Virus record (IMG/VR): IMGVR_UViG_3300044646_001039
Coordinates: 1-49,664 of that record
From: a virus
Length of the DNA stretch: 49,664 bases
Direction: 5' to 3' (one strand)
Part shown: positions 1 to 49,664 of the stretch, piece after piece
Numbering within the stretch: the stretch's first letter is position 1
How the letters are laid out: each line of letters begins with the position of its first letter
The notes under the pieces: generated by a model
Told to the model about the DNA's origin: nothing
The model's database searches: none
Seen by the model: the letters and a program-made list of their open reading frames with translations, nothing else
Position numbers and translations under genes: made by a program

Positions 1-33
1 GTATTGCGACCGCGATCTACGAAAGGGAAACCG

Positions 34-552
34 ATGAGCCTTGACCAAATGCTGCTTGCCAATTCGGAACTACGCCACGCCGTCGAAACACGGTTGGCTG
101 GGGGATGCTGCGACGGAGGGAAATGCCAGCCGCAGGCTATCGACTTGCCCGCCGACATGCCGTTCCCGCAGCCGGATGACAGCGACGATGACGAGGAGGA
201 CGCGATGCGGCTCGCAGGCGACTCGCTGATGGCCGGGGCGATCCACCCAACGTCGCAGAAGTTTCTCGATTTGCTCGACACAATCCGCGACTTGCACCTG
301 AGCAAGAGTTCCGACTACGGATGCCCGACAGGCAACGACCCGCTCGCCAATATCCGCAACGGTGCGAAGTTTGTCGGCATCCCGGCCTTCAAGGCGGCGA
401 TGGTTCGACTCAGCGACAAGGTGACGCGGCTCGCCACGTTCAACGCAACTGGCAAGCTCCACTTCGAAGGCGTCGAAGATACGTTGCTCGACCTCGCATC
501 GTACTCGCTGCTGGCACTGGTGCTATACCAAGAGGAAAACAAACGTGGCTGA
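34..552 (+). CDS. Nmad1/DUF1599-like nucleotide-modification-associated protein
   Basis: 172 aa. The C-terminal ~95 residues carry the pattern of the all-alpha DUF1599/Nmad1 family: a KSSDYG motif, then a helix with RLSDKVTRL, then an E-x-x-E/D-x-L-x-D-L-A-S-Y-S-L-L-A-L helix near the end. Nmad1 proteins occur in phages and are predicted to act in nucleotide or base modification; no reaction is proven. The N-terminal 60 residues are Cys-rich (a GGCCDGGKCQ stretch) and then strongly acidic. I chose ATG 34, which has GAAAGGGA just upstream, over an in-frame TTG at 4. It may have neighbours before the window edge. The next gene overlaps it by 8 nt. MazG-like pyrophosphohydrolase is the alternative reading. 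Confidence 0.6.
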   Translation: MSLDQMLLANSELRHAVETRLAGGCCDGGKCQPQAIDLPADMPFPQPDDSDDDEEDAMRLAGDSLMAGAIHPTSQKFLDLLDTIRDLHLSKSSDYGCPTGNDPLANIRNGAKFVGIPAFKAAMVRLSDKVTRLATFNATGKLHFEGVEDTLLDLASYSLLALVLYQEENKRG

Positions 553-742
553 GCCGCTCACCGACGACGACCTCGCACAGATTGAGCATCGCGCCCGCAG
601 GTTCAGCGGTGCGTACACTGGCACCAGCGGGACTCTGGCTGCTGATGTGATTCGGTTGCTGTACGAGCGGCAGAGACTGCTCAGCCTGCTGGCGCGTCAG
701 GTTGAGTCTGCAAAGCCCTACTGGTATCAACCGCATGATTGA
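545..742 (+). CDS. small hypothetical protein
   Basis: 65 aa, GTG start inside the end of the preceding gene, so translation is probably coupled. It is a small helical protein with an acidic N-terminus (EPLTDDDLAQIEHRAR) and a Leu-rich helix (RQRLLSLLARQVES). I do not recognise the family. It is the last + strand gene before a convergent terminator and the integrase. Confidence 0.6.
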   Translation: MAEPLTDDDLAQIEHRARRFSGAYTGTSGTLAADVIRLLYERQRLLSLLARQVESAKPYWYQPHD

Positions 743-756
743 CCTAGGCCGCAGCT

Positions 757-798
757 GCGGCGGCGAGGGGCTTTCCCACCTTTCACCCTCGCCGCCGC
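757..798. terminator. bidirectional terminator hairpin
   Basis: A perfect 13-bp stem: GCGGCGGCGAGGG at 757-769 pairs with CCCTCGCCGCCGC at 786-798, around a 16-nt loop. It fills the gap between two convergent genes (stop at 742 on +, stop at 808 on -). There is no clear T-tract, so factor-independent activity is uncertain, but position and stem strength favour a two-way terminator. Confidence 0.7.
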
Positions 799-807
799 CT
801 GCGTGCC

Positions 808-1704
808 TCAAGCTGCAGGCGGATTTGGCTCGCGTCTGCTGAACAGGTGAGGCAACATCTGCCAGATCTTTGGCTTGCCTGCCCCCGTGATCCTAGGGTC
901 CAGGTAGCTTTTCCTTGTCACCTTGTCCGACGAATGGCCCAGGTACGTCGTTGCATCGCCTCCAGCCGCAGCTAAGTGGCTTGCCGTTGACTTCCTCAGA
1001 ACATGGAACTGCACTTCCCTCTCGTCACCAAGCCCAGCCCTTTTGGTGATGACCTTCCACCTTTTGCGAAGTGCTGTGTCAGAAGCCGGAAACCACAGAA
1101 CAAAAGGCCCGTCGTTCTTTGCTGCCTCGTCCACGATGTCTGCTACGTCGGGCGGAAGCTCGTAAATCCTCTCCTGCCTGCCGCCTTTTCTAGAACGAGG
1201 CGGGACTGTTATCCACGGACGACGCCAGTTTTCTTTTGGGATGGCAAGCATGGCCGCTATGCGCTCGCCTGAGTAAAAGCCTATTCCGATTAGGGCCAAG
1301 AAGAACGTGGCCGCACGAACAGGCCCAATCCATCCTTGGGCAAGCCTTGCGCTCGCAACAAGTGCGTCAAGCTCGTCTGCCGTTAGAGCACGAGGTGTTT
1401 TCTCTGGCAGAACCTCTGCCTGGACGCACGGCCGCAGCCTTACTAGCCCGCGAGCCTGGGCTAGGTTCCACATCGCAACGATTCCAGACCGCTCTCGGGC
1501 CACTGAGTTTGGAGCCACTGCTGAAGATCTTGCTAGAAGAAATCTGGCGACAACAAGATCGTCGAAGTCTTCTAGAGTTGCATCTCGTCCTAGCCATAGG
1601 CTGAACTGCTTGATCGCATGCCGAAGCAGCCTGACGCTTTCCTGGGATCTCCCCCGAAGCCTTAGCGGGACGTAGACAGTATCTAGAAACACTGTGAGCA
1701 GCAT
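808..1704 (-). CDS. int: tyrosine recombinase (phage integrase)
   Basis: 298 aa. It catalyses site-specific integration and excision at att sites. An N-terminal SAM-like core-binding domain spans about residues 5-95 and the catalytic domain about 105-290. The family residues are visible: Arg148 (SGERIAAM), Lys173 in the beta-hairpin (SRKGGRQERIYELP), His234-x-x-Arg237 (FHVLRKS), His257 (LGHSS) and the nucleophile Tyr267 (SYLDP). ATG at 1704 has GGGG about 7 nt upstream; a TTG at 1716 is an alternative. It is the only - strand gene and is divergent from the HTH genes, the usual int/xis layout of a temperate phage. Confidence 0.95.
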   Translation of the reverse strand: MLLTVFLDTVYVPLRLRGRSQESVRLLRHAIKQFSLWLGRDATLEDFDDLVVARFLLARSSAVAPNSVARERSGIVAMWNLAQARGLVRLRPCVQAEVLPEKTPRALTADELDALVASARLAQGWIGPVRAATFFLALIGIGFYSGERIAAMLAIPKENWRRPWITVPPRSRKGGRQERIYELPPDVADIVDEAAKNDGPFVLWFPASDTALRKRWKVITKRAGLGDEREVQFHVLRKSTASHLAAAGGDATTYLGHSSDKVTRKSYLDPRITGAGKPKIWQMLPHLFSRREPNPPAA

Positions 1705-1716
1705 GATGTACCCCAA

Positions 1717-1998
1717 GTTTTGATCTTGGCTTACATCCGTGCAAGCTGAGGATATACCTCATGTGGTGGGAGGGGGGGGTAGTCCACCTTCCCCTCGTAT
1801 TGGTCGTTCTAGTTGTTGCGCGTGTAGCGTCTCTGCTTGTCGCAGCGGTTGGCCGCCGCACCGTTGGTCCTGCTTTAGTTCAATGGCGTCCCCGCCATTG
1901 ACGAAGGTTGGAATCCTGTTGGGGATTCCAACCAGCAAGCCCCTTCCCGAAAAGGCTGGGGCTTGTCCTGCACCCAATAGTACGGGAGGCGGAACAAC
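1717..1998. other. int-xis intergenic region with hairpins; candidate attP
   Basis: 282 nt without a convincing ORF between the divergent integrase and first HTH gene. It holds a G8 run near 1770 and three consecutive perfect hairpins: CAATGGCG/CGCCATTG (1881-1888 with 1893-1900), GGTTGGAATCC/GGATTCCAACC (1906-1916 with 1923-1933) and CAAGCCCC/GGGGCTTG (1936-1943 with 1958-1965). Phage attP sites usually lie next to int, so this is the best candidate here, but no core can be named without the host junctions. The hairpins could instead be a leader attenuator for the downstream operon. Confidence 0.4.
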
Positions 1999-2220
1999 AT
2001 GGCGAAAGCTACTGATTGGATCTCGGTGCCGAAGGCCGCTGAAATGATGGGCTGCACCGATGTTTGGGTTCTGCGTTTGATCAAGCGTGGACACTTAGAA
2101 GGCTTCCAACTGAATGGGCGGGCCTGGGCCGTCAGCCGCGCCGCCGTCGCCAAAAACATCGAGGAACACGCCGAGCGCGACCCGACCCGCGCCGGACGGC
2201 CTCGGTCAAGGCTGGCATGA
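1999..2220 (+). CDS. excisionase-like HTH protein 1
   Basis: 73 aa. Residues 8-55 (ISVPKAAEMMGCTDVWVLRL, then a beta-wing with GFQLNGRAWAVSRAAV) form the small MerR/excisionase-type winged HTH used by phage Xis and regulators. A GGGAGGCGG ribosome site precedes ATG 1999. It starts a run of three similar genes divergent from int, so it may direct excision or control the early operon. The C-terminal tail (RDPTRAGRPRSRLA) is basic. Confidence 0.75.
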   Translation: MAKATDWISVPKAAEMMGCTDVWVLRLIKRGHLEGFQLNGRAWAVSRAAVAKNIEEHAERDPTRAGRPRSRLA

Positions 2221-2230
2221 TCGGAATAAC

Positions 2231-2259
2231 TGGACACGCGATATTGGGTCGCGTACATT
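2231..2259 (+). promoter_or_regulatory. candidate sigma-70 promoter
   Basis: TGGACA at 2231-2236, a 17-nt spacer and TACATT at 2254-2259. An ACATTTGCCATG box (2255-2266) overlaps the -10 and resembles boxes at the promoters at 2835, 4822 and 10880. The predicted start lies about 2 nt before ATG 2268, so the second HTH gene would be leaderless or would use ATG 2289. Confidence 0.4.
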
Positions 2260-2267
2260 TGCCATGT

Positions 2268-2465
2268 ATGAACACGTTGACTGCCGCCATGCCGAAATCC
2301 GACGACAACGCCATCCCGGTCGTTGATGCCGCCAAGATGCTTGGCGTCACACGCTCCTACGTCACTAGGCTTCTGCGGGCCAAGAAACTGGCTGGCCGGA
2401 AGATCACAGACGTTGTGTGGGGCGTTGATGCCAAATCGCTCGCTAAATACAAGCAGGGCCGGTAA
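2268..2465 (+). CDS. excisionase-like HTH protein 2
   Basis: 65 aa. IPVVDAAKMLGVTRSYVTRL followed by a short wing (GRKITDVVWGVDAKSL) is the same small HTH fold as its two neighbours. ATG 2268 or ATG 2289 could be used; a candidate promoter ends directly upstream. The stop overlaps the next start as TAATG. It is likely a DNA-binding protein acting as a directionality factor or regulator. Confidence 0.7.
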   Translation: MNTLTAAMPKSDDNAIPVVDAAKMLGVTRSYVTRLLRAKKLAGRKITDVVWGVDAKSLAKYKQGR

Positions 2466-2650
2466 TGCTCATAACGTGCAAACAAGCCGCAGCGGAGTCT
2501 GGCGTTACGCCAGCCTACATCCGCATGCTCTACAACGGCGGCACCTTGGCTGGCGAGCGTTTCGGAAAGCGGCTTCTGCTGATTGACCGCAAATCGCTCC
2601 GCAAGTTCAAGCGAAAAGACGGCATGGGACGCCCCAAAAAGGCCGGTTGA
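2465..2650 (+). CDS. excisionase-like HTH protein 3
   Basis: 61 aa. LITCKQAAAESGVTPAYIRM and the wing GERFGKRLLLIDRKSLRKF give a third small excisionase/MerR-type HTH; the tail (KRKDGMGRPKKAG) is very basic and could add DNA contacts. It is coupled to the previous gene by TAATG. An operator-like palindrome begins inside its stop codon, which suggests that one of the three HTH proteins, or a host factor, controls the region below. Confidence 0.7.
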   Translation: MLITCKQAAAESGVTPAYIRMLYNGGTLAGERFGKRLLLIDRKSLRKFKRKDGMGRPKKAG

Positions 2651-2713
2651 ACACAAGTTCACCGCCCCCACCTAGGCCCATGAACCATTGTTCACCGGGC
2701 AGGTTCTAGAACC
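2648..2713. promoter_or_regulatory. operator-like palindromes
   Basis: Two copies of TGAACNNNNGTTCACCG, at 2648-2664 and 2681-2697, each with the core palindrome TGAAC-N4-GTTCA. Their starts are 33 bp apart, about three helical turns. A third, different 12-bp palindrome, GGTTCTAGAACC, follows at 2702-2713. The spacing and the position between the HTH genes and the 2835 promoter suggest cooperative binding sites for a dimeric regulator. Confidence 0.5.
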
Positions 2714-2741
2714 ATTCTTGAACCAAAAAACTAGGGTTTTG

Positions 2742-2833
2742 CGGCCCAAAACAGGGGTTTTCACCCCATCCAACTCGGCCCAAAACAGGGGCAAAAAATC
2801 TCAAAAAACGAGGTTTTGAGCCTGAAAACAGGG
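2742..2833. repeat. short direct repeats (iteron-like)
   Basis: The 16-mer CGGCCCAAAACAGGGG occurs exactly at 2742-2757 and 2776-2791, 34 bp apart, with a shorter relative (GAAAACAGGG) at 2824-2833. The surrounding stretch has runs of A and G with GGTTTT segments. It lies between the operator palindromes and the main early promoter; it could be regulatory or part of a replication origin. Confidence 0.45.
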
Positions 2834-2834
2834 C

Positions 2835-2893
2835 TTTTCCTACATTTGCGATAGGGGTACAATTCATCAATCGGGAAGGCCATTCTTCCCGAT
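2835..2893 (+). promoter_or_regulatory. early promoter with TTTGCGA box and leader hairpin
   Basis: TTTTCC (2835-2840), 17-nt spacer, TACAAT (2858-2863). TTTGCGA ends 6 nt before the -10, and 18 of 21 bases match the promoter at 10880 over the box plus -10. The transcript would begin with a 9-bp hairpin, ATCGGGAAG/CTTCCCGAT (2870-2878 with 2885-2893), which could stabilise the mRNA. The next gene starts at 2940. Confidence 0.5.
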
Positions 2894-2939
2894 ACTTACA
2901 AAGGCCCCTTCAAACACCCTCAGAAAAGGAACCCAAACG

Positions 2940-3131
2940 ATGGCCAACAACACCTCACACCTCAGCGAACTCGGTGATCTTGATGAAGTGATGGACACGC
3001 TCCAAGCGATCATCGACTCGCGACGGTCCGTGAGCGGACGGGTGAGTGCTGATGCGATGTTGACGATGCGGTTGCTGGAAAGAGCGAAGCTTGCGATCGA
3101 GGCGGTCAGCAACTCGATCTGTGACGAGTGA
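2940..3131 (+). CDS. small hypothetical early protein
   Basis: 63 aa, first gene after the early promoter. It is helical: an acidic N-terminal half (ELGDLDEVMDTLQAIIDS) and a second helix (LTMRLLERAKLAIEAVSN). An AAAAGGA site lies about 10 nt before ATG 2940. I do not recognise the family. Its first-gene position suggests an early host-takeover or regulatory role, which is inference only. Confidence 0.6.
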   Translation: MANNTSHLSELGDLDEVMDTLQAIIDSRRSVSGRVSADAMLTMRLLERAKLAIEAVSNSICDE

Positions 3132-3217
3132 GCGTGATCGGTCCGTTCGGGCCGCCACCTGCGAATGCGTACGAGTGTGACAGAAACCAACAACAACAGA
3201 AGAAAGAAGAAAGAACG

Positions 3218-3502
3218 ATGATCACCAACAACAACAGCAACAAGATGGTCTGGCAGTTCCGCGAATCCTGCAACCCGATGATCGAAGACGATTGCTATGT
3301 GTCCGAGCTTGGTCTTGATGAAGTGGTCGAGATCCAGCACTGCATCGGTGTGCCCGCGAAGTATCGGTTCCTCGTTCACCACCACTTCCACTGTGCGACC
3401 GACCCCTCGGTGATGACGATGCGAGCGGTTGGTTGCTCTAGCTCGCTGAAGCAAGCGAAGGCCATCGCTGCGAAGTATGTCCGTCAGGTTGGTTGCCGCT
3501 GA
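3218..3502 (+). CDS. hypothetical early protein
   Basis: 94 aa. ATG 3218 was chosen because a purine-rich AGAAAGAAGAAAG stretch precedes it; an in-frame GTG at 3128 would add a Gln/Lys-rich leader with no ribosome site. The protein begins with an Asn-rich segment and has a His-rich centre (FLVHHHFHC) and a C-terminal helix (SLKQAKAIAAKYVRQ). No family is recognised. Its stop codon overlaps the first copy of the GATTGTTCGGAT leader motif. Confidence 0.6.
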   Translation: MITNNNSNKMVWQFRESCNPMIEDDCYVSELGLDEVVEIQHCIGVPAKYRFLVHHHFHCATDPSVMTMRAVGCSSSLKQAKAIAAKYVRQVGCR

Positions 3503-3516
3503 TTGTTTGGATTCCC
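3501..3516 (+). promoter_or_regulatory. GATTGTTCGGATTCC-type leader motif, copy 1
   Basis: GATTGTTTGGATTCCC overlaps the stop codon of the preceding gene and lies 75 nt before ATG 3592. It is one of five similar 16-mers in early intergenic gaps. No -35/-10 pair fits it, so an RNA-level or protein-binding role is more likely than a promoter. Confidence 0.4.
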
Positions 3517-3591
3517 GTACGGGCCGCCACCACAACGTCGTGGTTGCGGCAAAGTTCGATAGGTTCGATTCCATTACGAAAGGTTCTGAAA

Positions 3592-4455
3592 ATGTTCAAG
3601 ACTCTCAACAACTGGATCCAGAGCAAGGTCAACGGATACGTCACCGAAGCGATCAAGCACCGCATGCTCGACAAGGTTGCGATGCACGAGGCTGCGGTCA
3701 ATGCGATCGATCTGCAACGGGTGATCCTCGATGTGACGTCTGCCGTGAAGATGTGGTGCGCTGACAACGCCTCCGAAAAGCTGGCCGACGACGATGGCTT
3801 GAAGGAGATGGTTGCCGACATGGTGGCGAAGGACTTCGACCGCAGCGACCTGCGGGACCGAATTGTCGAGGAGTTGGCTTCGAACATCGACGAAGACTCG
3901 ATCTCCGAGCGAGTGGCCGAAGGGGTCGAGATCGACGCCGACGACATCGCCGAGCAGGTCAAGGATGGCATGGACACTGACGACATCGCTGAGGCAGCCG
4001 CAGAGAAGTTGGTGGAAAACATCGACGAGGACGATGTTGTTGACAAGGTTGTCGAAAAGCTGCTTGAAGACATCGACGAGGACGACGTCGCCGAGAAGGC
4101 CGCTGAAAGGATTGGCGACAACATCGACAGCGACAAGCTGATCGACAAAGCCGCCCACGCCCTTGCTGACAACTTCAATGGCCTTGACGGCGTGATCAAC
4201 AAAGCTGCTGAGGTCGTCGCCGACTCGATCACTGCTGCTGATGTCATCGAAGAAGCCGGGCAGCGGGCCGCTGACGGCTTGTATACCGACGATGTCGTCA
4301 AGGCTGCCGCCAAGATCGCCGCTGAGAACGTCGACCCCGGCGAGATGGCCGACAACGTCGCTCGCAACCTGCTCGATCAGGTTGCCGACCAGATCGACTA
4401 TCAGAAGCTGGCGGCTGCCCTGCTCGACGAGATCGCTGCCCGTAAGACTGCTTGA
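3592..4455 (+). CDS. highly acidic 17-residue-repeat protein
   Basis: 287 aa, start ATG 3592 after GAAAGG; the reading frame is open further upstream but without a ribosome site. Residues ~83-285 are about 11-12 tandem helical units, most 17 residues long, of the form D-x-D-D-[IV]-x-x-x-x-[AV]-x-x-[LIV]-x-x-x-[IVL], for example DEDDVAEKAAERIGDNI (162-178). The units are crowded with Asp and Glu, so net charge is strongly negative. Residues 1-65 form a non-repeat head. I know of no named family. The repeat geometry suggests an elongated helical rod or solenoid. Acidic phage proteins can mimic DNA or bind basic partners, but nothing here proves that. The AAA+ gene is two genes downstream. Confidence 0.75.
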   Translation: MFKTLNNWIQSKVNGYVTEAIKHRMLDKVAMHEAAVNAIDLQRVILDVTSAVKMWCADNASEKLADDDGLKEMVADMVAKDFDRSDLRDRIVEELASNIDEDSISERVAEGVEIDADDIAEQVKDGMDTDDIAEAAAEKLVENIDEDDVVDKVVEKLLEDIDEDDVAEKAAERIGDNIDSDKLIDKAAHALADNFNGLDGVINKAAEVVADSITAADVIEEAGQRAADGLYTDDVVKAAAKIAAENVDPGEMADNVARNLLDQVADQIDYQKLAAALLDEIAARKTA

Positions 4456-4510
4456 TCAATCCCCGGTGTCCCAAGTGAACGAAACCATTTCTAGAAGAAA
4501 GGTTGATGTG

Positions 4511-4816
4511 ATGAACAACAGATTCTACCTCGTGCACAGAGAAGACAGCGATCTGTGGCAACTGTGCGGCAAGGCCGGAAGCCCGTGCCAGACGCCCGGC
4601 AGCTTGGCCCGTGCGATGGAGTTGATCAAGCGGTTTGAAAAGGTGAAGGCCAACGGTGTGACGTGGCCTGTGCCTGTTTGGTTTGTGCAGGCTGATGGCA
4701 ATGGAGGCGAGGCCGGTCAGTGGGACGGCCATGTGGACAGCGAAGGTTGGTGGAGCTTCGTCCTCGCGGACCCAACCAACAATCGACCCGCCACCTCGAC
4801 CAATCGGCCTGCATAA
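4511..4816 (+). CDS. hypothetical protein
   Basis: 101 aa, ATG 4511 after AGAAAGG. It is rich in Trp and Gly (WQLCGKAG, VTWPVPVWFVQ, GQWDGHVDSEGWWSFVL), suggesting a small beta-rich fold. The final residues (PTNNRPATSTNRPA) look unstructured. Not recognised. It is followed by a promoter-bearing gap of 108 nt. Confidence 0.6.
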   Translation: MNNRFYLVHREDSDLWQLCGKAGSPCQTPGSLARAMELIKRFEKVKANGVTWPVPVWFVQADGNGGEAGQWDGHVDSEGWWSFVLADPTNNRPATSTNRPA

Positions 4817-4821
4817 CGGGC

Positions 4822-4867
4822 TTGTCCTCTCGGCTCACATTTGCGATAATGAAACCAGTTCTAGAAC
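4822..4867 (+). promoter_or_regulatory. candidate promoter with ACATTTGCGATA box and palindrome
   Basis: TTGTCC (4822-4827), 17-nt spacer, GATAAT (4845-4850). The -10 overlaps ACATTTGCGATA (4837-4848), the same 12-mer as at 2842. A 10-bp palindrome, GTTCTAGAAC, sits at 4858-4867 around the expected transcription start and could be an operator. It would drive the AAA+ gene at 4925. Confidence 0.55.
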
Positions 4868-4924
4868 AGGTGGCCGGTCGCATCCACACGTTCTTTCAAT
4901 CACGCGACACTAGGAGTTAGATCA

Positions 4925-6154
4925 ATGTCCGAAAGCTATGAGACGATGAAGTTTCGCCACCTCCGCTCGCTAATCTTCCAGCGAAACATTGGCACGCCGG
5001 GGTGGCGTGTGACTGCGACGAAGGCAAAGATCATCGCTGCGCTGTACGAGGCCGATGCTGGCGGCACGGCCACCGCCGTTGCCGACGGCGAGCCAAGCGA
5101 TCCGGTTGTGATCGACCACGATGAGCCTCGCCCCGTTCGGGCCAGACGGCGAACCGCCACCGTCGATCCGTCGAACAGCGATGGCTCTGGCCTTGCTGCT
5201 GTGCTGGCCGAGCACCTTGGGCCGTACATGAAGTCGGCTGTCAATCGCGATCAGGTCGAAGCAATCATCGATGAGAAGTTCGAAGACATCAAGGCTCGCG
5301 TGTCCTCGATGTCGAAGACAATCATCATCGACAACATCTTGACCGGCGAGTTGAACAAGCCGATCGGCGTTCAGCACAAGCGGTTCGACGCCTTGCTGCG
5401 AGTCGCTCAGTTGCGACTGCACAGCTACCTTGTCGGCCCGATGGGTTCCGGCAAGACATCGGCATGCAAGTTCGTTGCCGAAGCTCTCGGTCTGCCGCAC
5501 GCCCAAAAGTCAGTTGGTCTGCAAACGACCGAGATGGATCTGCTCGGCTACCGCGACAGCAGCGGAACGTATCAGACGACCGACCTGCGGCGGTGCTACG
5601 AGAACGGCGGCGTGTTCCTGCTCGACGAGATCGATGCTGGCAACCCGCAGGTGCTTGTCGTCTTGAACTCGCTGCTTGCCAACGGCGAGTGCTCCTTCCC
5701 CGATGGCATGGTGAAGAAGCACCCCGACTTCGTGCTGCTGGCCGGTGCGAACACCTACGGGCTTGGTGGCGACCGGCAGTATGTCGGCCGGTGCCAGCTT
5801 GACGCCTCGACGCTTGATCGCTTCATCTACATGACTTGGGACTACGACTCCAACATCGAATCGCTCATGTGCGGCGTCGATCCGAAGTTCTTCTGGAACG
5901 CCCCGTCACCCGAGATCGTGCTCGATGCGATTGCGATTGATGATCGGCAGGCTGCCTGCGACCGCTATGTCGAGAACTGCTGCCGCGTTCGCCAGCGGCT
6001 GCACGAGCTTGGCGGTGCGGTGCGAATGGGTATGAGTCCCCGCACGCTCAATCACGGCTGCATGCTGATTCGTGCTGGCTTCTCTATCGACGACGCGATG
6101 GAGATGTGCCTGTGGCGTGGCGCCGACCAGATGGTTCGCAACAAGCTGTCTTGA
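4925..6154 (+). CDS. MoxR/CbbQ-type AAA+ ATPase
   Basis: 409 aa. AAA+ core at about residues 140-400: Walker A GPMGSGKT (171-178), Walker B VFLLDEID (230-237), sensor-1 region LLAGANTYG (271-279) and a conserved LDRF (297-300). The order and the ELLG-like MDLLGYRD after Walker A fit the CbbQ/NorQ/MoxR (AAA_5) branch, which remodels or activates partner proteins, usually with a VWA-domain protein encoded nearby. The N-terminal ~130 residues hold a short helical element (1-45), a charged linker and a possible coiled coil. ATG follows AGGAG. The next gene encodes the expected VWA-like partner. Confidence 0.85.
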   Translation: MSESYETMKFRHLRSLIFQRNIGTPGWRVTATKAKIIAALYEADAGGTATAVADGEPSDPVVIDHDEPRPVRARRRTATVDPSNSDGSGLAAVLAEHLGPYMKSAVNRDQVEAIIDEKFEDIKARVSSMSKTIIIDNILTGELNKPIGVQHKRFDALLRVAQLRLHSYLVGPMGSGKTSACKFVAEALGLPHAQKSVGLQTTEMDLLGYRDSSGTYQTTDLRRCYENGGVFLLDEIDAGNPQVLVVLNSLLANGECSFPDGMVKKHPDFVLLAGANTYGLGGDRQYVGRCQLDASTLDRFIYMTWDYDSNIESLMCGVDPKFFWNAPSPEIVLDAIAIDDRQAACDRYVENCCRVRQRLHELGGAVRMGMSPRTLNHGCMLIRAGFSIDDAMEMCLWRGADQMVRNKLS

Positions 6155-6168
6155 TTGTTCGGATACGC
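6153..6168 (+). promoter_or_regulatory. GATTGTTCGGATTCC-type leader motif, copy 2
   Basis: GATTGTTCGGATACGC overlaps the TGA of the AAA+ gene and ends 36 nt before ATG 6205. It matches the other copies at 3501, 7779, 8035 and 10922. Confidence 0.4.
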
Positions 6169-6204
6169 AACCTCTCAAAAAACAGAACTGAAAGGAACAC
6201 GACG

Positions 6205-7113
6205 ATGGCACGATCTGGAACACGACGAATTGCAAAGACAGCCAGCACAGCAGGTGGCAGCGAGAAGCGAAACTTCCTGCGGTTTGAACGATGGAGTGAC
6301 TTCATCGAGCACACCGATGTGATGCCTGAGAACGCTCAGGCTAGGGCTAAGAATGGATCGTCTTGGAGTTCATGGTCTTTGTGTGTTGGCGCAGACGCCA
6401 GCGAAGGCATGGAGTTTTTCGGAACGCACAGCAAGCAAGCGGCAGACAAGCTGATGCGAAAGGGTTGGGCTGACGGCACTCGCAGGGTCATGGAACTCAG
6501 GGCCGAACTGGACGAACTCGTTCAGGCCGCTTCTGTTGCCAAGTCCCGAACGCATGGCTGGTCGCAGTCTGGCGAGTGGCTGCACATTGGGCGAGCCATA
6601 CAGGGCAGGCCCGACTGCTTCAGTCGCACGTTTGACATGCACGATGATGCGGCCGGGCGTGTTATCACCGTCGTGCAGAACGCATCGTGCTCTGCTGTCG
6701 TTAGCGAGAGCACAATCTTCAAGCGCGGTGCCGTCACGCTGTGTCTTGTTGACATGCTTGAAACGCTCGGCCATCGCGTCGAGTTGCTCTACGGAACGTG
6801 TGCTGAACGTACAGACGAACCAGGCGTGTTTGATGAGTTCCACGCTGTCGCCAAATCTCCCGGCGAGCAGCTCGACATCGACCGGCTGTCGTTCTTCTTC
6901 TGTCACCGCTCTGGACTCAGGCGCTACTGCTTCAGCGTGTACGAGCGATTCGGTCGCATGTTCGGAGGCATGCCTAGACCCATGAAGCGAACGCTCGACG
7001 AGAACCGTGGCTGCGTCATGATCCCTGAGATTCATGCACACACCGAACCAAAGGATGCCGTGATGCAGTGCATGCGTGCTGCTGGCATCACGATCGACTT
7101 CGATAGGAACTGA
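6205..7113 (+). CDS. VWA-like partner of the AAA+ ATPase (degenerate MIDAS)
   Basis: 302 aa. ATG 6205 follows AAAGGA. A beta strand RVITVVQ followed by NASCS occupies the place where VWA domains carry the metal-binding D-x-S-x-S. It is followed by the long helix RGAVTLCLVDMLETLGH and the strand RVELLYG, the usual VWA order. Asp is replaced by Asn, so the metal site looks degenerate. The N-terminal half holds a charged helix (WADGTRRVMELRAELDELVQ). Placement directly after a MoxR/CbbQ ATPase supports a two-component chaperone like CbbQ/CbbO or NorQ/NorD. The fold assignment is inferred from pattern, not a search. Confidence 0.55.
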   Translation: MARSGTRRIAKTASTAGGSEKRNFLRFERWSDFIEHTDVMPENAQARAKNGSSWSSWSLCVGADASEGMEFFGTHSKQAADKLMRKGWADGTRRVMELRAELDELVQAASVAKSRTHGWSQSGEWLHIGRAIQGRPDCFSRTFDMHDDAAGRVITVVQNASCSAVVSESTIFKRGAVTLCLVDMLETLGHRVELLYGTCAERTDEPGVFDEFHAVAKSPGEQLDIDRLSFFFCHRSGLRRYCFSVYERFGRMFGGMPRPMKRTLDENRGCVMIPEIHAHTEPKDAVMQCMRAAGITIDFDRN

Positions 7114-7146
7114 CATTGGCCCGACACCCGAACCGGAGATAACGCG

Positions 7147-7773
7147 ATGACACTGACAACGATCCACGGCATGAACGCCTTCGAATGCGTAAGTGCAATG
7201 CAGAAGTGCATACGACGAGGGCTAGAACGCGAAGCGATGGAGTTTGTGGTCGAGCTTGCCCACACTTCACGCAACCTTGCGACTATGGTGTGCAACCGGC
7301 TTGAGATCATCTCGCACGAGGACATTGGTCTGGCAGATCCATTCGTCGTCGTGTTTGTTCGCACTGCTTGCCAGCAGGCTATGCAGTGGTACGACGCCGA
7401 CAAGATTGGCAAGTGGCGCATGCCTGTTGGCAACGCTGTTCGCCTGATGTGCCGGTCTGCCAAGTCGCGAGAGGGCGACCACTTCCAGGCCGCTGTTGGC
7501 CTGCGGTCGCTGATGGACGGCTTCAAGCCCGAGATCCCAGACTTCGCATGCGACATGCACACGCACAAGGGCCGCAGCCTCGGCAGGGGCATCGAGCACT
7601 TCATGGAAGAAGGCACGAAGCTCGTGCCGCCAGACGCCGAACCCGACATCTACCGGGATGAGGCATACAAGTATTGGATCCGTAAGCATGGCTCAGCGTC
7701 ACGCCCGCAATCGAAGAAGACTGCCCCACGGCAGTCGCAGAAGTTATGGGAAGACGCCGACGAAGGTGAGTGA
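7147..7773 (+). CDS. RarA/MgsA C-terminal-domain protein without ATPase domain
   Basis: 208 aa. Residues ~5-125 match the tetramerisation/C-terminal region of RarA (MgsA) replication-fork AAA+ proteins: HGMNAFECVSAMQKCIRRG, then the diagnostic SHEDIGLADP (56-65), then helices with QQAMQWYDADKIGKWRMPVGNAVRLM. No P-loop is present. RarA acts at stalled forks with SSB and the clamp loader. Here the domain stands alone, while a separate small AAA+ clamp-loader-like protein is encoded at 10213; the two might work together, or this protein may compete with host RarA. The C-terminal tail is charged and probably disordered. Confidence 0.75.
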   Translation: MTLTTIHGMNAFECVSAMQKCIRRGLEREAMEFVVELAHTSRNLATMVCNRLEIISHEDIGLADPFVVVFVRTACQQAMQWYDADKIGKWRMPVGNAVRLMCRSAKSREGDHFQAAVGLRSLMDGFKPEIPDFACDMHTHKGRSLGRGIEHFMEEGTKLVPPDAEPDIYRDEAYKYWIRKHGSASRPQSKKTAPRQSQKLWEDADEGE

Positions 7774-7778
7774 TGTTC

Positions 7779-7794
7779 GATTGTTCTGGTTCTC
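7779..7794 (+). promoter_or_regulatory. GATTGTTCGGATTCC-type leader motif, copy 3
   Basis: GATTGTTCTGGTTCTC, the most divergent copy, lies 5 nt after the preceding TGA and 19 nt before ATG 7814. Confidence 0.3.
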
Positions 7795-7813
7795 TAACTC
7801 TAGAGAAGGAAGC

Positions 7814-8026
7814 ATGACGATGGCGAAGAAGAATCGCGAAGACACGACGGTGTGGTGTGTGGTTGCAGTCAAGGGCGAGGCCCTTAGCAGGTGGGTCACA
7901 GTGCATGGGCCGTTCGAGAACCGCGACAAGGCCTTCACGTACGCCATGAACATCCAGCAGTTCGATGGCGAGCGAACTGAGGTGTGTCCCCTGCAGCTTG
8001 ATCGTCCGTGGCTGATTGATGACTGA
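7814..8026 (+). CDS. small hypothetical protein
   Basis: 70 aa, ATG 7814 with GAAGGA upstream. It has a basic start (AKKNRED), a beta-like stretch (VWCVVAVKG, RWVTVHGPF) and a helix (NRDKAFTYAMNIQQF) and ends acidic. It reads like a small alpha/beta domain. No family recognised. Confidence 0.6.
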   Translation: MTMAKKNREDTTVWCVVAVKGEALSRWVTVHGPFENRDKAFTYAMNIQQFDGERTEVCPLQLDRPWLIDD

Positions 8027-8034
8027 CAGTGCTC

Positions 8035-8050
8035 GATTGTTCGGATTCCC
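8035..8050 (+). promoter_or_regulatory. GATTGTTCGGATTCC-type leader motif, copy 4
   Basis: GATTGTTCGGATTCCC, the best consensus copy, 8 nt after the preceding stop and 25 nt before ATG 8076. Confidence 0.4.
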
Positions 8051-8075
8051 AAACCCCTTTGAAGGAGATGATTCG

Positions 8076-8486
8076 ATGAAAGCTGTTCTGATCGATAGCG
8101 TCAACAAGGTCGTCAGCGATGTTGAGTACGACGGCGACTACCGGAGCATCTACGCTCTGATCAATTGCCAAGCGTTCGATGTCGTCGCACTGCCCAGCGG
8201 AGACGACTGCTGGATCGATGACGAGGGGCTGCTCAGTCTGACCGACGAGTCGCCGTTCTTCATCTACGACGGTCGTGCCGTCTACGCCGGAAGCGGTCTG
8301 ATCCTCGGGTCGAACCACGACACCGGCGACAGCACCGATGCCGGGAACGACGCCAGCTACTACCGGCCGCTGATTAGCTTCACGACTCGCGGCGAGTTGG
8401 CGCAGCGTGGCCTTGCCCCAGAGCCGGGCTTCACCGTGATGGCGTTTAGCGACTGGCTCGACTGGCACCGCGGCCAGATGTCTTGA
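8076..8486 (+). CDS. DUF3846-like protein
   Basis: 136 aa, ATG 8076 after a perfect GAAGGAG. The N-terminal half (KAVLIDSVNKVVSDVEYDG, then IYALINCQAFDVVAL, then CWIDDEGLL) fits the DUF3846 pattern found in phages: a strand-helix-strand ending in a conserved D-D-E/x-G-L-L. Function of the family is unknown. The rest includes FFIYDGRAVYAGSGLILG and a Trp-rich end. Followed by a hairpin. Confidence 0.6.
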   Translation: MKAVLIDSVNKVVSDVEYDGDYRSIYALINCQAFDVVALPSGDDCWIDDEGLLSLTDESPFFIYDGRAVYAGSGLILGSNHDTGDSTDAGNDASYYRPLISFTTRGELAQRGLAPEPGFTVMAFSDWLDWHRGQMS

Positions 8487-8503
8487 TGCGACCTGCTGGC
8501 CCG

Positions 8504-8530
8504 CCACCTGCGGTGCGTTGCCGCAGGTGG
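8504..8530 (+). terminator. hairpin, possible terminator
   Basis: Perfect 10-bp stem CCACCTGCGG/CCGCAGGTGG (8504-8513 with 8521-8530), 7-nt loop, 18 nt after the stop at 8486. No T-tract follows. The 161-nt gap to 8648 also has an AATTGATTGTGGAGTTC segment loosely like the leader motif; nothing else is seen in it. Confidence 0.45.
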
Positions 8531-8647
8531 TTGGGCTGGCCCGCCATGGAGGGCGACCTGTGAACATTCAATTGATTGTGGAGTTCTTAATTCTGGTCAT
8601 GCGGCTCGTCGCCGCAGGACAGGCCGACTGACTCAAAGGAGAGTGCG

Positions 8648-8869
8648 ATGAAACGAACCATCGATGTCGAGCTAACCATCGCAGAGCTTTACATCCTGCG
8701 TGATACGGCAACTGCCCAGTGGAGGCACTGGGACGAACTGGTTGAGGACGGGAACAAAAACGGGTGGTACGACGCAAAGTCTAAGGATCGGATCCTTACC
8801 AAGCAGCACACCACCTGGGAGCTTGTTCAGAAACTTCAAAAGAAAGTGAAGGAGGTTGAAAATGGCTGA
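8648..8869 (+). CDS. small helical protein
   Basis: 73 aa, ATG 8648 after AAAGGAGAG. Predicted mostly helical, with a long charged C-terminal helix (WELVQKLQKKVKEVENG) that could form a coiled coil. Not recognised. The next gene starts inside its end (8-nt overlap), with the ribosome site AAGGAGG in its coding sequence. Confidence 0.6.
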   Translation: MKRTIDVELTIAELYILRDTATAQWRHWDELVEDGNKNGWYDAKSKDRILTKQHTTWELVQKLQKKVKEVENG

Positions 8870-9185
8870 TTTGAAAATGGTCGATCCCAAATACGGCCGG
8901 TGGCACGCAGACGGACGACGCATCGTCCGCAACGGATACGACGGCGGCGGTCTGATTGGGACTGCCGGTGGCGACTTCTACGACGATGGACGCAAGGGCA
9001 GGACCGGCAAAACCATTGAGCCGATCCTCGACACGCTTGCGAACGCTCGGCTGATGGCAGCTGCGCCCGAAATGCTATGGGTGCTCAAGGAGGCACTGCA
9101 CCAGATCGAGAACAGCAGCGGTAAGCACGACGTGATTCAATTGTTTCGGAACGTAATCAACAAAGCAGAAGGGGCTGGTGAATGA
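8862..9185 (+). CDS. phage accessory protein (ANARLMAAAPEML family)
   Basis: 107 aa, ATG 8862 with AAGGAGG. It contains a Gly-rich central part and the widespread phage motif LANARLMAAAPEMLWVLKEAL, a helix shared by many small Ea/Ead-like phage proteins whose role is unknown. The next gene, coupled by ATGA, carries the same motif, so the two are probably distant duplicates. Confidence 0.65.
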   Translation: MADLKMVDPKYGRWHADGRRIVRNGYDGGGLIGTAGGDFYDDGRKGRTGKTIEPILDTLANARLMAAAPEMLWVLKEALHQIENSSGKHDVIQLFRNVINKAEGAGE

Positions 9186-9499
9186 TGATCGAGCACACGC
9201 CTGGGCCGTGGTTTGTCACCGATGCCGGTTGCGGATGTTTCGACATTTCCAATGGCACGCCAAACGAGCATGGAGAGGTCGAGCACGGCATCGCGACCGT
9301 ATGGGGCAACAGGCCATCGCTGTCCGCGACTGCGCATGGCGATGCCCGCTTGATTGCTGCCGCCCCCGACTTGCTTGAGGCCGTGAGAGCCATTGCAGAC
9401 GGATGCGAGTCTCGTTTGCGAAAGGGAAAGGACAGCGGTGATCTGATGACACTGCGTTTGTGTCGTGCTGTCATCGCTATTGCAAAAGGTGGCGAGTAG
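9182..9499 (+). CDS. phage accessory protein (HTPGPW / ARLIAAAPDLL family)
   Basis: 105 aa. Starts with EHTPGPWFVTD and ends with GDARLIAAAPDLLEAVRAIA, the two hallmarks of a very common small phage protein family of unknown function. ATG 9182 overlaps the preceding stop (ATGA); a second ATG three codon positions away is possible. Uses a TAG stop. Confidence 0.7.
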   Translation: MMIEHTPGPWFVTDAGCGCFDISNGTPNEHGEVEHGIATVWGNRPSLSATAHGDARLIAAAPDLLEAVRAIADGCESRLRKGKDSGDLMTLRLCRAVIAIAKGGE

Positions 9500-9517
9500 C
9501 CCGCGGCCTGCGACCAC

Positions 9518-9540
9518 CGGCCCCGAGTGTGACGGGGCCG
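9518..9540 (+). terminator. hairpin, possible terminator
   Basis: CGGCCCC/GGGGCCG stem (9518-9524 with 9534-9540), 9-nt loop, 18 nt after the stop at 9499. No T-tract. It may attenuate rather than end transcription, since the next gene follows at 9590. Confidence 0.4.
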
Positions 9541-9589
9541 AGACTCGTGGATCGAGGTTCGATGTTTCACCAACGACCGGAGGACAGTG

Positions 9590-9808
9590 ATGGCAACCCT
9601 AGTTACTGATGACATTCGCAACACAAGGAAGCACCCGCTCACCATGCGGCTAAGCAAGGCAGAGGCCCAGGTGATAGCCAATGCACTTGGTTCCATGTGC
9701 GTTGACCAGATTCGGCTGTATGGCACTCGCACGAAGAAGTTCCGTGTTGCACTTGATATCTGCCGCGAGATCAACGCCGTGCTCGATTCCATGAAAGGAG
9801 ACAAGTGA
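9590..9808 (+). CDS. small hypothetical protein
   Basis: 72 aa, ATG 9590 with GGAGGA upstream (GTG 9587 possible). Helical, with LSKAEAQVIANALGSMCVDQ and VALDICREINAVLDSM. Not recognised. Coupled to the next gene by TGATG. Confidence 0.6.
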   Translation: MATLVTDDIRNTRKHPLTMRLSKAEAQVIANALGSMCVDQIRLYGTRTKKFRVALDICREINAVLDSMKGDK

Positions 9809-10176
9809 TGGTTGCTCTTGCCAGAAAGAAAAGCGAAACGGGTGATTGCTACGAGGCTGCGCTCAAGGCTCTGTACCGGCTGTGCTCTGATGGTGACACC
9901 CACAGGTACAAGCTCGTGCATGCCGAGATAGTTGGGCAAGGCCCGATAGAGGGACTACTTCACGGCCATGCGTTCGTCGTTGACATCAAGGACGACATGG
10001 TGATTGACGAATCCAACGGCCGCCACCTGCATATGGACTTAGAGATGTACGCGGCGTTTGCGCGCATGCACGTTGCATCCAACTGGCACATCTACACGTT
10101 CAAGCAGGCTTGCATGATGGCCGTGAAAAGCGGGACGTACGGCCCTTGGGATCTTGAAACCAGCACTGGACTCTAA
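9808..10176 (+). CDS. putative papain-like-fold protein
   Basis: 122 aa, ATG 9808 with AAAGGAG. The order Cys (GDCYEAALKAL), His (LLHGHAFVVDI) and Asp/Asn (MVIDESNGRHL) is the arrangement of small papain-like or NlpC/transglutaminase-like phage proteins, which also share the VHAEIVGQGPIEG segment seen here. Activity is not proven; some relatives may only be structural. Alternative: a non-enzymatic member of the fold. Confidence 0.5.
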   Translation: MVALARKKSETGDCYEAALKALYRLCSDGDTHRYKLVHAEIVGQGPIEGLLHGHAFVVDIKDDMVIDESNGRHLHMDLEMYAAFARMHVASNWHIYTFKQACMMAVKSGTYGPWDLETSTGL

Positions 10177-10212
10177 ACACCACAACGGAACTAGAAAGGC
10201 AGTTGTATTCCT

Positions 10213-10887
10213 ATGACTACGTTGTTTCAAAAGCACGAGCCTACGGCGTTGAGCGAAGTCGTTGGGCAGCCGAAGGCAGTCGCCGTCTTAAGGGGCATCG
10301 ACGCCAGGAGCGGGCTTGGCGGCAGGGCTTACTGGATTTCCGGCGCCAGCGGAACCGGTAAGTCAACGATTGCAAAGATCATTGCAGGCTCGGTCGCCGA
10401 TGACTTTTTTATCGAGGAGATCGACGCATGCGGATGGACTCCAGCCGCTGTTCAGGATCTAGAAAGATCCATGTCGTTGTGTGCCTGGGGCAAAGGCGGC
10501 AAGGCGTACATCGTCAACGAGGCTCACGGCATACGCAGAAACACGCTCAGGCAGCTGCTTGTCACTCTAGATCGACTGCCAAAGCACGCGACCATGATCT
10601 TCACAACCACCAGCACCGGCCAGCGGTTGCTTCTAGAAGACTGCGATGATGCAAGCCCGCTCATCAGCCGGTGCGTCCAGCTTTCTCTAGAACAGCCTGA
10701 TCACGCTTTCGCCGAAAGGCTTCGCGAGATCGCTGACTGCGAAGGTCTTGATGGCGCGCCGCCTGATGCGTACTTGGCACTGATCCGACATCACAACTGC
10801 AACATGCGTGCAGCCATTCAGGCAGTCGAGTCTGGCGTGATGATCGGACTGCCTGTTGACGACGAAGGCAATTATCTGTTTGACTGA
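10213..10887 (+). CDS. AAA+ clamp-loader subunit (DnaX/RFC-like)
   Basis: 224 aa. It begins like clamp-loader subunits (TLFQKHEPTALSEVVGQPKAV). It has Walker A GASGTGKS (44-51), a Walker B-like AYIVNEAHG (98-106) where the usual D-E is N-E, sensor-1 FTTTS, and the clamp-loader signature SRC (LISRCVQL, 151-158), whose Arg is the trans-acting finger. Such proteins open and load the sliding clamp, and a phage beta clamp is encoded at 15086. It is shorter than DnaX (no C-terminal collar visible), so it may join host delta/delta' or form a homo-oligomer. Confidence 0.85.
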   Translation: MTTLFQKHEPTALSEVVGQPKAVAVLRGIDARSGLGGRAYWISGASGTGKSTIAKIIAGSVADDFFIEEIDACGWTPAAVQDLERSMSLCAWGKGGKAYIVNEAHGIRRNTLRQLLVTLDRLPKHATMIFTTTSTGQRLLLEDCDDASPLISRCVQLSLEQPDHAFAERLREIADCEGLDGAPPDAYLALIRHHNCNMRAAIQAVESGVMIGLPVDDEGNYLFD

Positions 10888-10908
10888 CTTTTGCGAAATG
10901 GGTACACT
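10880..10908 (+). promoter_or_regulatory. sigma-70 promoter with TTTGCGA box
   Basis: TTGACT (10880-10885), exact 17-nt spacer, TACACT (10903-10908). It overlaps the end of the clamp-loader gene. TTTGCGA lies 6 nt before the -10, exactly as at 2845, and the two sites match at 18 of 21 positions. It would start the replication/recombination operon; leader motif copy 5 follows at 10922. Confidence 0.65.
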
Positions 10909-10921
10909 TCGCCACGCCTTA

Positions 10922-10937
10922 GATTGTACGGATACTC
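10922..10937 (+). promoter_or_regulatory. GATTGTTCGGATTCC-type leader motif, copy 5
   Basis: GATTGTACGGATACTC, about 14 nt after the -10 of the 10880 promoter, so it would lie in the mRNA leader. It is the only copy with a good promoter directly upstream. Confidence 0.4.
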
Positions 10938-10966
10938 GACGTTCGACCATGGAGGGCAATTCAGTT

Positions 10967-11173
10967 ATGGAATCGACAGCAACGCATGACGCACTCGTCG
11001 TGCATCGCGTTGGGCAGCGTGTTGCGTTTCGCCTTGCTGGCTGGGGCGACTCCAGCTCCGACTCTGGCGAGATCGTCGCCGTCGTTGATGGCAGCGTTGT
11101 CGTTGACGACGGCTCTGAGTTGATTGTCGTCGATGCGAGGCCGTGGCCCATCGGCAACCTTCTTCCTTTCTGA
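10967..11173 (+). CDS. small hypothetical beta-rich protein
   Basis: 68 aa, ATG 10967 with GGAGGG 11 nt upstream (ATG 10949 is an alternative). Alternating strands (ALVVHRVGQRVAFRL, GEIVAVVDGSVVVDDG, ELIVVDARPWPIG) suggest a small SH3-like barrel. Not recognised. First gene of the replication block. Confidence 0.55.
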   Translation: MESTATHDALVVHRVGQRVAFRLAGWGDSSSDSGEIVAVVDGSVVVDDGSELIVVDARPWPIGNLLPF

Positions 11174-11187
11174 CGCACAAACCACGG

Positions 11188-11322
11188 ATGGCTGATGCGG
11201 GCATGACGTTCGCGTTCGACAGGACTGGTGCAGGACGCACCACTGGCACGGAAGCGTGTGCCGCCAAGCAAGATGCGAAAGCGGCCTTTTTTTCACAGCA
11301 AGAAACGAAAGGGATCAAATGA
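11188..11322 (+). CDS. possible small ORF (44 aa)
   Basis: Runs from ATG 11188 to a TGA that overlaps the next start as ATGA, the coupling style of this phage. It fills the otherwise empty 145-nt gap. Composition is ordinary (ends KQDAKAAFFSQQETKGIK). No strong ribosome site is seen, so it may not be translated. Confidence 0.35.
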   Translation: MADAGMTFAFDRTGAGRTTGTEACAAKQDAKAAFFSQQETKGIK

Positions 11323-12236
11323 CGGTACAGATACGAAAGGCTCGCCGGTCTGCGACAAAGTTGAGGCTTCTGCTCACCGGCCCAAGCGGTTCTGGCAAGA
11401 CCTGGGGGGCGTTGCAGATCGCAAAGGGGCTGGGCGGTCGATGCGTCGTCATCGACACCGAAGAAGGCTCGTCCGACCTGTACGACCATCTTCATGACTT
11501 CGATGTCGTTGACCTCAAGCCGCCATTCACTCCAGAGCGGTATGTCGCCGCCATAGCCGCGTGCGAGGATGCTGGCTACGACGTTATCGTCGTGGACTCC
11601 ATCACGCACGAATGGAACGGCAAGGGGGGCTGCTTGGAGCTTGTGGACGAGATCGCTCGTGCAAAGTTCAAGGGCAACACTTGGTCTGCCTACTCTGAAA
11701 TCACGCCCCGCCACCGAGGCTTCATTGATGCGATGCTTCGCTCGCCCGCTCACATCATCGCGACGGCACGGTCGAAGACCGAAACCGCACAGGTTGATGA
11801 CGGCGGGCGGAAAAAGGTCGTGAAGCTCGGCATGCAGGCCGAGACTCGGCAGGGCGTCGAGTTTGAGTTCACTGTGTGCCTCGACCTCGTGCATGACGGC
11901 CACTTTGCAACAACCAGCAAAGACCGCACTGGGCTGTTCGGCGGCGACCCGAAGCCCATCTCTGTCGAGACTGGCCGCAAGCTGTCTGGATGGCTCTCTG
12001 GTGGCAAGGCAGTTGATGTTGTCGATGAGCCTGTCGTCGCCAACGAGGATTTGGCCGTTGCTGCGACCGCCGAGAAGGCAATTGCCGATGCGTCTAGCGT
12101 CAGCGTTCTCGACAAGCTCCGCGAGCGCGTTGCCCTGAGACTTGCCGAGGGGCGTATATCGCAAGAGACGGCCACGCATCTTGCGGCGTCGATCTCTGCA
12201 AAGCGTCTTGCTCTTTCTGTTGATGGTGGCCTCTAG
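11319..12236 (+). CDS. Sak4-like RecA-fold ATPase (AAA_24)
   Basis: 305 aa, ATG 11319 with GAAAGGG. Residues 15-215 form a RecA/RAD51-like core: Walker A GPSGSGKT (21-28), VIDTEEGS (44-51), Walker B VIVVDSITHEW (89-99), and a motif-3-like IIATARSKTE. This is the AAA_24 type found in phages as Sak4, which promotes single-strand annealing together with an SSB. An SSB-like gene follows directly. The C-terminal ~70 residues are a helical Ala/Glu-rich extension. Ends in TAG inside a TCTAGA. Less likely: a packaging or partition ATPase. Confidence 0.75.
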   Translation: MTVQIRKARRSATKLRLLLTGPSGSGKTWGALQIAKGLGGRCVVIDTEEGSSDLYDHLHDFDVVDLKPPFTPERYVAAIAACEDAGYDVIVVDSITHEWNGKGGCLELVDEIARAKFKGNTWSAYSEITPRHRGFIDAMLRSPAHIIATARSKTETAQVDDGGRKKVVKLGMQAETRQGVEFEFTVCLDLVHDGHFATTSKDRTGLFGGDPKPISVETGRKLSGWLSGGKAVDVVDEPVVANEDLAVAATAEKAIADASSVSVLDKLRERVALRLAEGRISQETATHLAASISAKRLALSVDGGL

Positions 12237-12265
12237 AACTTCACACTTTGAAAAAGGACAAGGAC

Positions 12266-12796
12266 ATGGACTGGGCTATGAACGACGACGATTTCACTCC
12301 ATCCGTTCACTCCGCTCCCGCTGGTGAACGAGAGATCCTTCCGGCCGGAATCCACACGATGACGATTCGTGTGGCCGAGGAAGGTCCGAATCAGTGGAAG
12401 ACGCACGACACGAACCCCGACGGCCTGTGCCTCAAGCTCAGGCTGGCGTGCGGCAACTACAAGTTCGTGTTTGATGACCTGCCGAAGCACCTGCCGTGGC
12501 GTGGCAAGCAACTTGCCGACGCGCTCGGCATCGTTCCCCAGAACGGCGTGCTCACGATCGACCCTTCAGACATTGAGGGCATGGAGTTGTCAGTCGAGGT
12601 CGAGCACTACACCAGCAGGGCTGGTCGGCTCTCCGCTGTTGTCAAGAGGTACGTCCCTGCTGCGGAGCAGCGTCGTCACGGCAAATCCGTGATTGCCGGA
12701 AGTTCTGGCCGACGCCATGCGCCGTCAGCTGTCGACGACGTTCCGTTCCTGTGGCTGGTTCCCGTGCTTGCATCTCTGATTGGGGGTGCTGCATGA
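12266..12796 (+). CDS. SSB-like DNA-binding protein (DUF669-like) with extended tail
   Basis: 176 aa, ATG 12266 with AAAGGAC. Residues 20-130 match the phage DUF669/SSB OB-fold pattern (ILPAGIHTMTIRVAEEG, LKLRLACGNYKFVFDDL, then a long domain to VVKRYVP). It is the natural partner of the Sak4-like ATPase just upstream. The C-terminus holds DDVPF, which looks like the SSB acidic tip that normally ends the protein and binds partners. Here 15 mostly hydrophobic residues (LWLVPVLASLIGGAA) follow it. The codons are intact, so this is either a real extension or a mutated stop. Confidence 0.65.
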   Translation: MDWAMNDDDFTPSVHSAPAGEREILPAGIHTMTIRVAEEGPNQWKTHDTNPDGLCLKLRLACGNYKFVFDDLPKHLPWRGKQLADALGIVPQNGVLTIDPSDIEGMELSVEVEHYTSRAGRLSAVVKRYVPAAEQRRHGKSVIAGSSGRRHAPSAVDDVPFLWLVPVLASLIGGAA

Positions 12797-13005
12797 GCGA
12801 TCCTGCCTGCAATACCGACGCTGCTGGCGACAGCCTGGAAAACAAGCCAGACGACGTCTGTCAGGCCTACGCCGACAACGCCAGTGATCGTGCATGCACT
12901 GTCCCAATCAAGCCTGGGTCGGCGCACGCATCTGCCGCATATCGCAGCGGCTGCGAGGACGAATGGGCTGATCGCATGCGAAGCCGGTATGGGGGTGAGT
13001 GGTGA
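12793..13005 (+). CDS. small Cys/Asp-rich hypothetical protein
   Basis: 70 aa, coupled by ATGA to the SSB-like gene. Contains many Asp and four Cys (DPACNTD, DDVCQAY, DRACTVP, SGCEDEW) and a basic end. Could bind metal, but no clear finger spacing. Not recognised. Confidence 0.55.
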   Translation: MSDPACNTDAAGDSLENKPDDVCQAYADNASDRACTVPIKPGSAHASAAYRSGCEDEWADRMRSRYGGEW

Positions 13006-13178
13006 TGGCTTGGCACGACGAGACTCCATGGGCTGCGAAACGACGACACGCAGCCAAGGCAAATGCGAGCACTCCGCAGGCTCAAAGCGTGGTTTCCAGG
13101 GTTTTACACGCAGCGGACGCGCAACGCCGGAAGACGCGGAAATCACCGGCGCGGAAAGGGTCACGAAACTCCGAGTGA
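13005..13178 (+). CDS. small basic protein (57 aa)
   Basis: Starts at ATG 13005, overlapping the previous stop as TGATG, and ends at TGA 13176-13178. Begins AWHDETPWAAKRRHAAKAN and has a very Arg/Lys-rich tail (AQRRKTRKSPARKGSR). Likely nucleic-acid binding by charge alone. Too short for most gene callers. No family recognised. Confidence 0.5.
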   Translation: MAWHDETPWAAKRRHAAKANASTPQAQSVVSRVLHAADAQRRKTRKSPARKGSRNSE

Positions 13179-13255
13179 CACGCTACCGCATCGCTCAGTG
13201 ACAGGCACACTCGCCGCTTCGACGCGGCATGGGCGATTCATCCAAGGAGGGTGCA

Positions 13256-13723
13256 ATGAAGGACAGCGAAAGGTTTCTCAGCGACCTGAGTTCAAGCCGG
13301 ATTGCCGTCAATCAGTTTGCTGATCTTGCTCGACGAAAGGGATTCTCAGCATGGCTTCCGCCGGACAGGACACGGCCAGACGCTTCTGTAAGGGCTGAGT
13401 ACGCCGACGCCGGCGACATGATGTTGCAGGGCCGCGTGGAGCACAAGGTTCGCACGAACCTTCGGTTCACCTGCCGCGATGACTACCCGTATCAGACCGT
13501 GATTGTTGACGAGGCTTACAAGGAAGACGCCAAGTCAGAAGATCCCGTGCTGATGTACGTCATCGAGAACGCTGACCGCACGCACGCTGCCGTTGTGTAC
13601 GGATGGACGCGGAGCAGGTGGAAGATTGAGTCGCGGCACGACCCCATTCAGGGCAGGGTGTGCGACTTCTACACACTCGACAAATCACTTGTACGGTTCT
13701 GCCACATAGACGAGGTGCTTTGA
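13256..13723 (+). CDS. PD-(D/E)XK-like nuclease-fold protein
   Basis: 155 aa, ATG 13256 with AAGGAGGG. An N-terminal helix (ERFLSDLSSSRIAVNQFADLARRKG) precedes AGDMMLQGRVEHKVR: an Asp, seven residues, then E-x-K, the spacing of a PD-(D/E)XK active site. The next strands (YQTVIVDEAYK, VLMYVIENADRTHAAVVYG) fit the fold. Small proteins like this are common in phage replication blocks; substrate unknown. Coupled to the next gene by TGATG. Confidence 0.55.
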   Translation: MKDSERFLSDLSSSRIAVNQFADLARRKGFSAWLPPDRTRPDASVRAEYADAGDMMLQGRVEHKVRTNLRFTCRDDYPYQTVIVDEAYKEDAKSEDPVLMYVIENADRTHAAVVYGWTRSRWKIESRHDPIQGRVCDFYTLDKSLVRFCHIDEVL

Positions 13724-14664
13724 TGGCTGGCGATTGGATTGCGATAGACACGAACCTGCCCGAGAAGCCAGAGGTCGGTGAAATCATCGACGCCACCGGC
13801 GAGTCGGTCGAGGTCGTCTGCTTCCGCATGTTCCTGTTCTGGCGGTGGTGCGGCGACCAGACAGCAGACGGAAAAATCGAGCGGTGCAGCCTTGCAACCG
13901 TTTCTAGAAACTGCGGCGGAACCCCCGAATACTGGGAAGCCGTACGCGCCGCAGGCTGGCTGATTGTCGAAGGAAACGGCATCCGCATCCCCGGCTGGGA
14001 TGAGCGGTTTGCGAAGACTGCGAAGTCTCGCATGCTCGCTGCTCGACGCCAGGGCAAGTTCCGCCGTGGAGGCGGAAAGGCACAAATACCCGAAGAAAAC
14101 GAACCTAATGACGCCAGTGTAACGCAGCAGCGTGACGAAAGTAACGCCAGTGCGTTACGCCAGAGTTACCTAGACATAGACGTAGACGTAGACAAGAAGA
14201 AAAAGAAACCTCCTACGGAGGTTGTCACGAGCGGGGCCGCAAAGCCAGCCCGCTCGACGACTCCACCTGTCTCTTGGTCTGCCGTGGACGGCTGGTCTGG
14301 GATCAGCCAGTCCGACCGTGACGAGTGGGCCGCTGCGTTCCCTGGCGCCGTCCTAGACACCGAGTTGGTCAAGGCGACTGTCTGGCTCAAGGCGAACCCC
14401 TCAAAGGCCGGTAAACGCAACTGGCGGTCCTTTCTGGTTCGCTGGCTAGGGCGATGCCAAGACCACGGCGGTACGAACCGCGAAACTGGCAGGTTCCCTG
14501 CTGCTCCTCCACCGCAGGATTCCTCCAAGAAGCGTTACTTCCGGTCTGACGCACAGCGCAACATGACCGACGCCGAACACGCCGCATGGCGGCGCGACCA
14601 GAAGCAGGGTGGCATCGTCGCCGCGCTTGCAGGATCTGTGACACTCTCTAGCGAAAGGGCATGA
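13723..14664 (+). CDS. replication initiator / helicase-loader-like protein
   Basis: 313 aa. The N-terminal ~115 residues (WIAIDTNLPEKPEVGEIIDA, then FRMFLFWRWCGDQTADGKI, then AAGWLIVEGNGIRIPGWDERF and KSRMLAARRQGKFR) match the winged-helix head of phage O/DnaD/DnaT-type replication proteins. A low-complexity acidic and Lys linker (LDIDVDVDKKKKKP) follows, then a C-terminal helical domain (DEWAAAFPGAVLDTELVKAT, KAGKRNWRSFLVRWLGRCQ) typical of primosomal loaders. It probably binds the phage origin and recruits the host helicase, since no helicase gene is seen. Confidence 0.65.
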   Translation: MAGDWIAIDTNLPEKPEVGEIIDATGESVEVVCFRMFLFWRWCGDQTADGKIERCSLATVSRNCGGTPEYWEAVRAAGWLIVEGNGIRIPGWDERFAKTAKSRMLAARRQGKFRRGGGKAQIPEENEPNDASVTQQRDESNASALRQSYLDIDVDVDKKKKKPPTEVVTSGAAKPARSTTPPVSWSAVDGWSGISQSDRDEWAAAFPGAVLDTELVKATVWLKANPSKAGKRNWRSFLVRWLGRCQDHGGTNRETGRFPAAPPPQDSSKKRYFRSDAQRNMTDAEHAAWRRDQKQGGIVAALAGSVTLSSERA

Positions 14665-14665
14665 C

Positions 14666-14980
14666 ATGACTTTTGACGAATTGCACGATGCAGTTGTCCG
14701 GTGGGCTGAAGACCGCAGGATAATTCCAAACAGCACCCCCCCCTCTCAGCTCCTTAAAACTGTGAGTGAGCTTGGTGAGTTGGCCGATTGCGCGCTAAAG
14801 GCCGACCGAGTTGGCGTCGTCGATGGCATAGGTGACGTTCTCGTCACGCTGATCATTTTTTCTCGCCTGCAGGGAGTCTGCATGACGGCGTGCTTGGAGT
14901 CCGCGTACGAAACGATCAAAGACCGGCGTGGCTGGTTGACCAAGGATGGAGTTTTCGTGAAAGAGGGAGACGCAGAATGA
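14666..14980 (+). CDS. MazG-like NTP pyrophosphohydrolase
   Basis: 104 aa, ATG 14666 with GAAAGGG. The MazG metal-binding helix pair is visible: LLKTVSELGELADCALK (E-L-G-E-L-A-D) and VVDGIGDVLVTLIIF (D-x-x-G-D-V). MazG enzymes hydrolyse NTPs or dNTPs to the monophosphate; phage versions may adjust nucleotide pools or alarmones. Coupled by ATGA to the next gene. Confidence 0.8.
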   Translation: MTFDELHDAVVRWAEDRRIIPNSTPPSQLLKTVSELGELADCALKADRVGVVDGIGDVLVTLIIFSRLQGVCMTACLESAYETIKDRRGWLTKDGVFVKEGDAE

Positions 14981-15156
14981 CTCTTGAGCAAGTCGTATGC
15001 GTTTGCATCGGTTCGATACTCAATGCCGTGGCGTTCACGGTTGGGTTTATGAGTGGCGTGGCAATGAAACGAAAGGATTCGTTCGATGACCGCAACAGCA
15101 ACAAAGAGTCGCAAGTCACAAACTCAGCAGCATGGCACCGAGTTGAACGTCGGTGA
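14977..15156 (+). CDS. small membrane protein
   Basis: 59 aa, coupled by ATGA. Residues ~4-29 (LEQVVCVCIGSILNAVAFTV and GFMSGVAM) form one TM helix, followed by a charged, polar tail. Its last 71 nt overlap the start of the sliding-clamp gene in another frame, an unusually long overlap for this phage. Role unknown. Confidence 0.55.
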   Translation: MTLEQVVCVCIGSILNAVAFTVGFMSGVAMKRKDSFDDRNSNKESQVTNSAAWHRVERR

Positions 15157-16207
15157 ACTGCTGCACTGCATTCAGGCAGTTGGGCATGCCGTGCATGACC
15201 GCAGTCCAACCCCAGCCATGCGGTGCGTGCTCATCAATTCCGGCAGTGTCGTTGCGACTAATGGGTGTGTGCGCATTCAGTCACGAACTAGCGTTGGCGG
15301 CACTATGCTCGTGCCTCACGCCCGCCTTGATGCGATTTTGAAGACGTGCGATCCCAAGGGATCGATAAGTCTCACTGCAACTGGCAAGTCGTGCGTGATC
15401 GAATCGTCTGGATGCAAGTGGGTGCTGCCCACTGAGTCTGCTGACTCGTTCCCGACGTGGAAAATTGGCAAGCCAATTCCAATCGCACGAATCCCAGCAG
15501 ACCAGTTTCGCAGCATGGTTCGCGCTGTCGCTTATGCCGCCGACGACGCCCCTGGACGGTATGACATCAGCGGCGTGTGCGTTGATTTTACGGATGGCGT
15601 TGTCTCGTTTGTTGCCACTGACGGCAGGCGTCTGTCCAAGGTTGAGGCCGAGGTCGACCAAGATCTCGACAACACCAGCGTCATCGTTCCTGCTGAGTCC
15701 ATGGCGATCATGGGAAAGCTGGCGGATGGTGATGGTGCTGTTCAGCTTGAATCCACCGGGAAGGAAATCATCTGCACCATCGACGATGGCCCTACCATAA
15801 CGTCGTCGCTGCTGAACGGTGCGTTCCCTGACTGGCGGAAAGCCATACCCGACCGACAGGACGCCGTGCCATACGTCGTGCAGCGCGATTCCCTGTCTTC
15901 TGCCGTGCGAGCTGCCAAGGTTTGCCACGACGACACGAGCAAGGGGGTGACGTTCACGTTTTCGGCCAACGGAATCGTTTTGAAATCACAGTCTCACGAA
16001 AAGGGCGAAGCCACCGTTGAGTGCGACATCGTTAGCCCTGGTGGCAACGTCAGCGTCAAGCTAGATCCAGCTTTTGTTCTAGAGTTCCTTCAGTCGCTCC
16101 CGGCTGACGGAGACCCTGAGATCGAGGTCGAGGCCGTGACGCACGACACGGCTGTCGTCATGCGATCCGATGATTTCCTTGGGCTTGTGATGCCGCTAAC
16201 TGACTGA
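15086..16207 (+). CDS. dnaN: DNA polymerase III beta sliding clamp
   Basis: 373 aa, ATG 15086 with GAAAGG. Three-domain DnaN architecture with typical segments: MRCVLINSGSVVATNGCVRI in domain I, RYDISGVCVDFTDGVVSFVATDG in domain II, and the C-terminal AVVMRSDDFLGLVMPLTD that ends like the clamp's M-P-L tail. It tethers polymerase to DNA. Length equals bacterial DnaN. Together with the loader-like gene at 10213 it suggests the phage brings its own processivity system and uses the host catalytic polymerase. The first ~20 residues are a polar extension. Confidence 0.95.
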   Translation: MTATATKSRKSQTQQHGTELNVGELLHCIQAVGHAVHDRSPTPAMRCVLINSGSVVATNGCVRIQSRTSVGGTMLVPHARLDAILKTCDPKGSISLTATGKSCVIESSGCKWVLPTESADSFPTWKIGKPIPIARIPADQFRSMVRAVAYAADDAPGRYDISGVCVDFTDGVVSFVATDGRRLSKVEAEVDQDLDNTSVIVPAESMAIMGKLADGDGAVQLESTGKEIICTIDDGPTITSSLLNGAFPDWRKAIPDRQDAVPYVVQRDSLSSAVRAAKVCHDDTSKGVTFTFSANGIVLKSQSHEKGEATVECDIVSPGGNVSVKLDPAFVLEFLQSLPADGDPEIEVEAVTHDTAVVMRSDDFLGLVMPLTD

Positions 16208-16233
16208 CCTTCTTCACGATACGAGAGTTACGT

Positions 16234-16485
16234 ATGCCTGATGTCATCTACGACGTTGACAAGCTGACGAAGCTGTGGAACCAAGGGCGGACGCACGCAC
16301 AAATCGCGTCCGCTCTTGGATGCCCGGTCCTGTATGTCTCGCAGCTACGGGTGCGGTACAACCTCCCGAGGCGACGGCAGAAGTACCGCCCGCCGTCCAT
16401 ACGCGACCCGTCGCCAGCGGAGCTTGAGCGGCTGAAGAAAGAGTTGCGTGAGAAGCACCTTGCCGAGATGCGGGCGTTGGGGTGA
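16234..16485 (+). CDS. HTH protein, RDPTP-type family (copy 1)
   Basis: 83 aa. DVDKLTKLWNQGRTHAQIAS followed by LGCPVLYVSQLRVRYNLPRR is an HTH; then IRDPSPAELERLKKELREKH, a charged helix. The gene at 19477 has the same layout (ELWIRGVS..I, RVRLGLPAR, YRDPTPSEIAER). A small DNA-binding regulator is likely; target unknown. Confidence 0.65.
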   Translation: MPDVIYDVDKLTKLWNQGRTHAQIASALGCPVLYVSQLRVRYNLPRRRQKYRPPSIRDPSPAELERLKKELREKHLAEMRALG

Positions 16486-16488
16486 ACT

Positions 16489-16698
16489 ATGCCCCACGCC
16501 ATCCTTCGCTTCCGCTTGCCCGCCGAGCAGACCGAGTTCGACGCCGCCCGCCAGGGCAGCGAGGCGAAGTCGGCCCTGTGGGACATCGACCAGTACTGCC
16601 GCAGCGTCTGCAAGCACGGCTCGCCGAGCAAAGAGACGCGCGAGCACTTGGAGCACATCCGCACGTTGATCCACGAAACGCCGGGGCTGGTGGACTGA
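16489..16698 (+). CDS. small conserved-looking phage protein
   Basis: 69 aa. AILRFRLPAEQTEFDAARQG, then ALWDIDQYCRSVCKHG and a C-terminal helix (ETREHLEHIRTLIHE). I have seen this FxLPEEQxxFxxA...ALWxIDQxxR pattern in phage and plasmid proteins of unknown role. GGGG lies a few nt before ATG 16489. Confidence 0.6.
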   Translation: MPHAILRFRLPAEQTEFDAARQGSEAKSALWDIDQYCRSVCKHGSPSKETREHLEHIRTLIHETPGLVD

Positions 16699-16724
16699 TT
16701 CCAGATTCCAGAAAGTGAAACGCA

Positions 16725-17003
16725 ATGGGACGCATGAAGGAACTTGACATCCGCATCCGCCAAGGCGGCGACGACGCCATAGCGGCTGTGGGAGAGATGC
16801 TGCCGCGCTGGATTCCGGTGAGCGAGCGACTCCCTCAAGAAGACGAGGACGTTATCGTTTTTACGGACGAGGAAAACGAAAAGGGCGTCCATGTCGCTTC
16901 GATTGATGAGGACGGAGTCTGGTGCCCCAGCCACGGCGACGGCTGGATGTTCCCAACCGTTACCCACTGGATGCCACTCCCCGAGCCACCGGAGGTGACA
17001 TGA
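16725..17003 (+). CDS. DUF551-domain protein
   Basis: 92 aa. WIPVSERLPQEDEDVIVFTD and the closing VTHWMPLPEPP are the exact hallmarks of DUF551, a small phage and prophage domain of unknown function. The middle (VHVASIDEDGVWCPSHGDGW) fits. ATG 16725 or 16734 possible. The stop overlaps the pseudopilin-like start as ATGA. Confidence 0.85.
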   Translation: MGRMKELDIRIRQGGDDAIAAVGEMLPRWIPVSERLPQEDEDVIVFTDEENEKGVHVASIDEDGVWCPSHGDGWMFPTVTHWMPLPEPPEVT

Positions 17004-17263
17004 AACGGGGGTTCACGCTCGTCGAAGCAATGGTCGTCGTCGCCATCCTGATGACACTGATCGGCCTGCTGTGGCCTGCGATCTCTGCCGCCAGAGCCGC
17101 AGCCAGCCGTGGCCGCGACGGCGTCGAGCATGCGACCGCCGGCCCGCCAGGATCGTGGAGCCTTCACACACGTCAGCACGACGGGCACTGGTTTGTTGAG
17201 CATGCAGGCGGTGGCGTGTGCCATCACCCTGACTGCCCGTGTAGTGGAAAGGTGGAGAGGTAA
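17000..17263 (+). CDS. phage-borne pseudopilin-like protein
   Basis: 87 aa. MKRG/FTLVE is a canonical type IV prepilin cleavage site (cut after Gly4, N-methylated Phe5, Glu at +5). It is followed by a hydrophobic helix (AMVVVAILMTLIGLLWPAIS) and AARAAASR, which closely resembles planctomycete DUF1559 pseudopilins. Those are ~300 aa; here the helix is joined to only ~50 residues with WFVEHAGGGVCHHPDCPC, a His/Cys cluster that may bind metal. It could enter or disturb a host type II secretion or pilus-like system, or anchor the Cys domain in the membrane. It is a good host marker. Confidence 0.75.
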   Translation: MKRGFTLVEAMVVVAILMTLIGLLWPAISAARAAASRGRDGVEHATAGPPGSWSLHTRQHDGHWFVEHAGGGVCHHPDCPCSGKVER

Positions 17264-17267
17264 GGCG

Positions 17268-17357
17268 ATGGACTTTCTTTACGCTGTCTTGCTGGGTTTC
17301 GCTGGCGGACTTATTGGGTCTTGGATAGGCCGCACGTTTATTGCGAGGAAGCCATGA
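17268..17357 (+). CDS. 29-aa single-TM peptide
   Basis: ATG 17268, with GGTGGAGAGG upstream, to TGA 17355-17357. MDFLYAVLLGFAGGLIGSWI is one TM helix with small-residue (Gly) spacing, then a basic tail (RTFIARKP), so the C-terminus should face the cytoplasm. Coupled by ATGA to the next gene. Could be a small holin-like or regulatory membrane peptide. Below the size most callers accept. Confidence 0.5.
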   Translation: MDFLYAVLLGFAGGLIGSWIGRTFIARKP

Positions 17358-17989
17358 CCGACCGCGACACGTTCGCCGCAGCAGCGTTGACGGGGCTGCT
17401 GGCATCCAGAAACGACATCGATGACGAGGCTGCGGAGCGCGCCTACTGCATTGCCGACGCCATGCTCCGCGAGCGTTCCCGCTCGGGACATAACGACGCC
17501 GAAACGTTGCCGCAGCACGCGAAATGCACCGAGCGGGATCGTTTTGCAAAACCTATGCAGAACGAAAAAAGTGCCGAGGTTTTGCCCAGACCATATGAGA
17601 TCTGCGACGAAAAACGTAGTTTTTCTGGCGACATTCCATGTTCCAGAACGCGAGACATCTGCGAGCGGCTGCGTAGATGGTGCCACGCCGTAGATGCAGA
17701 GTCTGCGCAGGATTTGATGGACGAGGCGGCGACCGAGATCGAGGTGCAGCGTGCCTGCACGTCCGCTGCCCGTGCGGAGATCGAGCGGCTGTGGCAATTT
17801 GATAGGTTGCAGCCTATCGAACCCGCCGACGCTACACCCGCCACGCACGATGCACAGACCGAGGGTAGCTTGCAGAACGGGGGTACGATCACCGACGCGG
17901 AGCGGGAGGCGATTGGGGAGGCCATTCGGCTGGGCGACCAGTGGGGATGGAGCGAGACGCTTCGCGGGCTACTGGAGCGATTGGCCTGA
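17354..17989 (+). CDS. hypothetical protein with shared C-terminal tail
   Basis: 211 aa. The N-terminus (RDTFAAAALTGLLASRNDID, then AYCIADAMLRERSRS) is a pattern seen in phage accessory proteins. The middle (about residues 58-100) is Lys/Cys-rich, its DNA (about 17525-17650) has more A/T than its flanks, and it looks inserted. The C-terminus TDAEREAIGEAI and ETLRGLLERLA is shared with the next gene. No function assigned. Confidence 0.6.
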   Translation: MTDRDTFAAAALTGLLASRNDIDDEAAERAYCIADAMLRERSRSGHNDAETLPQHAKCTERDRFAKPMQNEKSAEVLPRPYEICDEKRSFSGDIPCSRTRDICERLRRWCHAVDAESAQDLMDEAATEIEVQRACTSAARAEIERLWQFDRLQPIEPADATPATHDAQTEGSLQNGGTITDAEREAIGEAIRLGDQWGWSETLRGLLERLA

Positions 17990-18017
17990 TAACACGCAGG
18001 ATCAGGAGCGGCGAGAC

Positions 18018-18329
18018 ATGAGCAATGACAACACGCAAGACGCGGCCGAGCCGTCTCCTGCATCCGCTGGTTCTCACGGGTCGGCATCGCGTTGGAACGG
18101 CGTGCCGGTAGCGTGGGCAGCGGTCGGCAGGAACGGCGTGCCGATGTGGCTGGCGTACCATCGACAAGACGCCGAAGGTGCTGTGGTCGGCATGGCCGAA
18201 GTTGTTCCGCTCTACCGCTCGCCCACGCTCACCGACGAGGAGCGGGCGGCTTTGCATTGGTTCGCTCACTACGGACTGCCAGAGCATCGCGCCGACACGC
18301 TCCGCTCGCTGCTGGCTCGCCTCTCTTGA
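18018..18329 (+). CDS. hypothetical protein with shared C-terminal tail
   Basis: 103 aa, ATG 18018 with CAGGAGCGG. A polar start, a beta-like centre (VPVAWAAVGRNGVPMWLAYH, VVGMAEVVPLYRSP) and the tail TLTDEERAALHWF then HRADTLRSLLARLS, which repeats the tail of the previous protein. The tail may be a small helical docking module. No known function. Confidence 0.6.
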   Translation: MSNDNTQDAAEPSPASAGSHGSASRWNGVPVAWAAVGRNGVPMWLAYHRQDAEGAVVGMAEVVPLYRSPTLTDEERAALHWFAHYGLPEHRADTLRSLLARLS

Positions 18330-18350
18330 CGGCCCGGCGATATTCGCGGC

Positions 18351-18746
18351 ATGCAATGCCAAATCGCAAGGGTGTACGATTTCACGCCGAATGTTCGTTT
18401 CTCCTGTGCTGCGTTGTGCCGCCAAGGCTCGGAGATGCAGCAGGAGTTCATCAAAGGCACTGACACTACGGTGTCGATTGTGCATCTCAATTGGCAACCA
18501 GCCGCATGGGCGGCAACACACGTCTGGCGTGAGATGCAGACGCTGGAGGGGTTCACGCACCGACAGCACCGCCGACGCGGTTTGCAGCGCTTCGCCGCCT
18601 GCGGCCTCATTGCCGCCGGGCTGCTTGACACCAGCAAGCCCGTCGCCGTTTTCTCGCCGGACTGCGTTGGGTTGACACGCTCGTTAGGTTTCGTGGACGT
18701 GAAGCTGTTCCGGCGGTCGGACAGCGGCGATTGGGTTCCATTGTGA
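18351..18746 (+). CDS. GNAT-like acetyltransferase-fold protein
   Basis: 131 aa. THRQHRRRGLQRFAACGLIA resembles the acetyl-CoA-binding motif A of GNAT enzymes (Q/R-x-x-G-x-G/A at the helix start), followed by strand PVAVFSPDCV and LTRSLGFVDVKLF, which fits the closing strands with a G-F. No clear catalytic residue is identifiable. The ribosome site is weak; ATG 18435 is an alternative start that would drop 28 residues. Substrate unknown. Confidence 0.5.
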   Translation: MQCQIARVYDFTPNVRFSCAALCRQGSEMQQEFIKGTDTTVSIVHLNWQPAAWAATHVWREMQTLEGFTHRQHRRRGLQRFAACGLIAAGLLDTSKPVAVFSPDCVGLTRSLGFVDVKLFRRSDSGDWVPL

Positions 18747-18756
18747 AAGGATTCCT

Positions 18757-19068
18757 ATGCGAAGTTTCTTTCTGACTCTTGCAATCTGCTGCGGTGCTGC
18801 GACGGCTCAGGCTGACGGCTACGTTATCCATGCGAACTCCGTCATCATCAACACGGCTCAGGCCGACGCTGACCAGATGGCTCGCACTGGCATCCTGCGG
18901 CACTGCGGTCGCAACGGTGGACGACGGGAGGGCATCGGGTTCAGCACGGCCAGCCCCGACGCCGCGTTGCGTGCGTGCTGCTTCTTCGGCAGGTATCGCA
19001 TTGTTGAGAAAGCGGTCGCGTGGTCGCCGTTGCGGCGTGGCTGGTTCGCGGTGATTCGTTACGAGTGA
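18757..19068 (+). CDS. small secreted protein
   Basis: 103 aa, ATG 18757 with AAAGGA. Sec signal peptide MRSFFLTLAICCGAATAQA with likely cleavage after AQA (residue 19). The mature part (~84 aa) contains a duplicated-looking core (IINTAQADADQMARTGILRH, GRNGGRREGIGFSTASPDAA) and a paired CC. The R-R-E-G-I-G-F-S segment and repeated small residues look like an exported CAP-like or small enzyme-like domain found in planctomycetes, but I cannot name it. It acts outside the cytoplasm. Confidence 0.6.
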   Translation: MRSFFLTLAICCGAATAQADGYVIHANSVIINTAQADADQMARTGILRHCGRNGGRREGIGFSTASPDAALRACCFFGRYRIVEKAVAWSPLRRGWFAVIRYE

Positions 19069-19499
19069 GCAGCGTGAGCGACAACGGAATTGCTTTTAGC
19101 TTCAAGGTTCCAGGGCAACCCGTCCCGCAGCCGAGGCCACGAGTCTCGACTCGGGGCGGGTTCGCTCGGGCCTACGTTCCAAAGAAGCACAAAATACACG
19201 CCTATAGGGAAGCTGTTGCTTCTGCCGCAACGAACGCAGGAGTTGTTGTTTGCGACGGTGCTGTAGAGGTTGCAATGACTTTTCTGTTTGAGCGACCTAA
19301 GTCGCACAAGCGGATGAAAGACAAGGCTCCTGAGTTCCCTCCTGCTGATCTCGACAACCTCGTTAAGGGTGTGTTGGATGCACTAGCAGGAATCGCATAT
19401 CACAATGACCGTCAGGTTGTTCGGTTCAATCGCATGGATCGACTGTACGCCGAAAGGGGTGAAACAGTGATCACAATTGGCCCCGCGAATAAAAGTTGA
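19065..19499 (+). CDS. rusA: RusA-like Holliday junction resolvase
   Basis: 144 aa (GTG 19065 overlapping the previous stop as GTGA; GTG 19074 also possible). RusA features: FSFKVPGQPVPQPRPRVS at the start, RPKSH, and the catalytic block PADLDNLVKGVLDALAG with the conserved Asp pair, then YHNDRQVV where RusA usually has D-D. Cuts Holliday junctions formed in replication or recombination and helps debranch DNA for packaging. One of the usual aspartates is Asn here (HND); whether this lowers activity is unknown. Confidence 0.9.
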   Translation: MSSVSDNGIAFSFKVPGQPVPQPRPRVSTRGGFARAYVPKKHKIHAYREAVASAATNAGVVVCDGAVEVAMTFLFERPKSHKRMKDKAPEFPPADLDNLVKGVLDALAGIAYHNDRQVVRFNRMDRLYAERGETVITIGPANKS

Positions 19500-19821
19500 C
19501 GAAGCTCGGTTCCGCGAATTGTGGATCCGTGGTGTTTCCGTTGCTCGCATATCAGCCGAGTTGCGAATAGCCACGGACTCGCTGAATCGAGTTCGCGTTA
19601 GGCTCGGTCTTCCTGCACGCACGCCTCAAAGCCGGGCAAAGCCTGCCGAGCCGTACAGGGATCCTACGCCTTCTGAAATCGCCGAACGATCTGCTGATGT
19701 GCGTCGAACATGGACCGCCGAAATCGAAGAACGTAGGCGAGTGTGCAAGTCAAGGACTCCGTACGAATTCCCCGTTGTTCTGATTGGGGACGTAGACGAT
19801 GCAATCAGCGAGTCGCTCTAG
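19477..19821 (+). CDS. HTH protein, RDPTP-type family (copy 2)
   Basis: 114 aa, TTG start at 19477 inside the end of rusA (23-nt overlap). EARFRELWIRGVSVARISAE and the recognition helix region LNRVRVRLGLPAR form an HTH; YRDPTPSEIAERSADVRRTW follows, as in the gene at 16234. The extra C-terminus (CKSRTPYEFPVVLIGDVDD) is unique. Probably a paralogous regulator. No better start codon exists in frame. Confidence 0.6.
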   Translation: MAPRIKVDEARFRELWIRGVSVARISAELRIATDSLNRVRVRLGLPARTPQSRAKPAEPYRDPTPSEIAERSADVRRTWTAEIEERRRVCKSRTPYEFPVVLIGDVDDAISESL

Positions 19822-19831
19822 AATCGACTGC

Positions 19832-20047
19832 ATGGCTCAGAAAAACACACACTGCCGAGTGATTGTTGCCGTTGACGAGAGAGAAGTCGTCCTTACTCTT
19901 GTTGATTCCAACGGAACTAGGCTTGATGAGGACAATTTTGGCCTTCGTAAGGGGTCGCCTCCAATTGACCCAAGGGCAGTTGCCCGCGACGTGTACCAAC
20001 TCCTGTACCAGTGCGCCAGCGATGCCACGCTGGGCGACGACGATTGA
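19832..20047 (+). CDS. small hypothetical protein
   Basis: 71 aa. A strand-rich start (CRVIVAVDEREVVLTLVDSN), then a short helix (PRAVARDVYQLLYQCA) and an acidic end. A TCTAGA sits 10 nt before ATG 19832 and no good ribosome site is seen. Not recognised. Confidence 0.5.
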   Translation: MAQKNTHCRVIVAVDEREVVLTLVDSNGTRLDEDNFGLRKGSPPIDPRAVARDVYQLLYQCASDATLGDDD

Positions 20048-20083
20048 GCGACGGAACGCCGCTCTGCTGCCTACCTTGAGGGC

Positions 20084-20350
20084 ATGCAGGAATCCCAAGC
20101 CAACATTCTCGATCAAGTGCGGCTGGTGAAGGAATACTGGCCGCTCGTCACGTTTGGTCGGCAGATACTTGCCGAGCAGGACGCCTACAAGCGGGCGTTG
20201 CTTGTTGCCGACGCCGCCGAGTGGCTGGCAAGCAAGAGCAAGACGAGGCTTGACGACGACGCACTGCGGCTTGTGACCGAACTTGCACGCACGCCGCAAG
20301 GCGAGCAACTGATCCGCTGGGCAATCGACAAAGCAGAGGCACTTCAATGA
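20084..20350 (+). CDS. small helical protein
   Basis: 88 aa, ATG 20084 with GAGGG upstream. All helical (LDQVRLVKEYWPLVTFGRQI, YKRALLVADAAEWLASKSK, ALRLVTELART). The next three genes encode membrane or exported proteins, so it may be a cytoplasmic member of that block. Coupled by ATGA. Confidence 0.55.
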   Translation: MQESQANILDQVRLVKEYWPLVTFGRQILAEQDAYKRALLVADAAEWLASKSKTRLDDDALRLVTELARTPQGEQLIRWAIDKAEALQ

Positions 20351-20652
20351 CGTTCGTTCAGTTGGCACTTGTCGGCGTGGCCGTCGCTCTCATCGTTTCA
20401 CCGACGCTTCGCATCGTCGGACGATGGATGCTGTCGTGGGCTGTGGCCTCCGTCGAGGCCGAAATCAAGAAGGCGGTGCCGTCACTTGCGGAGCAGGTGG
20501 AAAACCTCATCCCAGACATCGCCCCGCCAAGCACCGCCGACATGCACACGGTGCTTGACCTCGCTGCCAGACTTCAGGCTCAAGGCAAAGCCGAGGCCGT
20601 GAAGCTCTGCCAGCAGTTGATCGACCAGTTGCTCCAGCAGCCGAAGGTGTGA
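20347..20652 (+). CDS. single-TM protein with amphipathic tail
   Basis: 101 aa. Residues ~3-21 (FVQLALVGVAVALIVSPTL) form an N-terminal TM or signal anchor; residues ~33-100 are helical and amphipathic (VEAEIKKAVPSLAEQVENL, HTVLDLAARLQAQGKAEAVK). Could be holin-like or a structural membrane protein of a lysis block. Not recognised. Confidence 0.55.
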   Translation: MTFVQLALVGVAVALIVSPTLRIVGRWMLSWAVASVEAEIKKAVPSLAEQVENLIPDIAPPSTADMHTVLDLAARLQAQGKAEAVKLCQQLIDQLLQQPKV

Positions 20653-20653
20653 C

Positions 20654-21145
20654 ATGACCGCCCACGTTCTCCGCATTGGTGCCGCCGTGATTCTCGTCTG
20701 GTTTGCGATTTACGGAGTCGAAGCCCAGCGGACGCCGCCCAAGCCAGAGCTTGACGCCCCGGCTGAAGGCGTAGCCGACCGCGTTGCTCCGGTCGCCAAG
20801 GCTCTGCGTCAGGCGTCTGCCGTTGACCGGGCGTTGTGGGCCGAGGTTTGGGAGAAGGCTGCAAAGATCGTCGCTGGCGACGAGGTTGGGCAGCACGGCA
20901 ACGAGGTGATTTTCACCGACACGAAATCGCTGCGGGCGTTCACCGTCATCTGCCTCGACATCGCGTGGCACCGCATCGGAGGCAACCAGCCGGGCAAGTA
21001 TGACGGGCTGCGTGATGCCGTCGAAGGCTTTTTGAGCGACCCGGCGGTGCTGGGGCGCGACGACGTTGCTCTCACGCCGCAAATCCGCAAGGCGTACGTC
21101 GAGGCGGCACAGGCTCTTGCGTGGGCCGGAATCAACAGGGGGTGA
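20654..21145 (+). CDS. exported or membrane-anchored protein
   Basis: 163 aa. N-terminal TM or signal (LRIGAAVILVWFAIYGVEA, residues ~6-24; a cut after VEA is possible), then a Pro-rich linker and a helical domain (PVAKALRQASAVDRALWAEV, AFTVICLDIAWHRIGG, IRKAYVEAAQALAWAGI). Directly before the C1 peptidase, so it may act with it outside the cytoplasm. Function unknown. Confidence 0.55.
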   Translation: MTAHVLRIGAAVILVWFAIYGVEAQRTPPKPELDAPAEGVADRVAPVAKALRQASAVDRALWAEVWEKAAKIVAGDEVGQHGNEVIFTDTKSLRAFTVICLDIAWHRIGGNQPGKYDGLRDAVEGFLSDPAVLGRDDVALTPQIRKAYVEAAQALAWAGINRG

Positions 21146-21147
21146 CG

Positions 21148-22059
21148 ATGGGAGAGTTTGCCCCGCTGTTCGGCTACGAAGCAGACCCGAAAGCCAGCGA
21201 GAAGTTCGTCGCCTCACTCGCCAAGCCAACGATGGCAGACGCTGGGCCTGCCCTTGAGGTCGCACAGCACGACGTGTTCCTTGGGCATTACTTGCTCAAG
21301 GTGAATCCGCACTGGCAGCGAGGTGCGCAGCAGGTTGGCTCATGCGTCGGCTGGGGCTGGTCGCTGTCGTGCGACGTGCTGGCCGCGTGCGACATCTTGC
21401 TGCGTGGCGAGCGTGAGTCGTTCGGTGGCCGCGTGCTTGAGGCAGGCACCTATGCGTTCAGCCGGGTCGAGGCTCGCGGGCAGAAGTCGAACAACGGCGG
21501 CGATGGCAGCTACGGTGCGGCAGCGGCGAAGGCTGTCACGAAGTACGGCACGCTGCACTACGGTCTGAGCTACAACGGCAAGGAGTTCAACGAATCCAAC
21601 GGCAAGCTGGAGCGTGATTGGGGACGCAACGGAGTGCCAGACGAGCTTGAGCCGTTCGCCGCCAAGCACAAGGTGGCCGAAGTCACGGTCGTCCAAAACT
21701 TCGTGGACGTTGCGAAGGCCATCAGCAACGGGTACCCCGTGGCCGTGTGCAGCGGGTTGGGCTTCAACATGACTTTGCGTGAGGGCTGGCTGAAGCAGTC
21801 TGGCTCTTGGGCGCATTGCCAAATGATTTGCGGCGTGCGATTCGGCGACCGTCCCGGTGCGTTCGTGGAGAACAGTTGGGGCGACTGCTACGAAGGCACG
21901 GTTGACCAAGCCCTGCCGGTGCAGTTCCAGCGGAGCGGCGGATGGGTAGACGCCGACGTGATTGACCGGCTTGTTCGCGGCGACGACAGCTATGCGTTGG
22001 CCGGGTACCAAGGCTTCGCACCGAACCTGTTGCCAAACTGGACCGGAGGCTGGCTATGA
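21148..22059 (+). CDS. papain-like C1 cysteine peptidase
   Basis: 303 aa, ATG 21148 with AGGGGG. Catalytic set of the papain clan: Gln62 region and Cys66 (QQVGSCVGWGW), His223 (GSWAHCQMICGVRF) and Asn242 in the classic ENSWG. It has no signal peptide and no clear propeptide. Placed among TM, exported and holin-like genes, so it could be a lysis or surface-degrading enzyme, or be delivered or injected. C1 peptidases are unusual in phages. Alternatively a virion-associated processing enzyme. Confidence 0.85.
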   Translation: MGEFAPLFGYEADPKASEKFVASLAKPTMADAGPALEVAQHDVFLGHYLLKVNPHWQRGAQQVGSCVGWGWSLSCDVLAACDILLRGERESFGGRVLEAGTYAFSRVEARGQKSNNGGDGSYGAAAAKAVTKYGTLHYGLSYNGKEFNESNGKLERDWGRNGVPDELEPFAAKHKVAEVTVVQNFVDVAKAISNGYPVAVCSGLGFNMTLREGWLKQSGSWAHCQMICGVRFGDRPGAFVENSWGDCYEGTVDQALPVQFQRSGGWVDADVIDRLVRGDDSYALAGYQGFAPNLLPNWTGGWL

Positions 22060-22319
22060 AAACCGCTGCTCTTGTGACAGCTGTGTCGCTAATGTGGTTT
22101 GACGGGTGCCGTCCGCAGCCAAGCGACTCGCCGGCGGTGACGGCAGAGATCGCCACGCAGACGGCATATGCCGTGGTGCGAAGCCGCAAGACGTTCAGTC
22201 CGACGCCATCCACGAAATGCTGCGGGAAGTGCGTCAACGGCAAGGTCAAAAGCGGCGACGGCATCGCGTGGGTGCCATGTCCCTGCCCGGCGACGTGCAA
22301 GTGCAAGGCGAAGCCATGA
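22056..22319 (+). CDS. Cys-rich exported protein, possible lipoprotein
   Basis: 87 aa, coupled by ATGA to the C1 peptidase. The N-terminus (KTAALVTAVSLMWFDGC) resembles a lipoprotein signal with Cys18, though Asp at -2 is atypical. The C-terminus is a Cys cluster: TKCCGKCVNGKVKSGDGI and VPCPCPATCKCK, nine cysteines in about 35 residues that could bind metal or form disulfides. Could be a spanin-like or peptidase partner; no proof. Confidence 0.55.
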   Translation: MKTAALVTAVSLMWFDGCRPQPSDSPAVTAEIATQTAYAVVRSRKTFSPTPSTKCCGKCVNGKVKSGDGIAWVPCPCPATCKCKAKP

Positions 22320-22687
22320 CAACCATCGACGAACTGATCGAGGAGTGCTGGGGTTCGATGCGGCCGTCGCTCATGCGGCGTGCGGTGCTTGGGAAGAAGC
22401 GGTGCGCACAGCTTGTGATGATGACGCTGGCGAACTTCCCCGACCGCGAGCTAGTCGGCGCAACGCCAGGATCGTCTAGCGAAAGACAGCACAGAAGAAA
22501 GCTCGCCACAAAAGTTGAGTCGCAATACCGTGACGATGCGCCTTCGGCGAAAGGAACGTACGGTGCCGTTTTTCTTTCGATTGTGCTTGCGTGGGCGGTT
22601 AAAGCGATTGTCGATTACTTGATCGACCAATGGCTTCGCAAACACTTTTCCATGGACGACATTCGACAGCAGTACGGGTGGAAGTAA
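22316..22687 (+). CDS. C-terminal-TM protein
   Basis: 123 aa, ATGA-coupled. A soluble helical N-terminus (TIDELIEECWGSMRPSLMRR) and a basic middle precede a hydrophobic segment AVFLSIVLAWAVKAIVDYLI near residues 86-105, then a charged tail (DQWLRKHFSMDDIRQQYG). Likely membrane associated, part of the lysis-like block. Not recognised. Confidence 0.5.
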   Translation: MTTIDELIEECWGSMRPSLMRRAVLGKKRCAQLVMMTLANFPDRELVGATPGSSSERQHRRKLATKVESQYRDDAPSAKGTYGAVFLSIVLAWAVKAIVDYLIDQWLRKHFSMDDIRQQYGWK

Positions 22688-22995
22688 TGGACGACAAAAA
22701 GACGACCACGACTTACGAGTTCTTCCTTGGCATTGCTGACCGATTTGGCGTGCCTTGCCTCATCCTTGCGGCAGTATTGTGGATGATCCGTGACGCTGGT
22801 CTGGCGTTGCACTCGACCGTTCTAGTTCCTGTTGTTCAGTCACACACGAAGTTCCTCGATGTTACGCAGGAGACTCTGAAGGAGATTGGGAAGGCGCAGG
22901 ACAAGCAGGCAGACACGCTGCAAGAGTTGGCTAATGGACAGCGTGACTTGCAGCATGCTGTTTCTCGCATCCCGCAATCGGGCGCGCAGAACTAA
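22687..22995 (+). CDS. putative holin-like protein (1 TM + coiled coil)
   Basis: 102 aa, TAATG overlap. One TM (VPCLILAAVLWMIRDAGLAL, residues ~22-41) and a coiled-coil tail (FLDVTQETLKEIGKAQDK, TLQELANGQRDLQHAVS). This TM-plus-coiled-coil layout is common in phage holin or XhlA-like accessory proteins. Next to the C1 peptidase block and just before HNH. Function by position only. Confidence 0.5.
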   Translation: MDDKKTTTTYEFFLGIADRFGVPCLILAAVLWMIRDAGLALHSTVLVPVVQSHTKFLDVTQETLKEIGKAQDKQADTLQELANGQRDLQHAVSRIPQSGAQN

Positions 22996-23306
22996 TGCCA
23001 TATAAAATCCCTACGGCTGTCATCGCCCAGCAGCCAAAGCAGCGCCGCAGAGAGGGCAGGCCGAATGCGTCTGCTCGTGGCTACTGCGATTCAAGGCACA
23101 AGGCTTGGCGCAAGGCTGTGCTCGTAAGGGATTGCTGGCAGTGTCGAACCTGCGGCCGAATCTGCACAGGAAAGGGCGAAGCTCATGCCGACCACATCGT
23201 TTCGATAGCATCTGGCGGTGCTCGATACGATGTTGACAACGGCCAGACGCTCTGCATTGCATGCCATGCTAGAAAGACGCTTGCTGAGAGAAGAAGCGTT
23301 GAGTGA
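22995..23306 (+). CDS. HNH endonuclease
   Basis: 103 aa, TAATG overlap. Zinc pairs C50-x2-C53 (WQCRTCG) and C87-x2-C90 (LCIACH) frame the HNH core: AHADHIVS (His67 general base), Asn82 (DVDNGQT) and His91. HNH proteins next to terminase support DNA cutting at cos ends in HK97-type phages. Here the terminase genes are 4 kb away because of the cargo cassette. Confidence 0.9.
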   Translation: MPYKIPTAVIAQQPKQRRREGRPNASARGYCDSRHKAWRKAVLVRDCWQCRTCGRICTGKGEAHADHIVSIASGGARYDVDNGQTLCIACHARKTLAERRSVE

Positions 23307-23547
23307 TGCCGAGTTGCAGCGAGAGCGTAAGCGAGAGCGAGCGTGCGATGAGTGATGCGTGACGCGATGCGTTGGCGTGGGGGGGAGGGTGAAATCACTA
23401 CCCCCCAAAAAACAACAAACCCCACATCTAACCCTTCCGCACGCGGCCGCAGGTTTTCGGCCGGGGGGCTGCGGTGGGCTTGACGGCCAAAACCTGCCCC
23501 TAGGCTTCCCAGCCTGTCCAGATTGACCAAAGCGAGGATCTTGGGCC
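23307..23547. other. non-coding gap after HNH
   Basis: 241 nt without a gene. It contains direct repeats (GCGAGAGCG at 23319 and 23331; GAGTGATGC at 23311 and 23350), a G-rich/C-rich inverted segment at about 23380-23406, an A/C-only stretch, and a hairpin of CAGGTTTTCGGCC with GGCCAAAACCTG (23450-23462 with 23485-23496, one bulged base). It may hold a terminator for the upstream block, a cos/pac site, or the left edge of the inserted cassette. No promoter is obvious for the gene at 23548. Confidence 0.4.
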
Positions 23548-24963
23548 ATGAGCGAGCGTTCTAGAGTTGTGATCATTGGTGCTGGCCCGACCGGGCTTGG
23601 TGCTGCACGCCGCCTCACGGAGCTTGGGTGCTCTGACTGGCTGCTGCTTGAGGCTGGAGGCCAGCCTGGGGGACTGGCTGCGTCGTTTGTGGACGAGCGT
23701 GGGTTCACCTGGGATATCGGCGGCCACGTTCAGTTCTCGCATTACGAGTATTTCGACAGCGTGATGGACGACTTGCTCGGGCCTGACGGATGGCTGACGC
23801 ACGAGCGCGAAAGCTGGGTGTGGCTGCGCGGCCGTTTCGTTCCGTACCCGTTCCAGAACAACATTCGCCTGCTGCCACATGATGACGCCGAGCGATGCCT
23901 GCACGGCCTCGTTGACATTGTTGAATCGCCTCGCCCTGCGCCTAACCACTTTGGCGAATGGATGGAAGCGAAGTTTGGTCGCGGGATCGTTGATGTGTTT
24001 ATGCGGCCGTACAACTTCAAGGTGTGGGCGCACCCTGCTGAAGCGATGAGCGCGTCGTGGGTTGGCGAGCGTGTTGCCGTCACTGATCTTCGCCGCGTGC
24101 TTAGTAATTTCGTTCACGGCCGAGATGATGTTTCGTGGGGGCCGAACAGTACGTTCCGGTTTCCGCTCCGAGGCGGCACTGGTGCTGTGTGGAAAGCCTG
24201 TGCTGAACGACTTCCGAAGAATCATCTACGGTATGGGTGTCCAGTCGCGCACGTTGACCTCGACAGCAAAGTGCTGACGACAAGGAGCGGCCACCGCATC
24301 AAGTACGACACGCTTGTTTCGACCATGCCGCTCGATGTTCTTGCCGACTTGTCGCAGCAAGCGGAATTAGCTGCTGTTGCGCGCAACGGGCTGCTGCGGT
24401 CATCGTCAAACATCGTTGGCATTGGCCTGAACGGCGCACCGCCTGAAGCATTGCGCCGAAAGTGCTGGATGTATTTTCCTGAAGACGACTGTCCGTTCTA
24501 TCGCGTCACTGTTTTCAGCAACTACTCTCCAAACAACGTACGCGACCCGTCGTCGCAGTGGTCGCTCATGGCCGAAGTGTCCGAGTCTCAGCACAAGCCA
24601 GTAGATTCATTGTCGCTTGTCGATAGCGTTGTTGATGGAGCACTCGCGACAGGACTGATACGCGACAGGGGCGACGTTGTCAGCACATGGCGATATCGCG
24701 CTGAGTACGGGTATCCAATTCCTTCCGTTGGACGAGACAACGCGCTTGCCGTAATGCTCCCGTTCTTTGAGTCACACGATGTCTTGTCTCGCGGAAGGTT
24801 TGGGGCGTGGAAGTATGAGGTAAGCAATCAAGACCATTCGTTCATGCAGGGCGTTGAGGCCGCCGAGCGAATCATCAATGGGCGCAGTGAAGTGACCGTG
24901 TTTGATCCAGAGTACGCGAACTCACGCAAGCACGCATGGCCGTTTGGATGCTGGAACTCTTGA
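23548..24963 (+). CDS. eukaryotic-type UDP-galactopyranose mutase
   Basis: 471 aa. A flavoenzyme that converts UDP-galactopyranose to UDP-galactofuranose. FAD Rossmann motif VVIIGAGPTGLGAA (7-20). From memory of the Aspergillus UGM, near-identical blocks run through the whole length: GGHVQFSHYEYFD (58-70), VPYPFQNNI, FMRPYNFKVWA, WVGERVA, WGPNSTFRFPLRGGTG, LVSTMPLDVLA, CWMYFPEDDCPFYRVTVFSN, SRGRFGAWKYEVSNQDHSFM. Matching functional residues: His60, Arg174, Arg319, Tyr423, Asn427. Length fits the eukaryotic class (~480-510 aa), not the ~380-aa bacterial Glf. Not a typical phage gene; it starts the cargo cassette. Confidence 0.85.
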   Translation: MSERSRVVIIGAGPTGLGAARRLTELGCSDWLLLEAGGQPGGLAASFVDERGFTWDIGGHVQFSHYEYFDSVMDDLLGPDGWLTHERESWVWLRGRFVPYPFQNNIRLLPHDDAERCLHGLVDIVESPRPAPNHFGEWMEAKFGRGIVDVFMRPYNFKVWAHPAEAMSASWVGERVAVTDLRRVLSNFVHGRDDVSWGPNSTFRFPLRGGTGAVWKACAERLPKNHLRYGCPVAHVDLDSKVLTTRSGHRIKYDTLVSTMPLDVLADLSQQAELAAVARNGLLRSSSNIVGIGLNGAPPEALRRKCWMYFPEDDCPFYRVTVFSNYSPNNVRDPSSQWSLMAEVSESQHKPVDSLSLVDSVVDGALATGLIRDRGDVVSTWRYRAEYGYPIPSVGRDNALAVMLPFFESHDVLSRGRFGAWKYEVSNQDHSFMQGVEAAERIINGRSEVTVFDPEYANSRKHAWPFGCWNS

Positions 24964-25012
24964 CCGACATGCAATCATGTTGCTGCGGACCCACACAAGG
25001 AGAAGTGCATAG

Positions 25013-25753
25013 ATGGCAGAGTTTCGCGACAGAATCAAAGAGCTGCGCAGAGTTCCGGCAAAAGATCTCGTCCTAAACGAGAAGAACTGGCGTGAACACG
25101 ATGTTCGCCAGCAAGATGCAATGCTGGAGCTTCTGTCCGAGATTGGCTACGCAGATGCTCTTGTTGCCTACGAGCTTGCGGATGGCAAGCTGAAGCTCAT
25201 TAACGGCCACATGAGGGCCGGGCTTACTCCAGAGCACGAAGTGCCAGTGATCGTGCTCGATGTCAACGAGGCCGAGGCCGACAAGCTGCTTGCCACGTTT
25301 GACCCTGTTTCGTCGTTTGCCGCGACGAACAAGGAAAAGCTGAAAAGCCTGATTGACTCGCTGCAGATCAATAACCACGACATGAGAAACGCGCTTTCGC
25401 GAATGGCCGCAGAAACCGCTCGCGTCGATCAGTCCATGCAGGCAAAGATCCAGAAGCGGCAGGCAGAACAAATCCTAGAGATGGAGTTAAAGCCGCTTGA
25501 GCACTACGACTACATCATCGTCATGGCCCGCAATGTGATGGACTGGAATAAGCTAGTTGACGTGTTTCATCTCCAGAAAACACGCAAGCCAACGTCCAGT
25601 CAGGTAGGTGTGTGCCGTGCCGTTGACGCCAAGGTGCTGCTTGCGATGCTCAAGGGGAATGATGATGCGGAATCGAGTGTTGCCGCTGTCCCCGCCGTAG
25701 ATGTAAAGCCTGCTGCAGCGAAGAAGGGGGAGGCAAAGCATGGCCGCTCCTGA
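25013..25753 (+). CDS. ParB/Srx N-terminal-domain protein
   Basis: 246 aa, ATG 25013 with AAGGAG upstream. The N-terminal ~100 residues fit the ParB-like fold: VPAKDLVLNEKNWREH, then LKLINGHMRAGL (the family's G-H-x-R motif), then VPVIVLDVNEAEADKLLATF. ParB-fold proteins bind CTP or act as nucleases; phage copies often lie by terminase or DNA-modification genes. The C-terminal half has a domain with YIIVMARNVMDWNKLVDVF and a low-complexity Ala/Lys tail. The start of the next gene overlaps by 14 nt. Confidence 0.75.
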   Translation: MAEFRDRIKELRRVPAKDLVLNEKNWREHDVRQQDAMLELLSEIGYADALVAYELADGKLKLINGHMRAGLTPEHEVPVIVLDVNEAEADKLLATFDPVSSFAATNKEKLKSLIDSLQINNHDMRNALSRMAAETARVDQSMQAKIQKRQAEQILEMELKPLEHYDYIIVMARNVMDWNKLVDVFHLQKTRKPTSSQVGVCRAVDAKVLLAMLKGNDDAESSVAAVPAVDVKPAAAKKGEAKHGRS

Positions 25754-26591
25754 GAGCAGGGTTGTCGTAATTCCTAGTCGGCGACGGGCTGACAACATCC
25801 CCTACATGCTGAAGTGCTTTCCCGAGGCCATTGTGTGCGTCGAGGACTCCGAGGCAGAAGACTACAAGCCTGTTGTTCCTGGCTCGCAGCTTGTTTTGCA
25901 TCCGCCGCTTCACGGATCTGCCGACATCCGAAACTGGATGATTGACTACTTTCAGGAAGACTGCATCTTTCAGGTTGATGACGACTTCAAACGAATCCAG
26001 TGCTACTGTAACGCTGACGTTCGTCATGTCAGCCACATAACCGAGGCCGACCATATTCGCGGCATCATCGACAATGCCCATTGGCCTGCGTTTGATCTTG
26101 GTCTTGGTGTTTTCTCGTGGGCTAGGTTCGCCAATCCCATGCAATACAGGCCGTACGAGCCTGTGCTTCTCTGCGGAACTCCGATCATGTGTGCCTTTGG
26201 GCTTCGCGGGCCGGCTCGACGGCGCAAGTTTGATCTGTCAGTGCCGCACATGGCAGACCTGAACTTTGCCATGGAGACGTATCGCGACGACCGCATTGCG
26301 TACGTCGATGCACGGTACTACTGGGACTTTGGCAAGATCTACAGCGGCGTTGGCGGAAATCAAGGCATGGTCAGCTATTCGCAGCGGCAGAACTCTATTC
26401 GCCTTATGCGGTCGCGGTGGACTCGATACCTCACCGTCGGCAGTGCTCAGGAAACGTCTGGAAAGGGCCTGAAGTCGGCTACGCTTCGGCCAGACACGCA
26501 AGGCATATCAATTCGCATTCAACGCAAAAGCGTCCAGGCTGCGAAAGGCTTTCCCGGTGCTCGATCCCCTGCTGATGGAGGTCACGACTAA
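25740..26591 (+). CDS. GT-A-like glycosyltransferase (TAGT-like)
   Basis: 283 aa. VVVIPSRRRADNIPYMLKCF, a middle with SEAEDYKPV, then DIRNWMIDYFQEDCIFQVDDDFKRI. The IPSxxRAD start, RNW, and a D-D-D metal motif (residues 80-82) follow the layout of GT-A enzymes of the TET-associated glycosyltransferase type, which in phages put sugars on modified bases. No TET or hydroxymethylase gene is seen in this window, so the substrate may instead be a glycan, lipid or protein. Beside a UDP-Galf-producing enzyme, UDP-Galf is a plausible donor. Name is by pattern only. Confidence 0.6.
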   Translation: MAAPESRVVVIPSRRRADNIPYMLKCFPEAIVCVEDSEAEDYKPVVPGSQLVLHPPLHGSADIRNWMIDYFQEDCIFQVDDDFKRIQCYCNADVRHVSHITEADHIRGIIDNAHWPAFDLGLGVFSWARFANPMQYRPYEPVLLCGTPIMCAFGLRGPARRRKFDLSVPHMADLNFAMETYRDDRIAYVDARYYWDFGKIYSGVGGNQGMVSYSQRQNSIRLMRSRWTRYLTVGSAQETSGKGLKSATLRPDTQGISIRIQRKSVQAAKGFPGARSPADGGHD

Positions 26592-27244
26592 TGAAAAAGC
26601 CACTTATGATGATGACGCTTCCGTCGTCTGGATCGACTTGGCTTGCTGACGTTATCGTTCGCGAGCTTGGGCTTGTTGCTCACCAGAAGTCTTGCGAGTT
26701 CTTCCAACCTCTCACGAACCTTGCTCTGTACGAGCCACTGTCTAAGTGCTTTGGGTCTGAGAACCCGTCGTGCATGGACAACATCATGACGATGCCGAAG
26801 CAGGACGACTTCGACTTTGCTGTCAAGCAATTTCACAAGCACGGCTACACGTTCTGCAAGGAAGTGTTTCAGTTCTTTCACACTCCGCTGTTTGTTCGGC
26901 ACTTCGATGTGTTTTTTCTCTACAGGAGCGCAGAGCACACGTTTCCGCCGAGCCGCCTGCGTGTTTTGTCGTGGTACGACGCAATCGCGACCGCAATAGA
27001 GAATAAGGTCGGAAACCGATTCTCTAGAACGAACCTGCTCGCAAGAGCCATCGAGTCGCACGAGTGGTGCTGGGGCTATTTGATCAAAGGCTACGCAGAG
27101 TCTTACGGGCTGCCGATCTTGAACTACGAAACAATTGCGAATGACGTGGAGGCTGGAGTTCGCGGTGAGCTTGGAAAAGTGTTCTCTGGCGACGACTTGA
27201 GCAGGCTTGTGCAGGCAGTGATGGCATCTAGAAAGCCGCGATAG
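26591..27244 (+). CDS. sulfotransferase
   Basis: 217 aa, TAATG-coupled to the glycosyltransferase. The N-terminal strand and loop LPSSGSTWLAD (10-20) match the 5'-phosphosulfate-binding P-loop of PAPS sulfotransferases (P-x-S-G-T/S-T-W-L). The second PAPS site appears as FFLYRSAEHTFPPSRLR (family R-x-x-x-D-x-x-x-S region). Transfers sulfate from PAPS to a hydroxyl, often of a sugar. Shorter than most family members. With the two genes before it, it suggests sulfated galactofuranose-containing decoration. Confidence 0.7.
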   Translation: MKKPLMMMTLPSSGSTWLADVIVRELGLVAHQKSCEFFQPLTNLALYEPLSKCFGSENPSCMDNIMTMPKQDDFDFAVKQFHKHGYTFCKEVFQFFHTPLFVRHFDVFFLYRSAEHTFPPSRLRVLSWYDAIATAIENKVGNRFSRTNLLARAIESHEWCWGYLIKGYAESYGLPILNYETIANDVEAGVRGELGKVFSGDDLSRLVQAVMASRKPR

Positions 27245-27264
27245 CCAAACGAAAAGGAGTTCCA

Positions 27265-27765
27265 GTGGGAGTAAGAGGCCCGGCGCCGCAGCCGACGCTG
27301 CTGAAATACATTCGTGGCAATCCTGGCAAGCGACCGCTCAACGAGAATGAGCCGGTGCCTGACGAGTCGGCAGATGTTCCGTGTCCAGACTGGCTTACAG
27401 GCGATGCACGAGACAAGTGGCACCGCGTGTATCCGGTGTTGCGAAGCATGCGAATGCTCACGGTTGCTGACGAGTCCACGCTTGCTCGGTACTGTGCGTT
27501 ATGGGCAGAGTGGAAGCGGCACTACGACTTCTCTAAACAGCCCGGCGGCGACATCTACACGCTGATGGACGCAGAGGGTAATGTCCGGTACATGAGTCCG
27601 ACTGCACAGACGAGCCTGATGATAAAGCTCACGCCGCTGCTTTTGCGTATGGAGCAGGAGTTTGGTTTGACGCCAAGTAGCCGCTCGCAGGTGACAATCC
27701 ATGACAGTCCAGAGGAAGATCCGCTTCAAGCGTTTGTCGCGCAGCGAGGCACTGGGGCTGGGTGA
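27265..27765 (+). CDS. terS: terminase small subunit (P27 family)
   Basis: 166 aa, GTG 27265 with AAAAGGAG. P27-type features: RGPAPQPTLLKYIRGNPGKR, LNENEPVPDESADVPCPDWL, KWHRVYPVLRSMRMLT and ARYCALWAEWKRH, then the conserved SPTAQTSLMIKL. Recognises phage DNA for packaging and recruits TerL. Overlaps terL by 65 nt. Confidence 0.92.
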   Translation: MGVRGPAPQPTLLKYIRGNPGKRPLNENEPVPDESADVPCPDWLTGDARDKWHRVYPVLRSMRMLTVADESTLARYCALWAEWKRHYDFSKQPGGDIYTLMDAEGNVRYMSPTAQTSLMIKLTPLLLRMEQEFGLTPSSRSQVTIHDSPEEDPLQAFVAQRGTGAG

Positions 27766-29317
27766 GCCGTACTATTTTGATGAGAACGCTGCCGAGCACG
27801 CATGCAACTTCTTCAAGTTGTTTCTCAGGCATAGTCGCGGTCGCTGGGCAGGCAAGCCGTTTGAGCTTCTGCCGTGGCAGCGAACTGACATCGTCCGCGA
27901 AGTGTTTGGATGGCGTCGAACCGCTGACGACCTGCGCAGGTACAGGACTGCATACATCGAAGTGCCGAAAAAAAACGGCAAGAGCACACTGCTTGCTGGC
28001 ATCGGGCTGTATCTACTGGTCGCCGACGGCGAGCCTGGAAGCGAAGTGTACGGCGCAGCTTGCGACCGCGAGCAGGCATCGATTATCTATCGCGAAGCCG
28101 CTGCGATGGTCCGCGCAAGCCCCGAATTGTCTCGTGTTCTAGAGATTGTCGAGAGCCGCAAGACGATAGCGATGCCGTCGCGTGCAGGGTTCTATCGCGT
28201 CCTCTCCGCTGACGGGTTTCGTGCCGAAGGCCTAAACATTCACGGCCTGCTGTTTGACGAGCTTCACGCACAGAAAGACAGGCGGCTGTTCGACTCTCTC
28301 CGGTACGGCGGCGCAGCCCGCGAGCAGCCGCTGCTGGTTTCAATCACGACTGCCGGGTACGACAGAAACTCAATTTGCTACGAGCAGCACCAGTACGCGA
28401 AGCGCATACTCGCCGACGAGGGAACTGACCCGACGTTCTTTGCATACATTGCCGCCGCTGACGATGCGGACGATTGGAAGCTGGAGGAAACGTGGCGCAA
28501 GGCAAACCCTTCACTTGGGTCAACCATGAAGGTGGATGACTTTGCCGCTGACTGCGCCGAAGCATCGCTGAGCAGCACGAAAGAAAACTCGTTCAAACGG
28601 TACAGGCTGAACATCTGGACGCAACAGGACACGCGGTGGATCAAGTCTGATGCCTGGGCCGCATGCTCGGACGGCCCGCCTGAGCCTCTTGAGGGTCGGC
28701 CTTGCTGGATTGGGCTGGATCTTGCGTACTCGCAAGACACTTCTGCTCTTGTTGCTGTGTTTCCGGCGGCGGATGGGTATGTAGATGTGTTTGCCAAGTT
28801 CTACATTCCGCAGGACATGATGGCAGACCGAGAGCGACGAGACAGGTTCCAGTATTCACAATACGTCCGTGAGGGATTCATAACCGCCACTCCCGGCAAC
28901 GTGACTGACTACGACTTCATCCGAAACGACATCGAGCAGTTCTCTGGCATCTACAACATCAGGAAGATTGCACTCGACCGATGGAACGCAACGCAACTGT
29001 CGAATCAGTTGCAGGGGCTTGGGCTTGATGTCGTTGGGTGGCCGCAGTCGTTCGCTGGCATGAATGGACCGAGCAGGCAGCTAGAAAATCTTCTAGAAAG
29101 CAAAAAACTAAGGCACGCAGGCAATCCCGTGCTCTCGTGGCAGGCCAACAACGCTAGCGTCAGGACCAACGCAGAAGGAAACATTCGGCCATTGAAGCCA
29201 AAGCCTAACGGCACTGAGCGCGTTGACGGCATCATTTCGCTTGTGATGGCCCTCGGCGCATGGTCTGCCGAAGAACACACGCCCCCCAGTCCCGAACCGC
29301 AGGTCATTGTGTTATGA
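27701..29317 (+). CDS. terL: terminase large subunit
   Basis: 538 aa. Packaging motor ATPase and headful/cos nuclease. Walker A-like VPKKNGKST (88-96), Walker B LLFDE (183-187), coupling region SITTAG, and nuclease Asp340 (IGLDLAYSQDT) with later acidic partners in the RNase H-like domain (IALDRWNATQL and the final VDGIISLVMALGA). Fits the Terminase_1/HK97 group. AGGTGA precedes ATG 27701. A run of eight A at about 27967 lies in frame and has no effect. Confidence 0.95.
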   Translation: MTVQRKIRFKRLSRSEALGLGEPYYFDENAAEHACNFFKLFLRHSRGRWAGKPFELLPWQRTDIVREVFGWRRTADDLRRYRTAYIEVPKKNGKSTLLAGIGLYLLVADGEPGSEVYGAACDREQASIIYREAAAMVRASPELSRVLEIVESRKTIAMPSRAGFYRVLSADGFRAEGLNIHGLLFDELHAQKDRRLFDSLRYGGAAREQPLLVSITTAGYDRNSICYEQHQYAKRILADEGTDPTFFAYIAAADDADDWKLEETWRKANPSLGSTMKVDDFAADCAEASLSSTKENSFKRYRLNIWTQQDTRWIKSDAWAACSDGPPEPLEGRPCWIGLDLAYSQDTSALVAVFPAADGYVDVFAKFYIPQDMMADRERRDRFQYSQYVREGFITATPGNVTDYDFIRNDIEQFSGIYNIRKIALDRWNATQLSNQLQGLGLDVVGWPQSFAGMNGPSRQLENLLESKKLRHAGNPVLSWQANNASVRTNAEGNIRPLKPKPNGTERVDGIISLVMALGAWSAEEHTPPSPEPQVIVL

Positions 29318-30627
29318 GCCTATCGTCCGACATGCAGAGCCGCGTGTACGACATCACGCCTGATCGTCGTTTCTTTGGGTCGCTGCTGGACGATGACTAT
29401 GGGTTTGCTCGCGGGTCTTCGTCTGGCGTCCGAGTGACCAGCGAGAACGCACTTACTTCTACGGTTGTGCTTGCTTGCGTGCGAGTGCTGGCCGAGACAG
29501 TTGCCAGCCTGCCCCTGCACGTCTATGAGCGGCTGTCTAATGGCGGGCGGCAGCGGTACCAAGGCTGGCTCGACCAGCTTCTGTCAATCACCCCGAACGC
29601 ATGGATGACCAGTTTTGAGTGGCTGGAAACGTCGATGGTGCACGCTGGGCTGTACGGCGCGTGCTACTCAGAGATTGTCCCTGGACCGGCCGGGTCAATT
29701 TCCGAACTGCTGCCGCTCCACCCAAGCCGAATGAAGGCAGAGCGGATCGAGAACGGACGGCTGCGATTCACCTACACCGAGCCGAACGGTTCTAGGACTG
29801 TCTACTCGCAAGACCAGATTTTTCGCGTGACGTGGATGAGTCGCGACGGCATCACGCCTAGCATCCCTGTGGATCTTGGTAAGGAGGCCATTGGGCTTGC
29901 TCGTGCTTGCGAAATGCACGGCGCGAGGTACTTCGGAAATGGTGCTCGCCCAGGCGTTGTGCTTGAGACTGACGCGAACATGGCGCCCGAGGCGGCCGAG
30001 CGATTGCGTGAGAACTGGGAGCGCATGCACCGTGGCCCAGATAAGTCCAGCAAGACTGCTGTGCTAACAGGCGGGCTGAAGGCACACGAGCTTGAGGGCC
30101 AGAGCAACAACGATTCGCAGTTTCTTGAGGCCCGGCGTTTTCAGGTTGAAGAAATCTGCCGCCTCTACAGAGTTCCTCCACACATGATTCAGGATCTGAC
30201 TCGGGCCACATATTCCAATATCGAGCAGCAAAGCATCGATTTTGTGCAGTATTCAATTCTGCCATGGCTTCGTCGTTTTGAAAAAGCGTTTGCAAGAGAC
30301 TTGATAGCTGATCCGCAGAAACACTTTGCGTCTTTTGATACGTCGCATTTGATGCGTGGCGATGCCCAGGCGCGGTCCAGCTATTACACGGCAATGATTG
30401 ATCGCGGAATCATGTCGATCAACGAAGTGCGCGCCGTCGAGAACCTGAATCCTATCGAGGGCGGCGATTCCCACTACTTCCCGCTGAACATGACAACCGT
30501 TGAGAAAGTTGCCGCTGGAGATGCGCCGCCGTCCGAGGGAGTTTCTGCAACTCCTGCCGTTTCAGATGGACCTGCTGTCACGCCCGATGAGTCCTTGCAG
30601 GATACGGATGACACAGATGGCAATTGA
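29314..30627 (+). CDS. HK97-type portal protein
   Basis: 437 aa, ATGA-coupled to terL. Portal pattern: TSTVVLACVRVLAETVASLP, then LPLHPSRM, FRVTWMSRDG, ALVL-like stem and the signature YSNIEQQSIDFVQYSILPWL. The C-terminal tail is Ala/Pro/Asp-rich and disordered. Forms the dodecameric channel for DNA at one head vertex. Confidence 0.95.
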   Translation: MSLSSDMQSRVYDITPDRRFFGSLLDDDYGFARGSSSGVRVTSENALTSTVVLACVRVLAETVASLPLHVYERLSNGGRQRYQGWLDQLLSITPNAWMTSFEWLETSMVHAGLYGACYSEIVPGPAGSISELLPLHPSRMKAERIENGRLRFTYTEPNGSRTVYSQDQIFRVTWMSRDGITPSIPVDLGKEAIGLARACEMHGARYFGNGARPGVVLETDANMAPEAAERLRENWERMHRGPDKSSKTAVLTGGLKAHELEGQSNNDSQFLEARRFQVEEICRLYRVPPHMIQDLTRATYSNIEQQSIDFVQYSILPWLRRFEKAFARDLIADPQKHFASFDTSHLMRGDAQARSSYYTAMIDRGIMSINEVRAVENLNPIEGGDSHYFPLNMTTVEKVAAGDAPPSEGVSATPAVSDGPAVTPDESLQDTDDTDGN

Positions 30628-31054
30628 TCGCGAGCTTCAGTCGTACGCTGAGGACGATAACGAACGCGAGTTGGCTGTTGCCGTCGGCGGCATGCAGACT
30701 CAGGGATCCGCTCCTGTTGATGTCGTTGTCATCAAGGACGGAATTGCCGTTGTTGGAATAGAGTTGAAGACTGTTTTGACCAATGGCAATGACAAGATAA
30801 CCATGAAGGCCGCTGCGATTGAACGCAAGCACGAATGGGCGTCCCGTACTGGGGCGTCACTCCACACTATCGTGTTTGATGACCGGCTTGTTTTCGGCCA
30901 GGACGGAAGAAAACTGCCTGAGCATCGCCGCGTGTATCACCGCCCTGGCTGCGGTTCGTTTCGGCTGTGCAACATGCAAGAGGTTGTTGGTGGAGTCGAT
31001 GGTGTCGCCAGTCTTCTAGAACAATACGGAGGATGCCGTGCAGCGAACGCTTGA
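30608..31054 (+). CDS. nuclease- or toxin-like head-region protein
   Basis: 148 aa (ATG 30608; ATG 30617 also possible). It starts inside the portal gene and ends inside the protease gene. The core VDVVVIKDGIAVVGIELKT has D...E-x-K spacing as in PD-(D/E)XK, followed by NDKITMKAAAIERKHEWA, LHTIVFDDRL and GCGSFRLCNMQ. The K-T...N-D-K-I-T-M and H-T-[IV]-V-x-D-x-R elements recall the small phage nuclease domains (Barnase/EndoU/ColE5-like) attached to head-morphogenesis proteins. As a free-standing protein between portal and protease it could be packaged or process nucleic acid. Fold uncertain. Confidence 0.5.
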   Translation: MTQMAIDRELQSYAEDDNERELAVAVGGMQTQGSAPVDVVVIKDGIAVVGIELKTVLTNGNDKITMKAAAIERKHEWASRTGASLHTIVFDDRLVFGQDGRKLPEHRRVYHRPGCGSFRLCNMQEVVGGVDGVASLLEQYGGCRAANA

Positions 31055-31763
31055 GCTTGGTGAGTTTGGCGACATTGAGCGGCGGTTTGTCGCCGTTGAG
31101 CAAGACGACGTTGCTGTGCCGCTGCTCCGCGTCGAGCGGCGCGCTGCATCCGAGGGTGGCGATGACAAAACCGCCTACATTGTCGGGTACGCTGCTCGCT
31201 TTGGCGTCGATTCGCTGGACGGTGCGGTCGGTGAGTTCACCGAGCGGATCGACCCCGGTGCCTTCGCAATCGTCTCCGAGCGGCGTGGCCGCAAGAACCC
31301 GCTGATGACGCGGGCGTTGTTCAACCACGACAGCAACATGCCGCTGGCCCGCTACCCCGACACGCTCAAGCTGGGCGTGGACGAAATCGGACTGCGGTAC
31401 GAGTTCCCGGTGCCGCCCACCACCTACGGCCAAGACTTGCTTGCCTTGATCGAAGGCGGCATCGTGCGTGGCAGTTCGTTCGCGTTCACCATCGCCCGCG
31501 ACGGCGAGCAGTGGACCGTGGACGAGAACGGGCGGCACATCCGCACGATCACGCGGGTGGGCGACCTCTTTGATGTTGGACCCGTGACGTATCCTGCTTA
31601 CGGCGACGGCGGGTTGGACGTTGCACGGCGGTCGTTCGACACGCAGGCACGCAAGGCACAGAAGCGTGCCGAGGCCACCGTCAAACTTGCCTTGCGAACT
31701 ACGGAACTTAAGGCCAAGCACGCTGACCTCACGGAGTGGCTCAAGGCTAATGCTGCACGCTAA
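31038..31763 (+). CDS. HK97-family prohead protease
   Basis: 241 aa, GTG 31038 with GGAGGA. Protease fold features: YIVGYAARFGVDSLDGA, catalytic His in LFNHDSN, Ser in VRGSSFAFT, and VGPVTYPAYGDG near the end. A charged helical tail (~60 aa) may dock in the prohead. Cuts the delta domain of the capsid protein and the scaffold during maturation. Confidence 0.92.
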   Translation: MQRTLELGEFGDIERRFVAVEQDDVAVPLLRVERRAASEGGDDKTAYIVGYAARFGVDSLDGAVGEFTERIDPGAFAIVSERRGRKNPLMTRALFNHDSNMPLARYPDTLKLGVDEIGLRYEFPVPPTTYGQDLLALIEGGIVRGSSFAFTIARDGEQWTVDENGRHIRTITRVGDLFDVGPVTYPAYGDGGLDVARRSFDTQARKAQKRAEATVKLALRTTELKAKHADLTEWLKANAAR

Positions 31764-31926
31764 GAAACGCTCTGGCGACAAGTGTGACTGCGGCAATGGA
31801 CAACTAAGGACGATCACCAGCAAACCGCGAGGTGAGTTCCAGCTTCGCTACCTTGAGTGCAAGCTGTGCGGTACACGCTGCCGCTGCATTGTTCGTGCGG
31901 CTGACATTCGCAAGCGTTCTACATAG
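31750..31926 (+). CDS. small zinc-ribbon-like protein
   Basis: 58 aa, ATG 31750 overlapping the end of the protease gene by 14 nt. KCDCGNGQLRTI and YLECKLCGTRCRC provide paired Cys like a zinc ribbon with a beta-hairpin between, reminiscent of Ogr/Delta-type late-gene activators. It sits right before the capsid gene, so regulation of late genes or a structural role is possible. Short; no search done. Confidence 0.5.
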   Translation: MLHAKKRSGDKCDCGNGQLRTITSKPRGEFQLRYLECKLCGTRCRCIVRAADIRKRST

Positions 31927-32017
31927 AACGCTCCCGAGCGACGGGTTCGCCGTTTCCTCCTACGTTCGGTGACAGAGGCACTGTGTCTCTGCACGAATCA
32001 CTTGGAGGTTCTTTCTC
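31927..32017 (+). promoter_or_regulatory. capsid-gene leader with hairpin
   Basis: 91-nt gap. CAGAGGCAC/GTGTCTCTG (31973-31981 with 31983-31991, one G-T pair; the innermost pairs would open to make a loop) lies 26 nt before the capsid start, followed by ACTTGGAGG as a strong ribosome site. It may stabilise the capsid mRNA or help initiation. No clear -35/-10. Confidence 0.4.
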
Positions 32018-33475
32018 ATGGCTGACGCTCTGCCCGCCGATTCCGCTGCCGACGTTGTTGCCGACGGCAAGCAAGTCAATGTGCTGCTCGACACTCTCGC
32101 CAGCGTGCTGGCTGAGATGGGCGTGATTGGCGACGAGGGCGAAGCCGCTTCGGCCGACGAGCCTGAAGCCGTTGGTGCCGAGCGGACGGCCAAGCTGGAG
32201 GAACTCTGCCAGCGCGCCGAGGGCCTCAAGAGCCAGATCGATCGACTCCGCAAGATCGCCGCCAAGGAACGCGAACTGCGGGCGGTGCTAAACCGTGCTG
32301 CCCCTGCCCCTGCCCCGGTCGTCGTCGCTGAAGACGCGGCCACCATCACCGAGGAAAAGCCGATGACCAACTTCGCCGTCCCGCGTGTTTCGCATGTTCG
32401 TGGTTTCCGCCCCGGTGCCGACGTTGGCGAGCGTGCCTACAAGGCCGGTCAGTTCTTCCGCTCCGCGCTCGGCGATGCCGAGGCGAAGCGGTGGATTGCC
32501 GACAACGCTCCCGAGTACCGGGCGCAGGGTTACACGACCGACTCGCTCGGCGGCAACCTCCTGCCCGCTCCGGTGTTGGATGAGGTCATCGTGCTGGTCA
32601 ACGAGTTCGGCCAGTTCGTTCCGAACGTCCGCAGCGTGACGATGACTTCCGAGACGCTCTCGATTCCGAAGCGTGCCGGTGGCCTGACCGGCTACTGGGT
32701 TTCGGAGAACAACACGATCACCGACAGCAACGCATCGTGGTCGCGGGTCAACCTCGTCGCCAAGAAGCTCGCCGTCAGCAACCGGCTGTCGAACGAGATT
32801 CTGGCCGACTCGCTCATCGACCTTTCTTCGTACATCGTGACGGAGATCGGCCGTGCGTTCGCCAAGACCATCGACGACGCTGGGTTCAACGGCGACGGCA
32901 CCTCTGCTCACGGCGGCATCACCGGCGTGGTCAAGGCGATGGAGGCGACGACCGGCACCAACCCCGTTGTGCCGCTCGCTGGTCGCTATCGCTCGGCCAC
33001 CGCGACGAGCTTCGAAACGCTCTCCATCGCCGACTTTACGACCGCGATGGCTGCTCTTCCGATGTACGCGAGGAGCAACGCCAAGTGGTTTATCTCGCCC
33101 GCCGGCTTCGCGGCGTCGATGCAGCGGCTCGCTCTCACCAGCGGCAGCGGCACCGGCCTCGCGGGCGGCAACACGCAGAACGACGTGCAGAACGCACTCG
33201 GCCTGCGGTTCATGGGCTACCCGGTCGTGCTGGTCAACGTGATGGACAGCGTGCTCGGTTCCGACTCGGCCAAGACCAAGGTGCTGTTCGGCGATCTGGA
33301 GCTCGGTGCCATCTACGGCGACCGCAAGGCCATGACGATCCGCACCAGCCAGGACCGCTACGCGGAACTCGACCAGACCCTCATGGTCGCCGTCAACCGC
33401 TTCGACATCGCCGTGCACGGCGTCGGCACGTCGAGCGAAGTCGGTGCGATTGTGGCGATGCAGACCAAGGCTTGA
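32018..33475 (+). CDS. HK97-type major capsid protein with delta domain
   Basis: 485 aa. Residues 1-~115 are a scaffolding delta domain: acidic, Ala-rich, with a coiled coil (KLEELCQRAEGLKSQIDRLR, 59-78). The mature HK97 fold starts near residue 116 (PMTNFAVPRVS; probable protease cut). Fold markers: GGNLLPAPVLDEVIV, TGYWVSENNTITDSNASW (E-loop area), LSNEILADSLIDLSSYI, ALGLRFMGYPVVLVN and the closing HGVGTSSEVGAIVAMQT. Strong GGAGG start and a strong terminator behind it indicate high, separate expression. Confidence 0.95.
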   Translation: MADALPADSAADVVADGKQVNVLLDTLASVLAEMGVIGDEGEAASADEPEAVGAERTAKLEELCQRAEGLKSQIDRLRKIAAKERELRAVLNRAAPAPAPVVVAEDAATITEEKPMTNFAVPRVSHVRGFRPGADVGERAYKAGQFFRSALGDAEAKRWIADNAPEYRAQGYTTDSLGGNLLPAPVLDEVIVLVNEFGQFVPNVRSVTMTSETLSIPKRAGGLTGYWVSENNTITDSNASWSRVNLVAKKLAVSNRLSNEILADSLIDLSSYIVTEIGRAFAKTIDDAGFNGDGTSAHGGITGVVKAMEATTGTNPVVPLAGRYRSATATSFETLSIADFTTAMAALPMYARSNAKWFISPAGFAASMQRLALTSGSGTGLAGGNTQNDVQNALGLRFMGYPVVLVNVMDSVLGSDSAKTKVLFGDLELGAIYGDRKAMTIRTSQDRYAELDQTLMVAVNRFDIAVHGVGTSSEVGAIVAMQTKA

Positions 33476-33528
33476 TACGCAGGACGTGACTAGAGGGCAA
33501 GGAAGCCCGCAAGCCTCGTGACCAAGAT

Positions 33529-33565
33529 GCGGGGAGGTAGGCAAGCCTACCTCCCCGCTTTCTTT
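33529..33565 (+). terminator. Rho-independent terminator after the capsid gene
   Basis: Perfect 13-bp stem GCGGGGAGGTAGG/CCTACCTCCCCGC (33529-33541 with 33546-33558), 4-nt CAAG loop and TTTCTTT tail. It would end most capsid mRNA and reduce transcription into the connector genes. It ends 14 nt before the next start codon. Confidence 0.9.
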
Positions 33566-33578
33566 GAAGGACGCGCCT

Positions 33579-34265
33579 GTGCAATACAACAATCTCGTCT
33601 TCACTAACTTCTACCTTGGCGAAACCGGGCGGCGGTATCGCTCGCTGCAGAAGATCGTGCAGCCCATCGTCGAGCCGGTGTCGCTTGCTGAGTTAAAGGC
33701 ACACGTCCGCGTCGAGCATGAGGACGAGGACGCCTACCTGCTTGGCCTCATCATGGCGGCGAGGCAGTATTGCGAGCAGCGTATCGAGCGATGCTTTGTG
33801 GACACTCGGCTGGAAATGAAGCTCGACACGTTCCCGGTCGGCATTGAACTCCCGCTGCCGATGCCGCCGTTCTCGCCGACGCCCGGCAGACAGGCCATCG
33901 AGGTCAACTACCTCAACGTCACGTTGCAAGAGCTTGCCGTGACCGAGGCTGTGCCGGTCATCACCAGCCAACCCGGCACGTTCCTCGCTCACCGGGCAAG
34001 CACGCCCGCTGTGCTGACGCCCAACGTCAACGGCTACTGGCCCGTGACGGGGCCGATCCGTGCGGCCGTGACGATTCGCTGGTGGGCCGGATACGGCGAC
34101 TCTGGGCTGGCCGTCCCCAAACCCATCCGGCACGCCATCCTCATGCTGGCGGCTCACTGGTACGGCCAGCGGGAGGCCGTGGCCGTCAACATCGGCAACG
34201 CTCCTTCCGTTCCGTACGGCGTTGACGAACTGCTGTCCATGTTCTCTTGGGGGAGTTATGCCTGA
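33579..34265 (+). CDS. head-tail connector (gp6-like)
   Basis: 228 aa, GTG 33579 with GAAGGA. PVSLAELKAHVRVEHEDEDA, then LLGLIMAARQYCEQRIERCF is the diagnostic start of gp6-like adaptor proteins. The end (PIRHAILMLAAHWYGQREAV, then PYGVDELLSMF) also fits. A long beta-rich middle of ~110 residues is an insertion relative to the short family members. Ring under the portal. Confidence 0.85.
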   Translation: MQYNNLVFTNFYLGETGRRYRSLQKIVQPIVEPVSLAELKAHVRVEHEDEDAYLLGLIMAARQYCEQRIERCFVDTRLEMKLDTFPVGIELPLPMPPFSPTPGRQAIEVNYLNVTLQELAVTEAVPVITSQPGTFLAHRASTPAVLTPNVNGYWPVTGPIRAAVTIRWWAGYGDSGLAVPKPIRHAILMLAAHWYGQREAVAVNIGNAPSVPYGVDELLSMFSWGSYA

Positions 34266-34674
34266 CGCCAACGCTCGCGTGTCGTTTGCCTTGACCGCGC
34301 AGGTGCGGGACGACGGCCCGTTCCCGTCGTGCCAGACGTACCCGGCATCGTTTGAGCGGTACCTGACCAACGGCACGACCGGGCAGACTGTCAGCAAGGT
34401 GTACGCGACGACCGGCACAGTTGGCAGCACGCCGACCACGCTGCCGGTGGCATCGACGCTCTCCCGCGTGAAGCTCTGGTACGTCGAGAACCTTGCCGCC
34501 GCCACCGCGACTGCCGCTGCCGACGTGACTGTGGCTGGCGCGCCGGTAAACGGCACCGTCGCTCGCGGCCAGATGGTGCTGGCGACGAACGATTACACGG
34601 GGTGGACCGCCGCCAGCGTGACCATCACCGGCACGGCTGGCACGTCCTACAAGATCATCGCGTTGGGGAACTAG
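34258..34674 (+). CDS. putative neck/head-tail or decoration protein
   Basis: 138 aa, ATG 34258 with GGGGGAG, overlapping the previous gene by 8 nt. All-beta, Thr/Ala/Val-rich (VSKVYATTGTVGSTPTTLP, VKLWYVENLAAATATAAADV, ASVTITGTAGTSYKII). Uses a TAG stop. Role by position only: virion protein of the neck or head surface. Confidence 0.5.
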   Translation: MPDANARVSFALTAQVRDDGPFPSCQTYPASFERYLTNGTTGQTVSKVYATTGTVGSTPTTLPVASTLSRVKLWYVENLAAATATAAADVTVAGAPVNGTVARGQMVLATNDYTGWTAASVTITGTAGTSYKIIALGN

Positions 34675-34676
34675 CC

Positions 34677-35015
34677 TTGGCTTTGACTGCCGGGACGCTA
34701 CGCCGCCGAGTGACCATCGAAAAGCTGAGCGACCAAACGCTCAATGCTTTCGGTGAGTCTGTCCAAACGTCTGACCAGTGGATTGTCGTGCGTAGCGTGT
34801 GGGCTGGCGTAATGGCGATCAACGCTCGCGAGATTGTGCAAAGCGACCGCACGCAAAACACCATTACTTACAAAGTGCGGATGCGGGCGCAGCCAGACCT
34901 GACGACGAAGCACCGGCTGCGGTGGCAGGGCGGCGTACTAAACATTCAGAGCATTGTGCTGCGTGGCGCACGGCTGGAAGAACAAGAAATCCTCTGCGCA
35001 GAACAGGTGGACTAA
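34677..35015 (+). CDS. head-tail joining protein (SPP1 gp16-like)
   Basis: 112 aa, TTG 34677, 9 nt after GGGGAA. GTLRRRVTIEKLSDQTLNAF, WIVVRSVWAGVMAINAREI, ITYKVRMRAQPDLTTKHRL and LNIQSIVLRGARLEEQEIL match the small head-tail joining family. A head-completion stopper before tail attachment. Base composition is less GC-rich than the flanking genes. Confidence 0.8.
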   Translation: MALTAGTLRRRVTIEKLSDQTLNAFGESVQTSDQWIVVRSVWAGVMAINAREIVQSDRTQNTITYKVRMRAQPDLTTKHRLRWQGGVLNIQSIVLRGARLEEQEILCAEQVD

Positions 35016-35602
35016 TGGGCGGCTTTGGCGGAACGCTCAAGCGTCAGGGGTATGCAAGCAATACCGTCCGTTTTGAGGGCGACGAGTACCTGCTTGCCGC
35101 CCTGCAATCACTGCCTGACGTTATCTGCAAAAAGTATCTGACTTTGGCGATTGGCGCTGGACTTGAGCCTGTGAAGGCCGCTCTTACTGCAAACACTCCG
35201 GTCGGGCTTGCCGGCACGCTGAAGGCGTCAGTTGGCAGTGCCGTAAAGTTCTATCGATACAAAAAGGGGGTTGGCACTGCGTTTGGGATTGTTGGGTACA
35301 GACGCGACATGAAGGCTGCTGGTGGGCGAGCTATGCACTCGCACCTCATTGAGCACGGGACCGAAGATCGTTTCCCAAAAAACGGGCCGTACCTGTCGTC
35401 GTACAGATCTGGCGACACGCCGCCCGCTTCTTGGTACGGCCCCTGGCCTATGTTTGCCCGTCGCGTGGCTGGCGTTCGCGCAATGCGCCCGCTTGGAAAT
35501 GCTTTTGCAGCTACTAGCAGTCAGGCGAGAGACATCATCATACGCGAGATGCAGGCGGGCCTTGAGGCTGGCATTGCCGAGGCATCAAGGGAAGGACTTT
35601 GA
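35015..35602 (+). CDS. tail completion protein (HK97 gp10-like)
   Basis: 195 aa, TAATG overlap. RFEGDEYLLAALQSLPDVIC, then PVKAALTANTPVGLAGTLK, then HSHLIEHGTEDRF fit HK97 gp10-type proteins, which end at the C-terminus with a helix (ARDIIIREMQAGLEAGIAEA). Completes the tail before joining the head. Overlaps the next gene start (TGATG). Confidence 0.75.
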   Translation: MGGFGGTLKRQGYASNTVRFEGDEYLLAALQSLPDVICKKYLTLAIGAGLEPVKAALTANTPVGLAGTLKASVGSAVKFYRYKKGVGTAFGIVGYRRDMKAAGGRAMHSHLIEHGTEDRFPKNGPYLSSYRSGDTPPASWYGPWPMFARRVAGVRAMRPLGNAFAATSSQARDIIIREMQAGLEAGIAEASREGL

Positions 35603-36051
35603 TGCAGCAGGACGTTCCCGAGAAATACGTTCACTGGAAGCTGACAAGCGACCCCGGCACGGCCACGCTGTTCGGCTTTCGCGTCTACCCGATCATCGCC
35701 CCGCAGGGGGCGACCAAGGCCGACAACGGAGGCGTGTTGACGTTTGCCGTGTTCCGGCGGCTGTCGGTCAACCGCGACACCAAGACTCTCGCCATCGGCG
35801 TCGAGGAGGAGGCCGTTGCATACACGATCCAAGTGGACACCTACGCGGAAAGCTACGCCGCAGTCCGCACTGCCGCCAACGCCGTGACGAGCGTTCTACA
35901 CGGAGCGACGGAACAGGTGTGGGGCAGTAACGTGTTCTATAGCCTGCTGAAGACGGAGCAGGACGACATCGTGGTGCCGGTAGACGGCAAGGCCATGCCC
36001 ATCTACTCGGTGGGCCAGCAGTACGAAATACGAGTCACATCGACGTTCTAG
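35602..36051 (+). CDS. tail terminator (DUF3168-like)
   Basis: 149 aa, ATG 35602. LTFAVFRRLSVNRDTK, GVEEEAVAYTIQVDTYAESY and AVRTAANAVTSVLHG follow the DUF3168 tail-completion pattern (strand, then R-x-Q-[IV]-D-x-Y, then helix). Caps the tail tube end that meets the head. Good AGGAGG follows for the next gene. Confidence 0.75.
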   Translation: MQQDVPEKYVHWKLTSDPGTATLFGFRVYPIIAPQGATKADNGGVLTFAVFRRLSVNRDTKTLAIGVEEEAVAYTIQVDTYAESYAAVRTAANAVTSVLHGATEQVWGSNVFYSLLKTEQDDIVVPVDGKAMPIYSVGQQYEIRVTSTF

Positions 36052-36063
36052 CAGGAGGCAGGG

Positions 36064-36444
36064 ATGCCAGACGCACAAGGCAGCACGATTGAATCTTCGC
36101 AGGGCAACGGCGGGTTCACGTTCGGCACTGCCACGTTCAAGATCACATCGCTCGACGTGTCCGCGACGGCGGCTCAGACCGACGTGTCGCATCTCGGTCT
36201 GACCGTGAACGCCAAGCGGATTCTCAAGAAGTCACCGCTGAACGACTCGCCGGAAGTGAAGATCGACTTCATCGGCAACTCGCTCCCCGCCGTCGGCACG
36301 AAGAGCACGTTCGTACTGACCGGCTCGTTCGCGTCCACCAAGGCGGGCGATTGCACGAAGGCAATCTGCACGCAGGCCAGCCTCAAGGCGGCTGTCGGTG
36401 AAATCATCAAGGGTTCTGCCACGTTCAAGCTCTCCAAGACCTGA
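36064..36444 (+). CDS. tail tube-like protein, paralog 1
   Basis: 126 aa, ATG 36064 with AGGAGG 6-11 nt upstream. All-beta. Shares the ESSQGNGGFTFGTATFKITS start and AAVGEIIKGSATFKLSKT end with the next two genes. One of the three is likely the major tail tube; the others may be minor or variant tube subunits. Confidence 0.65.
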   Translation: MPDAQGSTIESSQGNGGFTFGTATFKITSLDVSATAAQTDVSHLGLTVNAKRILKKSPLNDSPEVKIDFIGNSLPAVGTKSTFVLTGSFASTKAGDCTKAICTQASLKAAVGEIIKGSATFKLSKT

Positions 36445-36454
36445 GAGGTAATTC

Positions 36455-36826
36455 ATGTCCACCGGAAATACGACGATCACCTCCAGCCAAGGTGCGACGC
36501 TGTCTTTTGGCAGTTCCATCGGCCACATCACCGGCATCGACGTGAGCCGGTCGACTGGCACGATCGACACCAGCGACCTGACGTTGGCTGACGGCGACCC
36601 TCGCTCCTACGAACCGGCGCAGCTTCTCGACGGCGACGAGGTAAAGGTCGAGGCGTTGTATTCGTCAGCGGAGACGTACCCGCAAGTCGGTGCGTCGGGG
36701 AACCTGTCTACGTCTGTCGGCGCGCTGAACGGCACCGCAGTCTGCACCGCGTCGAACGTAAAGTACGCCGTGGGCGAGGTCGTCAAGCTCTCCATGACGT
36801 TCAAGCTCGGCGGCACCCCTGACTGA
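36455..36826 (+). CDS. tail tube-like protein, paralog 2
   Basis: 123 aa. Start TITSSQGATLSFGSSIGHIT, middle DTSDLTLADGDPRSY and DGDEVKVEALYSS, end KYAVGEVVKLSMTFKLGG. Clear relative of both neighbours at the start (SSQG...F) and end ([AV]G[ED]xxKxSxxFK). Same size. Confidence 0.65.
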   Translation: MSTGNTTITSSQGATLSFGSSIGHITGIDVSRSTGTIDTSDLTLADGDPRSYEPAQLLDGDEVKVEALYSSAETYPQVGASGNLSTSVGALNGTAVCTASNVKYAVGEVVKLSMTFKLGGTPD

Positions 36827-36838
36827 TCGGGGGCGTTC

Positions 36839-37207
36839 GTGAGCGTCGTCACGTCCCAAGGCACGACCGTTTCGTTCAACGGATCGACGCTCGGCAAGAT
36901 TGTCGGCGTAAACGGTTCGTTCTCTACAGGGGCCAAGGAGATTCGTCCGCTTGCCGCGAATGTTGCACCGGACACCGGGCAGTATTTGGCCGTGTACGAG
37001 CAGACGACGTGCGACCAGACTGTTGAGCTTGAAGCCATTGCTGGCTCGTTCAACCTATCCAGCGTAGGGAAAAAAGGGCGTCTGGCTGTGAACGGCACTG
37101 GCTGGTCGTTTTCGTTTGGCACGGCCTTCCTTGAGAACATCAAGGTGACAGCAAAAGTTGGCGACGTGCTTAGACTCAGCTACTCGTTCAAGCGTAGCTA
37201 CGAATAA
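36839..37207 (+). CDS. tail tube-like protein, paralog 3
   Basis: 122 aa, GTG 36839. VVTSQGTTVSFNGSTLGKIV start, long middle with EIRPLAANVAPDTGQYLAVY and TVELEAIAG, and the end KVGDVLRLSYSFKRS. Less GC-rich than paralog 2 and the most divergent of the three, so not a recent copy. Confidence 0.6.
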   Translation: MSVVTSQGTTVSFNGSTLGKIVGVNGSFSTGAKEIRPLAANVAPDTGQYLAVYEQTTCDQTVELEAIAGSFNLSSVGKKGRLAVNGTGWSFSFGTAFLENIKVTAKVGDVLRLSYSFKRSYE

Positions 37208-37224
37208 CCACACAGGAGCAGATC

Positions 37225-37569
37225 ATGCTGTTGACCAAAGAACAGATTCTCGCCGCCGACGACCGAGCCTCCATCGAAACAAACGTCCCCGAGTGGGGCG
37301 GCAGCGTCTACGTCCGCGTGATGAGCGGCACGGAGCGGGAGTCGTTTGAGCGGGAGTGGACAAGCACCGAGGAAAAGCTGCTGCCGCAATACAAGGTCAA
37401 GCTGCTGCGGCGGTGCCTGTGCAACGACAAGGGCGAGACGCTTTTCACCAACGACGACCTTGCCGCTCTTGGCGAGAAGAACGCGCTGGTGCTGGATCGG
37501 CTGTTCACCGAGTGCATGAAGCTGAACGGCTTCGCCAAGGACGCGGTGGAGGAAGCGGCAAAAAACTAG
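37225..37569 (+). CDS. tail assembly chaperone G-like, frameshift donor
   Basis: 114 aa, ATG 37225 with CAGGAG. An acidic, helical protein in the position of lambda gpG, between tube and tape measure: SVYVRVMSGTERESFEREW, CLCNDKGETLFTNDDLAAL, LFTECMKLNGFAKDAVEEA. It ends at TAG directly after the slippery A-AAA-AAC, so a fraction of ribosomes should continue in the -1 frame to make a G-GT fusion. Confidence 0.85.
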   Translation: MLLTKEQILAADDRASIETNVPEWGGSVYVRVMSGTERESFEREWTSTEEKLLPQYKVKLLRRCLCNDKGETLFTNDDLAALGEKNALVLDRLFTECMKLNGFAKDAVEEAAKN

Positions 37570-37589
37570 ACCGCCCTCCACGCGAGGGC
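37560..37589 (+). promoter_or_regulatory. programmed -1 ribosomal frameshift signal
   Basis: A-AAA-AAC (37560-37566) in the zero frame ends right before the TAG stop. After a 6-nt spacer comes a hairpin GCCCTC/GAGGGC (37573-37578 with 37584-37589, 5-nt loop). After slippage the -1 frame continues LDRPPREG into the next chaperone gene without a stop. All three classic parts (slippery heptamer, spacer, stimulatory structure) are present. Confidence 0.9.
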
Positions 37590-37892
37590 ATGTTAAGCAA
37601 AAAGTTCTATCACCGGCTCGCCCTTGCATTGGGGCGGTCGGTGAAAGAACTGCTGGCGACGGTTGACAGTCAGGAGTTGGTCGACTGGGCGGCGTACTAC
37701 ATCCATGAGCCGTGGGGCATGGAGTGGATGCAAGCCGCGAGAATTGCGACGACGATTGCGTGGAGTGCCGGTGCGAAGGACGTTGACGAGCGTTCCTTCC
37801 TGCCGGTTTATTTCGACAGGCCGATGACTGAGGATCAGATCAAGCAAGAGTTGGCGAAGCTCGGCGGATTGTTTCAGCCCAAGGATGGGTAG
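37590..37892 (+). CDS. tail assembly chaperone T-like (made as G-T fusion)
   Basis: 100 aa if started at ATG 37590, but no ribosome site precedes that ATG except the hairpin, so it is probably made only as the fusion entered at 37566. KKFYHRLALALGRSVKELLA, SQELVDWAAYYIHEPWG and MEWMQAARIATTIAWSAGA fit second tail chaperones. Guides tape-measure folding and tail assembly. Tape measure follows after 2 nt. Confidence 0.8.
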   Translation: MLSKKFYHRLALALGRSVKELLATVDSQELVDWAAYYIHEPWGMEWMQAARIATTIAWSAGAKDVDERSFLPVYFDRPMTEDQIKQELAKLGGLFQPKDG

Positions 37893-37894
37893 CG

Positions 37895-40800
37895 ATGGCA
37901 GACGTAATTGGTTCCGTACGCGCCACGTTTACCGCCTCTGCTGGCGGAATGTTGGGTGCCATCGACCAAGTTGTTGGCAAGCTCGGGTCGTTTGCGGCTG
38001 CAACTAAGAGAACCCAGGCCCAGACTGCTGACTACAACAAGATCGTCGGCGATCTTGGATCTGCGTTTCTTGGCGGCGGAATCACCGCAGAAGAATATGC
38101 CGAGAAGGTGGGCCGGGTTCAGGGCAAGTTCAAGGGTATTGGCGAAGCCGAGCGGATGCGGATGGCCGTTGAGGCTCTTGGCATGGCTCAGTTGGCTGGC
38201 ACTCGCGATGCAGCTGAGTTGGCAGCCGCAGAGGCAAAAGTCACTGCTGCCGTTCGCAATGCAACTCCTGCAATTGAGCGGCTGTCTGTAGACCTCGCAA
38301 AAAACCGTGCCGACTTCTTGGCCGGGAAGATCAGTGCCGACCAGTATCGCCAAACCATCGCCACGCTGCCCGGCCAGATCAACGGCACCGAAACCGCGAT
38401 GCAGAAGATGGAGCGTGTTTTCAAGCAGGCGCAAGAGACTGTGCGCGGCTTGCGGACGCCAACCGACGAGTTGCAGCAGCAGTTGGCAGAGTTGAAAGAA
38501 CAAGAAGAAGCCGGTGCGATCAGCGACCAGCAATACGCACAAGCCAAGGGGCTGATTGAACAAAAGCTCCGCGAACTGACTCCCGAGTTCATCGCGGCCA
38601 AGGCTGCTGAAGAAGAACTCAACAAAGCGATGGAGAGAGGCAAGGCAGTCACCGAGTCGCTGTTGACGCCACAGCAGCAGTACGAGCGGAACGTCGCGGA
38701 GCTTGACGAACTGCTTTCCAAGAACGCCATCACTGCCGAGACGCACGCCGCCGGCATCCGCAAGGAGAAAGCCGCCCTCGACGCCGCCGACCCGGCGATG
38801 CAGGAACTCAACCGGGCGATGGAGGATGGCAAGGCGATCACGCAGGCGATGCTGACGCCGACGGAGAAGTACGAAGAAGAAATCAAAAAGCTCGACGGGC
38901 TTCTTGCCAAGAACGCAATCAGCGAGGAAACGCACGCACGGGCGACGAAGAAGGCCAAGGACGAACTCGACAAAGCTGGCCCCGCCGCTAAGTCAGTTGG
39001 CGATGCGTTCGGAGGATTGCCCGGCCCGCTCGGTGCCGCCGCCCGTGCGTTTGACATGATGCAAAAGTCGATGGGCGGAACCATCGCCGGGTTCAGAAGC
39101 GGCGGCATCAGGGGCGGCATCTCCACGTTCGTCGGCCAGATACGCGAAGGCGTTGCCAACGCTGGCTCGACGGGCGGTGCGTCGCTCATCGGCATCGCCC
39201 CGCAGATCGGCTTGGTGGCCGCTGCGGCATACGCTGGCGTGCAAGGCTTGAAGATGATGGCCGAGGCGATGGGAGCAGTCGGCGAGCGAGTCGAGCGGAC
39301 AGGCCAGCTTGCCGAGCGGATGGGCGTGTCGTTCCAAGAGTTTGAAGTGCTGGCCGTTGCAGCCAACATGGCGGGCGTCGAAACGGAAGCTCTGGCATCG
39401 GCCCAAACCAAGGGGCTGAAGGCCATCAGTGCCGCCCGTGCCGGGGCCAAGGAGCAGGCGTTGGCCTTCTCCGCTCTCGGCATCTCGCAGCGGCAGTTGC
39501 AGGAAAGCAACCCGAGTGCGTTGCTTGAGGACGCCGCCCGCAAGCTGAACGCCATCGAAGACCCGGCCACCCGGGCCACTCTTGCCATGAAGATTTTCGG
39601 CAAGGCTGGCAACGACGTGCTGCCCGCCCTTGCCGGAATCGACTCCGTAAGGGAGGGCATCCAGAGGCTCGGCGGCGTGATGAACGAAGGCGACGTTGGT
39701 CGGTTCAAGGCGCTGGACGATGCCTTCGACAACGCCACGCGGGCGACCACGCGGCTGGGTGAAACGCTGCTGGCTCCGTTCACCGGGCTGTTCCAGACAA
39801 TCGCCGAAGGCGTTGCTGCGACGTTCGGCGGGTTCGCTTCTGCGTTGGCACCGATATCGCCGCTGCTCGACGGCATCCTCAAGCCCATCGGGTTCATCGT
39901 CCAACTTGCTGGCGAGGGGCTTGGCCTGTTTGGTCGGTTCGTTGGTGCCACGATTTCTGGCATCTACGAAATCGTTGCCGGTGTCGTTGAGATTGTCTCG
40001 TACAGCCAGACGCTCGCACCGATTTTCCAAGCGGTCGGTGCGGTCGGCACGTTCATTGCCGACACGTTCTTTGCCATCGGAAAAGAAATCAGCGAGTGGA
40101 TTGGCTGGTTTGAAAAGCTGACCGGCATCGAGATCAAGCCGCTGCAAGGCGGCAGCGACCGCGAGGCCATCGAAGAAGAAATGGCACGCCGCAAGGAATT
40201 GGAAAAGGAAAACGAGCAGGCGCAGAACAAGGCTGCGGAGCGGGCCAAGGCGATGAAGGAAAGCCTGCTGTCGCCGTGGGAGCAGATGCAGCAAAAAGTT
40301 GACGAGGTGTACGACCTCGAAAAGCGTGGGCTGCTAACGGCGCAGGAGCGGGCTGCACTTGAAAAGAAAATCACCGACGAGTTCGTCGCACAGACGCCAG
40401 CCGCCCAAGCACTCAAGAAGGCACAAGAAGATCAGAAAAAGGCCAGCGAAGAAATCGCCGCAAAGATCAAAGACTCGGCCAAGGCCGGTGCCGAGCTTGG
40501 TGCCGCAGCCGATCCGATCCGCGCTCAGTTCGCGTCTGCCGCCGAGCAGATCAAGAAGGACATGGAAGCCGGTTTGATTTCGCCAGAAGCGGCAAAGGAG
40601 AAGATGAGCGAGGCCGTCGATGCGATGAACGAGGAGTTAAAGCGGCTCGGCGAAGACCAAAAGTTCGCCGAAAAAATCCGCGACGGCTTCAAGAGCGAGA
40701 TGGACAAGGTGAACGAAGAACTCGACGCCATCGACAAGAACCAGACGCTGACCGCCGCCGAGAAAGAAAAGGCCAAGGCGCAGGTACGGGACAAGGCAGC

Positions 40801-41173
40801 GGCCAGTTTGCCCGGCGGTGCGGAGCAGTCGCCCGCCGACAAGTTCCGCGAGGATCAAAAGAAGCTCAAGGAAGCGTTCGACAAGGGCATCATCGACAGA
40901 GAGCAGTTCCGCGAGCGGATGGGCAACATTCGCGGAGAGCTTGAAGACTCCATCGCCGACGCCAAGGACAAGCAAGAGCGCAACGCTGGGCCAGACCGCC
41001 GTGCCGTCGGTGCCGTGGACGTGAACTCCAGCGAGGGTGCCTCGACGTTCTTCCGGCTGCTGCGAGGGCAGGACGATCCCACCAAGCGGCAACTCAAGGA
41101 GATGGAGAAGCAGACGCGGTTGCTTGCCAACGTGGAGCAGGCGTTGGCCGAGCAGGAGGTTGTGCAGATATGA
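37895..41173 (+). CDS. tape measure protein
   Basis: 1092 aa, the usual long gene after the chaperones; sets tail length. Charged, helical ends (Lys/Glu/Ala-rich) and a hydrophobic Gly-rich centre (~res 380-470, 620-760). Internal 63-residue repeat: LNKAMERGKAVTESLLTP (residues ~242-259) recurs as LNRAMEDGKAITQAMLTP (~305-322), and a more distant third copy (RAKAMKESLLSPWEQM) occurs near residue 785. Such repeats are the usual way tape measures change length. Confidence 0.9.
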   Translation: MADVIGSVRATFTASAGGMLGAIDQVVGKLGSFAAATKRTQAQTADYNKIVGDLGSAFLGGGITAEEYAEKVGRVQGKFKGIGEAERMRMAVEALGMAQLAGTRDAAELAAAEAKVTAAVRNATPAIERLSVDLAKNRADFLAGKISADQYRQTIATLPGQINGTETAMQKMERVFKQAQETVRGLRTPTDELQQQLAELKEQEEAGAISDQQYAQAKGLIEQKLRELTPEFIAAKAAEEELNKAMERGKAVTESLLTPQQQYERNVAELDELLSKNAITAETHAAGIRKEKAALDAADPAMQELNRAMEDGKAITQAMLTPTEKYEEEIKKLDGLLAKNAISEETHARATKKAKDELDKAGPAAKSVGDAFGGLPGPLGAAARAFDMMQKSMGGTIAGFRSGGIRGGISTFVGQIREGVANAGSTGGASLIGIAPQIGLVAAAAYAGVQGLKMMAEAMGAVGERVERTGQLAERMGVSFQEFEVLAVAANMAGVETEALASAQTKGLKAISAARAGAKEQALAFSALGISQRQLQESNPSALLEDAARKLNAIEDPATRATLAMKIFGKAGNDVLPALAGIDSVREGIQRLGGVMNEGDVGRFKALDDAFDNATRATTRLGETLLAPFTGLFQTIAEGVAATFGGFASALAPISPLLDGILKPIGFIVQLAGEGLGLFGRFVGATISGIYEIVAGVVEIVSYSQTLAPIFQAVGAVGTFIADTFFAIGKEISEWIGWFEKLTGIEIKPLQGGSDREAIEEEMARRKELEKENEQAQNKAAERAKAMKESLLSPWEQMQQKVDEVYDLEKRGLLTAQERAALEKKITDEFVAQTPAAQALKKAQEDQKKASEEIAAKIKDSAKAGAELGAAADPIRAQFASAAEQIKKDMEAGLISPEAAKEKMSEAVDAMNEELKRLGEDQKFAEKIRDGFKSEMDKVNEELDAIDKNQTLTAAEKEKAKAQVRDKAAASLPGGAEQSPADKFREDQKKLKEAFDKGIIDREQFRERMGNIRGELEDSIADAKDKQERNAGPDRRAVGAVDVNSSEGASTFFRLLRGQDDPTKRQLKEMEKQTRLLANVEQALAEQEVVQI

Positions 41174-42024
41174 GCGTCATCGCATGGCGGGAAGTCATCG
41201 ACGGTCGCGGGGCCACGCAAAAGTTCGCCGAGAACGTGAAGGTGAAACGCACGTTCATCGCAACGGTGGATGACCCGACTACGCCTGTCAGCGAGATCAA
41301 CAACAGCATCGGCATTGATTGGCTGGCACCGCACCCTGAGTTTCCGGCGGTGTATGTCACCGACATGAGTTGCCAGAACGATGGCGACCCGCTGCACTAC
41401 AAAGTCGAGTTCACTTACGACCTCATCAAGCCAGAAGATCGCGCGGCGATGCCGTGGAATCGAGAAGACAAGTTCTCGTTCGCTGGCTCCACTACTACGG
41501 CCCCGGCCATCGTTCACTACAACGACGGGTTCTCATCGCCCAAGCTGATCGTCAACACCGCAGGCGACCCGCTTGAGGGTGCGGAAAAGGAACACGCCGA
41601 GTGGCGAATCTCCATCACGGGCAACAGGCAGTCGTTTCCAAAGTCGATGGCGATGGCGTACATCAACACGGTCAACAGCGATTCGTGGAGCGGCTTTCCG
41701 CCCGGCACGGTGAAGTGCCAATCCATCAGCGGCCAGCGTGAAGTCGAGCAGGTGAGCAACGCTGAAGTCGCGTACTGGCAGGTGTCGGTCGAACTGGCGT
41801 ACCGACCGGAAGGGTGGGCGTTGAAGCTGTGGGACATTGGCTACAACGAGATCAAAAGCGGGCAAAGGCAGAAGATTCTCGACAAGCTGAAGGAACCCGT
41901 CAGCGAGCCTGTCGCCTTGAGCAACGGAGTCGCCAAGTCGCCCGGCTCACCGCCCGACATGCTCACGTTCAAGGTCTACCGCGAGGCGGCTTTTTCCGGC
42001 GTGTTCTCGCAACTCCCGTCGTGA
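41170..42024 (+). CDS. tail protein, unknown type
   Basis: 284 aa, ATGA overlap with the tape measure. All-beta with two halves: VIAWREVIDGRGATQKFAEN and VEFTYDLIKPEDR, then WSGFPPGTVKCQS, AYWQVSVELAYRPEGWAL. Position of a distal-tail or baseplate hub protein, but no Dit/Tal signature can be shown. Middle segment (SMAMAYINTVNSDSW) is conserved-looking. Confidence 0.6.
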   Translation: MSVIAWREVIDGRGATQKFAENVKVKRTFIATVDDPTTPVSEINNSIGIDWLAPHPEFPAVYVTDMSCQNDGDPLHYKVEFTYDLIKPEDRAAMPWNREDKFSFAGSTTTAPAIVHYNDGFSSPKLIVNTAGDPLEGAEKEHAEWRISITGNRQSFPKSMAMAYINTVNSDSWSGFPPGTVKCQSISGQREVEQVSNAEVAYWQVSVELAYRPEGWALKLWDIGYNEIKSGQRQKILDKLKEPVSEPVALSNGVAKSPGSPPDMLTFKVYREAAFSGVFSQLPS

Positions 42025-42033
42025 GCATGACGC

Positions 42034-42480
42034 ATGGCCTCCCGCGAAAAAGCCAACAAGTCAAAAGGCGTCACGTTCACGCACGACGCCGCAAAGGCCA
42101 TCGCCGAAACCGTGCGTACCGTGCAAGGCGGGAACCGCTCGCAGAGCGGGATGCACGGCAGCGGGCAGGCGTACGCCTCGTCGCACTACCTGAGCAAGAC
42201 GACGGCAACGTGGAACAAAGGCAGCAGCCAGACGCTGACGATTCACGTCGGGACGCCGGGCAGCGAAGCCGCGTCGAGCGGCGATACGGTTGAAGCGTGG
42301 AACTACGCAGCCACGATCCCGTCTGGCGTCTGGGTCGTGTTGGCCCGAGCAAACTCTGCGTTCTACTTGGCGTCATTCGACTTTACGGGCCTGACAGGCT
42401 ACTCAGCATCCAAGCAACAAGTTCTCACGCACGCCGCCAACGGCGGATTGGCGTGGATTGATACCACGGCCTGCACATGA
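42034..42480 (+). CDS. tail-region protein
   Basis: 148 aa. Basic start (ASREKANKSKG), then GVTFTHDAAKAIAETVRTV, a Ser/Thr/Gly-rich beta domain (TATWNKGSSQTLTIHVG) and WVVLARANSAFYLASFDF. Probably virion associated. The next gene is ATGA-coupled. Not recognised. Confidence 0.55.
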   Translation: MASREKANKSKGVTFTHDAAKAIAETVRTVQGGNRSQSGMHGSGQAYASSHYLSKTTATWNKGSSQTLTIHVGTPGSEAASSGDTVEAWNYAATIPSGVWVVLARANSAFYLASFDFTGLTGYSASKQQVLTHAANGGLAWIDTTACT

Positions 42481-43298
42481 CACTCGCCACCAAAAACGGC
42501 TCGCTGATCGTCAAGGACGGCAAGATCGCAGAGAACTGCGGGTGCTGCGGGGGGTGGTATTGTTATGGCAACGAGTGTGGAAGCAATGTGAATCCAGCAT
42601 TAATTCCGTGGACATGCGGCACCGGCACAAATGACATTCCGCCAGACCATATCGTACTCTCCGTTGAATACTCGGGGCTTTCCGTCAGTTCCTACGTGTT
42701 CACATCGGCAGGGGCATCTACATACCGAAAGCGAACCATAGAGGCATCGCAATCGCTTTCTACAAATATAACGCTTACGCGGAGCACATTCTCAATAACA
42801 GAAAACGATTGGAGAAATTACAACGCCTGCTGCTACCGTGGGGTGTTTCAGGGTAGGCCAATTACTGTGCTTCCTGGAGTGCGACCCAAAGTGCTCTCCG
42901 GGACTCCTTCGCCGTGGCAGGCTGGTCTAGGGTTCACTGAGCTTCAGCAGTTTACTTTGCAGATCAATGCTTTGGTGACATTTGGAGAGCCAGAGCCGCA
43001 AGCAAACCTACCACAATGCTGCATGACTTCTGGTGATTGCGCAATGCCAGACACACCTCCAGCGTCTGGGTCTTCTCAGACTGCCGCTGTCAACGTCATA
43101 CCCGACAACGGCAGAGGAGCGACTTTCGCAGATTTTGCTTTCGCGTCTAACGGCCCGTTCAGCCAGAGCATTGCTAACCTGCGTGGCATACGTTGGTCTT
43201 TTTCAATGGAGTACGGGGCTCTCTGCTTGGTGCCGGCAGGCGTTGGCGAGCGTCCGACTAATTTAAAACGTTGTGCAACATTCACCGTTGTCGGGTAG
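42477..43298 (+). CDS. Cys-rich tail protein
   Basis: 273 aa. N-terminus LIVKDGKIAENCGCCGGWYC packs five of its seven early Cys; two CC pairs recur (NACCYRG, PQCCMTS). The remainder is beta-rich. Tail-tip or fibre-associated protein, probably exposed. The mid-part (nt 42600-43250) is visibly less GC-rich than the flanking genes, as expected for an exchanged receptor-binding segment. Confidence 0.55.
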   Translation: MTLATKNGSLIVKDGKIAENCGCCGGWYCYGNECGSNVNPALIPWTCGTGTNDIPPDHIVLSVEYSGLSVSSYVFTSAGASTYRKRTIEASQSLSTNITLTRSTFSITENDWRNYNACCYRGVFQGRPITVLPGVRPKVLSGTPSPWQAGLGFTELQQFTLQINALVTFGEPEPQANLPQCCMTSGDCAMPDTPPASGSSQTAAVNVIPDNGRGATFADFAFASNGPFSQSIANLRGIRWSFSMEYGALCLVPAGVGERPTNLKRCATFTVVG

Positions 43299-43304
43299 TA
43301 AACC

Positions 43305-44060
43305 ATGCCCTGCTACCAATCCACCAACCTGCCCAGCGGCGTCACGACCACAGGTCGCACTGGCTACGCCACCGAAGCCGACTGCCTGCAAGCCTGCAAG
43401 GAGGGCGCGTGCTGCGAGGGCACGACGTGCACGGTCAAGCCGCAGTGCCAGTGCCAAGGAGCGGGGAAGGTGTTCAAGGGGGTGGGGACGACGTGCACGC
43501 CGAATCCGTGCTCAATCTGTGATGCAAGCACAATAACCTTGAGCACGAGCGGAACCGCAAAGGGATTTTATGCTCTTTCATTTGTTTCGTACCTGTGCCC
43601 AGATCAAGAATATTCAGTAAGCGCGTCTGGTGGTGGCACGCTGACAAAAGACAATGGCCAAATTCCCGGCCGTTCGTTTTGCACGCATAGCAGCGGCGTT
43701 GGGAGATGCGCGTATGTCGGTCAGTTCGCAATTGGCAACGGCGCTAAGCTGCATGTCATATTGGTGTTTTTTACGGTTGATAGCGACATCCGCTATGCAA
43801 TCTATTCACATGTCGAGTCGCGTACGCAGGCCGCCGTCTCCGCATGCAGCCCAGCACCTATCGGACAGTCATATATCGGCATCACTGCACACTATGAAGG
43901 TTGTAGCGATGTGATAGGCACAGCAACGGATTCTGGCGCATTGCCAGCGAACTTAAGCGCAGCCGCCCCTCTTGCTATTGCTGGTCTAGGCAATGCCGCA
44001 GGATATGTCCTTGCGGCAACAGGTGGAAGTATCACGTTTTCTTTCAACCCGCTCCCATGA
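43305..44060 (+). CDS. Cys-rich tail protein with knot-like N-domain
   Basis: 251 aa. Residues 3-72 hold 13 Cys in a compact pattern: CLQACKEGACCEGTTC, KPQCQCQGAG, TTCTPNPCSIC. This looks like a disulfide-knotted or metal-bound small domain. The C-terminal part (~75-251) is beta-rich with Gly/Ser, likely fibre-like. The GC drop at about nt 43500-44000 supports recent exchange of the C-terminal part. Confidence 0.55.
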   Translation: MPCYQSTNLPSGVTTTGRTGYATEADCLQACKEGACCEGTTCTVKPQCQCQGAGKVFKGVGTTCTPNPCSICDASTITLSTSGTAKGFYALSFVSYLCPDQEYSVSASGGGTLTKDNGQIPGRSFCTHSSGVGRCAYVGQFAIGNGAKLHVILVFFTVDSDIRYAIYSHVESRTQAAVSACSPAPIGQSYIGITAHYEGCSDVIGTATDSGALPANLSAAAPLAIAGLGNAAGYVLAATGGSITFSFNPLP

Positions 44061-44509
44061 TCACCTGCCATCGCTCAAACCTTGAGCAGCGTTGCACCGA
44101 GCGTGGCTACACGCTCGACGAGGTGATGCCGTGCGTCGTATCGCAGGACGGCGACGAGTGGACGATTGACGTGGAGAGCGAGTTTTATCCACGCACGCCG
44201 AAGCCCGGCTACGAGCCGCAGCCGTCGCCACCACCACCCGACCTCGCCCGCTCCGACGCTCCCAGCTTCCTCACCAAGGTGAAGAACTTCGCCAGCGCTG
44301 CCGTCTCGCACGTCGCCGCCGGGATGCCCATGGCGAGCGACGAGGAGATCATCCGGCGGCACGACATCTGTCTGACGTGCGAGCACTTGCAAAACGACGC
44401 CTGCCAGCTGTGCGGATGCCCGGTGGCGCGGGTGGCGGGGTATGTCAGCAAGTTGTCGTGGGCCGACCAGGAATGCCCGGCGGGCAAGTGGGGCAAGAGC
44501 GACGGTTAG
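44057..44509 (+). CDS. zinc-binding-like tail-region protein
   Basis: 150 aa, ATGA overlap. Starts ITCHRSNLEQRCTERGYTL, Pro-rich linker (QPSPPPPDLA), then helix, then RRHDICLTCEHLQNDACQLC and GCPVARVAGYVSKLSW, a Cys4-type cluster with C-P-A-G-K-W at the end. The cluster resembles a small zinc knuckle seen in phage tail-region proteins. Role unknown. Confidence 0.6.
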   Translation: MITCHRSNLEQRCTERGYTLDEVMPCVVSQDGDEWTIDVESEFYPRTPKPGYEPQPSPPPPDLARSDAPSFLTKVKNFASAAVSHVAAGMPMASDEEIIRRHDICLTCEHLQNDACQLCGCPVARVAGYVSKLSWADQECPAGKWGKSDG

Positions 44510-44533
44510 CCGCCCGACTTTTACCATCTGGGT

Positions 44534-44896
44534 ATGGCTATTTTTGAGCAACTGCCCGGCACGCTGGACGTGTATTGCACGGTTGGAGACGAGGTGCCGC
44601 TGGCCCTCGACTTCGGCCGCAACATCACCGGCTACACGCTGACGAGTGCTGTGTACGTCTACGCACAGACCGTGCCGACATCCGGCGGCGTTGCCGTGCC
44701 GCAAGCCGGTGTCACCGTTTTCACGCCGACGCTGACGGTCGTGGATGCCACGCTCGGCAAGATCATGGTCGGCGCGTCTGAGGCTCAGACGTCGCTCCTT
44801 TCGCCGCTTGGGAACTACCGCTGGTATGTGCGGTGGGTCGCCAACGGTGTGACCCGAACTGTTGTGAGCGGAATCTTCAAGGTCAGCAACCCGTGA
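44534..44896 (+). CDS. beta-sandwich tail/baseplate protein
   Basis: 120 aa, ATG 44534. GDEVPLALDFGRNITGYTL, VYVYAQTVPTSGGV, then GNYRWYVRWVANGVTRTVV. Pattern of small upper-baseplate or fibre-adaptor domains (BppU-like) that hold receptor-binding proteins. GTGA overlap with the large fibre gene that follows. Confidence 0.6.
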   Translation: MAIFEQLPGTLDVYCTVGDEVPLALDFGRNITGYTLTSAVYVYAQTVPTSGGVAVPQAGVTVFTPTLTVVDATLGKIMVGASEAQTSLLSPLGNYRWYVRWVANGVTRTVVSGIFKVSNP

Positions 44897-47800
44897 GCGA
44901 GCCGATCTCTGTCGTCGTCACGTCGCTTGCCGCCGACACCGTCAAGGTGGACGGCTCGTCGTCACAGTCCGTCGCCATCACGAACGGCGGCGGCGTCAAC
45001 GTGTCGGTCGGGACCGTCTCTCCCGGCAACGCTTCAATCGTCGCTGGCACGCTGACGATCAACAGCACGACGACGCTGCCCGCTGGCACGCCTGCCTACG
45101 TCGTCAACAACGGCACGGCCTACGCTGCGAAGCTCGACATCGGCATCCCGACAGGAGCAGCGGGACCGGCTGGGCCAGCGGGCAAGGACGGCATCACGCC
45201 GACGTTCTCCGCGTCTGCCAGCACGCTCGCCGCTGGCTCAAGCGCCACGGTGACTGCCACGACGACCAACGGCGGCGCGAACGTCGCCTTGGCGTTCGGG
45301 ATTCCTGCGGGGGCTGCTGGCTCGGGCGGCGGCTCCAACCTCACGCTCTCGGACGCCACGCCATCGGCTCTCGGCACTGCTGCGGCAGGCACAAGCAACA
45401 CCGCCAGCCGTAGCGACCACGTCCACCTCCTGCCGTCGCTCTCGACGCTGGGGGCGGCTGCGGCGAACCACGCCCACAACTACGTCACGAGTCTAAATAA
45501 CCTGACGGGCGGCGTCACGCTGGCGGCTGGCGACAACGTCACGCTGACTGCAAGCGGCTCGACGCTCACGATTGCATCGGCTGGCCTCGGTGCCAGCGAC
45601 TCGGTCGACGGCGGCGACTACGAAGGTTACATCCCGGCAAACGTCATCACGATCACGCAGCAGCCAACTGCACAGACTGCCAGCAACGGGGCGGCCCAGT
45701 TCAGCGTGGTTGCCACTTCGACGCCAGGCGGAACGCTTTCATACCAATGGCAGAAGCAGGACGGCGGGTTCGGCGACTATGTGGACGTTGCCAACGCAAC
45801 AGCGGCTACGCTGTCCCTGACTGGTTTGCTCAACACGCAGGACGATGCCGACCGCTACCGCGTCGTGGTGTCATCGACCAACGCTTTGAGCGTCACTAGT
45901 GCGTCGGCCTTGCTCACGGTTCCTGCCAACGTCATCACGATCACCACCCAGCCGACGAACCAGACGGCAAGCGGCGGGGCGGCTCAATTCACGGCTGCGG
46001 CGACGGTCAGCCCCAGCGGCACGCCGAGCTATCAGTGGCAGCGGTCGAACGACGCAGGCGTGACGTTTGCGAACGTCTCCGGGGCAACGGCTGCCACGCT
46101 GGCCTTGACCGGGTTGACCGTTGAGGCCGATGGCGACGCACGGTTCCGCGTTGTCGTGTCCGCGACGAACGCCGCCAACGTGACGAGCAATGCGGCCACG
46201 CTGACGGTCGAGGCGAATAACACGATCACGATCACGCAGCAGCCGACGAGCCAGACGGCGGCGGGCGGGGCGGCCCAGTTCAGCGTGGCGGCCACGTCGT
46301 CGCCAGCGGGGACGCCGGCGTATCAGTGGCAGAAGGCTGATCTTGTTCCGGCCCGCTCTGCGGCGTGGGTGCAGCGGGCGTTGCCTTCGTCTGTTTTTTA
46401 TGGCGCAAACGCAGTTGCATATGGCGGCGGAATATTTGCTGCGGTCGGAAACGGCAGCCTAGCTGCGACCAGCCCAGACGGCGTGACTTGGACGCAACGC
46501 GCGCTACCGCACACGGCCGTTTTTTACTCCGGTATAGTGTACGGCAATGGGGTGTTTCTGGCCGTTGCAGATGCAAACAGATCAGCGACCAGCACTGACG
46601 GCGTGACGTGGACTCAACGCACGCAGGCGTTCACTGGCGGCTGGCAGCCGACTGTTGCTTACGGTGGAGGGCAGTTTGTCGCACTTTCGAACGGCGTAAT
46701 TTCAGCAGCGAGCACCGACGGCATCAACTGGCAGACGTACTCGGCTCCGGCCTTTTCGCCTGACTATGCCGCCTACGGAAACGGCACGTTTGTGGTCGTT
46801 GGCAGCGGTGGATCGACCTGCCTGACCAGCACGAACGGCACTTCATGGACCGTTCGCACGCTGCCCGTGGTTTCTAGTTGGTCTGGGATCGCCTACGGCA
46901 GCGGCCTGTTTGTCGTGATAGACAAAGGCTCTGGCTCAGGTAGCCCCGTCTACCTGACCAGCCCAGACGGCATCGCATGGACGCAGCGCGCACTGCCAGT
47001 TTCCGCCGATTGGCGGGCAGTCACCTACGGCGACGGAGCGTTCGTCATTGTGTCGAGCGGCACTCCGTCCACGACTCTGACCAGCACCGACGGCCTGACG
47101 TGGACGCAGCGAGCGCTGCCAATCGGGGCGGGCTGGAGAGCGGTTGGATTTGGCGGCGGCACGTTCGTCGCGCTGTCAAACTCCAGCACTGCCGCCAGCG
47201 CATCGGCAGGCATCGGCGCGTTCTCCAATGTCAGCGGTGCCACGTCGTCGAGCCTTGCTCTCTCGGGCCTTGCCGCCGACGACAACGGCGACCAGTACCG
47301 GGCGGTGGTGTCTGCCGCCAATGCCGCCAGCGTCACCAGCAACGCCGCAGCGCTCACAGTTGACGGCGGCGCATCAGCAGTCAGCGGCTCGCTGTTCGGC
47401 TGGGGGGCCAACTTGGATGGCCCTATTGGCGACGGCACAACCACCAATCGCCTGTCTCCTGTACAGGTCGGCTCGCTGACGTGGATCGCCGTGGCGTGCG
47501 GCGGAAGCCATACAGTGGCCCTACGCTCTGGCGGGCTGCTGTACACATGGGGCAGCAACCTGTACGGAGAGTTAGGCGACGGCGGCGCACCTCGCAGCAG
47601 CCCGGCGCAGGTGGGCATCAGCACTTGGTCGAGCGTGGCGGCTGGCGCTTATTCGAGTTACGCCATTCGCAGCGACGGCAAGTTGTTTGCGTGGGGTGGC
47701 GGAAACGAAGGTCAGCTCGGGGACGGCACTGCAACCGCTCGCGCGACTCCGGTGCAGATTGGCACAGACAACTGGACGGCGGTTGCTGCGTCATACCAGC

Positions 47801-48411
47801 ACGTCGCCGCGATCCGATCCGACGGCAAGTTGTTTGCTTGGGGGAGCAATACGAGCGGCCAGATTGGTGACGGCACGACCACGCAGCGCAACGCTCCAGT
47901 GCAGATTGGCACCGACAACTGGACGGCGGTTGCTGTTGGATATTACGGCACGGCTGCGATCCGCTCCGACGGCAAGTTGTTTGTTTGGGGGGCTGGCGGC
48001 TCGGGCGAGATTGGTGACGGCGCAGTCACCTCACGAACTACCCCAACGCAAGTAGGCACAGACAACTGGTCGGCCGTTGACTGTGGCGAAGGCACTGTTT
48101 TTGCCATCCGTAGCGACGGCAAGCTATTTGCGTGGGGCAGGAACTCCAACGGCACTCTCGGCGACGGCACAACCACGCAGCGAGACACGCCGCATCAAAT
48201 CGGCACGGACAACTGGACGGCGGTGTCGTCGTCGTACCGCACCACGCTTGCAATTCGCGCCGATGGCAAGTTGTTTGCATGGGGCGTGAACGGCGTTGGT
48301 GCTATCGGCGACGGGACAACCACCAATCGCTTGTCGCCTGTCCAGATCGGCACCGGAAACTGGTCGATTGTCGCCACCGGCAGCTTTACATCGCTCGCAA
48401 TCACGGGGTAA
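44893..48411 (+). CDS. giant tail fibre: Ig domains, inserted propeller, RCC1 propeller
   Basis: 1172 aa, GTG 44893 (GTGA overlap). Order: beta stalk; collagen-like GPAGPAGKDG (~88-100); His motifs DHVHLLP and NHAHNY as in metal-bound fibre tips; Ig-like 1 (~250-343), Ig-like 2 (~346-441), then Ig-like 3 split at YQWQKAD (residue 483) and resuming at AFSNVSGAT (776). The ~290 inserted residues are seven [AV]xYGxGxF...TSxDGxTWTxR blades, with the first strand WVQRALP positioned to close blade 7. Residues ~832-1172 are seven RCC1-type repeats (DGKLFAWGxN..G.[IL]GDGT). Probable receptor-binding adhesin. Confidence 0.85.
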   Translation: MSEPISVVVTSLAADTVKVDGSSSQSVAITNGGGVNVSVGTVSPGNASIVAGTLTINSTTTLPAGTPAYVVNNGTAYAAKLDIGIPTGAAGPAGPAGKDGITPTFSASASTLAAGSSATVTATTTNGGANVALAFGIPAGAAGSGGGSNLTLSDATPSALGTAAAGTSNTASRSDHVHLLPSLSTLGAAAANHAHNYVTSLNNLTGGVTLAAGDNVTLTASGSTLTIASAGLGASDSVDGGDYEGYIPANVITITQQPTAQTASNGAAQFSVVATSTPGGTLSYQWQKQDGGFGDYVDVANATAATLSLTGLLNTQDDADRYRVVVSSTNALSVTSASALLTVPANVITITTQPTNQTASGGAAQFTAAATVSPSGTPSYQWQRSNDAGVTFANVSGATAATLALTGLTVEADGDARFRVVVSATNAANVTSNAATLTVEANNTITITQQPTSQTAAGGAAQFSVAATSSPAGTPAYQWQKADLVPARSAAWVQRALPSSVFYGANAVAYGGGIFAAVGNGSLAATSPDGVTWTQRALPHTAVFYSGIVYGNGVFLAVADANRSATSTDGVTWTQRTQAFTGGWQPTVAYGGGQFVALSNGVISAASTDGINWQTYSAPAFSPDYAAYGNGTFVVVGSGGSTCLTSTNGTSWTVRTLPVVSSWSGIAYGSGLFVVIDKGSGSGSPVYLTSPDGIAWTQRALPVSADWRAVTYGDGAFVIVSSGTPSTTLTSTDGLTWTQRALPIGAGWRAVGFGGGTFVALSNSSTAASASAGIGAFSNVSGATSSSLALSGLAADDNGDQYRAVVSAANAASVTSNAAALTVDGGASAVSGSLFGWGANLDGPIGDGTTTNRLSPVQVGSLTWIAVACGGSHTVALRSGGLLYTWGSNLYGELGDGGAPRSSPAQVGISTWSSVAAGAYSSYAIRSDGKLFAWGGGNEGQLGDGTATARATPVQIGTDNWTAVAASYQHVAAIRSDGKLFAWGSNTSGQIGDGTTTQRNAPVQIGTDNWTAVAVGYYGTAAIRSDGKLFVWGAGGSGEIGDGAVTSRTTPTQVGTDNWSAVDCGEGTVFAIRSDGKLFAWGRNSNGTLGDGTTTQRDTPHQIGTDNWTAVSSSYRTTLAIRADGKLFAWGVNGVGAIGDGTTTNRLSPVQIGTGNWSIVATGSFTSLAITG

Positions 48412-48414
48412 CAC

Positions 48415-49347
48415 ATGCCCAACAAAATCAAATTGCGTCGCAGCTACACCGCCGGTGCCGTGCCGCTCACCACGGACCTCGAAACCAACGAGGTGGCGAT
48501 CAACTACGCGGACGGCAAACTGTTCGTGAAGACCCCGCAGAACACGATTCAAGCGATCACGCTCGGCGGGAGCGGTGGTGGCGGTGGCTCCTCGTCAGCC
48601 AGTATCGTCGAGGCGACCACGGCGGCAGGCTTCCCCGCGACGGGGGCCAGCAGCACGCTGTATGTGGCAACTGATGCGAGCCGCGTCTATCGGTGGACGG
48701 GCAGCGTATACGTGGAGATCGGCACTGCCGGTGGCGGCGGCACCGACTCGGAACTGCGAGCCCTATTCGTGCCCTCCGCACCGACAAGCGTTACGGCGAC
48801 CGGCGGCAACGCCCAGGCTACGGTGTCGTGGACAGCACCGGCGGCACTGTCCACGCTGCCGATCACCGACTACACCGTCCAGTTCAGCACCGACAGCGGC
48901 TCGACATGGACGACGTTTACGCGGGCTGCGTCAACGGCGACAAGTGCGACGGTCACTGGACTCACCAACGGCACGGCGCATGTCTTCCGCGTGTCGGCGA
49001 CGAATGGCGTTGGTGCGGGCAGCTACTCAACGGCATCTAGTGCGGTGACGCCTGCGGCTGCGCCGGCTGGCGTTACTGTCGTAAGCGGCTCGGCATCGGG
49101 CAGCGGAACCAACACAATTACGGCGACTGCACAAGGAAACATCTCGCTGTCCGTACCGGCGACTCGCACGTTGTCGTGGACGGGCGGGGCAGGCCAATAC
49201 ATAGCCGGGCCGCAGCAGGCCGGATTCGACTTCGACGGCGATGTGGGCTGGTACAGAAATTTTTCGGGAGGCAGTTTCACTGTTATCGCTGGAACCTATC
49301 ACACAGAAAACACGCAGAATGGTGCGACGCTCACATTTACGCCATGA
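48415..49347 (+). CDS. tail fibre with FN3 domain
   Basis: 310 aa, ATG 48415. N-terminal LRRSYTAGAVPLTTDLETNE with GKLFVKTPQNT matches the attachment head of many phage fibres. A Gly/Ser linker, a short beta-domain (STLYVATDASRVYRWTG), an FN3 domain (~120-212: PSAPTSVTATGGNAQATVSW ... TGLTNGTAHVFRVSATN) and a C-terminal beta domain ending in QNGATLTFTP. Probably surface-binding. Confidence 0.8.
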   Translation: MPNKIKLRRSYTAGAVPLTTDLETNEVAINYADGKLFVKTPQNTIQAITLGGSGGGGGSSSASIVEATTAAGFPATGASSTLYVATDASRVYRWTGSVYVEIGTAGGGGTDSELRALFVPSAPTSVTATGGNAQATVSWTAPAALSTLPITDYTVQFSTDSGSTWTTFTRAASTATSATVTGLTNGTAHVFRVSATNGVGAGSYSTASSAVTPAAAPAGVTVVSGSASGSGTNTITATAQGNISLSVPATRTLSWTGGAGQYIAGPQQAGFDFDGDVGWYRNFSGGSFTVIAGTYHTENTQNGATLTFTP

Positions 49348-49357
49348 GGATTAGCAC

Positions 49358-49664
49358 ATGCCATTGTCGTTTCCCAGTAATCCAACCGTCCTGCAAACCA
49401 GCGTTCAGAATGGTCGCACCTACCAGTGGAGCGGCTATGCGTGGGAATTGCTCACCAGCACGGGCGCGTACACGCTGCCAACGGCAACCGCCTCTTTGCT
49501 GGGCGGCGTCAAGGTTGGCTCGGGCCTCACGATCACAGACGGCGTGTTGGCTGCGACAGGTGGTGGCGGCTCGCTCTCGGGCAGCGTGACGATACCGGCG
49601 AGCGGGGATCAGTTCTGGACCCAGACGCAGTTGCTTCTGAAGGGCGACGGAGACCTGACGGACT
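49358..49664 (+). CDS. tail fibre, partial (runs off the window)
   Basis: ATG 49358, open to the window end (102 codons seen). SFPSNPTVLQTSVQNGRTYQ and WSGYAWELLT, then LPTATASLLGGVKVGSGLTI, the repeat common at the start of phage fibre shafts. Continues beyond 49664, so length and C-terminus are unknown. Confidence 0.75.
   Translation, partial: MPLSFPSNPTVLQTSVQNGRTYQWSGYAWELLTSTGAYTLPTATASLLGGVKVGSGLTITDGVLAATGGGGSLSGSVTIPASGDQFWTQTQLLLKGDGDLTD

Follow-up and report, generated by a model that had tools for sequence, protein, structure and literature searches.

Among phages that decorate their DNA, the best known draw glucose from the host pool, and to our knowledge few phages make their own sugar donor. 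RB69 arabinosylates its own DNA (arabinosyl-hmC), for which a donor pathway has been proposed (PMC6024577), and Shewanella phage Thanatos makes its own UDP-xylose, which is thought to feed cytosine modification and for which the UDP-xylose pyrophosphorylase has been assayed (PMC12838424). Characterised members of the TAGT glycosyltransferase family act on DNA; in 288 of 753 phage genomes a TAGT occurs without an alpha- or beta-GT, and novel transferases have been suggested (PMC13216743). UDP-galactopyranose mutase (UGM) is on record in Agrobacterium phage Atu_ph04 (gp6; PMC6630229) and in lake phage DSL-LC01 (PMC10611076). UGMs of the eukaryotic class are marked by a GGH loop and a uracil-binding glutamine (Gln107 in A. 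fumigatus numbering), and uracil binding by glutamine is exclusive to this class (PMC3624792). In the T. cruzi enzyme, residues H62, R176, N201, Y317, R327, Y395, R423, Y429 and N433 have been analyzed (PMC4192007).

Here we describe a cassette in a 49,664-base virus record (the window, meaning the whole stretch analyzed), which encodes an integrase, beta clamp, RusA, HNH endonuclease, P27 small terminase subunit (TerS), large terminase subunit (TerL), HK97-type portal and capsid protein. The UGM of the window resembles the eukaryotic-class enzymes of T. cruzi (4dsg) and A. fumigatus (3uka/3ute) in its full-length homology (47-52% identity), GGH loop, Gln107 equivalent and catalytic residues, but it is phage-encoded beside a glycosyltransferase (GT) and its nearest kin are bacterial. 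Atu_ph04 gp6 is also a phage-carried UGM; however, this Glf has 390 aa and aligns with the window UGM at the FAD motif only, as expected for the other class, and is annotated as a cell-wall gene; the few genes annotated nearby include no ParB-GT partner. The likeness to DSL-LC01 is that of a phage carrying a UGM. The GT of the window is akin to TAGT and the T2-T6 beta-glucosyl-HMC-alpha-glucosyltransferase in its family match (PF20691, PHROG 842) and DDD motif, but is partnered with a ParB-like protein and a UGM, and no TET or hydroxymethylase was seen with it. As in RB69 and Thanatos, a sugar-nucleotide enzyme and a glycosyltransferase are both phage-encoded; in contrast, the donor in the window would be UDP-galactofuranose (UDP-Galf), with a sulfation step possible. 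The UGM adds a member to a known enzyme class, its gene is real and rare, and the cassette extends phage glycosylation systems; we found no report of such a cassette setting.

Results

Organization of the cassette

The cassette consists of four genes on the same strand, in the order UGM, ParB-like, TAGT-type GT and sulfotransferase-like, located between the HNH and TerS genes. The features are listed below, where L002 is a second viral contig.

22995..23306, + strand: HNH endonuclease, left border of the cassette (PF01844, 2e-9)
23548..24963, + strand: UGM of the eukaryote/bacterial non-Glf class, 471 aa (phmmer E=4.7e-156 to 4dsg; catalytic residues conserved; L002 homologue 75% identical with the same neighbors)
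25013..25753, + strand: ParB-like protein with a ParB/CTPase-fold N-terminal domain and a conserved C-terminal HYDY...G.xR domain (PHROG 498, 620; Noc)
25740..26591, + strand: GT-A-type glycosyltransferase of the TAGT / beta-glucosyl-HMC-alpha-glucosyltransferase family (PF20691, PHROG 842; DDD motif, QVDDD, residues 78-82)
26591..27244, + strand: sulfotransferase-like protein, putative function (5'-PSB-like loop LPSSGSTWLA; 3'-PB-like R112...S127 motif)
27265..27765, + strand: terminase small subunit, P27 family, right border of the cassette (TIGR01558, 1.6e-16; 86% identical in L002)
27701..29317, + strand: terminase large subunit (PF20441, 1.9e-44; PF03354, 1.4e-29)

The ParB-like gene starts 49 bases past the UGM gene, the GT gene overlaps the ParB-like gene by 14 bases, and the fourth gene (217 aa) overlaps the GT gene by one base and ends 20 bases ahead of TerS. 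A purine-rich site was identified upstream of each of the four genes. Among the 2.9 million contigs of IMG/VR, L002 was the single other contig found with this UGM; the patterns used to search the viral collection included the strongly conserved NQDHSFMQ. Gene order in L002 is identical (UGM, ParB, GT, sulfotransferase-like, TerS, TerL), and comparison with the window revealed protein identities of 75% for the UGM, 60% for ParB, 50% for the GT, about 25-26% for the fourth gene product and 86% for TerS. Contamination with host DNA was ruled out by the virus record, the phage genes on both flanks of the cassette and the repetition of the gene order in L002, and the presence of TerS, TerL, portal and capsid genes agrees with the original prediction of a phage-encoded enzyme. 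Searches of INPHARED phages with the GT, ParB-like and fourth proteins yielded nothing but four weak ParB matches.

Identity of the UGM

The ORF at 23548-24963 (+) has an ATG start with GAGG upstream, contains no internal stops, and almost certainly encodes a UGM. A phmmer search of the PDB returned T. cruzi UGM 4dsg as the best match (E=4.7e-156, residues 6-468), followed by A. fumigatus UGM at ~1e-145, which bears out the prediction of a full-length eukaryotic-class enzyme of 471 aa. In the alignment, the phage protein is 52.2% identical to the T. cruzi enzyme and 47.3% identical to that of A. fumigatus; these two are 49.1% identical to each other, and the phage protein is about equally close to each. 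All nine of the T. cruzi active-site residues checked are conserved in the window UGM (H60, R175, N200, Y309, R319, Y389, R417, Y423 and N427). The prediction had correctly named the equivalents of His60, Arg319, Tyr423 and Asn427, and its Arg174 is properly Arg175. Both eukaryotic-class marks are present, namely the GGH loop (G58-G59-H60) and Q103 at the position of Gln107. No match to the bacterial Glf profiles TIGR00031 and PF03275 was found in Pfam and NCBIfam searches, and BLASTP against the phage-borne, bacterial-class Glf of Atu_ph04 gave a 47-residue match at the FAD motif and nothing more; in agreement with the original prediction, the protein is not a bacterial Glf.

Comparison of the window and L002 UGM genes (75% protein identity) gave a dN of 0.20 and a dS of 1.63, from which it follows that the gene is not a chance reading frame. 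The window UGM is under purifying selection. Mutase activity is predicted from the sequence, and the gene most likely encodes a working mutase that was taken from bacteria.

Origin and spread of the UGM class

The description of the protein as eukaryotic or fungal-type held for the enzyme class but not for its origin. A single scan, in which each bacterial or archaeal species was represented by one genome, confirmed 279 relatives; the 80 of these that were retained are 52-65% identical and belong to Verrucomicrobiota, Bacteroidota, Sumerlaeota, Acidobacteriota, Chromatiaceae and others; this UGM class is present in 18 of 392 planctomycete genomes. A maximum-likelihood tree, as suggested with the original prediction, paired the window and L002 UGMs at support 100 and placed them inside a mixed bacterial clade (22 rows, support 99), with the two eukaryotic sequences lying elsewhere. 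From its position among bacterial sequences, the UGM gene appears to have been captured by the phage from bacteria, which are the most likely source. Transfer from a eukaryote is unsupported given the 279 bacterial and archaeal relatives and the position of the phage pair in the tree.

Most of the six bacterial UGM loci inspected adjoin ABC-type polysaccharide export genes or GT2 enzymes, as judged from the sequences by eye rather than by family search. None of the cassette genes was found beside the bacterial UGM loci, and no relative of the GT was found in 16 UGM-holding genomes. Three UGM matches in INPHARED were only 22-30% identical and were rejected as too distant to belong to the same class. 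With no INPHARED match above ~30% identity and no report of this class in phages among the papers searched, the expectation that it had gone unreported there was upheld.

The ParB-like protein, glycosyltransferase and fourth protein

The ParB-like protein matched PHROG 498 (3e-8), PHROG 620 (9e-8) and also PHROG 723, and a profile of its family found the nucleoid-occlusion ParB Noc (E=2e-4); these matches indicate a ParB_N-type domain. The window protein had no match in Pfam, and its relative in contig L087 passes PF02195.

The GT matched PF20691 (TAGT) at 29.2 bits against a cutoff of 27.5, a modest match that spans profile positions 3-104 of 205, and matched PHROG 842 (the T2/T6 DNA glucosyltransferase family) at 6e-9. 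PF20691 was also above cutoff for the GT copies of L088, L118 and L122 and slightly below it for the L124 copy, and the DDD of QVDDD is invariant in 6/6 GT relatives. The AlphaFold model of the GT was weak (pLDDT 53), and its best Foldseek match, the fucosyltransferase WrtF, was not significant. A base-hydroxylating enzyme in association with the GT was not seen: no TET/JBP dioxygenase (PF12851) or thymidylate-synthase-type base hydroxymethylase (PF00303) was matched in the window, a linear contig that may be incomplete, and no TET was found in four planctomycete genomes or the L088 record, which may be fragments.

Alignment of the fourth protein revealed an R...S..Y pattern ~100 residues past the loop, resembling PAPS-dependent sulfotransferases. 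Lysine or arginine is usual ahead of SGS/T in the sulfotransferase loop, whereas this protein has serine. It is 36% identical to its relative in L122, 34% to that in L124 and about 25-26% to that in L002. No family matched the fourth protein above cutoff, and the L124 copy has a weak Sulfotransfer_3 match at the loop. A low-confidence structural model (pLDDT 56) matched sulfotransferases and adenylate kinases about equally (E ~4e-3, not significant). When the viral collection was scanned with the sulfotransferase-like family, L002, L122 and L124 were returned and nothing else. On balance, we lean slightly toward a sulfotransferase.

Related ParB-GT loci

With the GT family widened, the set came to 20 loci, of which five are prophage-like places spread over four planctomycete genomes; the others are the window and 14 further viral contigs. 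ParB lies directly upstream of the GT in 19 of the 20 loci, with one ORF between them in L088; the remaining locus is cut by the contig end. In L124, the ParB (5074-5748) and GT (5989-6756) genes are followed by those for a bacterial-class Glf (6753-7862) and a sulfotransferase-like protein (7859-8563); next comes a kinase/nucleotidyltransferase gene (8539-9360) whose product weakly matches APS kinase. The order ParB, GT, Glf, sulfotransferase-like recurs in L122. The Glf of L124 matched PF03275 (4e-62) and TIGR00031 (318 bits, cutoff 304), and that of L122 matched PF03275 (1e-65) and fell slightly under the TIGR00031 cutoff at 302 bits. Two very different UGM classes occupy the same module, which suggests that the tie between UGM and module is functional and not accidental.

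A UGM of either class and the sulfotransferase-like family coincide in four of the 20 loci (window, L002, L122 and L124), while 16 are without a UGM in the stretches compared, which are of unequal length. Chance would give this coincidence in 1 of 4845 cases were the loci independent; they are not, and the fair count is two lineages (window/L002 and L122/L124), a small effective sample for co-occurrence. In the GT tree these two pairs were separate in all bootstraps, and a single origin was not firmly rejected (AU P = 0.055).

Three further loci carry genes of a related kind. In L088, the GT is followed by GalE (PHROG 540, 1e-62), and an OGG-like DNA-glycosylase-type protein, possibly a base-modification enzyme, lies between ParB and GT (5155-5709; PADLOC OGG, 3e-37). 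L084 carries a different sulfotransferase of the galactose-3-O-sulfotransferase family (PHROG 3347, 1e-7), and in L118, a ParB-GT phage, an APS kinase (7032-7754; TIGR00455 above cutoff) directly follows TerL. Genes acting on galactose nucleotides, and others that activate or transfer sulfate, are therefore recurrent neighbors of the GT.

Discussion

The original prediction left the purpose of UDP-Galf undecided among surface, virion and DNA decoration; the neighborhood points to a dedicated glycosyltransferase module and not a stray metabolic gene. We infer GT donor use, sulfation, a DNA acceptor and a protective role, in a route that would run as follows. The mutase would convert host UDP-galactopyranose to UDP-Galf, and the TAGT-type GT would move galactofuranose from UDP-Galf onto an acceptor. 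The fourth protein would then act on the attached galactofuranose, probably sulfating it with PAPS as donor. Phage DNA would be the most likely acceptor, delivered to the GT by the ParB-like protein, and the decoration would protect it against host nucleases. Since two UGM classes serve the same module, there is a good case that the window GT takes UDP-Galf as its donor. The reading we favor, with somewhat less assurance, is a phage module that supplies its own GT with UDP-Galf; DNA is the foremost candidate acceptor in this reading, not an established one. The assignment of DNA as the acceptor, taken singly, is evenly balanced; it draws on the membership of the GT in the TAGT / T2-T6 DNA glucosyltransferase family, the ParB partner in 19/20 loci and the OGG-like protein of L088. 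Counting against DNA is that no TET-type or thymidylate-synthase-type enzyme was found in the window and its relatives, records that may be fragments. The most specific version, in which galactofuranose is placed on phage DNA bases under ParB guidance and then sulfated, with independent recruitment of the donor enzyme from two UGM classes that differ widely, is offered tentatively.

The same enzymes could instead place (sulfated) galactofuranose on a phage structural protein, giving a virion glycan. Such a glycan would fit the position of the cassette directly upstream of the terminase, portal and capsid genes, a base-hydroxylating enzyme was not found in the window, and a soluble GT could act on protein. 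However, the characterised members of the GT family act on DNA (PMC13216743; PHROG 842), the constant ParB-like partner has a DNA-associated fold, and a DNA-glycosylase-type protein sits between ParB and GT in L088, and we regard a virion glycan as unlikely. A supply of UDP-Galf to a host surface polysaccharide, resulting in receptor change or phage exclusion (lysogenic conversion), appears more doubtful still. The phage has an integrase and so may be temperate, bacterial UGMs of the same class have polysaccharide-export genes and GT2 enzymes as neighbors, and Glf in other phages has been annotated as a cell-wall gene (PMC6630229, PMC10611076); yet the surroundings of the UGM showed no recognisable flippase, O-acetylase, or membrane or lipid-linked glycosyltransferase, and its fixed partners are the ParB, TAGT-type GT and sulfotransferase-like genes, as they are for the other-class Glf in L122 and L124. 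It is very improbable that the UGM is a passenger in the ParB-GT module with no functional tie: although 16/20 ParB-GT loci are without a UGM in the stretch compared, the gene order is conserved in two diverged phages, the gene is under purifying selection and a second UGM class was found in the same module. Finally, assignment to another flavin enzyme (amine oxidase, phytoene desaturase or protoporphyrinogen oxidase), the outcome the original prediction had named as contrary to it, was dismissed. Pfam recognises only Amino_oxidase/NAD_binding_8 and the best NCBIfam models are unnamed PRK07208 models below cutoff, but UGM structures match over the full length at 1e-145 to 5e-156 against 1e-4 for the next matches (polyamine oxidases, short N-terminal FAD-motif stretches alone) and every UGM catalytic residue checked is present.

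If the favored reading is true and the module does supply UDP-Galf to its own GT, the cassette would add a new sugar, and possibly negative charge, to the repertoire of phage DNA decoration; galactofuranose has not previously been reported for such use by a virus. Should both the DNA acceptor and sulfation hold, the product would be a new DNA hypermodification. The cassette offers a testable substrate for part of the solitary TAGTs and may be one answer to the question of their donor. The module could also yield galactofuranosyltransferases for a soluble polymer, which would be useful tools.

Other features of the phage genome

The planctomycete ParB-GT prophages hold relatives of the CbbQ-like ATPase, clamp-loader-like and MgsA_C-like proteins of the window. 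The CbbQ/MoxR-like ATPase (4925-6154; PHROG 249) and the MgsA_C-like protein (7147-7773) are encoded far from the cassette, and their relatives accompany the ParB-GT pairs of the planctomycete prophages. A short ORF at 16922-17263 carries a type IV pilin N-methylation motif (PF07963), which is odd for a phage, and resembles planctomycete pilin-like proteins by eye. From these prophage relatives and the pilin-type ORF, a planctomycete host is likely.

The HK97-type portal of L002 (5904-9767) carries a long fused C-terminal extension that includes, at residues ~1100-1260, an ADP-ribosyltransferase domain (PF03496, 1e-9; PF01129); the portal of the window has 455 aa only and is without this extension. 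TerL of L002 (4237-5907) is apparently in two frames, 4237-4536 and 4630-5907, by assembly error or frame break. In the window, the contig start (1-552) has a weak match, below cutoff, to 'Nucleotide modification associated domain 1' (PF07659). A 312-aa protein encoded at 21121-22059 has the look of a papain-type cysteine peptidase by eye (QVGSCVGWGWSLSCDV ... GSWAHC ... ENSWGDCYEG), with no family match at the thresholds used. In the tail region, a 1192-aa protein (44833-48411) has a collagen-like and Ig-like N-terminal part, after which come seven or more RCC1 repeats (PF00415, 8e-61).
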